Assembly (NCBI RefSeq): GCF_041381155.1
Contig: NC_091135.1
Span: forward strand, 8,485,620 to 8,549,619
Origin: Argopecten irradians
Taxonomy: Eukaryota > Mollusca > Bivalvia > Pectinida > Pectinidae
Reading direction: 5' to 3'
Length of the DNA stretch: 64,000 nt
In this document: piece by piece, positions 1 to 64,000 of the stretch
Layout: each line of letters begins with the position of its first letter
How positions within the stretch are numbered: the first letter of the stretch is position 1
Position numbers and translations under genes: made by a program
Notes under the pieces: generated by a model
The model's database searches: none
Seen by the model: only the letters and a program-made list of their open reading frames with translations
What the model was told of the DNA's origin: nothing

Positions 1-77
1 ATCGTTTTACTACGTTCTCTCCATGCTATGTCTTTCAATCGTATTATCCTAGCATATTGATGACATTCTGGTTTCAG

Positions 78-172
78 CTACCAAGAACTAGTGCATTACT
101 TTGATGTAACACCGCAGACCGCCGCCGCCGCTCCAGCCAAGAGGGCTTTGAATCCCTTCCTTTCATCAATCT
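78..172 (+). CDS. G1 exon a1 (linker)
   Basis: Acceptor TTTCAG at 72-77, donor GTAAGT at 173. Reads YQELVHYFDVTPQT, an alanine-rich stretch, then AKR-ALNPFLSSI. The KR pair is the candidate cleavage site. The final T supplies the first base of a split Leu codon. Confidence 0.85.
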
Positions 173-3100
173 GTAAGTGTCCACATTAAAAATCGTACCT
201 TTTAAATTCTGAACTATTTTAGAGAAAAGCCTTAACGTTTTAATCACCAAAGCAAAGAAAATATTGTTTATGTCGGGTATTACAAATAATTATGAGCACA
301 TTAGATTAAGCAAGGTGGCCAGTTATAAAATGTTTCATTTCTTTTTTCATAATGATTGTTAGGATTTTGGATTTCCTCTTCATAAAACTTTTAAACTTAT
401 TTTCTGTTTTGTCCAGTAAACGTGTTCCACGCTGATGAGATCAAGACCATTGTCACAGATTTGTACCAGTCCATGGGAACTGATGAGCGTGAGGCCGAGT
501 GTGAGTCTGAGTGTAACAAACTTGTCGAGAGTCAGGCCACTGGCTCCCTCAACACCATTGGACACACTGCCTGTCCCCTAATCTGTCACTCGTAAGTTAT
601 GTTCGATATGATTGATGATTTTGATTGGCAGTAATGTACTTAATGCCCTATTGACAAATAAGTTAATTTAAAGACAGATAGATATATCATAATTATATTA
701 TATTATATTTCTAACCACGAAATTAACTTTATTATCCACTACCCATCCGAAACGGCTTTTGTTTTTTTAAATGGAAATGAAAAACGAGATTGATGATTTT
801 GTCGCAAAAGTTATTGACTTAATGTTAACACTGCACGTATCATCACCTTCTAAACAATTGTAAAATTACATGCGAATTTCATAACGCGGGTCGCATAATG
901 TTTCCCGCCATCGTCCTAATCCTTATCTTAGATTAACGAAATACATTTTCATATGTTATTGATTATTGAGGTAGTGAGAAAACTGTTTTGAAAGGTTGTT
1001 TCGGAAAGGAGGTGGGCCTTTAGATACGAAGCATCTTAACTCAACATATGTCATTACATATAATGGATATCATTACATAACCTTTCCAAATTTGGTCTTC
1101 GCAACATTGAAAGAAAGATGAACCTATACGGTTTTTATCACCATCTAAAGATTCCAGGAACTCGTCCATCATTTCGACATCAACCAACAAACCGCCGCCG
1201 CTCCAGCCAAGAGGGCTTTGAATCCTTTCCTGTCATCCATCTGTAAGTTTCCACGTTTAAAATCATACCAATTTAAATTAGCGATGACTATTTTAGCAAA
1301 AAAAAAACAAAACATTACTATATTCATTAAAAAGATCTTGTTTTAAGTCAGGTGTTATTTTTTTTCAAACAGAAGAGTTAGAGATTTTGATTTTCATAAC
1401 AAGTTTTTTCCAAGGACAAAACCCTAAACCTGATGCTTCAATTTGCAAATTCAAGCAATGAATGAAATTCTAAATCTGAAACTAATAAGCAGTTAAGAGT
1501 CTGTAAAAATGATGTAGTTAATAACTCATCTTTATATCATCGACAAAAACGTCTTTTGCCTTTACATACACATTTTATCTTCATGATACCAGTGGTATGT
1601 GTATTTGAAGCAGACACAGGATATGGCTTATTTATATAAGTTCATAAGGGATGAAATACACGATCATTCACTTTGCGTACATCGTGTACTGTTTCTGTTT
1701 GGCCAGTGAATGTGTTCCACGCTGACGAGATTAAGACCATCGTCACAGATTTGTACCACTCTATGGGATCTGATGAGCGTGAGGTCGAGTGTGAGGCCGA
1801 GTGTAACAAACTTGTCGAGAGTCAGGCTACTGGCACATTGAACACCATTGGACACACTGCCTGTCCTCTGATCTGTCACTCGTAAGTAATGTTCGATATA
1901 ATTGATATTTTTTAATTAACTGCAATGTACTTAATGTCCTATTGGCAAATAAGGTAATTTAAAGACAGATAGATATATTAGATTTCTAACCATGGAACTA
2001 ACTTTAAGATCCACTACCCTTCCGAAACGGCTTTTGTTTTATAATATGGAAATGAAAAACGAGATTGATACTATTTTCGCAAGGATATTGACTTAATGTT
2101 AATACTACACGTCTCATCACCTTCTAAACAATTTAATTAAAAATTAAATTAAATGTGAATATTCATAACGCGGGTCACATTATGTTTCCCGCCCTCGTTC
2201 ATATCACGGCGCGTTAGTTGATTGTCACTGCGTTAAACGCCAAAATATCGAAATGAATCCTTACTGTAAACATGGATTACGCACGAAAAAAACATTGTTT
2301 GGTATTGTAACCTCATTTTAGACCATCGACACTCATATTCATATGTTATTAATTTTAATGAAACTATTTTTTGTTTTGTTTCGGAAAGGTTTTGTCTCTT
2401 TCAATTAGTTAAATTTGAATTGAATACGCGTGTTTAGATGGAATGGATATCGTGCCGTAATTTTCAAAATTTGCAATTTCCAATGGTTGAAGAAAGATGA
2501 ACCTATAAGCTTTTTATCACCATCTAAAGATTCCAGGAACTTGTCCATCATTTCGACATCAACCAACAAACCGCCGCCGCTCCAGCCAAGAGGGCTTTGA
2601 ATCCCTTCCTGTCATCGATATGTAAGTACCCACGTTTAAAATCATACCAATTTATATTAGCGATGACTATTTAAGCAAATAAACATTACTCTATTCATTA
2701 AAAAGATGTTGTTTTAAGTCAGGTGTTATTTTTTTCACTCAGAATAGTTAGAGATTTGGATTTTCATAACGAGATTTGTCCAAGGACAAAACCCTAAAAC
2801 TGATTCTTCAATTTGCAATTCAAACAATGAATGAAATTCTAAATCTGAAACTAATAACAAGTTAAGAGTCTGTAAAAATGATGTAGTTAATAACTCATCG
2901 TATATCATCGACAAAAACGTCTTTTGTCTTTACATACACATTTTATCTTCATGATACCAGTAATATGTGTTTTTGAAGCAGAAACAGGATATGGCTTACT
3001 TATATAAGTTCATAAGGGATCAAATACATGATCATTTACTTTGCATGCAGCGTGTACTGTTTCTGTTTGTCCAGTGAACGTTTTCCACGCTGACGAGATT

Positions 3101-6100
3101 AAGACCATCGTCACAGATTTGTACCAATCTATGGGAACTGATGAGCGTGAGGCCGAGTGTGAGTCCGAGTGCAACAAACTCGTCGAGAGTCAGGCCACTG
3201 GTTCCCTCAACACCATTGGACACACTGCCTGTCCTCTGATCTGTCACTCGTAAGTAATGTTCGATATAATTGATGTTTTTTAATTACCTGCAATGTACTT
3301 AATGCCCTATTGGCAAATAAGGTAATTTAAAGACAGATAGATATATTAGATTTCTAACCATGGAACTAACTTTAAGATCCACCACCCTTCCGAAACGGCT
3401 TTTGTTTTATAATATGGAAATGAAAAACAAGATTGATAATATTGTCGCAAAAGTTATTGACTTAATGTTAATACTACACGTAACATCACCTTCTAAACAA
3501 TTTAATTAAAAACAAAATTAAATGTGAATATTCATAACGCGGGTCACATTATGTTTCCCGCCCTCGTTCATATCGCCGCGCGTTAGTTGATTGTCACTTC
3601 GCCAAACGCCAAAATAGCGAAATTAATCTTACTGTAAACATGGATTACGCACGAAAAAAAACATTGTTTGGTGTTGTAACCTCATCTTAGACCATCGACA
3701 TTCATTTTCATTTGTTATCAATTTTAATGAAACTAATATTTTTTTGTTTCGGAAAGGTTGTGTCTCTTTCAGTAAGTAACATTTAAATTGAATACGCGTT
3801 TTTACATGAAATGGATATCGTGCCGTTATTTTCAAAATTTGTAATTTCCAATGTTTGAAGAAAGATGAACCTATACGGTTTTTATCACCATCTAAAGATT
3901 CCAGGAACTCGTCCATCATTTCGACATTAACCAACAAACCGCCGCCGCTCCAGCCAAGAGGGCTTTGAATCCCTTCCTGTCATCCATCTGTAAGTACCCA
4001 CATTTAATATCGCACCATTTAAATTGATAATAACTATTTTAGAGAAAAGCATTACACAATTCTTCATAACATGTTGTTTTAAGTCAGATATTGAATTTGT
4101 TTTCACACTTATTACACGCAATAATTATGAATTTGGATTTGATATTCACATAACCGTAAAACTGATGCTTCTGTTCCCAACTAAAAATGAATCCATTTCC
4201 AAACTTAAACAAACTGATAAGCAGTTAAGAGTCTAGTGACTAACTCATTTATATCTCATCACAAAAGCGTAACTCTTCTCGGCTTCTGCCTTTGCATATA
4301 CATTGTAACTTCAGGACGCTATTAGTAGAATGTGTAGTTGAAGCAGAAACATAATTTGGCTTACTATATAGGTAACAACCAAAGGGATCAAATGCATAAC
4401 TATTCACTTTGAATACAGCGTATACTGTTTATGTTTGACCAGTGAACGTGTTCCATGCTGATGAGATCAAGACCATCGTCACAGATCTGTACCACTCTAT
4501 GGGATCTGATGAGCGTGAGGTCGAGTGTGAGGCCGAGTGTAACAAACTCGTCGAGAGTCAGGCTACTGGCACATTGAATACCATTGGACACACTGCCTGT
4601 CCTCTCATCTGTCACTCGTAAGTAATGTTGGCTATAAGGGATGCTTTTGACCGGTTGTATGGACCTAACGTCCTATTGACAAATATGGCCATCTATGGAC
4701 GGACTCACTTGTATGCCGTGTGTTGCGTGTATAGATGTCTGTAAAATGTGGGAGAATGCGTTATATTCGATATTTGTCTCTCTACAATAGTGCAATCTCG
4801 TGCCTATTTAATATCGATAAAACAATACACCAGAGTTACAAGGACAGCACACCCAACCTGGTTGCATTATGCTGACAACGGGATAGCCAGTCCAATTATT
4901 ATTCATGCGAACGCTAAGCAACAGCAGACAAATAATATCTTTAACGAATTTGTTGTGATATCGATTCATGTCAGAATGTTAATGTGGTTACTTTTTTCTG
5001 AAAAAGATGGTCCTCTACGTTAAAACTGTCTCGAATTATTTCCTGCATTTATTGGTATTCAAAATGAGTTAGATATAGCCTCTGAAACTTAAACTTTTTG
5101 TCTGCATGTACAGATTCCAGGAACTCGTCCACCATTTCGACATCAACCAACAAACCGCCGCCGCTCCAGCAAAGAGGGCTTTGAATCCCTTCCTGTCATC
5201 CATCTGTAAGTATACACGTTTAAAATCGTACTATTTAAATGATATAAGTATTTGAGATAAAAGCATATTACACGATTCTCTACCAAAGGATAAAAAAATA
5301 TTGTTTTAAGCCAGGTAAAAAGTTTTTTTCCAAAGTCAGAAATATCTTAATTTGATACTTCTATTTTCAACTAATATGCAAGTAATAAACAGATGTAGCG
5401 TCTCTAATAATGATGTCGTTTGTTTTCTATACTATCGATATACCAAAAACTTTACCCTTCTGGTATTCTGCCTTTGCATACACATTTCAACCTTAAGATA
5501 CGAAGGTGCTGTTCGTAGTGCACGCAGATGCACATGACTTACTTATATATAGGTAGTTCCTAAGGGATCAAATATATGACCATTCACTTTGCAAACTGAT
5601 AACTGTTTCTGTTTGACCAGTGAACGTGTTCCATGCTGATGAGATCAAGACCATTGTCACAGATCTGTACCACTCCATGGGATCTGATGAGCGTGAGGTC
5701 GAGTGTGAGGCCGAATGTAACAAACTTGTTGAGAGTCAGGCCACTGGCACATTGAACACCATTGGACACACTGCCTGTCCTCTGATCTGTCACTCGTAAG
5801 TAATGTTGGCTATAAGGGATGTTTTTGTCGGTTTCTTGTCTTGTGAACACTTAATGACGACAACCGTGCGTTGCGTGTGTGGATGTCTGGTACATTTATA
5901 CGGTATATTTCAGTTGTGCCTCCCTCCAATAGTGGAATTTCCTGCATTAAGCAAATTTTTTCAAAGAGAAGTTACATACATGTATCTGTCTATCAACGAA
6001 CTGTCTTGAATTATTTCCTGTTTTTGTGGTATTCAAAATGAATTTGACATAGTTTCTGAAACTTGAAATGATTTTGCTTTCTCTTTTATTTTGTTTTTAA

Positions 6101-9100
6101 TTTTCAATTTTCTGTTATAATTGAATATATAGATGTGGTGATATATTCCGTACCGATGGTTTGATTTCGATCTGTTTTTAGTTCACAAATATTAAAGGTC
6201 TTAGCACGAAACACTTGAAAATCGTAACATTTATATATCTTTCATTTCTTTTAATGTTATGGATAGCATAACGTGTTTTCACAATTTGTGATATTCAAAG
6301 TTGAAAGTTGAACGTATAGGTTTTTATCACCATATGCAGATTCCAGGAACTCGTCCATCATTTTGACATCACCCCTCAGACTGCTGTTGCTCCGGCTACT
6401 GGTACCAGTGCTAAACGCTCTTTTGGATCAACCTTCATGAACTCCATCTGTAAGTTGTATACTGAAATACTTCAGCACAGTACTTTAAAGAAACTTTTAA
6501 TCATTGTAACCCTAATTTAATGTGATACTACGATGCAAATAAAACTATTCTATTTTGTTCTGGATCTTTCTTGTTGAAATTAATTGAAACTGCATTTGAT
6601 TTTATTATTCATATGTGTTCAATTGAGGAAACTTTGACATATGTCTGAAATATCACATTTTGAATTATTAACGAAAAAAATGTAAAAGAGGATGCAAACA
6701 GAAGTTTATAATGATTTTTATCTATTTTTGTAAACTATAGTCTCTATGGCGTTTCTTTTTCTCTACAAGTGAACGTGTTTCACGCTGACGAAATCAAGAC
6801 TATCGTCACTGATCTGTACCACTCCATGGGATCTGATGAGCGTGAGGCTGAGTGTGAGAAGGAATGTAACAACCTAGTTGACACCCAGTTCAGCAGTGGA
6901 ACGACCAACACTCTTGGCCACACTGCCTGTCCCCTGATCTGTCATTCGTAAGATCACAGTTAATCTCTTTTCTCAGTCGAACAAAATATGCGTGCGGATT
7001 TAAAATTTTCATAATTCATTTAGTTTTTCCTACCGTCTGTGATATCGTTGTTTTTCCTTTCGAAACTAATATAAAGCAACCAGGTTAGGTGCGTTGTTTG
7101 GTGTCTTACGTAGTGAGTTAGAACTATAGAAAGAACAAAGCAACACCAAACGAATACACCACAGCATTACAAAAATAGACGTTCACACTCTAGCAGTACA
7201 TGGCATCCAGTTTGACCGTCCTTAGTTGACCCTAGCTGTTAAGACCAGGGAACCAACCATTGCTCTTTTAATAATGGAACTCGTGCATTTAGAAGTGTTA
7301 TTTCTAACATGCTTTGATTCTTTGTTATCTATAATATATTTGAAAATTTATTTTCTTGTTTGATTAAATAACGTCCTATCAACAGTTATGGTCAAGCTAA
7401 TCCTGGAATTATATATTCTTCACATAATGGTGTCAGTGTAATTTAAAAATATTGTTTTATTTTAATTTACAGATTCCAGGAACTTGTCCACCATTACGAC
7501 ATCACCCCACAGACGGCTGTTGCTCCGGCTACTGGTACCAGTGCTAAACGCTCTTTTGGATCAACCTTCATGAACTCCATCTGTAAGCTCTATACTGAAG
7601 CACTGTAGCATAATATTCGAAAAAAACAACAACATTTATTCGTTGCAACCCATATTTCATCTCATATAATGTTATTCAATATTGCAAAAAAAACTTTGAT
7701 AGGTGTTGTCTGTTTTGTTCTGGATCCTGTTTGTTTAAATTAATTGAAAACACATATATCTGGATTTTATCATTTATTTGTGTTCAATAGAGTACATTTG
7801 TCCGAGTTATTTAAATAACGACAGGAAAAAATAGAAAATAAATGTAAAAAGAAATACATTACTGTTTTAACACATTTTGCAGTCCCTTTCGTGTTTCTTT
7901 TTCTCTGATAGTGAACGTGTTCCACGCTGACGAGATTAAAACAATCGTCACAGATCTGTACCACTCCATGGGATCTGATGAGCGTGAGGCCGAGTGTGAG
8001 AAGGAATGTAACAACCTAGTTGACACCCAGTTCAGCAGTGGAACGACCAACACTCTTGGCCACACTGCCTGTCCCTTGATCTGTCATTCGTGAGTTTGTT
8101 TATTCGTTTGTGTCAGTATAAATTGTCACAGTTGATCATTTCTCCCAGTTTTCACAATATATTTAGTTATCCTTACCGTCCTCATTATTGCTGTCCTTCC
8201 TTTCGAAACTAGAATAACGTGACCGGGTTAAGTGTGTTTGTTTGTTTGATTAACGTGCTATTAACAGCTATGGTAAGGTGAGAGCTAGGTGTGTTTTTGG
8301 TCTCTATGACAGCATGCTTCACTATATAAAAAGCAATAGACACAATAAGAATACACCACAGCCTCCCAAAACATACAAACATTCACACATGCAGCACATG
8401 GAATCAAATGGATGCCGTCCTTTAATGGGATTTTATATTCTTTACAAAATGGTGACCGAGCAATGTTGATATGGTATTTTCTTTTTAATATAGATTTCAG
8501 GAACTTGTCCACCATTACGACATCACCCCACAGACGGCTGTTGCTCCGGCTACTGGTACCAACGTCAGGCGATCTCTCGGGTCATCCCTCTTGACTTCCA
8601 TTTGTAAGTCTTTTATTTTTTGTGTGTGTACTTACTGCAACTTGTAATTGTCCATTTGCATTCAAGTTCAATCCGTTTCCTGTTCCTGTTCAGAAATTCA
8701 TATTTTCTATTCGTAAGATTTTAAAAATATCCATGTATTTCTGATTCATTTCCTGCTGCTGTAATGTCCCTGTTAAGATTATACCCCGTCCATATTATGT
8801 TTGTATATAGTTATATAATGACGACACTAGCTGAAGTAATGTTTAAAAAATAACAGGCTATACAATAAGACTCGCATATTCACAATTGTAATGTACAATA
8901 TGGCTTGCAGATTCACAATTATAATATACAATATGGCTTGCACATTCACAATTATAATGTAAAATATGGCTTGCACATTTACAATTATAATATACAATAT
9001 GGCTTGCACATTCACAATTATAATGTACAATATGGCTTGCACATTCACAATTATAATGTACAATATGGCTTGCACATTCAAAATGATAATGCACAATATG

Positions 9101-12100
9101 GCTTGCACATTCACAATTATAATGTACAATATGGCTTGCACATTCACAATTATAATGTACAATATGGCTTGCACATTCACAATTATAATGTAAAATATGG
9201 CTTGCACATTTACAATTATAATATACAATATGGCTTGCACTTTCACAAATATAATTTACAATATGGCTTGCACATTCACAATTATAATATACAATATAGC
9301 TTGCACATTCACAATTATAATATACAATATGGCTTGCACTTTCACAATTATAATGTACAATGTAGCTTGCACATTCATAATTATAACATACAATATGGCT
9401 TGCACATTCACAATTATAATGTAAAATATGGCTTGCACATTTAAAATCATAATGCACAATATGACTTCCACATTCACAATTATAATCTTCAATATGGCTT
9501 GCACATTTACAAATATAATGTACAATATGACTTCCACATTCACAATTATAATATAAAATATGGCTTGCATTTTCACAATTATAATATACAATATGGCTTG
9601 CACATTCACAATTATAATATACAATATGGCTTGCACATTCACAATTATAATATACAATATGGCTTGCACTTTCACAATTATAATGTACAATATAGCTTGC
9701 ACATTCACAATTATAATATACAATATGGCTTGCACATTCACAATTATAATATACAATATGGCTTGCACTTTCACAATTATAATGTACAATATGGCTTGCA
9801 CTTTCACAATTATAATGTACAATATGGCTTGCACATTTACAATTATAATATTACAATATGGCTTGCATATTCACAATTATAATGTACAATATGGCTTGCA
9901 CATTCACAATTATAATGTACAATATGGCTTGCACATTTACAATTATAATATACAATATGGCTTGCACTTTCACAATTATAATGTACAATATGGCTTGCAC
10001 TTTCACAATTATAATGTACAATATGGCTTGCACATTTACAATAATATTAGTTGTCTGTATGATTTATTTACGTCCTATTAACAGCTAGTAAGGACCGCCT
10101 ACCATGTATGTGGTATGTAGTGTGTATAAAGTGCAAAGCGCATAATGAACATTATAGTTCTTCTTTGATTGCAAGAGTCGAAAACATCTATTTATGAAAT
10201 TTATGCACTGTAAACTTGCACAATGTAATGTTCAATACGATTTGCACATTCACAAATACAATGTACAATACGACTTACACAATTAGGTATAATGAACAAA
10301 CTCCGTTCCATGTGTTCTCTTACTTCATCAGTGAACGTTTTCCACGCTGATGAGATCAAGACCATCGTCACAGATCTGTACCACTCCATGGGAACTGATG
10401 AGCGTGAGGCCGAATGTGAGCGGGAATGTAGCAATCTTATTGAAACACAATTCCACGCTGGATCTCTCAACACAATTGGACACACATCATGTCCTCTTAT
10501 CTGCCATTCGTAAGTTTTTCTTTGATTGTTTAACTTTGGTTGTAATAGTCGAAAAACATTATATATATGAAATTTATGTACTGTAAAATCCTTATTTGTA
10601 AGTCTAATGTATGATTATATGGAAATATGCCTGCAGAAATGACTTTGAAATACTAATTAACCCCGTAAATATGTAAATTGAAATTGTAGACCAAATTTGA
10701 TTTTAAGATGTGACCGTATGTGCACAAGGATTTTTGACATTACTGCCAAATGTTTATAAAATCATTTTCAGCTCTTATTTGTGCTAGTAAAATTACAAAC
10801 TCAAAATGTTGTTAATTTTTTATGGTGAGTGGAAAAATTAAAAACTCTTTTTTGCACATTTATATCATACTTTGTGTTCGAAGATATTTCCTGAAATTTG
10901 AAGCTAATTGACTTCTTATTACAAAAAATACAATAAATAGACTGACCGATCATTTAGCACTATATCTAAACGGAATAGATTTCTTAACATGACTAAAGGG
11001 AGATCAATCAAATTATTTTCTCTAACTCTCAATGGTCAGGAACATTGCTTCCTAAATGATTTGAAATGTTCAAATTAAATGAAACAAATCAGATCATTTT
11101 AGGGCATCATCCTTGTTAATATGTTTTTAAATTTCCCTTCTTATTCTTACATGCCCTGTGTTTATAAAAAGTTTTAAATGAATCAGATCTTGATATATAA
11201 AATAAGAATATGTTACCGATTTTATCAAGCCGGACAATATGTTAATGACAATTATATAAAGAATACGTGTAATGACTAGATGATACGGATCCAGCCTTGC
11301 AGATAGTGGTAACAAAAAACCTGCTGACCCAGTTGCAAGATAAGGCAACTAAATTTGAAATCTATACTTTTTATGTCTTACTAACCCTTAACACTGTCTT
11401 ACTGTTGACCTTGAACTAAGCATTCTCCCCTGTAAGTTAGCGTCTGTGTGTCGGCCAGGGGACAAAACAAAGTAATAAAAAAAGTGTTAGCTTCTGCTCC
11501 TGCTTAAAACTAAGCATAAAAAGAGAAAGATGACTGGTTTGCCCGTTGCCAGTGACCGCGAGTAGGGTGTGCTGTACGGTGTCTTCGGCAACATTCTTCA
11601 GAGGAATAGCACTACAAAACCGGCAACAATCCCATCGTTATAATGAACACAAACACATCGCAATATCCCAACACATACAGACAATCATCACACACTCAAC
11701 AAATTGCATACAAAGAATGCCGTCATTAAATGGCCTCAGATTAAACCAACAAAGCAAATAACTAGCTTTATTATTACGTTAACCATGTTTACGTATTCAG
11801 TTGATGTATATAGTATCAAAAGAATAAACTTGTGTCATTAGATTTAGATTTATTTCATTTACAGATTCCAGGAGCTCGTCCACCATTTCGATATTGCCCC
11901 CACTAGTGCTAACCCCGCCCCAGCAACATCTACCAACAAACGGGCATTGAACCCCCTAGTCAGCGCTGTATGTAAGTAGTCTAGGAGTCTAGATTACCGT
12001 TTTATAATTCAGTGCTACTGTTACATACCAGGTATGTAATCAGTGTATTATGACGTGTATGCTTGACCACTGGTTCTCGATATCTGACTCTCTGTGTATA

Positions 12101-15100
12101 CCCTGTAGCATCCATACATTATTTTCCACCTTAATAATGAACCGATGAACAATATGTTGTACTTTATAAGCATGTTACAACTAAAGGACTTGCGGTACAA
12201 AAATCCTTACAATTCAGTTTCAATTTTTGAATTTAGCATTTCGTCAATAGTGTCAATATGAGGGGAAGTAGTTCTGCTATAGATGACCTTCAGTTGTTGT
12301 CGATATGCTTAATCTTTATTTCCATGACTGATATTTTCGAATGCAACTACACATTTTCCTTAACTAAACAATGCCCATCGTCCCTTATAATATTCATATT
12401 ATTTTATCAAAAATAAAGTGTTCTCTACATTTCGGGTAACAGGTAATACTCTTTTGAAAATATCACACCATATACAGGACAGCCGATATATTAATTATCC
12501 ACGATCACACGTCTCATTCATATATTGGAATCTTAATTCATCCCCCATCTACAAATGTTGACGTTTACAAAAATGGCATAAAACGGATTTCCATAGCAAA
12601 ATCTTACCTATAAATTAAAACCGTTACTAACGTCAAGCGCATTAAGAAATCTGAAATGTTTTGAATCTTTTGTTTGTTTGATTATGTTAACGTCCTATTA
12701 ACAGTCAGGGTCATAAAAGGACGGTCTCCCATTTGTGTCGCGTGTGTGAAGTGCGAGGTGCGTGTTTGGGAGACTGTGTTTGAATCAAATAGGACTTTAA
12801 TTGAATTGTAAGAACGGCAGCACAGTGAAAAGGACTTTCGCACTGATTCTAATCAACAAAGTAATGTGTGTTTCCTGGGGATGTGTATACAAAGGGAAAC
12901 AACTCCCGATCAACCATTCTTGAAAACCTACTGTCATCATTTGAGCTTTTATATGTAATTCGGACATTGTATTGTAGTGAACATTTTCCATGTTGACGAG
13001 ATCAAGACCATCGTCACAGATCTGTACCACTCCATGGGATCTGATGAGCGTGAGGCTGAGTGTGAGAAAGAATGTAATAACCTGGTTGACACTCAGTTCA
13101 GCAGTGGAACGACCAACACTCTAGGTCATACCGCCTGTCCACTTGTTTGTCACTCGTAAGTATCGTGCACAGTCGATAATTTCCGTAATGTTTCGTAACC
13201 ATATGAAATGTTCAGGATTGCATTTTTCTTATCAGAATACGGTTATCTAGGTGTTCTATGTTCTAAATATTACAGTATATCTGATTAGTTAGCTTTCATA
13301 GACATTCAAGTTTGTGTAAGGAATGTCATGCTATGCTTAAATTGTTCATGTTTCAATTACAGTTTTTGCAATATGAGTATATTGTACTTAAATATTGTGT
13401 AAGGAATGTCATGCTATGCTTAGCATTGGTTCTCAAAATATCGAATTTAATATTTTTGAACCATGTAAAAGTACATATCAATGACTCAATTGAATTTAGA
13501 GTAATATACAACTACATGATATCCCCTGTGCTTAGTTTAAACAAGTCAAGCTGTGTTAACTTAAAAACTGATTAGCTTATATACACGTACCAGAAATTAA
13601 TCACTAAACAACATTGATCATTTTAAATTGAACAGTCGGGCAAGGATGGCTAAAGTCGGTAAAAATGGTGTGAATGTATCCAGTATAATTTCTTATGAAA
13701 TGGAAAAATAAAATCTCTCGTCAAAATCTGTCTGCGTACGAAGAAATTAATTTAAAGTATGGAAATTCTAAAACGTCCTCCCGGCTCACTATGTCCGTGG
13801 TTACATTTCCACGCAGCCTCGCTTTCAATGCTTTCAAATGTTCTTTGCTTTAATGGTCATAACTGGGTTACAAAGCAGAACTTGACCGTCGTATTAATAT
13901 GTGAGAACTTTTGGAAGGCCAATGAACGCATTTAGCTGGTTTTCTTTGCCCGACTATTCACTTTAACATTCAATTGTTTCTATCAAAAAGCAAAATTATA
14001 ACCAACAGTTGAAGTCTTTAGTGAGCTTTGAATACAACAATCTACATAATTTATGTGCACACTGATTTCTTTAGACCTGACATCCTATGGGACTGACAAT
14101 AAGATCCTAGGTTAATATGTCCGTACGACCTACTTGCGTAACACGTCCTAATATCTTACCTTATAGTTATGTATGTGATTGGTTCCATATGTTGGTATTA
14201 TCAAAAGCTCTGACGTCATGAGTCGAACGATCACGAATTGCGATTATCTTAATACATATATAGTAAGAAAGGTACAACATGAAGGACGTTTTAGCATCGG
14301 GTCATACCATTTTTATAAAGCACACACTAATAATATATGGCTTATAGTTCTTTTGTACACCAATGAAACAAGTATAATTTTATTTTACTTATGAGTTTTA
14401 GTGAGAGCTTATTTTAATTTCCGTTAAAATAGATTTGTTATTAAACCTGCACGAATGTTAACACTAATTTGTAAAGCATACATGTTTAACAACAGTCACA
14501 GGCTCAAATGTACTTAGAAATTTAATTCGTAATACGAATAGTGTGTTGCAAACGATGGAAATACACTTTGTCTTAATGTCGTTTATTTTTTAATTTACAA
14601 TCACTGACTCTGGTAGTTAGTACAAATTAAACAAAATCACAAACTACTGTTATTTTTGAATATCTAATATAAACCATAAATGATATCAGCCACACGATTT
14701 GCAGAAAACGTCCAAATAGGGTAATGAGAGATTAGCTATTCGATGTATGGGTATAAAATTAGTATTCAAGTCGAGTTATTCATTTTGCTTTATGCGAATC
14801 ACTATTATCGCTTATTGTTATGTAAACTAACATTGCCAAATTGAAGTTTATCAGGCCATAAATGGTATCTCATATGATGAAGCAAAGTGACCACGGCTAT
14901 CAATATCTGAACTAAGACCTAAAAAGAAGTTTTGTGATCAAGCGTAGATTGGAACAAGATCATAGACATAAATGGTAAATATAGATGCACAACGCGCAAT
15001 ATGAACCTAGTTTAATATTATATAACCAACCTTTACTTAATGCTTAGAAGTTGCGCTTATGTTTACAATATCTATTTTCAGATTCCAGGAACTTGTATCA

Positions 15101-15154
15101 CATTTCGACATTGCTTCTCAGACAGCTCCAGTGTCTGGTACGTCACAAGCCTAA
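78..15154 (+). CDS. G1: multi-domain secreted polyprotein gene, 3' part (19 exons in window)
   Basis: Exons: 78-172, 417-591, 1151-1242, 1707-1881, 2530-2621, 3075-3249, 3898-3989, 4443-4617, 5114-5205, 5621-5795, 6340-6449, 6770-6947, 7473-7582, 7912-8089, 8494-8603, 10332-10509, 11865-11971, 12978-13155, 15082-15154. All introns are GT-AG; type-a exons end in phase 1 and type-b exons in phase 2, giving 852 residues plus a stop without a break. The product has nine copies of a ~58-residue domain (C-x3-C-x19/20-C-x3-C) separated by 30-36-residue linkers of the form FQELVHH(F/Y)DI..QTA..PA-KR-(A/S)(L/F). The KR/RR pairs are candidate proprotein-convertase sites, so a secreted precursor cut into ~90-95-residue units is likely (inference). 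The 5' end with any signal peptide lies outside the window. The family is not recognised with confidence; a link to the molluscan digestive-gland vdg3-type proteins is only a vague recollection. AATAAA follows 51 bp after the stop. Confidence 0.85.
417..591 (+). CDS. G1 exon b1 (domain 1)
   Basis: Acceptor GTCCAG. The exon opens with TA, which pairs with the T of the preceding exon to make TTA (Leu), so the apparent TAA is not a stop. Domain NVFHADEIKTIVTDLY..., with CESEC and CPLIC cysteine pairs. Donor GTAAGT. Confidence 0.88.
1151..1242 (+). CDS. G1 exon a2 (linker)
   Basis: Acceptor CTAAAG, donor GTAAGT. FQELVHHFDINQQT, AAAPAKR, ALNPFLSSI: 30 codons plus split codons at each end, with KR in the middle. 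Confidence 0.87.
1707..1881 (+). CDS. G1 exon b2 (domain 2)
   Basis: Acceptor GGCCAG, donor GTAAGT. Domain variant with CEAEC and QATGTLNT, shared with domains 4 and 5, whereas domains 1 and 3 have CESEC and QATGSLNT. Confidence 0.88.
2530..2621 (+). CDS. G1 exon a3 (linker)
   Basis: Same 30-codon linker as a2, with AKR-ALNPFLSSI. Acceptor CTAAAG, donor GTAAGT. Confidence 0.87.
3075..3249 (+). CDS. G1 exon b3 (domain 3)
   Basis: Acceptor TCCAG, donor GTAAGT. Protein matches domain 1 (CESEC, QATGSLNT). Flanking introns are nearly identical to those around domain 2. Confidence 0.88.
3898..3989 (+). CDS. G1 exon a4 (linker)
   Basis: Same 30-codon linker with AKR-ALNPFLSSI; acceptor CTAAAG, donor GTAAGT. 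Confidence 0.87.
4443..4617 (+). CDS. G1 exon b4 (domain 4)
   Basis: Acceptor ACCAG, donor GTAAGT. Same variant as domain 2 (CEAEC, QATGTLNT). Confidence 0.88.
4650..4930 (-). repeat. Old ~530-bp retroposon (SINE-like) copy in G1 intron
   Basis: Diverged minus-strand match: 'AACGTCCTATTGACA', then the 'ATGCCGTGTGTTGCGTG' part, an 'AAGGACAGCACACCCAACC' stretch and 'GCTGACAACGGGATAGCC'. A partial equivalent lies after domain 5 (5815-5940), and traces ('CCTATTGACAAATAAG') sit at the same place after domains 1-3. This suggests the insertion predates unit duplication. Confidence 0.55.
5114..5205 (+). CDS. G1 exon a5 (linker)
   Basis: Acceptor TACAG, donor GTAAGT. Same 30-codon linker with AKR-ALNPFLSSI. 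Confidence 0.87.
5621..5795 (+). CDS. G1 exon b5 (domain 5)
   Basis: Acceptor ACCAG, donor GTAAGT. Same variant as domains 2 and 4. The downstream intron begins like that of domain 4, including an old SINE-like tract. Confidence 0.88.
6340..6449 (+). CDS. G1 exon a6 (longer linker)
   Basis: Acceptor TGCAG, donor GTAAGT. 36 codons: FQELVHHFDITPQT, AVAPATGTSAKR, SFGSTFMNSI. The six extra residues and the changed sequence after KR mark a second subfamily (units 6-8). Confidence 0.87.
6770..6947 (+). CDS. G1 exon b6 (domain 6)
   Basis: Acceptor ACAAG, donor GTAAGA. Variant with CEKEC and DTQFSSGTTNTLGHT, one residue longer between the cysteine pairs than domains 1-5 and closer to the single-domain genes. 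Confidence 0.88.
7078..7400. repeat. Old SINE-like fragments in G1 intron
   Basis: 7085-7245 resembles the 3' half of the ~530-bp retroposon on the + strand ('GTTGTTTGGTGTCTTACG', 'CAACACCAAACGAATACACC', 'GACCCTAGCTGTTAAGACC'). 7354-7395 is a minus-strand tail piece ('GATTAAATAACGTCCTATC'). Confidence 0.5.
7473..7582 (+). CDS. G1 exon a7 (longer linker)
   Basis: Acceptor TACAG, donor GTAAGC. Same as a6 except HHYD; TSAKR-SFGSTFMNSI. Confidence 0.87.
7912..8089 (+). CDS. G1 exon b7 (domain 7)
   Basis: Acceptor GATAG, donor GTGAGT. Protein identical to domain 6. Confidence 0.88.
8215..8435. repeat. Nested SINE-like fragments in G1 intron
   Basis: A + strand retroposon body ('GTGACCGGGTTAAGTGTG', 'GCATGCTTCACTATATAAAA', 'CAGCCTCCCAAAACATAC') is interrupted near its middle by a short minus-strand tail piece ('GATTAACGTGCTATTAACAG'). 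Confidence 0.5.
8494..8603 (+). CDS. G1 exon a8 (longer linker, RR site)
   Basis: Acceptor ATATAG, donor GTAAGT. FQELVHHYDITPQT, then ATGTNVRR-SLGSSLLTSI. The dibasic pair is RR instead of KR, which keeps the candidate cleavage site. Confidence 0.87.
8867..10041. repeat. 33-bp minisatellite, about 35 copies
   Basis: Direct tandem repeat of a 33-bp unit containing CAATATGGCTTGCACATT and CACAATTATAATGTA. Copies differ by point changes (CACATT/CACTTT, TGTACA/TATACA). Because 33 is divisible by 3 and the unit lacks stops in several frames, long artefactual reading frames of up to 199 codons occur on both strands. It lies in the intron between exons 8494-8603 and 10332-10509. Diverged units (10210-10290) resume after a SINE fragment. 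Confidence 0.95.
10047..10135 (-). repeat. SINE 3'-tail fragment at the end of the minisatellite
   Basis: 'ATTTACGTCCTATTAACAGC' followed by 'AAGGACCGCCTACCATGTAT' is the reverse complement of the common retroposon tail. It separates the main minisatellite from a few diverged units. Confidence 0.6.
10332..10509 (+). CDS. G1 exon b8 (domain 8)
   Basis: Acceptor TCATCAG, donor GTAAGT. Divergent domain: CEREC, SNLIETQFHAGSLNT, HTSCPLIC. All four cysteines are kept. The preceding 1.7-kb intron contains the 33-bp minisatellite. Confidence 0.87.
11390..11735 (+). repeat. Old SINE-like copy in G1 intron
   Basis: Diverged + strand copy of the ~530-bp retroposon lacking its 5' part: 'GGCCAGGGGACAAAACAAAG', 'GTTAGCTTCTGCTCCTGCTT', 'ACGGTGTCTTCGGCAACATT', ending near 'AATGCCGTCATTAAATGG'. 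Confidence 0.6.
11865..11971 (+). CDS. G1 exon a9 (linker)
   Basis: Acceptor TTACAG, donor GTAAGT. FQELVHHFDIAPTS, a Pro/Ala/Thr-rich stretch, then NKR-ALNPLVSAV. Confidence 0.86.
12672..12790 (-). repeat. SINE 3'-tail fragment in G1 intron
   Basis: 'GTTAACGTCCTATTAACAG' followed by 'AAGGACGGTCTCCCATTTGT' and 'GAGGTGCGTGTTTGGGAGAC': the minus-strand 3' end of the ~530-bp retroposon. Confidence 0.65.
12978..13155 (+). CDS. G1 exon b9 (domain 9, last)
   Basis: Acceptor TTGTAG, donor GTAAGT. LNIFHVDEIKT..., CEKEC, DTQFSSGTTNT, CPLVC. 'FHVDE' is the form used by the single-domain genes. Confidence 0.88.
13156..15081. other. Last G1 intron
   Basis: Spliced out between domain 9 and the terminal exon. 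It holds a short local duplication ('GTAAGGAATGTCATGCTATG' near 13316 and 13399). I see no other structured element. Confidence 0.6.
15082..15154 (+). CDS. G1 terminal exon a10
   Basis: Acceptor TTTTCAG. FQELVSHFDIASQT, APVSGTSQA, stop TAA at 15152-15154. It has only the first half of a linker exon (no KR and no N-terminal half), as expected for the last unit and equivalent to exon 4 of the single-domain genes. Confidence 0.85.
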
Positions 15155-15204
15155 ATGTGTTGTTTCATTGAGTTGTTTCGCTATTATTTATTGAATACTA
15201 TTTA

Positions 15205-15210
15205 AATAAA
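15205..15210 (+). other. G1 polyadenylation signal AATAAA
   Basis: AATAAA 51 bp downstream of the stop codon, matching the short 3' UTRs of the paralogues. Confidence 0.7.
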
Positions 15211-15743
15211 CACCTTGTTACCTGTTTGTACGATTTCTGATTTTTATTATCAATACTTATTTTACATATTTTGTCTTAATGGTCATGGAAGTAGGACTTT
15301 ACGTATCGAATAAATTACCCCTATATCATATTGGTAAGTACTTCATGAATTAATGAAAATATTCCAAACTGCTTATTATTAAACACAGCTTTAAGCAAAC
15401 AGTGGAGGTCAGACGTAAAATGTAAACTTTCATATAGCTATAATTTCTGGAAATAATCTTTCGTTACCATATATTCTTAGTGTGTTATTACAAAAAAAAA
15501 TCATGATATAAAAGTGCAGTATAAATGATAACATCTTGTCGGCACTCAACACACCTTCCTTTTATCAAATTTTTCCATCAGGAACAGCCCTCACAGATAT
15601 GGATCACGCGATCATTCTTTATATAGAATTTGTAACCATAAGTAATTTAAATATCCTTACTAGGTTAAATCAAACATAGAGATAAGGAATGTATACTCTC
15701 CCACGATGAACATGTTGGCTTATCTTTAATAGAATTCCGTCGG

Positions 15744-18567
15744 TAGAGGTGGCTATCATCTACAATTTCAACTATTGCTATCAAGGGAAACACCATTGCG
15801 ATAGTTTAACCACTGCAGACTACAATTGCAATAGTATTTTGATAGTATTGCACTCTGAAGTGAATCCGATTACAACGCAGTCAATGAATTGACCGCAATG
15901 ACGTACATCTAGTGCAGTATTGGTTTAGAGTTACTTCCCTTTACCTCCTAGCGTCAGTACCAACTCAAATGCAATGGAGATCGTGATTGAGAACATTGTC
16001 GGTGTTTTGGTTTTGATTGAAAAGCATGGGAAAGTGATATTGATACAGTAGTGTAATCGCACAACGTTACACGATGTGCGGCGTGCGGACGATGTGCGCA
16101 CGATGTGCGGTCTTGGCGGTAGAGAGAGCAACTAACTAAATAATTTTACATAGACCACAGTGTTAAATTTTGTTAAAGTTTTGTACTGTATCATTAAAAC
16201 AAAGGAGTATTAGTTAGCTATTGTGCTCTATAATTAAAGTCTAGGTTCTCATATATCACTAAATAGAAAAAAAGTTTGGGTCCTTCTGCTCAAACTCCAA
16301 CCAGGGTAGCTTTATTGAAATCAGACGCATTTTGCACTAAAAAAATCCTGAAATTCTAATGCTTTTACCTATTCATTATCAAAGTTGATATTTTGAACCT
16401 AAATCTCAATATAAATTTCCAAATTCATATCATGGTTATCTAGGAATAATTACCTGTCAGAAAACATTTTTACTTTTGAAATTCATAATTAGCCAGCCAA
16501 TCAGCGGCCGGGTTAAAATGCTATCCTGGGCTCAATCTTGTATACACAGGGGCCATTTCGAAGGTCTTTTTTTTTATTTAGTTGGTTGATCCCTATAAAC
16601 GGTGTCTGGGCGATTGTTATAGTGGTTGATATAAATTCAGGAATACAATTGTATTGAGTAAACGAGCAAAACGATGATGGGGTTTTATTTCAACTGTATT
16701 GAAGGCATGGGCAATCTAGATGTGATATATAAAGTATATTAAATGTATTTTGTTTTGTTTACTTGACAATTTACGTACTTGGAGCTGCTAAACAGTCTAC
16801 TGTTCCGGCTAATGAGACCTTTACAATGTTAATTTTAAACATCTTCATACTTTGATTTTGTTCTATTGTTAACGTAACAATAGTTCATTTTTAAAGTTTA
16901 AAGATTTAATTGAGACAGCTTTATTAATTAAAGTTATTGTCATGTAGTCTCATTAAGAAATTACATTAAGATATTCAAAATTAATAATACTCCAAATCGT
17001 TTGTACATGTACATGTAGCTACATTTATTTTGGACTGAAGAAGACCCTTTAGTGGCTGAATATATTTTCAATATAAATTATTTTTGATTTAACTATGAAT
17101 TTATTTTTCCCTTTTATTTCGGATAACTAATATACTAGCTTTATACGTTTTTACCTCATTATGATATATTTTTCTAGCTAGATCATAGTTTTTACCAGAA
17201 ATCTATATAATACATTATCTAAATATAAATATCTGGGTTTACGTACGTTAATCCAGGTATTCGCATCCTTTGTATACGTTAATCCAGGTATTCGCATCCT
17301 TTGTATATGTATACCTGAGCAAGGATATTAGTTTAATTAAAGGTAAAACGTTTCATGGCCAGAGGCCAGAATTAGTGTCAGAGCGGCGAAATACACATAC
17401 AATATCTAGCTATATATACAAATAGTACACAATTTTGTAGGTAGATTTGGGGTTGGGCTGGGGCATAAAGGAGCCCAAAGGATATTGTCTCGAAGCATGT
17501 TTGAAATGCACATGTACATGTATACATGTAGTATAAATTTAACTGTTAGTAAACCCCTCTCCCTCTCCTGAAAAAAGATCAATAAAATACAAAACAAGAT
17601 ACAAATCAATGTGTATAAAGTATCTTCATTTTTAGAAAAAAAATCAATTTTATAACAATTATTCTCAATTGAAAAGATAAGCGCAATTTGATAAAAAAGT
17701 AGCTATCAGTTAATTATTACTATTTGAAACAAAACCACGCATGGAATCACGTAGACTTTACTAAACTAATCAGGTTATGCAGGTACAGAGGCGGTCACAG
17801 CATGCTATTAATTGTACATGTATTGAATGCTAGAATGGACCCTCCTGGGTTAAAAAAATAGGTAAACTCTACCTGTGACGCCTAACTGATCATCATCTCA
17901 GGTAAGGTATGACCTTCTTAGGATGGGATAGGGAAAGACGGAGAAAAGACCCCTTATTTTATTTAATCTTCTAGTAAATTTACACAACTTAATATAGATT
18001 TCATGTTTATATATAATATATAATTATAGAGACTAATTATAGCCCAAACTGACAATACAATGAATAAATCAAAATTGAATGTATATCAATCAAAGTATGT
18101 TTCAAATATTAATATGAAATAGTACATATGTAGAAACAATTGTTTAAACAGAAATTAATCATTAGATTTAGATATCACTAAAATGACAGTGCAAGTAAAT
18201 TATACTCCTCATCACGGTCCGTTTATGGAATGATTTCGCAAATTTGACTGACCGATAGTCCCGATAGCACAACTGTGCGGACGATGTGCGCCCGATGAAT
18301 GCACGATGTGTGGACGATGTGCGCACGCAGTTTTTGGAACGTTGTGCGGTCACATAACTGTAGTGACTATTAGTCAGTTACTAAATCCAACCTCTGTGAG
18401 TACATGATTTTAGTCAAAGTTACAGAAAATATCTGACAATTGAACTATCGAGTTTTGCGAACTATCGTCGATTGTTATCAACTTTTTTTAATATTGCCAT
18501 CGATTGATCGAGTTAGGAGGCATATGATCGCAATATAACGATAGTCTGACGTATCGTTACACCCCTA
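15744..18567. mobile_element. Non-autonomous hAT-like DNA transposon, 2.8 kb
   Basis: Flanked by the 8-bp direct repeat TCCGTCGG (15736-15743 and 18568-18575). Ends are TAGAGGTG... on the left and the complement of TAGGGGTG... on the right, in the style of hAT termini. Subterminal clusters of GATGTGCG-type motifs (16070-16110 and 18270-18345), with 'CGCACAACGTT' in inverted orientation, support a single element. No transposase reading frame is visible, so it would need an enzyme in trans. An internal 31-bp direct duplication lies near 17247-17308. Confidence 0.65.
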
Positions 18568-18639
18568 TCCGTCGGTCTAGTTTTGCTCAATGTGATTTGT
18601 GTATTTTGAAATAAAGAATTAATCATACATCGAGTAACT

Positions 18640-19315
18640 AATTTACATTCGGCTTCTTCTCTTTCACTGGTATATGTTCATCAATAACATATTTAAGTAA
18701 ACATTCATGAACCCAGTAAACATCATCAGCATGATCAAAAGTGAAGTCCACATTGAAGGGTATATTGCCTATATCATAGTTAAATCTTGCTCGTGAAAGT
18801 TTTTATAGCTACGAAATTTGAGTTTTTCCTTTTCGATTCTACCCTCAATGACTATGCCTACAAAGTTGTGCCAATCACTTATGTCTGTAGTGAAATTAAG
18901 GGGGTTAAAACAAAAGTTAAGATGGTTTGTCAAAATGACATCCAAAAGAGATTGGTCACAGTCTTACAAACAAGTAGGAGCATTAATTTTGCAGCTCAGA
19001 TAAAAAAAAAAAACATCAAATAAATCAGAGGTTTCTCTCTAGTAGGGTGAGTTAGATCAAAGTTGAGGTCTCCTAAAATAAGAATATTATCATATTTAGT
19101 GGATATTTAGTCAAACCTCTAGTTGCACTGTCCTCAAAAAGTCTGACATTAAGACTTGGTGGTTTATAAGTTCCTGTAATAACCCACTTTCTCTTCTGAA
19201 TGCTACTAATAGACTTATCTTTGAAATATGTATCAGTTAAATGTTTCCTTGACTCCTCAGTTAGAAAATATTGAAAGTTATGGCATACTTTAAAGAGTGC
19301 TCGGAATGGTTTGGT
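18640..19315 (-). pseudogene. LINE endonuclease-domain relic
   Basis: Minus-strand translations without a start codon show pieces typical of the APE-type endonuclease of non-LTR retrotransposons: KWVITGTYKPPSLN (around 19150), NILILGDLNFDLTHP (around 19060), and the linker segment FDHADDVYWVHECLLKYVID with HIPVKEKK (around 18670-18740). The parts lie in the expected order but in more than one frame with stops between them, so this is a decayed 5'- and 3'-truncated copy. Confidence 0.7.
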
Positions 19316-19329
19316 ATGTAAGGCTTGGT

Positions 19330-21050
19330 AAATGCGTCACTGGATAAAACTTAGTTTAGAGAAAGTCGAGTTACAGCGATTACGGTATTATGGATAATGA
19401 GACTTTTCTCGAAAACACGCCTGAAGCCACAAGCCATATGACCCTGATTAGCTGATCACTGATCAAAACGCTATAAAACAATGGGACCGACTCTCTCCAC
19501 AATAAATCAGACTTTTTTTGAAGTCTGCCAACTAATGTAAACGGTATGTTGGAACAAAAAAACGATTTTTGTACATGTGATATACCTATATAATGTTATT
19601 ATCAAGGCGTTTTCACAGATATTGGTAAGGAATACGCTTAAATATGGATTGATACGATACACTACACAACTATACGCAATAAATGTATACCCCTAGTTCG
19701 TGTTTGGAACCACATTATCAAAGATATAATTAAACAAGAAATAAACAAATGTATGCATGAATATTGTATGTCAAGGATGTATACTTGTACGTCCTTGGTT
19801 ATATTATCGAAAACGTCGATCCGCGTCGCCTGATGTCTCCTAGTCAAACTCACTTTACGAATGTGCTGTTGTCAAATCGCCCACAGCGATTTCTTAAAAC
19901 TCGACTATATTTTCATGTAAAGCTATGGAAATTACATATGGAACAAGATGCTATTTTTCACTTGACCCATTAGCGCGCTCATAGCGCCATTTACTTTACT
20001 TTTCTCGTTTACAATTAAGTGTACCTATATTTTTCACAGGTAGTGGTATTTGTCACTGAGAGGTGTTCTCACTATTAGGTATACATTATTGTAGTGCATA
20101 CATCCTAGTTTCAAATGATAAACTGTTGATCATGTAAAAAACAAACGAGTTTAGTACAAAATGACGAAGAAACCAAATTCGAAAATTTTCATCAAATTCA
20201 AAACACCGTTTTTAAAATCAAGCGGCAAAATCAGCATGATAATATGCGAGTACTATCGATGTTAGTAGTGTTTAAAAAACATATTTAACTGTATATCAGC
20301 AAAACAAGGTCGTGCCGAATCACTGGATAACGGCAGTAATTCAATGTTAATGTATGTGGTAAAATGCACCAAAAAACGTGTGTGCCACAAAGTAAAGAAA
20401 GTAAAAACAACACGGGCAATACAAGTGGTCCTTGTCGTACGCCATAATGCAACATTTCCTATGATTAAAAGGGACTAACATTATCCTGACAAAAATCTTG
20501 AAACAAATAGTTTGCTTGAAGACAAATTCGTCTAAATGTTTTCCTGTAATATTTCAACGTATTTCTTGTCTGGACGAGGTGTCTTTACTTGCAGGACTTT
20601 CTGTGGTTTGACTAATAGACGGATTACACAATGAATGGAGATATTTTCTATCGAGAAGTTTCGATAGTACTTGGGGTTTGAATTGGACAAAATGACGTTT
20701 AATTACTTATAATTTATCTATTACGTGTTGCATTTTGACATTCAAAATTATGACTGAATAAACTGTTTTTATCATATAATTTCAGAAAAATAATTTACGC
20801 AAAGATCTGTCTTTTAATGGCTATTCTTTGACCTTATTGCTGCACGGATGAAATTTTCGGGGTCACAGCAATATCCCGCGTAATCGCCAAGCTATCCAAG
20901 AAAGATTATCGGCTATACGGTTCTGTCGTCAACATATATATACCTTATTTCAACTCAAACTTTATCAGGAAAATAAATATATGTTGTGAATTCTAGAAAA
21001 AAGCTGCATTTATATACGAAGCTGTCGTTTTAGAATATCTCCGCATGATT
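19330..21050. other. Intergenic, nothing recognised
   Basis: AT-rich sequence with only short chance reading frames. No domain, repeat array or RNA gene recognised. Confidence 0.5.
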
Positions 21051-21071
21051 TTTGATGACATGTTTGATTTT

Positions 21072-21248
21072 TACTTTTTTGTTTGTGTGATTTATTAAGC
21101 ATCACATGTATGCGGTGTTCGGCGTGTATTTAGATTGCAATGTGTTTTTTGGAGACTGATATATACGTGTCTTATTGTATATTGAAACTTTTGCCCTCTT
21201 TGTTGTCACTGACGCATGCTGCCGAAGAAACCAAGCAAACACAACCAA
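21072..21248 (-). repeat. Old SINE-like copy
   Basis: Diverged minus-strand retroposon 3' half: 'ATGTATGCGGTGTTCGGCGT', 'ACTTTTGCCCTCTTTGTTGT', 'GCATGCTGCCGAAGAAACCA'. Confidence 0.6.
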
Positions 21249-21264
21249 TGATTTTTTTTTCTGG

Positions 21265-21450
21265 ATGCAATTAATTATTTTTAATATTTTTATCCTGAAG
21301 TAAAATTAGAAGCTCAAACTATTCAATGGTGGTAATGGTGTTATTAGAAATTGAGTATCTTTTGTAAATAAAGAAAAATACTAATTCGTCTGCTCATTAT
21401 TTTGATAGAGAAAACATATCATTTGTCAGCGATGGAGCATCTTTAATAGT
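21265..21450. mobile_element. MITE family M1, 3' part
   Basis: Matches the right half of the M1 element seen whole at 43371, 53309 and 61767: 'AAATTAGAAGCTCAAACTAT', 'GGTGGTAATGGTGTTA', ending 'TTTGTCAGCGATGGAGCATC' plus TTTAA. Confidence 0.7.
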
Positions 21451-21899
21451 CTACTCCAGAATATCACCTGTACCTCAATGCAGATATCTACCACATTAAG
21501 TGAGAAGTTTCATTGCAATGGTGAAAAATCATATTTTATACAAATTAGTCTGGTTAGCCCTTTGGGACAAAGCGAATGTGCCCCAAATAGGGAACATTGT
21601 TTAAATTTTGATTACAAATTCTACTCCTTCATAACCCTTGAGTGGATAACACCAAGATTTGGTGTGAAACATCGTGCGGGAGGGCAGTCATGTTCTATAT
21701 AGATGAGCCTGGTTCCATCCCCAGGGACAGAGAGGCGGAATCCTAATTGTGATTTTTGTTTTTAAATTGTATGAAAACATGAAATTTGTCTTTTCGTCCC
21801 AGGTAAAATAAATACTAAACGATTTAGAACCATAGACCTCTTGTTTTTAATCTTAATAATAAGTAATAATTAACCGTAAATTAGTCTTTTAAAGAATAA

Positions 21900-22117
21900 A
21901 TATTAAGCTAAAAAATGTTGTAATTGTTTCATTGGGATGTCTTTGACTGTTGGCGATATGGGGGAAAACGAAGTTGGAACAGCTGTTTAGCTCTTTTTTT
22001 ATCAGCTGACGTCTTTGAACACGTGTTATGTCTATCATAAATGAGGACGTAAATATGCCTCTATAAAAACACTGCACACCATTGTCTCGACCTAGCCGTC
22101 CGCAAGCAGTAGCATAG
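21900..22117 (+). promoter_or_regulatory. G2 promoter and non-coding exon 1
   Basis: Conserved with the other single-domain genes: a CAGCTG E-box-like site near 21979, a second CAGCTG near 22002, TATAAAA at 22062-22068, and a leader starting about 22080 ('ATTGTCTCGACCTAGCCGTC'). The shared donor AAG|GTAAGC of the paralogues reads AAGGAAAGC here, so the normal donor is lost; a weaker GTATAA at 22118 could serve. This damage fits the decay of G2. Confidence 0.65.
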
Positions 22118-24000
22118 GTATAAGGAAAGCTAAGGATTATTTGATTTTAGTATACATATCTGTATAAAGTATTGTTTATGAAGAAAGATTTCTGAAGTTC
22201 CCGCTCATATCTTTATTTACATTTTTTATTCAATATTAGATTACATAATGATATACAAAATGAATGTTCCTTTCTTAGAAGGACTCGCATGCCATTTCCA
22301 TATTTCATAAAAGTTCATATCTTAATTGAAAAAAAACCCTATGTTTACGGAATTTAATCGTTATCTTGAAGATGTTCCACCACCGACAAACCATAAACGA
22401 TACTCATCATTTGAACAACAATTTAAATCGTTTGCTCTTGTTTTTTATAAAGAAAAAAATATATGTCAGCGGAGCATCTTGAAAAATATTCATCTGAAAA
22501 AAAAGTTTTGCTCAATTAAAATACACTTTAATAAATGTATTCTCTCTAAAGTATAGTTTTTATTTATATATGTGATTAACTTAATTGTATAATACAGATG
22601 AATGTGAATCTGCGATTTACTATTCATGTGAATTAACATGGAGAAACATGTAGCAAAATTACGTTTTACAGTATCTTTTGGAAAGGACACATAATTAGTT
22701 TGAGATTCAAACGCCATATTTCAATGAGGTTCCTATTCAAAAGAACTTATTTAGACTTACTCAGAATACACATACTTAACATTTCGTTTGAATTTCATTA
22801 ACTATTCTATATGTAAAGCATCCATTTTTTTCTTTCATGTTATCCAACTATCTTGTTATCCAACATAGTTGATTAATATATATATATATATATCACATAC
22901 AGCTTTTAAAACAAATATACGTTATTGGAATAAGTCCAGGTTTCTACCCTAGCCAACGTGAAACAATTGTTGTTAAAAATACAGCCAATTTATCGCACCT
23001 CGGACAGAAGTGTCACCAAATAATTGGCGGAGAGCCGTCCCGTGGTGATCCCCTAACACTTTGTATGGGGCCAGTAAATTTTGTTATGGTGCAATATGGC
23101 GGCTGTCGCCCTCGCTTCAAAATTTAAACACCTTCTCTTCAACAAAATATACCATTTCATTACCGTAAAATCTATATTACTTGTTTTTTTGTGTGTAAAT
23201 TTAACTTAAATCCTTTTGATACTTCAAATTAAATGAAATGCATTTTTAATACGAGTTGCTTCCTCTATGCCAGTTTGAAAGTTGATGACGCGGTAAAAGT
23301 CAAACGTAACAATTCAAGCGTTTTTCTCGACTGTGATTATAAACGAATTGAGGTGTTCGTACCTAAAGATTTATCCTCACTTTACTATCAATTTATCGGC
23401 AAAACTTATAAAAGATTATTTCAGCGAGAATGCAGAGATGATCAAGGAAATTGTGCTTTTAAATGTTGGATTGATGTTTGTGTCATTTTTGTTTGTGATA
23501 CTTTCAATACAGTATACAGCCAGCCTGGTGTCGTACTGTGGTAGGCCTACTAGTTCTAACCTTGAATAGGGATGTCGAAACTATTTTTGATTTATGAATT
23601 ATTCATTAAGACTCTACAGGTCCCTTATACAGTATACATTGCAGATTCCGGAAAGAAATACATATATAAATTTGTAGGCCTATATGTTTGTATCCTTCGC
23701 CAGCATGCTTCAAGGTTGATTTCAGATTTGTGATCAAACAAATAGGAAACAAATACCTAATGAAACAAATCAATGGTCTTTGATGCGATAAATTCGTTAT
23801 ATAGTCAGTAATAGTAACATTGACACAAAAAATTAAGAATAGAAATATTATATAACAAAAAACTTTAAATTCGGGAAAATAAAGCTATATGAATTATTGA
23901 CAAGTGTTTTCTTATGCTACGCACATATAACATAATCCCAAATGCGAATATTCATTTTATTGAAATTTAATTACAGTATGTTTCTTTATTTGTTCTACAG
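22118..24000. other. G2 first intron
   Basis: Holds the short M1 copy and a (TA)n run near 22878-22895. An overlapping pair of 78-103-codon frames at 23233-23569 shows no recognisable domain and is treated as chance. Confidence 0.5.
22364..22486. mobile_element. MITE M1, internally deleted copy (~120 bp)
   Basis: Terminal inverted repeats 'GATGTTCCACCACCGACAAA' and 'TGTCAGCGGAGCATCTTG' enclose only ~80 bp, against ~320 bp in full M1 copies. It lies in the first intron of G2. Confidence 0.65.
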
Positions 24001-24962
24001 CTCAATAACCTGTTCACTCTACACGTCATCATGAAGTTTGCACTCTTCCTCGTTATTGCATTGCCTTTGGTAATGGCAGCACCCCATAAGAAGGCTTTAG
24101 ATCTCAGCTCGAACCCGTTCGTGAACAGTCTATGTGAGTCCAAAAACATCATTATCTACAATGTGTGTTTCTATATATTATTGTTTATTTTTGTAAATCA
24201 GGGCCGCGGTGGCCGAGTGGTTAAGATGTCCCGACATATTACCACAAGCCCTCCATCTCTGGGATGCGGGTTCGAATCCCAAAGTTGCCAGGTAATGAAC
24301 GCTGACCGGTGTTTTTTCTCCGGGTACTCCGGCTTTCCTCCACCAACAAACCTGGCACGTCCTTACATGACCCTGGCTGTTAATAGGACGTAAAACTAAA
24401 CAAACCACAAAAGTATATAGATCTTGCCATATTCCTTTTCCTTTTTAGTGAACGTTTTCCATGTTGACGAGCTCAAACAGCTGGTTACAGACTTGGTTGA
24501 CGATCTTGGATCTGATGCTAGGTTGAACGAATGTAGTTTAGAGTGTAACCATTTGGTAGATACACAGTTTTCTGCTGACACTGTCCCACACCGCTTGTCC
24601 TCTGGCTTGCCATTCGTAAGTATCCATCTAGAAAATTAAATAATGATATAGCCTTGCTTTCTCACACATCTTTTATATGTACATATGTGCAATTAATTGA
24701 ACAAAAAAAGTTTTATGACAAGTTTTGTTTGTTTGTTGATAAGCCATTAGTCTAATTTCCCTGGAACAAAAGAAAAATGTCATATTCCCAGTGTATTTAA
24801 ATCACACAGAAATAGATAACAAGAATGAAGACTTTTATCAAGAATGATAGTTTTATATTCATTTATTTCTTTCTCTGAATGGTTTATTCGTATATTTGTA
24901 GGCTGCAGGAGTTGGCGCACTTTTTCCATGTCCAAACTACAACTGCCGCACCAGCAGTGTAA
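24001..24962 (+). pseudogene. G2: single-domain secreted paralogue, frameshifted
   Basis: Exon 2 24001-24133 (ATG at 24031; MKFALFLVIALPLVMA signal peptide, APHKK, ALDLSSNPFVNSL), exon 3 24449-24615 (domain), exon 4 24902-24962 by homology. Exon 3 lacks 11 bp between two ACTGTC repeats, so the second cysteine pair (CPLAC) and the normal tail are lost. Splice sites remain, and the shifted frame continues through exon 4 without an early stop into a different tail ending near the AATAAA (25003). The CEKEC-equivalent is CSLEC. The altered exon-1 donor and a SINE in intron 2 also point to a decaying gene, but expression with a changed C-terminus cannot be excluded. Confidence 0.7.
24201..24412 (+). 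repeat. tRNA-derived SINE in G2 intron 2
   Basis: Head resembles a Leu/Ser-type tRNA with A box TGGCCGAGTGG (24210-24220) and B box GGTTCGAATCC (24269-24279). The body has 'CTCCGGGTACTCCGGCTTTC' and the tail 'CTGGCTGTTAATAGGACGT' plus an A/C-rich end. This is the common bivalve SINE type; it is not a working tRNA gene. Confidence 0.85.
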
Positions 24963-25002
24963 ATGGACTCGATGGTATTTGTGTAGAGAAAATAATGATC
25001 GG

Positions 25003-25008
25003 AATAAA
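25003..25008 (+). other. G2 polyadenylation signal AATAAA
   Basis: AATAAA about 40 bp after the ancestral stop; same position as in G3-G5. Confidence 0.6.
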
Positions 25009-25029
25009 ATAAAATAGCGAGATCAAATA

Positions 25030-26290
25030 GCATTATTATTGTTTCTTTACGATGAGTCCCTCATGAACATTTCTTGTTTGCCCACTTTCACTGTCGACGG
25101 ATACAATACCCTTTTTTATTTTATTTGCTCTCTCATTTTTTTTTTAAATTTCTTCCATAAGTTGACATATGTCATATCAAATTTACAAATGTGACCATTT
25201 ACAATGTCTTTTTCAATATCTTATTAATTTACATAAATAATAATAATAATAATAATAAAAATACTGTTAGAGGTATCTTCATAATTCCAACTGTTCCGAA
25301 ATCAGAATGATTTTTTTAGTGTAAAATTAATGTATTTTATTTTTCTTACTTTTTGAGAAAAATAACTTTTTATGTCCCTGTTCCCCCGATGCAAATATTC
25401 ACTTGGAAGGTCTTTATCACTACGGTGTTGATTCCTGTTGAAAACAAGCGTTCTGACGCTCTTCGAATTTGCGAATTAAAACTCAATAAAAGTAGCGGAA
25501 CAATATCAATCAAAAAGATATTTTCAGCACTAATATCGAGATTAATCAGGCATAGAACTCGATACCAGGTAATAAGAATTACCTGTAAGAGTTGTGATAG
25601 GAAAATATTGCGATATGAGTAAATAAATGTTCAATTTCTTTGTTTTGATTACCATTTCTAAATTTGATAATTTGATCCCGAACATTCCTATGACGTCACG
25701 TTTTAGTGATTCGACATTTCAAGCTGGCGTTTTGAAGGAATAAGCATTCATTTGTGGTATTATGGTGGCAATTTACACTCATATACGGCATAACATACTT
25801 TAAAATAATAGTGTAAGTTTATCTTGAAACATTTTAATATTTTTAAAAACGTCTGACAAAAAGAAACAGTAGGCTTCGTTTTACTTTAGTGGATGAAATT
25901 CATGATTTATTTCACAAAAACATCATTAACATGTTTCTGAAACATAAAATTAATGATTCAATACTTCAGACACGTAGAAAATATCGTACAAGTCCGACGT
26001 GCTCCTTGTTCATTTTAAAGTTGTGTGAAATATTGGTTGACATAGGTCATTGTTATCTACTTAGAGCAGACGGAATGTTTACTAAGGAGTAAAATGACGA
26101 CACAGACGGGGCCCAAAGTTGGTTAACCCCAAAGATGTAATTAAGCTGAATCAGCACAATATCTACAATCGTACAGTTATGTATATCGAAGAGATTTCAT
26201 AATTTTTAGTTATATTTTTTATGAAATTAAGAAAGCCTGCCATTTATGATGCATTTAACATAAATTATATATGAAAAAAAATACTGAATG
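25030..26290. other. Intergenic, nothing recognised
   Basis: AT-rich, with a short (TAA)n microsatellite at about 25230-25257. No gene or larger repeat recognised. Confidence 0.5.
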
Positions 26291-26299
26291 GTCCTATAT

Positions 26300-27215
26300 C
26301 GTTTTTGTGTCGCCTGAAACTATGTCTTCGTCGGCGGCGTCCGGGAAAAGATTTCCGCGCAATAACTTTAGTACTTAATATTGTCAGATTTCAATCAAAT
26401 GTTATATTGCGTTATATCAGTGAGATCCCGGATGGGTTTCATACTGGTCAAAATCCGTCAATATTTGCAAAATTTTCAGGACTTTAAAATCGTCAAAACA
26501 GATAAATCCATTGTGTCCACTAGATAACTGTAGTATTACTTGTCCGATTTCAACCAAATGTGATATATTGCTAAACACTAATCAGATCTCGAACGAATTT
26601 GATACTGGTCAAAATCTGTCAATATTTCCAAGAGTTTAAAAATCGTCAAAACTGATAAATCCATGGTTTCCGCTCGATAACTTCAGTATTTATTGTCCTT
26701 GTCCGATTTTAACCGAATTTGGTGTATTGCTTTACATGAGAGAGATCTCGGATTAGTTGATACTGGTTAAAATCCGTTAATATTTGCAAGAGTTGCGGGA
26801 CTTTACAATCATCAAAACAGAGTTTCCGTGTGATAACAATAATATTCATTATTCGATTATAACTAAATTTTGTATATTGCTTTATAACAATGAGATCTAG
26901 GATGGGTTTGATATTGGTCAAATCCGTCAATATTTGCAAGAGATAATTTCTTGGTTTCCGCTCAATATCTTTTGTATTTTTTTAGTATCCGATATCAACC
27001 AAATTATGCATATTATATGCAAATGATGTGCTTATAACAAAGATATATCTGATGGGTTTGATACTGGTCCAAAAGCCGTCAAGATGTACAAGAGTTACGG
27101 GACCTGAATACTTAACCTAATTATTAACAATATTTTATATTGTAAATAACTATTTTTGTGATGTTTTAAACTGCTGGACAGGCGACACATCCACTTCCGT
27201 GGAGTTCTTGCTTAA
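26300..27215. repeat. Tandem repeat element, ~150-bp units, inverted GTGTCGCCTG ends
   Basis: About five diverged units, each with 'TGTCCGATTTCAACCAAAT', 'GAGATCTCGGATGGGTTTGA'-like and 'ACTGGTCAAAATCCGTCAAT' segments. The block is bracketed by TGTGTCGCCTG (26305) and its reverse complement CAGGCGACACA (27178), which suggests one mobile or foldback-type unit with internal tandem repeats. Confidence 0.7.
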
Positions 27216-28918
27216 AAAGTCACGTAATGATCATGAGAAACAAAAAATATCTTTTGATAACATAAATCTGGGACAGCTTTATATATTAAAGCTAACAAGC
27301 GGTCTCGACATAGGTTATCAACATATCGCATTGGCTCAAATGTATTGATCCAAGAGCTGCATAACTTGTGCGTCTCTATGCATGATATAAATAATATCCA
27401 GAGTCATAAGTGAATGACGTCAGTCATGACGCATCAAAACAGCATAGCGCATGACCGGAAATTCACGAACATCAAGCCCTCCCGAGGCCTCCACAGCAAT
27501 TGGCGGAATATAATGAAATGAAATTGCATCATTATTGTTATTTCTTTACCACATCTATCTTATAAACGATCTTGGTTTCCTATACTTTTACTGTCAACAA
27601 ATAATATTATTACTATTTTCTCATTTTTTTAATTTTCTGCAAAACTTCACATATAATTTAAATTTACACATGTGACAATTTGCAATGTATTAAAGTCATT
27701 ATTTTTTTAAAATAAGAAATATTTTTATTACTAATATCCACTATAAACATTATACAATCTTAGATCAGCGTAACGGATTCTCACAAAAATTTGTGAACAT
27801 GATTATTTCATAACCCGATGAAATTAATAAAAAAAGTAACATCAATAATTTTCAATTAATTTTTTCAATTAATTTTCCAGACTAAGTGATAAACTATTAT
27901 ACATTTACACGTACAATTTCATTGATTTTCCCAGGATAATGTTTCCAATTCAATATGCAACGCAACGTTTATATTGTGAGGTCACGATAACGTCGAAAAT
28001 TCGTGCCATTCTCGAGTTTTTCCATACACGGTGGGGAATCACGTGGTCTGTAGTTGGTGTGTTACACGAATCAAAATGGCGGCCGCCAGCATTTTTGCCA
28101 GAAAAGGAGGTAAGTCACTGAAAATACCCTTTGTATCGGCATTTAATAGTGACGAGCATATGCTATACATAATTCTAGACAAACCGATACCTTAGTTGTG
28201 TTGCAACGCTCTGTACTTTTCTGTAACATTCTGACCAAAGTTTTGAATAGGAGCGATTTTGCTCGTAGTAGAATTGGTAGTATACACGAACATACATGCT
28301 TTTCGTACGTTTTCTGTGTTGAGACAAGGTCATTCGCTGTAAATGTGATATTATCTAAATGTTAAAGTCTACATTCAATTGCATATCAAACCTTTTTGAC
28401 AGAAAGCATCATGTTCATTGTTAATTCTTTGGTTTTGTAAAAGGATGAGTAAACACGTACCGTTTTGGACTGATGAGTTGACACGAGCTGCTACATATTT
28501 CCGTCAGTTTGACTAATCTGACAAACATTGATAGTGTGTGTTCAAGTATGTAAGATGAACCTATACCAGTTAAAAGTAAGAATAGTATACTTATTTAATT
28601 GATTAAACTTTAACACACAAAATTAGAAGGTGAAAGGATATAGCCGTTTGAAGTCCCGGAAGTGGACGTCGTTTGCAGCTTCAGTCAAAATGGCAAATAT
28701 GTACGTTGCCTTATTTTACTATAATTCAATTTTGCTTGTTACAAGCATTTTCATTGGCTTAAAAATTTACTTTATCAGCCCATAAAGGAAAAAATGGCGT
28801 CGCCGTTTATGACGTTGCTTCTGATTGGCTGAGATGACGGCGTAATGATTTCATAGACAAAAGAGTCCCAAAATGAATTTTAAGTATTGAAGAGATTATC
28901 TTTATTAAATTGAATTAT

Positions 28919-29075
28919 AAGGATTAATTTGAATAGATTTTTTATGTTATGAAGATATAACACAAAAATCTGAGTGTACTCTCATCATAAACCGCTTCGC
29001 GGTTTATTTAGAGTACACTCAGATTTTTGTGTTATATCTCCATAACATAAAAAATATATTCAAATTCATCCTTAA
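28919..29075. repeat. Near-perfect palindromic hairpin element
   Basis: Two ~73-bp arms ('ACACAAAAATCTGAGTGTAC' and its complement) meet at a short centre CCGCTTCGCGG (28992-29002). A small hairpin-type MITE is the simplest reading. Confidence 0.85.
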
Positions 29076-29079
29076 ACAA

Positions 29080-30520
29080 ACATGCCATACAAAACAACAG
29101 GAATCTGTAAAATATGCCGTACAGTCATTATTGGCTTACATCAAGTTGATCTTCAGTAACTGCAGTCCAAGGGTATTTAAGCACTGTCGTTGGTAAATAT
29201 ATTGATGAATTACTTTTACTTTTTAGAGTGTTGAATATAACAAATTTGTGATTAATTTGTCAATTGTCTTTGAAATACAAGGGATCCCTGGTGTTATTCC
29301 ACATACATGTATATGTATTTGACTATATAACTCCGGAATTTTTAGTGAAAGATTTTTAAGTCTTATTTCTGAAGGAAACAGTCATGACATTGGGTCTTTC
29401 CATAATTCACAATCTTTATTCCTTTAGTCAAAATGACGAGACTAGTTCCCTTTTTATAACCGTAATTCTAATATATATGTTCCAAATAAAGACGTTCCCT
29501 ACAAGTTTCGCGAATTTGAAAGACACTGTGTGGTGTAGCCCATATTCCCTTTTAAAAGCCATTTTACAAAATTTGTATATTATCTGGCCTTTTAATACAG
29601 CATATCAACATATAACGATATGATACAAAGAATCACTACGGAACCGACTCTAATTAATGGTTGGAAGATCTTATGATTGACAACTAGTATAATTTACGTA
29701 TATTGTACTTGATTATTTATACATTTGTATATTTAATGTTAACACTGCTGTTTTGAAAATACTCAATAAATACACATTGAAGCATGGGTTTTGTTCATTG
29801 GTTATATTTATACTCTTCTGTACAGTCCTATTTTAATCCGGTAGCATTCTTGATTCATTGCAAGGAGACTTAACCCATCTTACACACAGGAATCTTTTTG
29901 TATGGCGACACTTTAACCGTTCCTTCTTTCCGTCGTTCTGACAGGCGTTTTCTTCCGGTCTCTGAAAAATACCAAATGTGTGTTATTGATGTTGTACAAA
30001 TTACTTGTTTGTGGTTTATAATCTTGTTTGTGATTTTCCCTTTGGATGAATAAAGTTATGGTTGGTATTATGTCAGCCTATATTGGTTACGAGAAATCAT
30101 CAATGTCTTTCTTTGACTAAGTTGTAGATTCATTCTATAACATATTCATCTATAAAACTGATTAACAAACAAATCTCAACATTACCAATACTTAAAAACA
30201 TTAAACGTGTATGTTAGATACCGTATATATATATATATATATTGATCTTCTAGAAATGGACGGACACAGACACAAAGTGTTATGACCTTCCCCAATCATC
30301 CCGTTTGTTTCCTTAACCAGATGATATGCAGTCATGGCTTTGATGCAGTAGGTTGTGAATGTCCTGGTTATTAAAACAGTTGTCATAGATATTGAACGAT
30401 ATTCTATTGAACGATAGCTTGTTTAACATATTCCGTTAAATTTTAACCGCCTACATACTACATCATGCGGTTGATTCTAACTGGTATGAGTTAATCATGT
30501 AAATATACTTGAACATAATT
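29080..30520. other. Spacer of the long inverted repeat, no gene recognised
   Basis: Short chance frames only. A (TA)n run lies near 30220-30242. Confidence 0.45.
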
Positions 30521-31699
30521 ATTACAATATCATTGTTTGTCAGCTTAGACTAGTTAAAGTAACGGACATATGTAACAGTTCGTGTCAACTCATCAATCCA
30601 AAACGGTACGTGTTTACTCATCCTTTCGTAAAACCAAAGAATTAACAATGAACATGATGTTTTCTGCCATAAAGGTTAGATGTGCAATTGAATGTAGACT
30701 TTAACATTTAGACAATATCACATTTACAGCGAAGGGCCCTGTCTCAACACAGAAAACGTACGAAAAGTGTATGTTCGTGTATACTACCAATTCTACTACG
30801 ATCAAAATCGCTCCGATTCAAAACTTTGGTCAGAATGTTACAGAAAAGTACAGAGTGTTGCAACACAACTAAGGTATGGGTTTGTCTAGAATTATGTATA
30901 GCATATGCTCGTCACTATAAAATGCCGATACAAAAAGGTATTTTCAGTGACTTACTTCCTTTTCTGGCAAAACTGCTGGCGGCCGCCATTTTGATTCGAG
31001 TAACACACCAACTACAGACCACGTGATTCCCCACCGTGCCATAGCTGTATGAAAATAAGTCGTCCAATTAGAATGCCCGATTTAGCATGAAAACAAAGAA
31101 AAATTATTATGTTATAAACGATTTTGCAACTTAAGTCATGACTTATTAGGAACGCACTCAGCTAGCCATGACTATTATTTAGTTATCAACTGTTTTGACT
31201 TACAACGTGTTATTTGATTAAAACCCAGCTAGTAAAGTTACCTTTGTTGTATAGAACCATTGTATTAGATAATGAACACCAAGGAGTCTATTATGTAACT
31301 CGCTGTCTATTATTATAGAGTCACTGTCCATTATTCCCCAAAATAATGGACAGTCTATTTTGAACAAAGGAAAAATACGCTGCTATAATGAAAACAAAAA
31401 AAGTTTTTTGGACCAACCAAAATTTTACATCTATGTTCACTGCTCCATCGAAATTATTGCTTCCCTTCCTTCCAAGCTGTTACTGTTCTAAAAATTAAAA
31501 CAAAAACATAATTAGAGTCTTGCACTATCATTTGTAACACATTTTTAAAACTTGTAATTGACGAAGAATAGGAATTCTAGATTCTTGACGGTGTTTGGAT
31601 AATATGCAGTCTTTTAGCTCAGATATTTCACATCCCTTATAACATAATCTGATGATTATGGTTAAACATAATAAAATATAAAACTCTTTCATATGTTTG

Positions 31700-31792
31700 G
31701 GATATTCTACCCAAGGGTTACTAAATGTTGTAAAACCCGAGGCTTGCCCAGGGTTTTGCAACATTTTTGTGATCCCGAGGGTAGGATATCCC
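31700..31792. repeat. Imperfect inverted repeat
   Basis: 'GGGATATTCTACCCAAGGG' with 'AAATGTTGTAAAACCC' pairs with 'GGGTTTTGCAACATTTTTG' and 'CGAGGGTAGGATATCCCT'. A small foldback repeat. Confidence 0.6.
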
Positions 31793-32231
31793 TATCCATC
31801 ATATCCACTTTTTCTTTCATACCTCGACGTTTTATTGCAATTTTACAACTATAATATCCCGCCATTTTAAAATAAATTCGAAGAAATTAGCGACTGGAAG
31901 TCAATTTTCCATTCATGAAAAAATACGTGATATTTTCAACACAAATTCCGTTGTTTACATCTTTTATAGTAAAACAAGTCATATTTGCAAAAAAAAAAAA
32001 AAAGTTAAAATTTTGGCGAGGAAAAAGAGATTTTGTTGACGCCGTGACGTCACGAGGCTTTATTGCATGGGTAGTCATGCAATACAGCCTCAGGCGACAT
32101 GAGTTTATTGCCCTAGACCAGCCAGTATTATACCCGTAGGTATGAATGAATGGTCAATAGAGCGAAACCTGTCTAATCTGACACATGGTTTCCCTACATC
32201 CTATTTGTAACTGTGAGTTGATCTCACGTGG

Positions 32232-32766
32232 TGTCTGCAGGTAGGGCGTTAGAATTGTACCTGCTGCCCCTATTGCATAATCGTAAAAGGCGACTAAATT
32301 TAGGATCTTATCTTTTCTATTCTTCCTAACTGACTTTATCCTTCCTAATGCCTCCCTTGGCACCGCCTCACTTTTGGCTTTGAGTTGAGCGTTCGCCCCT
32401 GTGAGGAAGGCTCTGGGTTCTGTCCCCTGGCCGAGACACACCAAAGTCTGTAAAAGTGGTAGTTTCTGCTCCTGCTTAGCGCTCAGCATACAGGGAGTGG
32501 GACGACTGGTTGGCCCGTTGTCAGTATAATGTGACCGGGTGGGGTGTGTTGCTTGGTGTCTTCGGCGGCATGCTTCAGTGATATAGCACTATAAAAAGGG
32601 CAACAGTTCCACTATACAAGAAGACACAACATGAATATACCGCAGTCTCCCAAAACACGCACCTCGCACAACATACACGCATCATACGCATACATGGGAG
32701 GCCGTCCTTACATGACCATAGCTGTTAATAGGACGTTAATTAATCAAACAAACAAACGAACAAAAA
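32232..32766 (+). repeat. ~530-bp SINE-like retroposon, near full length
   Basis: Starts 'CTGCAGGTAGGGCGTTAG', includes 'CTCTGGGTTCTGTCCCCTGG' and 'GGGTGTGTTGCTTGGTGTCT', and ends 'GCTGTTAATAGGACGTTAAT' plus an (AAAC)n tail. The family shares its 3' tail with the tRNA-SINE at 24201. An antisense frame inside it recurs in other copies only because the copies are similar. Confidence 0.85.
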
Positions 32767-33512
32767 AGTAAGCTTGGACAAGGATGGACAGGGCTATACT
32801 TGATCGCGTCACTGATGTTACATATCGAGTAAAGAAACAAGTCGATCAATATCCATGTGGACCACCTCAAACCATACCAGGGTTGCAATTCACCAGATAC
32901 TGGACTTCCCGTTTCTTCTCGGTCTTCTACTCCACTTCCTGTCTCACCTCGACAATCTTCCCTTCCTGTTATAACGCCTTCTTCAGCTCAATCTCCTGTA
33001 AAAACTAGAACAGGAAGAATATCTTTGACTTGAAAGATTATTCTTGTTATGACAAGAGGGGAACGATAAAACTATGTCAAGTCTATGCCAAAATAGGAAA
33101 ACGTTAACCTTGTATATATGTACAGAGATAATCTTTTTAATTTGGCAACATCTCTTTACTTGGGTAATAGAGATCTCTGACCTGGTTTATTTGACTTCCC
33201 CAGAATTATGGACGTACTTTGGTGTGTGGGTGGGCACAGAAGAGGCCATATCACTGGACAGTGATGTCAACATGAAGTGGGAGGAGGGAATGTCGTGTCC
33301 GGTTGTAAGCTGTAGGGGACCTCTGTATACTCGCTATGCGGCCCTCCAGGCCATTGGTGGAAGGTGCACCATCCCACATTTCGGAAGCACCTGTGCTTTA
33401 CAACGGGATGTACAGCTTCGTTTGTACAAATTGCGAAGCTAAGGCAGTACCTCTTCAGAGTGCATGGAACATCGGACAGCGGTGAGGATCTTGCAAGGAG
33501 GACTGGAAAGGA

Positions 33513-34958
33513 TTTTTTGTTTGTTTGTTTGATTAATTAACGTCCTATTAACAGCTATGGTCATGTAAGGACGGCCTCCCATGTATGCGGTGTGTTGCGT
33601 GTATGTTGTGCGAGGTGCGTGTTTCGGGAGACTGCGGTATATTCATGTTGTGTCTTCTTGTATAGTGGAACTTTTGCCCTTTTTATAGTGCTATATCACT
33701 GAAGCATGCCGCCGAAAACACCAAGCAACACACCCCACCCGGTCACATTATACTGACAACGGACGAACCAGTCGTCCCACTCCCTTTTTGCTGAGCGCTA
33801 AGCAGGAGCAGAAACTACCACTTTTACAGACTTTGGTGTGTCTCGACCAGGGGACAAAATCCAGATCCTTCCTCACAGGGGCGAACGCTCAACTCAAGGC
33901 CAAAAGTGAGGCGGTGCCAAGGGAGGCATTAGGAAGGATAAAGTCAGTTAGGAAGAATAGAAAAAATAAGATCCTAAATTTAGTCGCCTTTTACGATCAT
34001 GGGGCAGCAGGTACAATTCTAGGTGACCGCCTTATATCCCTACGGCCCAATAGTCCGAAGGCCCATTAGTCCTAAGGCCCGTTAGTCCGAAGGCCCAATA
34101 GTCCGAAGGCCCGATAGTCCGAAAACAGATAATACAATTGGGATTTATATGCGAATAGTACTTGAAATGAAACAAACGTTTATTACAGTTTTCGATGCAA
34201 AAGATTTGTTGTAAACTTGCTGAGGTATACTTACATGTATGTGACTATAGAATTGATACGGAAAATGATATGAAACAACGAAATGTAGCGTATTTTCAAA
34301 AGAGCATAATCTTGAAATACATAAACGTATCTGATATTAAAGAGTATTGTTTTGTATATGTACAATGTGATCCTGTTTAATATTTCCCCGAAAAAAATAT
34401 CATTATGTGGACCATTTCCATCATTATGGGTAGAATAAACAATTCAAAGAATGGGGAAGCAAAAATAAGTCCTTAAATACATGTATATATTGTACAAAAT
34501 AACGACGTTTACAGGTATAATAAAAGTCATTTTTCGATAAGATTTGATTATATACATCATTTATTCATGAAACAATGTTAATCCTAATGCAATACAGTGT
34601 ACAAAAGGCTAACAATAGGACATTTTAAAGCTTGCATGTTTGGAAGATAATCCATAGAATGTATGCTTGTGAAATATCCTATAAAATGTAAGATGTTATT
34701 TTATTATTTTTTTTTATCTATTTTTTTTTTATTTTGATGTAATTTTGACCTGGCATTGCTCATGAAGAAATGACAACTTGCTGTCCATAGAAATTGTCAG
34801 ATCATCAGTGCCGAAAAATGTTTTCGTCAAAATACGTTAATTATAACAACTCTCTAACTTGCAATATTTACTAATTTTCGGACTAACGGGCCTTCGGACT
34901 ATTGGGCCGTAGGGATATAAGGGTGTCACCCAATTCTAACGCCCTACCTGCAGGGCCA
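33513..34958 (-). repeat. ~530-bp SINE-like retroposon split by a nested MITE
   Basis: Target duplication GACTGGAAAGGA at 33501-33512 and 34959-34970 brackets a minus-strand copy. The body is split at 'GGTACAATTCT' by the element at 34021-34931. Without the nested element the copy is about 529 bp, matching the copy at 54730. Confidence 0.85.
34021..34931. mobile_element. Nested 911-bp TIR element
   Basis: Inserted in the SINE with target duplication AATTCT (34015-34020, 34932-34937). The terminal inverted repeats are about 40 bp and include 'CTTATATCCCTACGGCCCAA'. The left end adds four further copies of an 'AGTCCGAAGGCCC'-type motif. No coding sequence. Confidence 0.8.
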
Positions 34959-35559
34959 GACTGGAAAGGAGGAAGGAGGTGCAAAACACCAACTTTGTAA
35001 ACCCCATTTGGGCAAGGATGCTACCTGCTCCTGGCTTCATGGATGTTGACAGGAGGAAGAAGATTAGTGAAGTGGGGAGAGGAAGAGAGGCCCAGGAACG
35101 TCAACGGAGAACCAGTATTCTAGTCAAGGACGTAATTCAGTAATTGAGTGCCATTCAATCGTACTGGAGGAGCATACATTCGAAGGTTTCGATTAGGGAG
35201 TGTATCGATTCACTATATTCAGGATGTTGTACATAATTCTCTTTATTTCAAATATACGCTGGGCGTGAGTATTAACAATGACAGTTGTAATAGAACTTAT
35301 TGGTGCTTTCCACGAATTATTGTCATTTAGTTGTTATTAATTATCGTTATTGATTCAACACTGTTTGGTTGTTAAGCTTGATAAAAGTAAAAGTTTATGA
35401 TATTTAGTCCGTTTTAGGAACTATTTAAAAAATGTTGTCTGTTATAACTTTTTTATACAATGTTTTACAATTTTTAAGCCCTTAATTTTTTAAGCGTTAT
35501 AATGATTTTATTTTCTGAATTTTGGTTAGTATTTTGTAAATATGTTAACTATCGCTGAC

Positions 35560-35888
35560 CGAGCATAAATGAAACTCCTCATTTGAACAATACTTGGTGT
35601 TGAATTATTTAATAGTGTATATATATGTATAATTAACAAACAAAAATAAACTATTTTTATGTTGCTTTTGGTGCATGCGCAGTCAGAACTTCATTCCATA
35701 TAGAACATAGTGCCACGGATTTTTTTGGGATGCAATTAATTTTTTTCTAATATTTTCATATTGAAATAAAATTAGAAGCTGGTGTTAAGTAAGTAACTTT
35801 TGTAACTGAAAAAATACTAAATCGTCTGCTTCTGTTTTGTGATAGGGAAAAATACCATTTGTCAGCGGTGGAGCATCTTTAAGAGTAT
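35560..35888. mobile_element. MITE M1 copy
   Basis: 'TTGGTGCATGCGCAGTCAG', 'AAATTAGAAGCTGGTG', 'GTAAGTAACTTTTGTAACTG' and the right end 'TTTGTCAGCGGTGGAGCATC' + TTTAA. The left terminal repeat is degraded. Confidence 0.7.
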
Positions 35889-36519
35889 AATGCTGTTATG
35901 AAATTAATTTACCAACAGTTAAATATTTTTCAGGGTGCACACCCCAGTTATATAGTTTTTTTTCTCTTGAAACAAATATTCAAGTCTATTTGTTTTTAAG
36001 AGAGGAGTAGTGAGACAGGAGTAAATTGATATGTTTATACTTACATAATGGTGTGGTAAATTTTCATTTTCATACACGTGTATTTTGATTATTACATACG
36101 GGTATCAGGTCAATACCACTTCCGTTGAATCGGTTACGTCTGGAGAATGTAACCTGAATTGATGCCGTTACCCTTTTATGTTACTGTTACGGGTATATAC
36201 AACTGTAAGACCGTGTGTTAGCTATATCTGTCACTTTGGTATCTAGACAACATATTGTCAGCCGGGTCACCTCCTGAGGTGAGTAGGTAACTCCTTATTA
36301 TTAGTACATCGGGCCTTGTAGTCATATGATAAGTTAGAAGAATAAAAAGTTTTGTTAAATATACTGTAAATCAATGTTCTCCTGCATTTAGAAGCTGGTT
36401 TTAGTGAACTGTTTCTATATTGTTTGTATCTCGAATAAAACATATTACTTTTATATCTTAGCGTTTTTGTCGTAGTTGCAAGGAATGTCAACCAACACTG
36501 AACCTCAGATTCGGAATAG

Positions 36520-37375
36520 CCCTGCTGGTAGGGCGTTAAAATGGTAACTGCTTCCCATATTGCATTATCGTAAAAAGGCGACTTAATTTAGGATCTTATC
36601 TTTTCTCTTCTTCCTTACTGACTTTATCTTTCCTGCGATTTGGCTGAAACTTGCATGATATGATCTTGACATGTCCGACAAAGTGTTGTAATTTTTCGAG
36701 ATGATCCGAACTCCCAAGATGGCAACCACAGCCGCCGTCTTGAAAACACATTTTGAACTTCTTTTCAAGTTTTTCCTTTGCTATTTGGCTGAAACTTGCA
36801 TGAAATGATCCTGACATGGTCCCGACAAACCGTTGTTATTTTTCGGGCTGATCCGAATTCCAAGATGGCTGACATAGCCGCCATCTTGAAAACACATTTT
36901 GAACTTCTTCTCAAGTTCTACCGGTGCGATTTGGCTGAAACTTGCAGGATTTGATCCTGACATGGTCCCGACTATTAGTTGTTATTTTTCGTGTCTATTC
37001 TTCGATATCTAAGACCACAGCCGCCATGTAAAACTTCTTTACAAGTTCTACACTTGTGAATTGTCTGAAACTTACATGAACAATGATCCTTACATGATTC
37101 CAACAAAGTGTTGTTATTTTTCGGGTTGATCCGAACTCCTAAGATGACCACCACAGCCGCCTTCTTGAAAACACATTTTGGACTCCTTTTCCAGTTTTTC
37201 TGTTGCTTTTTCGCTGAAACTTGCATGAAATGATCCTGACATGGTCCCGACAAAGTGTTGTTACTGGTTGACCCCAATCAAAGATGACTTCCATGACACT
37301 ATATTTAAGTAATTTCATATATGATTATTGCCAAGGTAGTCAGATGACCGTTAAGGCCCTTGGGCCTCTTGTTCT
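36520..37375. repeat. SINE 5' fragment joined to a ~145-bp tandem repeat
   Basis: 36525-36634 is the 5' end of the ~530-bp retroposon. It passes directly into five units (starts near 36635, 36780, 36925, 37057 and 37203), each with 'GGCTGAAACTTGCATGA', 'GATCCTGACATGGTCCCGAC', 'TTTTTCGGGCTGATCCGAA' and 'GCCGCCATCTTGAAAACACA'. The array ends with 'GGCCCTTGGGCCTCTTGTT'. Reading frames across it are by-products. Confidence 0.8.
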
Positions 37376-37589
37376 TATACCAAAATTTATTACACACAGG
37401 ATACTACCCTGTGGGACTTTTATCTTAGATTGTCCTACGTTAAAATGTCTTTCTGTTAAAAATTCGAAACGAATTGTGGTAAAGAATTGTCAGCATTATA
37501 TTGGTATACGTATTCATCTCGCCCAAAGAGCATAAAAAGCTAAATGAAGATTGATACTAGGACGAAATGACGTTTTCAATTTAATAAAA

Positions 37590-37860
37590 AAAATCAATAG
37601 AAACTGCATTTGATCTTAAGTACACATGGTATAAAGGTTTACCAAAGTTGTTTGCTTACCGTTAATTCTATACTTATTATCACCTTCTGAATTAGTTTAA
37701 ATAAATCAATTTGTAATTTTCATAACGCCGGCCCTTTTATGTTTCGCACATATTTGGTGTTGTAACCTCATCTAAGGCTATTTATATTATATATTTTCTT
37801 ATGTTTTTATGTTTTAAACTTTTAATATTCCTATGTTTCGGAAACGTAGCATGGTTGTAG
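37590..37860 (+). pseudogene. Fragment resembling G1 introns
   Basis: 'GAAACTGCATTTGAT' (as near 6587), 'TATTATCACCTTCTGAAT', 'CATAACGCCGGCCCTTTTAT', 'TTTGGTGTTGTAACCTCATC' and a final 'TATGTTTCGGAAACG' follow the order found in the b-to-a introns of G1 (compare 3485-3760). No exon was found beside it. It looks like the remnant of a lost G1-type unit upstream of G3. Confidence 0.5.
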
Positions 37861-37879
37861 GTCCGTGTTTGACTTTTAC

Positions 37880-38920
37880 TGCCTTTAGGGGATTGGACCG
37901 AATGAAAACATCCATAGTTTATATATATAGAGAGTTAATTTACGTCCGTAAGTCAGCCAGGTGTATAGCACCATTTAAATTTTGTCTTATGTTATAGATA
38001 CACTGCCCTCCGTCGCACGTGTTAGGATTCGTGACGACATTGAACATTTCCACGAACCATTCGTCGTTGTCTACCAATAAGAACATAGATAAGACTTCAG
38101 TTTGTTAGAGAAACAGCATTGCTTTTTCTCCTTGATATAGGTTACATGACAAATGTATTTTCGGAGTTATTTGCTTAGTGAATACGAATAAAATCAATCA
38201 AAAACAAACTGCTTCATCTGAATTAATCATACCGAAATAATAAAAAAAAGAGTTTGGTTTAGACATCTTGTTGTAGTACTCACAGACATATAACAATGAC
38301 GTTTCTCCTAAGTCCATAAATCAATGACCTTAAATTATGAGACATTTATAATGAAAGATAGTTATTGCAAATAAAGGTATACTTTTTCGTGTGATAAGTA
38401 TGTGAAATCATATTCACATGACTCTATTTCAAATAAACATTTTTGTAAGTAATAAATAGGAACATGAACATACGTTGTGCAATGGATAGAAGCTTAAGTT
38501 ATGGAAATAGAACGAGTATAATATAAGATTTAGGAATAAATATTATACAGTATAAATATTATATAGTATAATTGTAATATAGTATAATAGTTTTGTTATG
38601 TCAGATAACACCGTATGACTTTTATCACGTTCTTGATCTGAAATAATAATAATTATAATAAGTTTATTTATGCGTTAGAGAAACAACATACAATGTCATG
38701 TCTTTAAAATAAAGCTGGTGTGACGGAAATGGATAATATTGGGATGCGGTTTAGTAGAAAAATGATAGGATTGCAAAACTGTTATAACAGTAATTCGGTG
38801 TTTTATCAAACGTCTAAATGATTGGTGTTACTTAGCGTAATATGTTTTGATTAGGGTCATTAATGTATAATTGAATAAAGCATGAATATGCAGCAAATAT
38901 AATGTTTGGATTGTTGGATT
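37880..38920. other. Upstream spacer of G3
   Basis: A ~110-bp segment near 37998-38095 ('CGTGACGACATTGAACATTT', 'ACGAACCATTCG') recurs at 61436-61540 upstream of G6, so it belongs to the ancestral upstream region of the paralogue block. No gene recognised. Confidence 0.5.
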
Positions 38921-39095
38921 GGCGTAACGTGTCTTTGACTGTTGGAAAAATGCACAGCTGTTTAGTTTTTTTAAAGCTATCTTTTGATAGCGTGACATGC
39001 CACATGTATATGTATGCACGTAGATTTGCCTATATATAAACAGCTCATACCATTGTCTCGACCTATCCGTCTGCAAGGAGTAACATACGTGGAAG
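38905..39095 (+). promoter_or_regulatory. G3 promoter and non-coding exon 1
   Basis: CAGCTG at about 38955, TATATAAA at 39033-39040, leader from about 39050 ('CATTGTCTCGACCTATCCGT') to 39095, donor GTAAGC at 39096. No ATG in the leader. The whole ~190-bp block is conserved in G2, G4, G5 and G6. Confidence 0.7.
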
Positions 39096-39380
39096 GTAAG
39101 CTAAGGATGAGGAATGTCTTGGTATTTTTTTCTATCAACAGTTTTGTTTATGAAGAAATATGTTTGAGACGTCCGTTTTATTAATTAATAGATGATATAA
39201 ATCTATCTTTTTATAATTTTTTTTAGAGTTGAAATGAAGCAATTGTCGATATTTGTATTATTTTTAATGCATTCATGTTACTTTGCTAGTGTTAATTATT
39301 ATGCCAAGCACCGTATTTTAATTCAAACTACGGTTTCTCATTTTATTTTATATGCAATACTTTCTTCATTTGTTGTACAG

Positions 39381-40257
39381 GTCGATAGCCTGTTCAGTCT
39401 ACACATCATCATGAAGTTCGCTCTTTTCCTCGTTGTTGCATTGCCTTTGGTAATGACAGCACCCCATAAGAAGGCTTTAGATCTCAGCTCGAACCCGTTC
39501 GTGAACAGTCTATGTGAGTCCAATGGTTAATGTAATTGTAATCGGTTCAAACACAGAAATATTGTTGGAACGCCTTGAAAGGCCTCAAAGGAACAATATA
39601 CTTTTGTAACCGTATTAAGGCAAATAAAAATCAAACTGAATGGAAGACTATGTGTCTTGCCTCTGGACAAAATATCATCAGATGTTTTGGAACGAGTATG
39701 ATACTTGTTTTTTTAATCGACAATTATCAAGATTTATGTATATAGATCTTGTCATATTCCTTTTCCTTTTTAGTGAACGTCTTCCATGTTGACGAGCTCA
39801 AACAGCTGGTTACAGACTTAGTTGACGATCTCGGATCTGATGCTAGGTTGAATGAATGTCAGAAGGAGTGTGACCATTTGGTAGATACACAGTTTTCTAC
39901 TGGCACTGTCAACACACTGTCTCACACCGCTTGTCCTCTGGCTTGCCATTCGTAAGTATCCACGTGTAAAATAAAATAATAAATATAACCTCCCTTTCCT
40001 ACACATCTTTTATCTTACAATCAATTAAAAAACTGTTTCATGTTATTTGATAAACAATGAAGATCAATCCTTTTTATAAAATAAAATGTCTATGTCTGGG
40101 ATAATTAAAATTGAAACGTTTAATAATAATGATAGTGTCTGTAATAGTGAAAATTAGAATTTTATTTCTCTGAATGGTTATTCTGTAAATTTGTAGGCTG
40201 CAGGAGTTGGCGCACTTTTTCCATGTCCAAACTACAACTGCCGCACCAGCAGTGTAA
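39381..40257 (+). CDS. G3: intact single-domain secreted protein, 113 aa
   Basis: Exon 2 39381-39513 (ATG 39411), exon 3 39774-39951, exon 4 40197-40257 (stop TAA). The joined product is 113 residues: signal peptide MKFALFLVVALPLVMT, APHKK with a dibasic site, ALDLSSNPFVNSL, the domain LNVFHVDELKQLVTDLV... with CQKEC and CPLAC, and tail LQELAHFFHV plus TTTAAPAV. Introns are GT-AG with phases 1 and 2, the same as G1. A small secreted, probably helical, disulfide-stabilised protein is inferred; the target is unknown. Of the complete copies in the window it has the simplest undamaged structure. Confidence 0.85.
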
Positions 40258-40296
40258 ATGGACTCGATGGTATTTGTGTAGAAAAGCAATTTTCAA

Positions 40297-40302
40297 AATA
40301 AA
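40297..40302 (+). other. G3 polyadenylation signal AATAAA
   Basis: AATAAA 40 bp after the stop codon. Confidence 0.7.
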
Positions 40303-40337
40303 ATGAAAAAGTCACATGAAAACCATCATTATTGTCT

Positions 40338-40454
40338 TTCTTTGGTGTTAAGTAAGTCACTTTTGTAACTGAAGAAAAATACTAAATCGTTTGCTCCTGT
40401 TTTTTATAGTGAAAAAATACTATTTGTCAGCGGTGGAGCATCTTTAAGGAAATA
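40338..40454. mobile_element. MITE M1, 3' part, just after G3
   Basis: 'GTGTTAAGTAAGTCACTTTT' to 'TTTGTCAGCGGTGGAGCATC' + TTTAA. The left part is missing. Confidence 0.7.
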
Positions 40455-42600
40455 ATCCCTCCAAAGTGCTTGAATAACAATAAATCTGCTAGAGATAACA
40501 GTGTAGATCTCTAGGAATCTTTTCGATGTGTGAGAATATTTGTTTACATTTGTTATAAAGACTGCATACCCTCATATAGATATTTTTTACGGAAGATATA
40601 TATTTGGGTTATATCATGGTAGACGGAAAATGTTTATTTATATGTTGCAACTTGGTATAGTGTCGGCCGCATATGTGTTTACCAAAGTTTTGAGGGAGGT
40701 TGTTAAACGCGTGCGATGTCATGGACATATGCTGATCATGGTTTTAGATGATTGTATAGGTGGTCATTGTACAGACGTCAGTGCTAAAATCTTAAGCAGT
40801 ACGGAGTGTTTTGAAGATTTTGGATTTTTGTTAGCTTACGAAAATGTCAATTGACATCTTCGCAGCACATGGTATGACTCGGGTGCACGTGGTTGATGAC
40901 AGAGGGTGTGGTTAGAGCGACCAATGAGAGAGTCGAACGATTGCTTGGTTTGTTGTTGCATTCTATGTAACTTGTAAATCAAGGTCAACTATTGTTCTCG
41001 GCCAGGTATATCGTAAGTATTATTGGTCAAATTATCTCTATGTAAAGTATAGTAGGGTCACAGGCAAGATTACGTACACGAGAGTTATGTAACTGTTTAT
41101 CATCCCGATCTAACTGTAACGCATGTGTCTTTATCAACTCGTCAGCTTTTGACGAGGTTGTATATTGGCTAGAAAACATGAAGGATTTGAATGAAATTGG
41201 TTCTAAACTTTCTCATAAAATGTGACATGATCGACGTCAGGTTATGAAGGGTATGTCAGGGAGTGAGGAATATCATACTGATAGATATCACGATGGGGAT
41301 ACATGTAGATCCTATTGGGAGAGTCTCCTGTCATACCCAGGTGAAACAAAAGGTTGTAGTGAGACTGCAGAACCAAATAATTTCGCTATATACTATATAT
41401 TAACGTTTGCCACTGTCCAGGTTAAATGGAGTTTTTAAGTCTGGTCACCTGTCACTAATTTTCGAGAATGCCATCTTGCATACCTGTGAATAAAAAGAAA
41501 TTAAGATCTACCATCGTGCTAACTTTAATGTGGGGTGTGCCATCTTATGTTGAATTCCGCACCAAAAATTGACCAAATTATTCATAAAATTACAATATTG
41601 ATTACCTGCCCCTGTCCGAAACACAATTCACAGATTTTTTTAAAATTTCTTTACATATTTTACATCTACATGCATTGCCCAATCCACACATTAAACATTT
41701 TAAACTGTTGCGCCCTGAATACCCAATCAGCAGACTCCTAAACATTCACCTCTCTAAGAAATCTTGTGCCCAAAAGGGGATTTCCTGCAATCTATATTTG
41801 GTTTGATTCTGCGGTCCCTATAGCATTTTACATATTTTTCAAAGGACCTCTTTCACGAGCAATGGAAATTTGCCCACAAACCAATTTGATGAAAACTAAA
41901 TGTTACCTATAGCAACATTAATGCAAACCCTTGAAATACGTTTAAAAATCCAAAAGGTTCCAGGGGCTGTGCTTTGGCCAACTTAAAGTTGCCTAGTAGA
42001 GATGTATGACAGGGTTCACTTTTTATCCGAAAAGGTATCAAAATAATGTTTTATGGCATCAAACTGCATTATTTTCTGAAGAGTATAAATATTTACATGT
42101 TAATACAAAGATGTAGGCAATATGTAAGTAACCCTTGACCTGAAGTAAATATTGCGATAATTTCTAAAAAATATGGAATGATTTCATTTGTAAATCGCTA
42201 GTATGCAAAAGAATATATGTTAAATTGTCTGTATATTTATTTTGAATAATTAAACGCCGACTGGTCTCTAAGCTACACGGGCTAGTACGGCAAACATAGT
42301 TTTGGTGGTTTTTTTGGTTATACTTGAGAGGTGGAGAGAAGACCTAATAAAATTCGTTTAGTTGTATTTAATTAAAATGGCCAAACTCATAATTAAAGCA
42401 TATATTGCAGTCTCCGCAATCTATAATAAAACTTTTACCTAATGTTCTAGTTGTATATTCTAAAACATATCATCCTCATTTGGGACGTAGAATAGTAGCA
42501 GATTTATCTTTCTATCAAACATTTTTATTTTAAGTGCATATACAGTACCATTGATATTTTTAGATTCCTTCACAGTTTCAAACTGAAAGTATTATCAAAT
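40455..42600 (+). mobile_element. DIRS-like retroelement fossil, copy 1
   Basis: Reverse-transcriptase-like segment near 40540-40850 (AAYVFTKVLREV and a degenerate LDD box) followed by an RNase H/thumb-like part and a long 3' region. The segment order matches the second copy at 48600-51780, though the 5' part is absent. It is broken many times and looks older than, or more decayed than, copy 2. Confidence 0.55.
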
Positions 42601-42799
42601 AAAAGAGAAACATTCCTAAAATACATGTATCTAAAATATGAGCACAATTCAGCAGTATAGCCGCATCAGTGGTCTAATATTGTCTCTTTGGTAGAATGGG
42701 TATATATTAATACAGACATACCATATTTATCCTTGAAACCATTGAAAAAATATCAATGTTTAATTTTATCCGACAACAAACCACAGCAACAGCAGGAAC

Positions 42800-42845
42800 A
42801 GTTTTAGCTCACTTGGCCCGAAGGGCCGTTGAGCTTATGTCATGG
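42800..42845. repeat. Short GGCCCGAAGGGCC repeat fragment
   Basis: 'TAGCTCACTTGGCCCGAAGG' palindromic motif, a common end of molluscan tandem-repeat elements. Nothing larger could be delimited. Confidence 0.4.
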
Positions 42846-43370
42846 TGTGTCAACATTTACTAGGAATGTAACCAAATTTGGCCGGAAACATCCTTATGGG
42901 CAGAGGAACAGTGTTTGTATAATTTCTTATTTCTTTCTCTGACACCGCCTCTCCCCTGCCTCTTATTTTATTTTTATTTTTTTTCTCCCATAATTGCACC
43001 TTTTTTCTCCTTGTGGCGTATTCATATATCAATTTAGAGTAAATTTATCAACAGTGTTTATAAAATTCCCTAGCAAATTAATTTTACGGGCACTAAACGT
43101 ATAAACAAACCGTACATCCGGCTATTTCACGTCACAGTTCTCGCGAGAACGAGAAAATAGTCATCTCGATTCAAATTTAATTTTCGTGATATGCATAATT
43201 TAACCATTTCACAATTTTCGGATCTATTTTCGTGATAATAGGAATATTGAAATTGTGAAAATATCCCCGCAAGATTGTCGGCTTTAAGGTATACAAGCAT
43301 CGACTGCCAATGTCGTCCGCAATCGAAATTACATGTATCGGTATATTTTGATTCAAGCCCTTAAAGATGC

Positions 43371-43742
43371 ACCACCACTTACAGATCTAGAGCATAAACG
43401 ATACTCATCATGTGAACAATAACTGATGTTTAATAGTGTATATATTATCAACAGAAAATTAGTAGTTAACACAAAAATACATATAAAGTAACTTATTTGC
43501 ATTTGGTGCATGCACAATCAATACCTCATTCCAATATTAGACATATTTGACGTGGAATATTTTTGAGACGCAATCATTTTTTATATATTTATCTTATCTT
43601 GAAGTTAAATAAGAAGCTCAAACTTTTCAATGGTGGTAATGGTGTAAAGTAAGTAACTTTTGTAACTGGAGAAAAATACTTATTTGGATTGCTCCTGATT
43701 TCGATTGAGAACAAATTCCAATTGTCAGCGGTGGAGCATCTT
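43371..43742. mobile_element. MITE M1, full copy upstream of G4
   Basis: Left end 'TTAAAGATGCACCACCACTT', right end 'TTGTCAGCGGTGGAGCATCT'. About 370 bp and non-coding, with TTAA-like termini. The flank 'TATATTTTGATTC' is shared with the copies at 53309 and 61767, so all three descend from one insertion before block duplication. Confidence 0.8.
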
Positions 43743-43743
43743 A

Positions 43744-44755
43744 CTGTGGTGTCGGTCTAACCGTTGACAAAATAAATTATGTAATACCTCGGTATGTTGA
43801 GCGACAGATATATCAACTGGTCGAGTGGTTCTGTCAATCGTCTGGAGGGGCGGAGTTTAGATAGTCTACCCGACGTCAGGTGATAGAACGAGTGGGCGGA
43901 GTTTATCTGATAATGTTCTAGAGTTTGATAGGCAAATGGCTGCGACTGATAAGAAAAACGTGTGTGGAAGATTCGGACGGTAAACTTCGTCGTGAAATAC
44001 TTGATCTTCATTATAAAGGATTATCTTTTCATGAGATTAGTAAAATAATGATATTACGAGAGGAGGTTGTCACAAGATGATTAATAATGTGACTGCACGG
44101 GGGACATTTGACCCCGTCACCTATTCATCGGAACCCAAGCAAAATTACTAGAAGTCCTAACGATAACAACGTTAGATCTATGAGCGTACGATGTTTGTCC
44201 TTGAATGTTTGAAAAAAAAACCGGCACATTCTGTAAGTAATCCATTAACAGCCGATAAATCTGTAGTGAATTAAAAGTACTTTAGACGGCATTGATAATT
44301 AAGAAGTTGATTGATAAAGATACAAACAGAGGCAAACTTACCGCGAGGCGGGCCTCAAGGCAGCCATTACGTTGTTCTCTATGTTACGTTCATCCCCTAC
44401 GGTGAATTATGCTATCGATGACGCGAAAAGTTATCCAGTCTATCCCGGCTGAAACACGAACAACTTCATTCCACAACAATTGCACTTCTTTGAAGAAAAG
44501 TTTGTTGTAAAAACTACAGGTAGTTTACCCTGCAGTTCTATGAATACGGTAACACCCGATGAGTTTAGGATGGATCTATCGCACGTGGGTCACTTATATC
44601 CACGATATAAGCCGGGCCCACAAACCAGTCAACTCGCGTCTAGCATTATATTGTAACCCAGTATGCAATAGGTATTGCGCAAGTTGCGCGGAGAGTACAT
44701 CTCTTGCGCGGCGAGTACATCACTTTCATCGTCAACGGTTAGACCGACACGACAG
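43744..44755. mobile_element. ~1.0-kb TIR element (TA target) upstream of G4
   Basis: Ends 'CTGTGGTGTCGGTCTAACCG' and complement of 'CTGTCGTGTCGGTCTAACCG'. TA duplications at 43742-43743 and 44756-44757. G6 has the uninterrupted site 'GCATCTTAAAGG' (62125-62136). No transposase frame; non-autonomous, of the TA-target (Tc1/mariner-like) type. Confidence 0.8.
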
Positions 44756-44764
44756 TAAAGGTAT

Positions 44765-44968
44765 AATAAATTAAGTATGAGTTTGGATTGTTTGAATGTG
44801 TTTGGCTGTTGGAAAGATAAGGAAAAAATGCACATTTCTTTTACTTTTTATTAGCTGAATTTTGACAGCTGTTGTCTGTCATGCGTGTGAACGTAGATTT
44901 GCCTCTATATAAGCAGTGCATATCACTGTCGCGTCCTAGCCGTCTGCAAGAAGTAACTTTGGTAGAAG
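44765..44968 (+). promoter_or_regulatory. G4 promoter and non-coding exon 1
   Basis: CAGCTG near 44868, TATATAAG at 44906-44913, leader from about 44934 to 44968, donor GTAAGC at 44969. Nearly identical to the G5 block at 54250-54453. Confidence 0.7.
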
Positions 44969-45157
44969 GTAAGCTAAGGATTATGAACATTTTAGTATAC
45001 TTTTTTGTTTATACAGTTTTGTTTATCAAGACATATGTTTCGGGATTAGGTTTCCGCATGTATTTAAATTAATACATTTTCTTAATATCGGTTGTCTCAT
45101 AAGATTTTTTTAAGAATTTGAAATGAAGTAATAGCGATATTCGCATTATTTATAATG

Positions 45158-45420
45158 TACAGTGTAACTTCCCGAAACCGAACCTTCTCAAAACCGATCA
45201 CCTCTAGAAACCGAACATTGATGTCATATACGGAATGAATTCCTCTTTATTAATAGTAAATAAAACTTCCCATATCGATCCCTCTCATTTCCGAATACCA
45301 GACCGATTTTGAGATCGGAGTAGTCAAATGTAACTAAAATACACTTATGAAAACCGGCCTTACCTGAGCGACACCGATAGTTTGCATTAAGTTCTGACCG
45401 AACGACCGTGAAATACACAC
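45158..45420. mobile_element. pogo-like element fragment in G4 intron 1
   Basis: Begins 'CAGTGTAACTTCCCGAAACC' directly after TA at the point where G6 reads 'TTTTTAATGTATTTACATTG'. The CAGT start and the 'AAACCGAACCTTCTCAAAAC' pattern resemble pogo/Tigger-type ends. The other end was not recognised. The same insertion is in G5. Confidence 0.45.
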
Positions 45421-45530
45421 GCAAAAAACACAGTATTTTAACTCAAACTACGATTTCCATTTTATTTCATTTTCAATATGTGTCTTTACTTGTTCTACAT
45501 TTCAAAAGCAAGTTCACTCTACACACCATC

Positions 45531-45623
45531 ATGAAGTTCGCACTTTTCCTCGTTATTGCATTGCCTTTGGTAATGGCAACACCCCACAAGAAGGCTTTAG
45601 ATGTATTATTTTGCAACGATTAA
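45531..45623 (+). pseudogene. G4 truncated extra exon 2 (decoy)
   Basis: Encodes the signal peptide and start of the mature part (MKFALFLVIALPLVMA, TPHKKALD), then runs into first-intron-type sequence and a stop. The acceptor reads CTACAT instead of CTACAG, so splicing to it should fail. The intact exon 2 follows 1.2 kb later. It arose by partial duplication inside the gene. Confidence 0.75.
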
Positions 45624-46099
45624 CGTAATTGCAATATTGTTGTCATATAGGCATATTGATATCCTCATCTTGCAAATTGCCAGGAACGTTGCAAAAATAC
45701 ATTTTAAGTATCTTTTTGAAATGACACTCTTGGAGTTGGAGATTAAAACGTCATATTTCGATGATGTATATACTAAAAAAATGTCATCATGTCATGTCAT
45801 GTCATCCAACATAGTTGAATCTGATATACAAGGTACAGTTTTATACCATGTTCTAAAACAAATAAATGTTATAGATATAGCATTTAGTACTAGTATAAAA
45901 AAGTGATGGCATGGTTTGTAGTATGTACTGTTTTCTAGACGTAGTCAATGCGAAACAGTTGATAGTGGAACAAATACAGCCTTTAGATAGAGACAATTAA
46001 TTGAAATTAAAATCAAAACGGAAACCATGACATAAGACCGTATAAATGTGGCGAGATGAGACTTTGCTAATGTTAATGATAATGCTAAGCACAGTATCT

Positions 46100-46620
46100 T
46101 CTGCCCTGCAGGTAGGGCGTTAGAATTGTACCTGCTGCCCCTATTACAAGATCGTAAAAGGCGACTTAATTTAGGATCTTATCTTTTCTCCTCTTTCTAA
46201 CTGACTATCTTTCCTAATGTCTCCCTTGGCACCGCCTCACTTTTGGCCTTGAGTTGAGCGTTCGCCCCTGTGAGGAAGGCTCTGGGTTCTTTCCCCCTGG
46301 CCGAGACATACCAAAGTCAATAAAAGAGGTAGTTTCTGCTCCTGCTTTGCGCTCAGCATACAGGGAGTGGGACGACTGGTTCGCTCGTTGTCAGTATATT
46401 TGACCGGGTGGGGTGTGTTGCTTGGTGTCTTCGGCGGCATGCTTCAGTGATATAGCACTATAAAAAGGGCAACAGTTCCACTATACAAGAAGACACAACA
46501 TAAATATTTCCTAAAACACGTACCTCGCACAACATACACGTAACACATTGCATACATGGGAGGCCGCCCTAACATGACCATAACTGTTAATAGGACGTTA
46601 ATTATTCAAACAAACAAACA
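46100..46620 (+). repeat. ~530-bp SINE-like retroposon in G4 intron 1
   Basis: Flanked by AGCACAGTAT (about 46087) and AGCACGGTAT (about 46620), a 10-bp target duplication with one difference. Body and tail as in the copy at 32232. Confidence 0.8.
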
Positions 46621-46696
46621 AAGCACGGTATTTAATTCAAACTACGATTTCCCATTTTATTTTATTTGCAACATGTGTCTTCATTTTTTTGTACAG

Positions 46697-47900
46697 GTCA
46701 ATAGCCTGTTCAGTCTACATATCATCATGAAGTTCACACTTCTCCTCGTTATTGCATTGCCTTTGGTAATGGCAGCACCCCATAAGAAGGCTTTAGATCT
46801 CAGCTCGAACCCGTTCGTGAACAGTCTTTGTAAGTAAAATGTGTTTGTATATACTGTAAATAATTGGGTTTTGTGATTGTTTAAATTTCAATTGCTATCA
46901 ACTATATCATGTATTCCATATTATTTTACATTTGAATTAATGTGTTTAATAACAACACATAATCATACATATTTCAGGTTAAAATGAATACGTTTTTCAT
47001 TTTGAAGGTTATCAAGGCATTTTTAGAATCAGCAATTGGTCAATGCAATTGTAATCGGTTCAAGCACTGAAATATAGTTGGAACGTCTTGCAAGGCCTCA
47101 AAGGAACAATATAAGTCTCTTCGGTGTCTGTTAGATTAACAGATTAACAGATAGTTAAGACTCTGAAGATAAAGTTTACTGGGGAAAATTGATTAATAAA
47201 GTTTGCTTCGTTCGTCTGTTACCGTATTAAGGCAAATGAAAAATCAGTCAAAATCCAGCTGAAAAGAAGGCTATGTGTCTTTTCTCCGGAAAAAATGTCA
47301 TCAGATGTTTTGGAACTAGTAAGAGACTTATATTTTTTTATCGACAATTATCAAGATTTATGTATATAGATCTTGCCATATTCCTTTTCCTTTTTAGTGA
47401 ACGTTTTCCATGTTGACGAGCTCAAACAGCTGGTTACAGACTTGGTTGATGATCTTGGATCTGATGCTAGGTTAAACGAATGTCAGAATGAGTGTGACCA
47501 TTTGGTAGATACACAGTTTTCTGCTGGCACTGTCAACACACTGTCTCACACCGCTTGTCCTCTGGCTTGCCATTCGTAAGTATCCATGTGTAAAATAAAA
47601 TAATATAGGCTTCCTTTCCTACACATCTTTTATCTGTACTCTCAATTAAAAATAGTTTTATGTTATTTGATAAACAATGGAGATCAATTTATTTTACTAG
47701 TAGCAAAACAAACCGTTAACTTTCTATCTCTAGGATATTGCAAAATGAAAACATTTAATAAGAATGATAGTTTCTGTATGATCGAAATTAGACTTTTATT
47801 TCCCTGAAAGGTTTATCTGTATATTTGTAGGCTACAGGAGTTGGCACACTTTTTCCATGTCAAACCATCAACAACAACTACTGCCACACCATCAGTGTAA
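46697..47900 (+). CDS. G4: single-domain secreted protein, 116 aa
   Basis: Exon 2 46697-46829 (ATG 46727), exon 3 47398-47575, exon 4 47831-47900 (stop TAA). Signal peptide MKFTLLLVIALPLVMA, APHKK, ALDLSSNPFVNSL, then LNVFHVDELKQL with CQNEC and CPLAC, and tail LQELAHFFHV plus KPSTTTTATPSV, three residues longer than in G3. Junctions and phases match G3. Transcription would start at exon 1 (44934-44968) and must skip the damaged decoy exon. AATAAA at 47940. Confidence 0.83.
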
Positions 47901-47939
47901 ATGGACTCGATAGCATTTGTGTAGAAAAGCAATTATCGT

Positions 47940-47945
47940 AATAAA
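47940..47945 (+). other. G4 polyadenylation signal AATAAA
   Basis: AATAAA 40 bp after the stop codon. Confidence 0.7.
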
Positions 47946-48079
47946 ATGAAATAGCCACATGAAATGGCATCATTATTGTCTTTTTTTGCGACAGCTTACA
48001 TATTAATATTTCTTGCTTTCCCTCTCAACAGTTAAAATAGTTTTTCTTTATCTCTCACTTCAAAACGAAATCCAAGAGT

Positions 48080-48450
48080 TCATTTGTTTGTTTGATTAAA
48101 TTTACGTCCTGCTAACAGCGTCATGTAAGGATGGCCTCCCATGTATATTGTGTGTTGCTTGTATGAATTACATGATGCATGTTTTGGGAGTTTGGGAGAC
48201 TACGGTATATTCGTGATGTCTTCGTGTATAGTGGCACCCTTGTCCGTTTCATAGTGTTATATCACTGTAGCATGCCGCCGAATACACCGTGGAACACACC
48301 CCACCGGTCACATTATATTGACAACGAGCGATCCAGTAGTCCTAGTCCCTTAATACTGAGCGCTAAGCAGGAGCAGAAACTACCACTTTTAAAGACTCTG
48401 GTGTGTCTAGGCCATAGAACAGAACCTAGAGCTTTTCTCACAGTTTACTT
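48080..48450 (-). repeat. ~530-bp SINE-like retroposon, 5'-truncated
   Basis: Minus-strand copy from 'GTTTGATTAAATTTACGTCC' to 'CCATAGAACAGAACCTAGAG'. The 5' quarter is missing. Confidence 0.75.
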
Positions 48451-48599
48451 GTTACAAATAAAATTTACCTAATTATTTAAGTGACAATTTACAATGTTTA
48501 ATAGTATATCATCTTATGATATAATACATTAAACAGGTATCACTATATTTTATATTATACTAGCATAGGGACTAGTAGGTGTACCTTTACCAAGCATAA

Positions 48600-51500
48600 C
48601 TGAAACTTAAATGAGGACATGTACAACAAACAGAAACGAATAAATACAAATACAAAATACAAAATTAACAAAAAAGTTCAAGTGAAAATGGCGGAAGCAG
48701 AACATTTTTGTACAGAAAGATAGAAAGTAGCCACGTGCCAAAATTTTAGAAGGTATGAAAATGATTGACTTCAGACAAAAGTTGGTTTTGCTGGCCGACA
48801 TTTCGGAATACGACTGGAAGACAGCGGAGGAATATCAGGCGGATCCGATTGCCTCAGACTCAGAGGACGAGAGGAAGATTGACAGGGCCCGGGCTAGGAA
48901 TATGAAAGTAGTTAAGACCAAGGGGTGGGACAGACTTAGCAAATACTCACCATATGATGCTGATCAGTAGGGCAGACGATATCTTCGTCATCAGGGACGT
49001 GGACACGTCCTAGGATCGTGCGACGGATCTAGATTGAAACCAGGAACTTGTTATAAAGTGGCAAAGTTGGGCTTTGGAGGATAAAATGCCCCGAGGGAGC
49101 TAATACAGGGCCGAGCACGGCATCGATGGGCAATAAGTTAAGTATAGCTGTATTTGCTAAACATGTTTAAACGAATGCCCGGCAGGGCCCCGTGGCAGAG
49201 GGAGATACGCAGGTTTGTTTTAATAAAATTAACCATGAGAAAAAGACAGCTGACCATGCATTGTCAGCAGTAGGTAGGCTGAAAGGTAAGTTGGAATATT
49301 GGAAGGAAGTTGGGGCTTGTAACGTTGTAGTGAATATAATTTCAGAGGGTAAAAGATACCATTGAAGGAAATACCCCTAAAGTGTTTTTGAATAATAATA
49401 AATCTGCTAGAGAAAACGGTGTATTTGTTCATGCTGAGGTGGATCGGTTGCTGCCATTAGGATATATGTCCGAGTTAGAGTCCCAGCCATCGGTGGTTTA
49501 CCCGCTTACAGTAGCGTTTAGCAAATCGAGAAAGCCGCCGTTAGTGCTAGACTGTGGCATGTAAAGGGATCTTTTCATCTTTTCGATGTGAGAGAATATT
49601 TGTTTACATTTGATATAAAGGCTGCATACCCTCATATACAGATTTTTCCGGGAGATAGAGAATATTTGGGTTTCCATATAATGATAGACGGGAAATGTGG
49701 GTTTTGTGTTTTTAATGTGTTGCCATTTGGTATAGCGACGGCCGGATATGTGTTTACCAAAGTTTTGAGGGAGGTTTTTAAACACGTGCGAGGTCAAGGA
49801 CATACGCTGATCATGTTTTGAGATGATGGTATAGGTGGTCCTTGTACAGAGGTCAGTGCTAAAATCTTAAGCAGGTTGGTACGGAGTGTTTTGAAGATTT
49901 TGGATTTTCGTCAGCTCACGAAAAATGTCGATGGACGTCTTCTCAGTAGTACGTGGTATGGCTCGGGTGCACGTGGTCGATGACATTGGGTGCTGGAGCG
50001 ACCAATGAGAGAGTGGAACGATTGCATGGTTTGTTGTCGCATACTATAGCACTTGTCAGTCAAGGTCGACTATTGTTCTCGGTGAGGTACATCGTAAGTA
50101 TCATTGGTCAAATAATCTATGCAAAGTATAGTGGAATCACAGGTAAGGTTACGTACACGTGAGTTATGTAAATGTTTATCATCCCGAGCTAGCTGAAACA
50201 CATGTGTCTTTATAAACTCGCCAGGTTTTGATGAGGTTGTGTATTGGCTAGAAAACATGAAGGATTTGAATGACATTGGCTATAAACTTTCAGAAGATGT
50301 GACATGATCGGCGTCAGGTTATGGAGGATGTTTCGGGGGTGAGGACTATCATACTGATAGATATCACGATGGGGATACATGTAGATCCTATTGTGAGAGT
50401 CTCCTGTCATACTTAGGTGAAACAGAAGGTTGTAGTGAGACCACAGACCCAAATGATCTGTATACGAAATGTTAACGTTTGCCGCTGTCCAGGTTAAATG
50501 AAGTTTTCAAGTCTTGTCATCCGTCACTAATTTTTAAGAATTACATCTCGCATACCTGTGAATAAAAAGAAATTAAGATCTACCATCTTGCTAACTTTTA
50601 TGTGGGGAGTGCCATCTTATGTTGAATCCCGCATTGAAATTGACCAAAAATATTCATAAAATTCTAATATTGATTACCTTCCCCTTACAGAAACACAATT
50701 TACAGAATTTTAAAATTTCGTTACATATTTTCCATCTTCATGCATTGCCTAAACCATACATTAAACATTTGCTACTGATGCGCCCTGAATACCCAATCAG
50801 CAGGCTCCGAAACATTCACCTCTCTATTAAATATTGTGCCCAAAAAGGGATTTCCTGCAATCTATTTTTGGTTTGATTCTGCGGTCCCTATAGCATTTTA
50901 CATTTTTTCCAAAGGACCTCTTTCACGAACAATGGAAACTTGCCAGCGAATCAATTTTATTAAAACTAAATGTTACCTGTAGCAACATGAATGCAAACCC
51001 TTGAAATACGTTTAAAAAATTCAAAATGTCCCAAGGGCCTGTGCTTTGGCCAAATTAACGTTGCCAAGTAGAGGTGTATGACAGGGTTCACTTTTTTATC
51101 CAAAAAGGTATCAAAATAATGTTTTATGTCATCAAACTGTATTTTTTTTCTGAAGAGTATAAATAATGAAGAGTATAAATAATTACATATTATGATCACA
51201 AATATGTAGGCAAAATGTAATAAATACAATTTTGGCTATTTTATTAAGATAGAAAAAGTTGATTTTTTTGGGGTGTTATTTTCGGCCATGTCAATTATTA
51301 ACAATGTCGAATTATCCACTTCTAGTTTGAGTGCACCAAAAATATTTTTTTTAAAAGTTGGCCCTTTATCTGAAGTTAATATTGTGAAAATTCAGAAAAA
51401 ATGTGGATTGATTTCATTTGTAAATCGCTAGTATGCAAAAGAATATGTGTATAATTCTCTGTATATTTATTTGAAATAATTAAACGTCGACTGCTCTCTA

Positions 51501-51780
51501 AGCCACACGGGCTTGTACGGCAAACATAGTTTTGGTGTTTTGGTTATACTCGAGAAGTGGAGAGAAGACCTAATAAAATTCGTTTAGTAGTATTCAATTA
51601 AAGCTTACATTCCAGTCTACACAAGCTTTAATAAAAAAATATCAAATGTTTTAGTTGTATATTTAAAAAAAAAGAGTATCCTCATTTGGGACGTAGAATA
51701 CTAGAAGATTTATCTTTCTATCAAAGATTTTTATTTCAAGTACATTGTATATATACAATACCATTCATATATCAATTTTA
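48600..51780 (+). mobile_element. DIRS-like retroelement fossil, copy 2
   Basis: Parts in order: a gag-like segment near 48755-48970 (YDWKTAEEYQADPIASDSED, typical of DIRS-type ORFs), a reverse transcriptase segment near 49588-49821 (FDIKAAYPHI and LPFGIATAGYVFTKVL), a thumb/RNase H-like part near 49960-50160 (SIIGQIIYAKYSGITG) and a long 3' region shared with copy 1. No tyrosine recombinase was recognised. The copy is broken several times but is less decayed than copy 1. Outer boundaries are uncertain. Confidence 0.6.
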
Positions 51781-52020
51781 CGGGCACTAAACGTATAAAC
51801 AAACCGTTCATCCGACTATTTACAAGTCACTGTTCTCGCGAGAACGAGAAAATAGTCATCTCAAATTTAATTTTCGTGATAGGCATAATTTAACCATTTC
51901 ACAATTTGCGGATCTATTTTAGTGATCATAGGAATATTGAAATTGCGAAAATATTCAAGCAAGATTGTCGGCTATAAGGTATACAAGCATCGTCTGCCAA
52001 TGTCGTCCGTTATCAAAATT
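51773..52020. repeat. Duplicated segment (pairs with 43080-43325)
   Basis: 'TTTTACGGGCACTAAACGTA', 'TCTCGCGAGAACGAGAAAAT' and 'AAGATTGTCGGCT' occur in the same order in both places. Part of the block duplication that produced G4 and G5. Confidence 0.75.
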
Positions 52021-52269
52021 TGCTAGTTTAACGATGACATGCCGTAATACCAGGATGAGTAAATAAATAACCAGCCTAACCTACTATTTCCGGTTGAATT
52101 CGACCTCTTATTATGCCTCACAAACGAAATGAGGGGCATATTGATTTTGCTTCGTTTCTTCTTAATAATAAGTTCGTGTAAGAAGCGTTGCATCTTTCAA
52201 CAAGCTAACAAATTTGATAATACTTATTATAATGTGGAACAGGAATTTCTAAATAATTTTAGCTAACAA

Positions 52270-52510
52270 TATATCTTTTATGAGTGGTCCTTAAGAGTTA
52301 AATGTACATGTTGTCCTAATTGGAACTCTTTCATAAATAAACTTTGACCATCATGTTGTTGGTAATTCGGGGGATATACGAGTCTTTTTAATTTCTTTTT
52401 TTTTCAAGGACGTGAGTAAATCCTTTATCTCCTTTATCTGGCACTTCATACGGTCTTGTGGTCTCTTCATTATTGCGAATTTATTGATTAGGGGTCAAAG
52501 AAGTAATACG
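52270..52510. repeat. Duplicated segment (pairs with 58770-58920)
   Basis: 'CTTAAGAGTTAAATGTACAT', 'TTGTCCTAATTGGAA', 'CGGTCTTGTGGTCTCTTCAT' and 'ATTGCGAATTTATTG' recur downstream of G5, which indicates a third, partial copy of the block. Confidence 0.65.
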
Positions 52511-52729
52511 GGATTTTCCAGATGACACGGGATCCAATCAAACGTAAGTCTGTTGGACACGAATTACTTCAAATGGTAAATATGGGACAAGGAAGTAATT
52601 CCAACCCTGTGGACAACAAATGTTAAAATTTTCGAGGCGATCTGCCCTTTTATCAAGACACATAAAACGAACACGGTTATAAAATAGGATACGAACAGTG
52701 ATGCGGAGCAAAGTAGACAAATATAAAAA

Positions 52730-52975
52730 AAAGTACCTGCTGCCCCAATCGCATGATCGTGAAAGGCGAAAAAATTAGGACCTTATCTTTTATCTTCTTC
52801 CTAACTTATTTTCTTCTTCCTAACATCTCCCTTGACATCGCCTCAATTTAGGTTCAGCCTTGTGAGATAGGCTATGGGTTCTGTCCGCTGGCCGAGGCAT
52901 TCTGAAGTATATATAAGTGGTACTTTCTGTTCTTGCCTATCCCCCAGCATACAGGGAGTAGGACGACTGTCAAAA
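52730..52975 (+). repeat. Old SINE-like copy, 5' half
   Basis: 'ACCTGCTGCCCCAATCGCAT', 'AGGACCTTATCTTTTATCTT', 'CATACAGGGAGTAGGACGAC'. The 3' half is missing. Confidence 0.65.
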
Positions 52976-53308
52976 TGGGGGAGGAGAAATAGGTTCCCGT
53001 GTACCCCTCTGGCAATTTTTCGAAACATGGTTTTTAGGATCGGTATGATGTCTAGTTTCATTTTATGCTTGTTGCCATTGACAACTAACGTCCAATGGGG
53101 GCATATGGCGGCCATCTTGGATTTCAGGTATCAAAAATGGCCAAAATGACACATTCGCATATAGGCGCATAGATAGAGAACCAGACAACAATCAGAGGCA
53201 AATAAATACATTTTTAATATGATTGAAACATGCTGAGTACAATTAAATCCTAATAATGATGTTACATCTGCTCATATTTGGTTTATCAGTATATTTTGAT
53301 TCGAGCCC

Positions 53309-53672
53309 TTAAAGATGCACCACCACCTACAGATCTAGAGCATAAACGATACTCATCATGTGAACAATAACTGATGTTTAATAGTGTATATATTATCAAC
53401 ACAAAATTAGTAGTTAACACAAAAATACATATAAAGTAACTTATTTGCATTTGGTGCATGCACAATCAATACCTCATTCCATATAAGACATGTTTGCCGT
53501 GGAATAATTTCGGGACGCAATCATTTTATATATATATATCTTATCTTGAAGTTAAATAAGAATCTCAAACTTTACAATGATTTGTAACCTTTGTAACTGG
53601 AGAAAAATACTAATTCGGCTGCTCCTGATTTCGATTGAGAACAAATACCATTTGTCAGCGGTGGATCATCTT
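53309..53672. mobile_element. MITE M1, full copy upstream of G5
   Basis: Left end 'TTAAAGATGCACCACCACCT', right end 'TTGTCAGCGGTGGATCATCT'. Orthologous in position to the copies at 43371 and 61767. Confidence 0.8.
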
Positions 53673-53673
53673 A

Positions 53674-54239
53674 TTGTCGTGTCGGTCTAACCGTTGATAA
53701 AATAAATAATGATGTGCCGTTTTTTTTCACACATTCTGGAAGTAATCCATTAACAGCCGATAAATCTGTATTGAATTAAAAGTACTTTAGACGGCATTGA
53801 TAATTAAGAAGTTGATTGATAAAGATACAAACAGAGGCAAACTTACCGCGAGGCGGGCCTCACGGCAGCCATTACGTTGTTCTCTAGGTACGTTCATCCC
53901 CTACCGTGAATCATGCTATCGATGACGCGAAAAGTTATCCAGTCTATCCCGGCTGAAACACGGACAACTTCATTCCACAACAATTGCACTTCTTTGAAGA
54001 AAAGTTTGTTGTAAAAACTACAGGTAGTATACCCTGCAGTTCTATGAATACGGTAACACCCGATGAGTTTAGGATGGATCTATCGCACGTGGGTCACATA
54101 TATCCACGATATAAGCCGGGCCCACCAACCAGTCAACTCGCGTCTAGCATTGTATTGTAACCCAGTATGCAAAAGGTATTGCGCAAGTTGCGCGGCGAGT
54201 ACATCACTTTCATCGTAAACGGTTAGACCGACACGACAG
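53674..54239. mobile_element. TIR element (TA target) upstream of G5, internally deleted
   Basis: Same insertion as 43744-44755 but only about 566 bp; roughly 440 bp of the left interior is missing. Right end complement 'CTGTCGTGTCGGTCTAACCG', followed by TA. Confidence 0.75.
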
Positions 54240-54249
54240 TAAAGGTATA

Positions 54250-54453
54250 ATATAATAAAGTATGAGTTTGGATTATTTGAATATGTTTGTCTGTTGGAAA
54301 GATAAGGAAAAAATGCACATTTCTTTTACTTTTTATTAGCTGAATTTTGACAGCTGTTGTCTGTCATGCGTGTGAACGTAGATTTGCCTCTATATAAGCA
54401 GTGCATATCACTGTCGCGTCCTAGGCGTCTGCAAGCAGTAACTTTGGTAGAAG
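54250..54453 (+). promoter_or_regulatory. G5 promoter and non-coding exon 1
   Basis: CAGCTG near 54352, TATATAAG at 54391-54398, leader about 54419-54453, donor GTAAGC at 54454. Confidence 0.7.
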
Positions 54454-54644
54454 GTAAGCTAAGGATTAAGAACATTTTAGTATACTTTTCTATCAACAGT
54501 TTTGTTTATCAAGACATATGTTTCGGGATTAGGTTTCCGCATGTATTTAAATTAATACATTTTCTTATTATCGTTTGTCTCATAAGATTTTTTAAGAATT
54601 TGAAATGAAGCAATAGCGATATTCGTATTATTTATAATGTACGG

Positions 54645-55440
54645 TGTAACTTCCCGAGGCCGAACCTTCTCAAAACCGATCACCCCTAGAAACCGAACAT
54701 TGATGTCATGTACGGAATGAATTCCTCTTCGACCATGCAGGTAGGGCGTTAGAATTGTATCTGCTGCCCCTATTGCATGATCGTAAAAGGCGACTAAATT
54801 TAGGATCTTATCTTTTCTTCCTAACTGACTTTATCTTTCCTAATGCCTCCCTTGGCAGCCTCACTTTTGGCCTTGGGTTGAGCGTTCGCCCCTGTGAGGA
54901 AGGCTCTGGGTTCTGTCCCCTGGCCGAGACACACCAAAGTCTATAAAATTGGTAGTTTATGCTCCTGTTTAGCGCTCAGCAAACAGGGAGTGGGACGACT
55001 GGTTCGCCCGTTGTGAGTATAATGTGACCGGGTGGAGTGTGTTGCTTGGTGTCTTCGGCGGCATGCTTCAGTGATATAGCACTATAAAAAGGGCAACAGT
55101 TCCACTATACAAGAAGACACAACATAAATATACCGCAGTCTCCCAAAACACGCACCTTGCACAACATACACGCAACACACCGCATGCATGGGAGGCCGTC
55201 CTTACATGACCATAGCTGTTAATAGGACGTTAATTAATCAAACGAACAAACAAACAAACATAATTCCTCTTTATTAATAGTAAGTAAAACTTCCCATACC
55301 GATCCCTCTCATTTCCGAATACCAGACCGATTTTGAGATGGGAGTAGTCAAATGTAACTAAAATACACTTCTGAAAACTGGTCTTACCTGAGCGACACCG
55401 ATAGTTTGTATTGAGTTCTGACCAACCGACCGTGGAATAC
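54645..55440. mobile_element. pogo-like fragment in G5 intron 1, split by a SINE
   Basis: Same insertion as 45158-45420 ('TAACTTCCCGAGGCCGAACC'), interrupted by the SINE at 54730-55261. Confidence 0.45.
54730..55261 (+). repeat. Full-length ~532-bp SINE-like retroposon in G5
   Basis: Target duplication AATTCCTCTT at 54720-54729 and 55262-55271. G4 carries the empty site ('GAATTCCTCTTTATTAATAG', about 45237). This copy defines the family's ends and length. Confidence 0.9.
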
Positions 55441-55849
55441 ACACGTATCTGTATCCAAAGTTGGCGTATCCCATGTATGTATGCATCACCGTAAATTCCT
55501 CCGGCATTGAAGCACCCGCCTATATGACGGTACAACGAAGTCAGATACTCTCCACAAGGGATTACTGGGTTTAGTGTCTATGGCATCCAACTACCAACTC
55601 TACCAACACAAACTAACTACAATTTATATGTAAACAAGCACACATAAGATAGAGACAATTAATTGAAATTAAAATCAAAACGGAAACCGTGACATGAGAC
55701 CGTATACATGTGGCGAGATGAGACTTTGCTAATGTTAACGCTAATGCTAAGCAAAGTATTTTAACTCACGATTTCCCATTTTATTTCATTTTCAACATGT
55801 GTCTTTATTTGTTCTACAGATCAAAAGCAAGTTCACTCTACACACCATC

Positions 55850-55963
55850 ATGACGTTCGCACTTTTCCTCGTTATTGCATTGCCTTTGGTAATGGCAACA
55901 CCCCACAAGACGGCTTTAGATCTCTTAAAGGGACAATTCACTCAGGCTAATTCTTTTACATAA
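55850..55963 (+). pseudogene. G5 truncated extra exon 2 (decoy)
   Basis: Acceptor CTACAG kept; ATG at 55850, signal-peptide-like start ALFLVIALPLVMA, TPHKTALDL, then the frame enters a MITE and stops at 55961. If spliced to exon 1 it would give a 37-residue dead-end peptide. The intact exon 2 lies 1.4 kb downstream. Confidence 0.75.
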
Positions 55964-56490
55964 CCAAGAAGCAAAATATGGCATAAATGTATTGTTCTAC
56001 ATTTCTTATGAAACATATAATATAAAATATTGACAAATTCCACGTTATTGTTTATTATTTTAATGAATATCGTTGAAATATCAAATCGTTGATCAATACG
56101 ATTAAGCAGGTACAATATGGACGCTGTACCCTTACCCGAGCAAAAGTCACTCACGTTTAACAAATAAACTACATAACCACTGAGAAGGTGATAAAATATT
56201 TTTTAGGCAAGACAATTCACCTAATAAGGTAAACACACTACTGTCAGTGCGATTTGAGCAGTTCTAGACAAAAGTTACATTGCTCTACGAGCAAGGGACA
56301 GGGTTCGGCATACAAGAAGTTCGACCACAATGTGTAATGGCGGACAGCGAGCATCTACATGTACACACATGTCACAACCATAGGCTTTTCAGGCATATCA
56401 CAGTAAAACCGACTGATCTAATTTCCATTAGAAATGGTTTTTTCCGATATATGTATACATTTTTATGTTCTCTTAGACTGAATTGTCCCT
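55929..56490. mobile_element. 562-bp MITE (TTAA target) in the G5 decoy exon
   Basis: TTAA at 55925-55928 and 56491-56494; terminal inverted repeats begin AGGGACAATTCA. No coding content. The TTAA target suggests a piggyBac-type source (inference). Confidence 0.8.
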
Positions 56491-56840
56491 TTAATGCATT
56501 TATGTTGATGATTTTATATAATTCACTTCCGAAAAGAAATGTGTTATTTTGCAACGATTAACGTAATTGCAATATTGTTGTCATATAGGCAGATTTATTT
56601 CCTCATCTTGCAAATTACCAGGAGCGTTGCAAAAATACATTTTAAGTATCTTTTTTGAAATGACACACTTGGAGTTGGAGATTCAAACGTCATATTTCGA
56701 TGATGGATATACTAAGAAATGTCATCATGTCATGTCATGTCATCCAACATAGTTGAATCTGATATACAAGGCACAGTTTTATACCATGTTCTAAAATAAA
56801 TAAACGTTATAGATATAAAATTTAGTACTAGTATAAAAAG

Positions 56841-57190
56841 GTGAGGAAGGCTCTGAGTTCTTTCCCCTGGCCGAGACATACCAAAGTCAATAAAAGAGGT
56901 AGTTTCTGCTCCTGCTTTGCGCTCAGCATACAGGGAGTGGGACGACTGGTTTGCTCGTTGTCAGTATATTTGACCGGGTGGGGTGTGTTGCTTGGTGTCT
57001 TGGGCGGCATGCTTCAGTGATATAGCACTATAAAAAGGGCAACAGTTCCACTATACAAGAAGACACAATATAAATATCTCCTAAAACACGTAACTCGCAC
57101 AACATACACGCAACACATTGCATACATGGGAGGCCGCCCTAACACGACCATAACTGTTAATAGGACGTTAATTATTCAAACAAACAAACA
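56841..57190 (+). repeat. SINE-like retroposon in G5 intron 1, 5' part deleted
   Basis: Same insertion as G4's copy at 46100: the same 3' flank 'AGCACGGTATTTAATTC'. A deletion removed the SINE's 5' third and the upstream intron segment present at 45907-46270 in G4. Confidence 0.8.
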
Positions 57191-57266
57191 AAGCACGGTA
57201 TTTAATTCAAACTACGATTTCCCATTTTATTTTATTTGCAACATGTGTCTTCATTTTTTTGTACAG

Positions 57267-58605
57267 GTCAATAGCCTGTTCAGTCTACACATCATCATGA
57301 AGTTCACACTTCTCCTCGTTATTGCATTGCCTTTGGTAATGGCAGCACCCCATAAGAAGGCTTTAGATCTCAGCTCGAACCCGTTCGTGAACAGTCTTTG
57401 TAAGTAAAATGTGTTTGTATATAGTGTTAATAATTGGCATTGTGATTGTTGAAATTTCAATTGCTATCAACTGTATCATGTATTCCATAATATTTTAGAT
57501 TTGAATTAATGTGTTTATACCATTAACAATAACACATAATCATACATATCTCAGGTTAAAATGAATACGTTTTTCATTTTGAAGGTTATCAAGGCATTTT
57601 TAGAATCAGCAATTGGTCAATGCAATTGTAATCGGTTCAAGCACTGAAATATATTTGGAACGCCTTGCAAGGCCTCAAAGGAACAATATAAGTCTCTCCG
57701 GTCTGTTAGATTAACATAGCTTCTAAGCCTAATTTGCCAAATTAGAATCGTTTAATACAATTTACGACGCAAGTACATTTAAGACACCAACATCAACATT
57801 GTACTTCATTTCTACCTCATTTCGTACAAAGATTGGATTTACATTTTGAATATTTGTTTAATAAGACTTTGAAGATAAAGTTTACTGGGGTAAATTGATT
57901 AATAAAGTGTGCATCGTTCGTCTGTTACCGTATTAAGGCAAAAAATCAGTCAAAATCCAACTGAACAGAAGACTATGTGTCTTTCCTCTGGAAAAAATGT
58001 CATCAGATGATTAGAACTAGTAAGAGACTTATATTTTTTATCGACAATTATCAAGATTTATGTATATAGATCTTGTCATATTCATTTTCCTTTTTAGTGA
58101 ACGTCTTCCATGTTGACGAGCTCAAACAGCTAGTTACAGACTTGGTTGATGATCTTGGATCTGATGCTAGGTTGGTCGAATGTCAGAAAGAGTGTGACCA
58201 TTTGGTAGATACCCAGTTTTCTGCTGGCACTGTCAACACTCTGTCCCACACTGCTTGTCCCCTGGCTTGCCATTCGTAAGTATCCACGTGTAAAATAAAA
58301 TTATAAATATAGCCTTCCTTACCTACACATCTTTTATCTTACTATCAATTAGAAAACTGTTCAATGTTATTTGATAAACAATGGAGATCAATCTATTTTA
58401 TTAGACGCAAAACTTTACAATCCGCAAAATTTCTATCTCAAGGATATTGCGAAAATTAAATAGTTTAATAAGAATGATAGTGTCTGTATTAGTGAAATTT
58501 AGACTTTTATTTCTCTGAATGGCGTTTCCGTATATTTGTAGGCTGCAGGAGTTGGCGCACTTTTTCCATGTCCAAACTACAACAACTACCGCACCAGCAG
58601 TGTAA
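57267..58605 (+). CDS. G5: single-domain secreted protein, 114 aa
   Basis: Exon 2 57267-57399 (ATG 57297), exon 3 58098-58275, exon 4 58542-58605 (stop TAA). Exon 2 protein identical to G4 (MKFTLLLVIALPLVMA, APHKK). Domain LNVFHVDELKQL with LVECQKEC, where the other copies have LNEC, and CPLAC. Tail LQELAHFFHV plus QTTTTTAPAV. Junctions are GT-AG with the family phases. AATAAA at 58645. Confidence 0.84.
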
Positions 58606-58644
58606 ATGGACTCGATAGTATTTGTGTAGAAAAGCAATTATCGA

Positions 58645-58650
58645 AATAAA
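58645..58650 (+). other. G5 polyadenylation signal AATAAA
   Basis: AATAAA 39 bp after the stop codon. Confidence 0.7.
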
Positions 58651-58919
58651 ACGAAATAGCCACATGAAAAACATCATTATTGTCTTTCTTTGCGACGTCT
58701 TACATATATTTAATCAATTCAATGAATTCCCTTATTGTAATGTGAAACCGAAATTTCCAATTATTTTAGCCTTTATATATCTTTTATGAATGGGCCTTAA
58801 GAGTTATATGTTTGTCCTAATTGGAAATTTCTCTTTTTTTCAAGGACTTTAGTATATGCTTTATCTGGCACTATATACGGTCTTGTGGCCTCTTCATTAT
58901 TGCGAATTCATTGTTTAGA

Positions 58920-59500
58920 CATATTGACATCTGTGACCATAAATGGAAGTACATTTTTGTTATTTACCGTAGGTGAACCTACTCTTTCTACGTATTTTTG
59001 CCGATGGTTTTCAATCAAAACAAACCTTGTGAGTGATGGTCATCTTCATAGGTCACAGTTACTAAAGATAGATTTATTTTGGGAAATATTCGTTTCCAGA
59101 GGATAACTTCAATCAGTTGCAGGACGTTCATAAATCGTAAAAGAACATCTTTACTCTGAAATATAACGAAATCACCACCTGCAGCAATGTGGTCAAAACC
59201 AGAGGGACTGTGGTCATGCCGAGAGGCAAGACCCGATATTGGAATATTTTGCATTTGCAAATGTAACATAGATGCTTCCTCGTCGACCTATTGATGGGAA
59301 TATGAAAATGATATTCAGATCAACTTCAGCTGTCCAAATACACCACACGAGGGATGTAATTATGTCCAGTAGGGTCTTTATCATGAACTAAAGATATGTC
59401 ATATCCATGTTGAAAGCACTCAGGTTCATGATATAACGACAATGTCCGTTGTTCATTCAGATCATAAATATTCTGGAGTGGAAACTGAGCTTATATTCTG
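58920..59500. other. Intergenic, nothing recognised
   Basis: Short overlapping frames only. No domain or repeat recognised apart from the duplicated segment just before it. Confidence 0.45.
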
Positions 59501-59695
59501 TGGTATAGAACCCAGAGCATTCCTCTCGAGGGTGAACGCTTAACTGTAGGCCAAAAGTGAGATGGTGTCGAGGGAGACATTAGGAAGAAGGAAGTCAATT
59601 TGGAAGAAGAGAAAAAATACTATCCAAAAGTAAGTCCATTTTAAGAGCAATAGGTGTAGCAGGTATACATTTAACGCCTTACCTGCAGGGCAATA
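59500..59695 (-). repeat. Old SINE-like copy, 5' part
   Basis: Minus strand: 'AGAACCCAGAGCATTCCTCT', 'GAGGGAGACATTAGGAAGAA', ending 'TAACGCCTTACCTGCAGGG'. Confidence 0.65.
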
Positions 59696-59756
59696 ATATG
59701 GTAGCTGGCGATACGCTATCCGACAATATGACAATGCTACTATGCGCCAAGCTGTT

Positions 59757-60165
59757 CGTTCTGCAGGTAGGGCGTTAGAATTGTACTTGCTCCCCTATTT
59801 CATAATCGAGAAAGGCGGCGTTTAGGATTTTATTTCTTCTCATCCTCCTAACTAACTTTCGTCTTCCTAACATCTCCCTTGACACTTCCTTATTTTTGGC
59901 CTTTTGTTAGCCGTTACACACCAACGTCTATATAAGTGGTACTTTCTGCTCGTGTTTGGCGCTCAGCATACAGGGAGTGCGACGACTGTCAGTATAATGT
60001 GACCGGATATTTGCTATGGATCTTTGGCAACATGCTTCAGTAATATATAAAAATGGAAAGAGTTCTACTATACAAGAAGATATATCACAAATATACCGCA
60101 GTCTCCCAAAACATGCGGTCATTACATGACCATGGCTATTTATAGGACGTCATTAAATCAAACAC
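59757..60165 (+). repeat. Old SINE-like copy
   Basis: 'CTGCAGGTAGGGCGTTAGAA' to 'GGCTATTTATAGGACGTCAT', with internal losses. Confidence 0.7.
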
Positions 60166-60509
60166 ACAAAAGTCAATCTTTTGCATGGATTATTGTTGCA
60201 CTACACTTGGCACACAGTCGTATTGTCACACTGTTGAACTGTCGTATGGCACAGTGTTATACTGCCACATGGCGGGGTCCCCAATGCGACGGTGCGAGTT
60301 GGCCAAAATAAACCACAATATAACGGGAATGGAATACGAACCAGGCCTTCAAGTTTGGTTTTAATTCGATAAACCGGGGCTTGATCTATTTAACTGTTTT
60401 AAGGATGCTAGTTGCAAATTTTGTCAAATATTGTAAGTAGATATTTTTATACGGGGATTTCAAGAAATGACCCATTTGGCAACCATTTTGAAAATGTGTC
60501 TGTATTACG

Positions 60510-60655
60510 CTTTGAGTTGAGTTGAGCGTTCGCCCTTGTGAGGAAGGCTCTGGGTTCTCTCCCCTGGCCAAGACACATCAAAGTCTATAAAAGTGTTAGT
60601 TTCTGCTCCTGAATTTTACCCTGCAGGTAGGGCGTTAGAATTGTACCTGCTAGAA
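60510..60655 (+). repeat. Two abutting SINE-like fragments
   Basis: A middle piece ('GTTGAGCGTTCGCCCTTGTG' to 'AGTTTCTGCTCCTG') is followed directly by a 5'-end piece ('CCTGCAGGTAGGGCGTTAGA' to 'TTGTACCTGCTAG'). Confidence 0.65.
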
Positions 60656-60659
60656 AACT

Positions 60660-61430
60660 CAGCACTGTGCCAGCATTTTTAGCTGCATCCAGCTAAATAA
60701 AGCTGTAAATCTGGTAAAAAAATTAATTTGGTAATTCACATTTGTCTCTTTATTTCTAAATTTCATGGTGTTTTGAGCACTTATTTTTTGCTATGAAATA
60801 TTAAAAAGTAATAAATATTTAAATGGGACAAAAAAGTAAGCACACGGAACCCCAGTTTTTCTGCCTGATTTAGAAAGAGCAACCTTTTACCTTTTGATAT
60901 GCATAATATTTACAAAAGTTTAATACCAAAACTTTTTCTATAAAGGGTTTCATTTGGCAAAAATGGCTGGAAATTGTGCATTTTGTAGCTTAAAATTAAG
61001 GGGTAGGTGTAGCATATGTTGTTATTCTGTGAAAAAACCAGGAGATTTGTTAATCATCAATGGTATATTTTTAAAGCAGACGACTTGAAAATAATTTTTG
61101 CAAACATCCATACATTAATATTGAACGCCTCATTAGGAAATTACCTCTAGTCTTTGTGGTTAAAACAGCAAAATTCCCATAAAATTCAACATTTTGTTAA
61201 TAAGGTATATATGAGTGACACAAGCACAAAAACGAGCACATGGATATATGTTTTTTCTTACGCGAAAATTTGACTTCTAAGAGGTGTACATCTTTAAAGG
61301 GATTTGGCTGAACGGGAAAATATGAAAGTTGATATAGGGTGAAATAACGTCCGCATGTTAGAAAGGTCAAACATATAAAACTAACCACGTGCATATCAAG
61401 GTGGCACCGTATACTGTTTGTCTTATGGTA
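60660..61430. other. Intergenic, nothing recognised
   Basis: AT-rich; no gene recognised. The 108-codon minus-strand frame at 61197-61523 overlaps a duplicated upstream segment and has no known domain. Confidence 0.45.
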
Positions 61431-61766
61431 TACATACGCTGCCCTCCTACTGCACGTGTTAGAATTCGTGACGACATTGAGCATTACCACGAACCATTCG
61501 CCATTGTCCACCAATAAGAGCATAGATAAGACTTATGTTTCAAAATCTAAATGGGGCGATAAGGCCCTCTGGGTCTTTTCTTGCTTCTTACTCGCGAATA
61601 TAAACGACATACAGTATATTAAATATGGTTTTAAATCAATGTAACGGAGATAACAATATAAAAGAAAAATGATAAAATTGCACGATATCACACGTATTTT
61701 TATCAAAAGTCAAAATGATTAACGATACTTTGTATTTTGTTTATTAGTATATTTTGATTCGAGCCC

Positions 61767-62132
61767 TTAAAAATGCTCCACCACCGACAAATCTAGAGCA
61801 TAAACGATACTCATCATGTGAACAATAACTGATGTTTAATAGTGTATATACACTTATGTGTCTAATTAACATAAAAATACATATAAAGTAGCTTGTTTTG
61901 CATTTGGTGCATGCACAATCAATACATCATTCCACAGAGAACATATTTGCCGTGGACTATTTTCGGGACGCAATCAATTATAGATATATATATATATATT
62001 ATCTTGAAGTTAAATAAGAATCTCAAACTTTACAATGATTTGTAACCTTTAGGACTGGAGAAAAATACTAATTCACCTGTTCCTGATTTCGATTGAGAAC
62101 AAATACCATTTATCAGCGATGGAGCATCTTAA
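61767..62132. mobile_element. MITE M1, full copy upstream of G6
   Basis: Left end 'TTAAAAATGCTCCACCACCG', right end 'TTATCAGCGATGGAGCATCT'. Immediately followed by the promoter block, without the TA-target element present in G4 and G5. Confidence 0.8.
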
Positions 62133-62136
62133 AGGT

Positions 62137-62360
62137 ATAATATAATAAAGTATGAGTATCACACAAAAAAGTTTAGATTGTTTGAATGTGTTTGGCTGTT
62201 GAAAAGATAAGGGAAAATGCTCATTTTTTTTTTACTTTTTATTAGCTGTATTTTTGACAGCTGCTGTCTGTCATGCATGTGAACGTAGATTTGCCTCTAT
62301 ATAAGCAGTGCACATCATTGTCCCAACCTAGCCGTCTGCAAGCAGTAACATTGGTAGAAG
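62137..62360 (+). promoter_or_regulatory. G6 promoter and non-coding exon 1
   Basis: CAGCTG near 62259, TATATAAG at 62298-62305, leader about 62326-62360, donor GTAAGC at 62361. Confidence 0.7.
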
Positions 62361-63319
62361 GTAAGCTAAGGATTATGAACGTTTTAGTATACTTTTCTAT
62401 CAACAGTTTTGTTTATCAAGACATATATTTAGGGATTGGGTTTCCGCATGTATTTAAATTAATACATTTTCTTAATATCGTTTGTCTCATAAGATTTCTT
62501 TAAGAATTTGAAATAAAGCAATAGCGTTATTCGTATAATTTTTAATGTATTTACATTGATGATTTGATATAATTTACTTCCGAAAAGGAAGTATTATTCC
62601 TTAACGATTGTTTTTTCAAAGCAAACATTTATTAACAACTGGTGTCACATAAACACTTTGAAATTCTCATCGATTACCTTCATGTTATCAAGTTTTGATA
62701 TGTCTTTAATATATTATTTCGGTGACATGGTTGCTATTGATATAACTTAATATTGCAGCATTTTTGTGATGTAAAGGAACTTTTTTGCGATTTAGTTTTA
62801 TTGCCAAATAACAGGAAAATAAATACGTTACAACTATATTTTTCATGGTTTCGTTTTGAAATGACACAATTAGTTGGCGAATTAAACGCCATGATACGAT
62901 GTCGAATGTGTACTTACTCAAAAAGGGACAGGAAAAGGATTTATTCATCATATAAATCATAATATCATCCTAGATAGATTGAACCCTTTCATTCACATTG
63001 TTTTATGTAAATCAAGTACATCTGTAGATATGGTTTTAAAAACAAAAAGTGCGTTATAGATATAAGTTATAAGTATTTTCATTAATGATAGCTTGACTTT
63101 TATCCGTAAAAAACGCGAAACAGATGATATTGGGGGAAAAATAGTCATATCTTCACATCGAAACATGATACTGAAATTAAAAGGAAACATAAGCATAATT
63201 CGAAAAGACCGAAATGAGAATATGCAGCTGTTTTCTGTACACGCACGAATTATAATTCTAACTGCGATTCTTAATTTATTCCAATTTAATTACAACACGA
63301 ATGTTTGCTTGTTAAACAG

Positions 63320-63452
63320 GTCAATAGCCTGTTCACTCTACACATCATCATGAAGTTCGCTCTTTTCCTCGTTATTGCATTGCCTTTGGTAATGACAGCA
63401 CCCAATAAGAAGGCTTTAGATCTCAGCTCGAACCCGATCGTGAACAGTCTAT
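63320..63452 (+). CDS. G6: single-domain secreted protein, exon 2 only (cut by window end)
   Basis: Acceptor AACAG, ATG at 63350, MKFALFLVIALPLVMT, APNKK, ALDLSSNPIVNSL, donor GTGAGT at 63453. HKK is NKK here and NPF is NPI. Exons 3 and 4 must lie beyond 64000; nothing like them is seen in 63453-64000. Confidence 0.8.
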
Positions 63453-64000
63453 GTGAGTACAATGTGTTTGTGTAAAGTATACTTCGTTTTTACTTAGTTA
63501 TATATGCCGTATTTTTCATACTCACGAATCAAAAAGAGATTTTTAAAATAAATATATTATTTGCCACCAACAAGTACCATTACTTTTGCAAATTACAATA
63601 CTTACAATGCATTGGTTTTAATTTTAGTACAAATAAGAGCTAAAAAATATTTTTGACAATAATGCAAAAAAATGAAATGAATTATTGTTAACATCTACAA
63701 TGCAATGATATGAAAACATACGGTCCAACCATGAAGCCAAATCATTGTTTATATACATTGCCTATAGACTGTCAAGGTTGATATTACACTTATCAGTGTA
63801 ACCTTTGTATTTGATGGTCGTGTGTTCAACCCTGAAATGTGCTATAGATAACCGGTTGTTCAGTATATCATATTGATAATACTTTATCATTGACACATGC
63901 TTGTTAAGGACAAACGATAATCCTAAGCCTAGCATATGTTCATTTCTAATTCGGTAATCCCTTTTTATGATACATTAACTTCAGCACCATTCATATTCAC

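What the first reader, a model, noticed from the sequence alone, without database searches (positions are those of the whole stretch)
78..15154. Concatemeric polyprotein gene with dibasic sites between nine cysteine-pair domains
Nineteen exons alternate linker and domain in constant phase, and every linker between two domains carries KR or RR at the same place. The single-domain paralogues start their mature part with KK at the equivalent place. This is the layout of a precursor that releases many near-identical secreted units. The exon phases and motifs are seen directly; cleavage is inferred.
Basis: partly seen in the sequence, partly recalled or inferred. Interest (0 to 1): 0.85.

Follow-up and report, generated by a model that had tools for sequence, protein, structure and literature searches.

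The report
Scallop ten-unit secreted polyprotein gene
A scallop gene appears to encode ten near-identical copies of a small secreted protein in one long chain, with a protease cutting signal between every two copies, which would let one transcript deliver many molecules of an undescribed protein.

Summary
The window cuts the gene: the signal-peptide exon and first domain lie 1.5 and 0.7 kb upstream. The full model (A1) has 21 coding exons, 20 of 20 introns GT-AG, alternating phases 1,2,1,2, and an open 942-aa frame: signal peptide plus ten units of 87-94 aa, four Cys each. All ten dibasic sites are unit starts; none lies elsewhere. A second concatemer (A2; nine units, 837 aa, nine of nine dibasics at unit starts) and five intact single-unit genes share a ~163-kb cluster; two whole-genome searches found no member elsewhere. 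Most introns between units have lost alignable similarity while domain exons stay 71-96% identical, so the frame is old and constrained. Best explanation: a tandem-repeat polyprotein cut by a Kex2/PC-type convertase into ~9.5-10-kDa acidic, helical, probably two-disulfide proteins made in bulk. A single mRNA and cleavage are inferred, not shown. It works like nematode polyprotein allergens or tandem plant alpha-hairpinin precursors; membership in either is not supported. No Pfam family or PDB sequence matches the unit. Host: a scallop, very probably Argopecten irradians.

The parts
78..172 (+). A1 linker exon 1 (KR); upstream and outside the window are the signal-peptide exon (window -1545) and domain exon 1 (window -664 to -487)
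417..591 (+). A1 domain exon 2 (CX3C...CX3C)
1151..1242 (+). A1 linker exon 2 (KR)
1707..1881 (+). A1 domain exon 3
2530..2621 (+). A1 linker exon 3 (KR)
3075..3249 (+). A1 domain exon 4
3898..3989 (+). A1 linker exon 4 (KR)
4443..4617 (+). A1 domain exon 5
5114..5205 (+). A1 linker exon 5 (KR)
5621..5795 (+). A1 domain exon 6
6340..6449 (+). A1 linker exon 6 (KR, longer type)
6770..6947 (+). A1 domain exon 7
7473..7582 (+). A1 linker exon 7 (KR)
7912..8089 (+). A1 domain exon 8
8494..8603 (+). A1 linker exon 8 (RR)
10332..10509 (+). A1 domain exon 9
11865..11971 (+). A1 linker exon 9 (KR)
12978..13155 (+). A1 domain exon 10
15082..15154 (+). A1 terminal coding exon with stop; AATAAA follows at 15205 (29 other AATAAA/ATTAAA hexamers lie earlier in the gene, so this is weak evidence of the 3' end)
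39411..40257 (+). intact single-unit paralogue Sa (3 coding exons, KK pro-site)
46727..47900 (+). intact single-unit paralogue Sb
57297..58605 (+). intact single-unit paralogue Sc
24031..24962 (+). single-unit paralogue with disrupted frame in the domain exon (probable pseudogene)

Best explanation
A1 is one gene for a secreted tandem-repeat polyprotein. One signal peptide leads ten units of about 9.5-10.3 kDa into the secretory pathway; each unit folds as an acidic, mainly helical protein with two CX3C motifs (probably two disulfides); a Kex2/proprotein-convertase-type protease cuts after the KR/RR (and after PERR at the front), and a carboxypeptidase trims the basic residues, releasing ten nearly identical proteins starting STNPF, ALNPF, SFGST, SLGSS or ALNPL. 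The concatemer is a way to raise the dose of one product. Single-unit paralogues make the same kind of product one at a time, with a KK-terminated mini-propeptide. Shown: gene anatomy, frame, phases, motif positions, selective constraint, second concatemer. Inferred: single full-length transcript, cleavage, disulfide pairing, bulk-dose role. The biological role of the released protein (carrier, matrix or mucus component, or signal) is not settled; I favour an abundant extracellular carrier or structural protein over a cationic antimicrobial or a diversifying weapon.
For: Open 942-aa frame over 21 exons with phases 1,2,1,2... and GT-AG at 20 of 20 introns (donors had been chosen by a GT motif plus frame, so the GT side is partly by construction). 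Ten of 10 dibasics at unit starts in A1 and 9 of 9 in A2; 5 of 5 intact singles have their only dibasic at the same place. The 24 sites were collected with a list of the variants seen; 24 sites for 24 units means none was missed. Among the 13 that differ at DNA level, the two basic positions use 3 and 5 codons, while positions -6 to -3 and +2 to +7 show 3-6 residue types; +1 is always A or S, as restricted as the pair itself. Within A1, 12 of 12 unit pairs examined have dN/dS 0.00-0.20 (23 of 276 possible pairs examined over all genes). Domain exons are 71-96% identical in 45 of 45 pairs, while 24 of 28 domain-to-linker intron pairs are at 45-54% against 40-50% for shuffled introns. No homologue of the signal-peptide exon lies between units. 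Seven exon matches to the convertase P domain show that such enzymes are encoded in this genome. All 24 predicted units have 4 Cys, pI 4.58-5.25 and net charge -5 to -9.
Against: No transcript or peptide data were available. Introns make up 13,871 of about 16,700 bp, unlike the near-intronless repeats reported for other tandem repetitive polyproteins (PMC3079579, passages). Linker-to-domain introns are less decayed than the others: of 28 pairs, 21 are at 44-58%, six at 67-72% and one at 93% (no shuffle control for these). The sites are bare dibasic, not furin RX(K/R)R, so a neuroendocrine-type convertase would have to be present in the secreting tissue (recalled specificity). The last unit of A2 ends in a monobasic remnant. 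dN/dS across the two concatemers is less extreme (0.16, 0.49) and 0.34 between A2 units 1 and 2. The structure model is of modest confidence (pLDDT 64, exon-only peptide).
Confidence: 0.82

Rival explanations
1. An uncleaved modular protein: ten domains stay joined, and the KR/RR pairs are merely linker surface residues.
For: Cleavage is not shown; the linkers (APA, TGTSA) look flexible and would suit a beads-on-a-string protein.
Against: Dibasics occur at every boundary and nowhere else in two precursors, and single-unit genes keep the pair just after the signal peptide, where no inter-domain linker exists. The pair survives codon turnover that changes most of its neighbours.
Confidence: 0.12
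2. Not one gene: a cluster of tandem genes, or an array used one or two units at a time through alternative promoters or splicing.
For: Each domain-plus-linker module has equal phases on both sides, so skipping whole modules keeps the frame. Ten ATG-started frames with a hydrophobic stretch (some overlapping) lie inside A1 (no shuffle control and no splice check run). 29 AATAAA/ATTAAA hexamers lie before the stop.
Against: No signal-peptide homologue occurs between units, linkers have no stop and read in frame into the next unit, and only the last exon has a stop. Module skipping would shorten, not abolish, the polyprotein.
Confidence: 0.05
3. Assembly artefact or recent repeat expansion without function.
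For: A2 units 2-8 are 98.9-99.7% identical over a 1,041-1,044-bp period, introns included, so the A2 copy number could be misassembled or allelic. A1 units 3 and 4 share introns at 93%.
Against: In A1, 24 of 28 domain-to-linker intron pairs (45-54%) and 21 of 28 linker-to-domain pairs (44-58%) have decayed while exons are constrained, which neither an assembly echo nor neutral repeats would give.
Confidence: 0.01

Closest known systems
Nematode polyprotein allergens/antigens (NPA, ABA-1 of Ascaris)
   Same: Large tandem polyprotein of near-identical helical secreted units cut at regularly spaced basic sites (PMC3079579, abstract start and passages).
   Different: No PDB chain matches one unit at E up to 10 and the profile finds only two weak unrelated ones; that the ABA-1 structure is in that collection is assumed. 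NPA units have helices A-G, one disulfide and sites of type K/R-X-K/R-R; here two CX3C pairs and bare KR. Such genes are described with very small or no introns in the repeats; here two introns per unit.
[quoted passage not shown]
   Same: Twin CX3C Cys motif, helices joined by a loop, several units in one precursor behind one signal peptide (PMC7191063, passages).
   Different: Units here are 87-98 aa with a predicted extra N-terminal helix and 19-20 residues between the CX3C pairs, against 35-50 aa in MiAMP2; animal, KR boundaries, introns between units; acidic.
Molluscan neuropeptide precursors (e.g. FxRIamide, APGWamide of Patinopecten yessoensis)
   Same: Signal peptide and many repeated products in one scallop precursor (PMC5996578, passages).
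   Different: Products there are short and amidated; here whole four-Cys proteins of ~90 aa without a C-terminal Gly before the basic pair.
Filaggrin
   Same: Tandem polyprotein released by proteolysis, named beside NPAs in PMC3079579 (passage).
   Different: Intracellular, no signal peptide or such Cys motif (recalled).

Membership tests
Tandem-repeat polyprotein precursor cut at basic sites (general kind) | One open frame, one signal peptide, several near-identical units | tested here: met
   942 aa, 10 units, 21 exons
Tandem-repeat polyprotein precursor cut at basic sites (general kind) | Regularly spaced basic cleavage motif at each boundary | tested here: met
   10 of 10 in A1, 9 of 9 in A2, none elsewhere
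Tandem-repeat polyprotein precursor cut at basic sites (general kind) | Proven proteolytic release | not testable with these tools
   no proteomic data
Nematode polyprotein allergen family | Sequence relationship to ABA-1-type units | tested here: not met
   no PDB match at E<=10 for one unit; profile gives only two weak matches, E 0.97 and 3.4, neither an allergen; best Pfam E-value for three proteins is 0.11 and below cut-off
Nematode polyprotein allergen family | Very small or no introns in the repeated part | tested here: not met
   two introns per unit, 244-1926 bp
Alpha-hairpinins | XnCX3CXnCX3CXn Cys motif | tested here: met
   C28, C32, C53, C57 invariant in 14 domain sequences
Alpha-hairpinins | Two antiparallel helices with unstructured tails | tested here: inconclusive
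   model shows three helices but pLDDT is 64
Alpha-hairpinins | Cys1-Cys4 and Cys2-Cys3 disulfides | not testable with these tools
   needs peptide chemistry or a good structure
Saposin-like and other known folds | Significant fold match | tested here: inconclusive
   32 Foldseek matches at E<=10, none at E<=0.001, best E 3.6, low-confidence truncated model

The most novel reading that the evidence does not exclude
An undescribed scallop secreted protein family, unrelated to known folds, that became concatemeric once by fusing the tail of one unit to the pro-site of the next, then split into two concatemer genes, one old and internally diverged in its introns, one freshly homogenised; a mollusc equivalent of nematode polyprotein allergens that keeps two introns per unit and thus contradicts the idea that such polyproteins shed introns for economy.
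Probability: 0.4. Interest if true: 0.65.

Novelty: new variant of a known kind. Interest (0 to 1): 0.5.

Why it matters
The cluster holds single-unit genes, an old ten-unit gene and a recently homogenised nine-unit gene side by side, so it shows how a polyprotein can arise: the linker exon reads as a C-terminal tail joined to the next unit's dibasic pro-site, in matching intron phase. It also points to a secreted product that a scallop may need in high dose and that has no Pfam family or solved relative, and it offers a test of the economy idea for tandem-repeat polyproteins, because this one keeps 20 introns.

Tried and rejected
Separate tandem genes: rejected for lack of any internal signal-peptide homologue or stop. 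Artefact: rejected for A1 by intron decay. Cationic antimicrobial peptide: unlikely at net charge -5 to -9. Diversifying toxin-like array: not favoured, since units are kept alike. Pfam gave only matches below cut-off (Snf7, DUF7326, Pex26; E 0.11-0.19), taken as chance. Fold search gave nothing significant. COX1 was not found in the assembly, so the host was placed by muscle myosin. Rfam and tRNA scans of the window found nothing. Four other ORFs of the window had no Pfam match at E 0.01.

Literature: six unit peptides were sought in the held papers, 0 papers found. Searches for similar polyproteins (20 of 31 papers listed, 11 of 11, 12 of 40, 10 of 5,455) listed none whose title or abstract start describes this gene; of those only PMC5996578 was opened, by passages. 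A search for the genome paper of Argopecten irradians (8 of 12 listed) did not show it.

Relatives in other molluscs could not be sought, since no animal genome other than the window's own was on hand.

Full report
Where it is. The window is contig C2:8485620-8549619 of an 846-Mb genome in 1,508 contigs. Two exons of its muscle myosin match PDB chains 1dfk, 1dfl and 1b7t best: 103 of 103 residues identical in one, and 101 of 104 aligned residues in the next, the three differences being the first two and the last aligned columns, which I take as intron read-through. Chains 2ec6 and 2os8 score lower (217.6 against 223.8 bits; 203.4 against 227.3). That the first set comes from bay scallop Argopecten irradians and the second from Placopecten is recalled, not printed. 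I take the host as a scallop, very probably Argopecten irradians.

Gene model. Homology and splice sites give a signal-peptide exon at C2:8484074 (outside the window, -1545), ten domain exons, nine linkers and a terminal exon. Joined, these make 2,829 coding bases, 21 exons, 942 aa, one stop at the end, phases 1,2,1,2 throughout; 20 of 20 introns are GT-AG and sum to 13,871 bp. Donors were picked by a GT motif plus frame, so their agreement is partly by construction; the acceptors and the open frame are not. An AATAAA follows the stop at window 15205, but 29 AATAAA/ATTAAA hexamers also lie earlier in the gene, so this is weak.

Units. The 24 predicted units of A1, A2 and the intact singles have 87-98 aa after trimming, four Cys in two CX3C pairs, pI 4.58-5.25 and 4-7 His. 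In 14 distinct domain sequences 19 of 59 columns are invariant, among them all four Cys, F3 H4 D6 E7 and H50; 19-20 residues separate the CX3C pairs. AlphaFold2 on the domain exon alone gives three helices with mean pLDDT 64; no significant fold match. The best Pfam E-value over three proteins is 0.11, below cut-off; no PDB sequence matches one unit at E up to 10, and the profile finds two weak matches, E 0.97 and 3.4.

Dibasic sites. A1 has ten [KR][KR] pairs, all at unit starts; A2 has nine, all at unit starts; each of five intact single-unit genes has one, again at the unit start. Shuffles give 2.65 and 1.63 on average for A1 and A2. Of these 24 sites, one per unit, 13 differ at DNA level; the pair is written AAG AGG, AAA CGC, AGG CGA, AAA CGG, AGG AGG, AGG AAG or AAG AAG, while positions -6 to -3 and +2 to +7 show 3-6 residue types each; position +1 is always A or S. 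This is what a protease site under selection looks like. The sites lack the P4 Arg of furin, so a PC1/3-, PC2- or Kex2-type cut is the better guess (recalled specificity). Seven exon matches to the convertase P domain occur in the genome.

Age and constraint. Domain exons of A1 are 71-96% identical in 45 of 45 pairs. Introns were compared for units 2-9 (domain-to-linker, 28 pairs; units 1 and 10 left out) and for the first eight linker-to-domain introns (28 pairs; the ninth left out). Of the former, 24 are at 45-54%, one at 60% and three at 80-93%; of the latter, 21 are at 44-58%, six at 67-72% and one at 93%. Shuffled domain-to-linker introns give 40-50%, mean 45; no such control was run for the other set. 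Of 23 unit pairs chosen for dN/dS out of 276, 12 within A1 give 0.00-0.20; the others are A1-A2 0.16 and 0.49, A2 units 1-2 0.34, A2 units 2-5 0.00, singles 0.08-0.22, one undefined and three saturated. Units 2 and 4, and 3 and 5, encode identical proteins despite dS 0.37 and 0.24. So products are kept alike, which favours dose over diversification.

Cluster and origin. Whole-genome searches with an array domain (28 matches) and a single-unit protein (44 matches) find members only in C2:8484074-8647474, apart from one match on C10 with E 4 and a stop inside, taken as chance (the tool calls such counts lower bounds). Members: A1; A2 at C2:8605606-8616079 (19 exons, 837 aa); five intact singles; two broken singles; three orphan first exons. 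In a DNA tree the singles separate from all concatemer units (100/100) and the A2 units form a group (95/96); units 6-10 of A1 group together (95/91) and the rest of A1 is unresolved, 9 of 18 inner branches being open. This fits one origin of the concatemer but does not prove it. A2 units 2-8 are 98.9-99.7% identical over a 1,041-1,044-bp period, so A2 grew or was homogenised recently. The A2 terminal exon is 84-89% identical over 70 nt to A1 linkers 6-8, and equally close (89% over 61 aligned nt) to its own linker 2, so the linker reads as a tail exon continued into the next pro-site and N-terminus, without telling which linker came first.

Comparison. The layout works like nematode polyprotein allergens (PMC3079579, abstract start and passages) and like the 12-fold Sm-AMP-X hairpinin precursor (PMC7191063, passages). 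It shows no sequence relation to the former and lacks their near-intronless repeats; with the latter it shares the twin CX3C rule and the tandem layout. A neuropeptide survey of another scallop (PMC5996578, passages) describes multi-copy precursors of short peptides; its supplementary precursor list was not read, so I cannot say this gene is absent there.

Open. Transcript continuity, cleavage, disulfides, tissue and function are untested. The function offered, bulk extracellular carrier or structural protein, rests on dosage logic, acidity and purifying selection, and is the weakest step.

Noticed in passing
C2:8605606-8616079 (window +119987 to +130460; L035, L036): Second concatemeric gene A2: nine units, 837 aa, 19 coding exons, eight of eight linkers KR; units 2-8 about 99% identical including introns.
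   Followed up: yes
45531, 55850, 63350: Orphan first exons with signal peptides but no domain exon of their own found downstream; the first two have lost the normal exon end.
   Followed up: partly
24031-24962 and C2:8646522-8647474: Single-unit copies whose domain exon no longer reads through; probable pseudogenes.
   Followed up: partly
8861-10046: 33-bp tandem array of about 36 copies inside the intron between linker 8 and domain 9 of A1.
   Followed up: no
C2:8483717-8483779, 306-357 bp upstream of the A1 start codon (outside the window, L029): TATAAAA, then CAACAG/GTAAGA 51 bp on, as of a short non-coding first exon; a CAG or TAG acceptor-like site precedes the ATG closely in A1, A2 and the five singles. 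Inferred only.
   Followed up: partly
32154-32588 (-) and 33689-34069 (+): Two related ORFs of 144 and 126 aa in opposite orientation without a Pfam match at E 0.01, perhaps remnants of a transposon.
   Followed up: partly
36634-37263 and 26457-26794: Imperfect tandem repeats of 146 and 153 bp.
   Followed up: no
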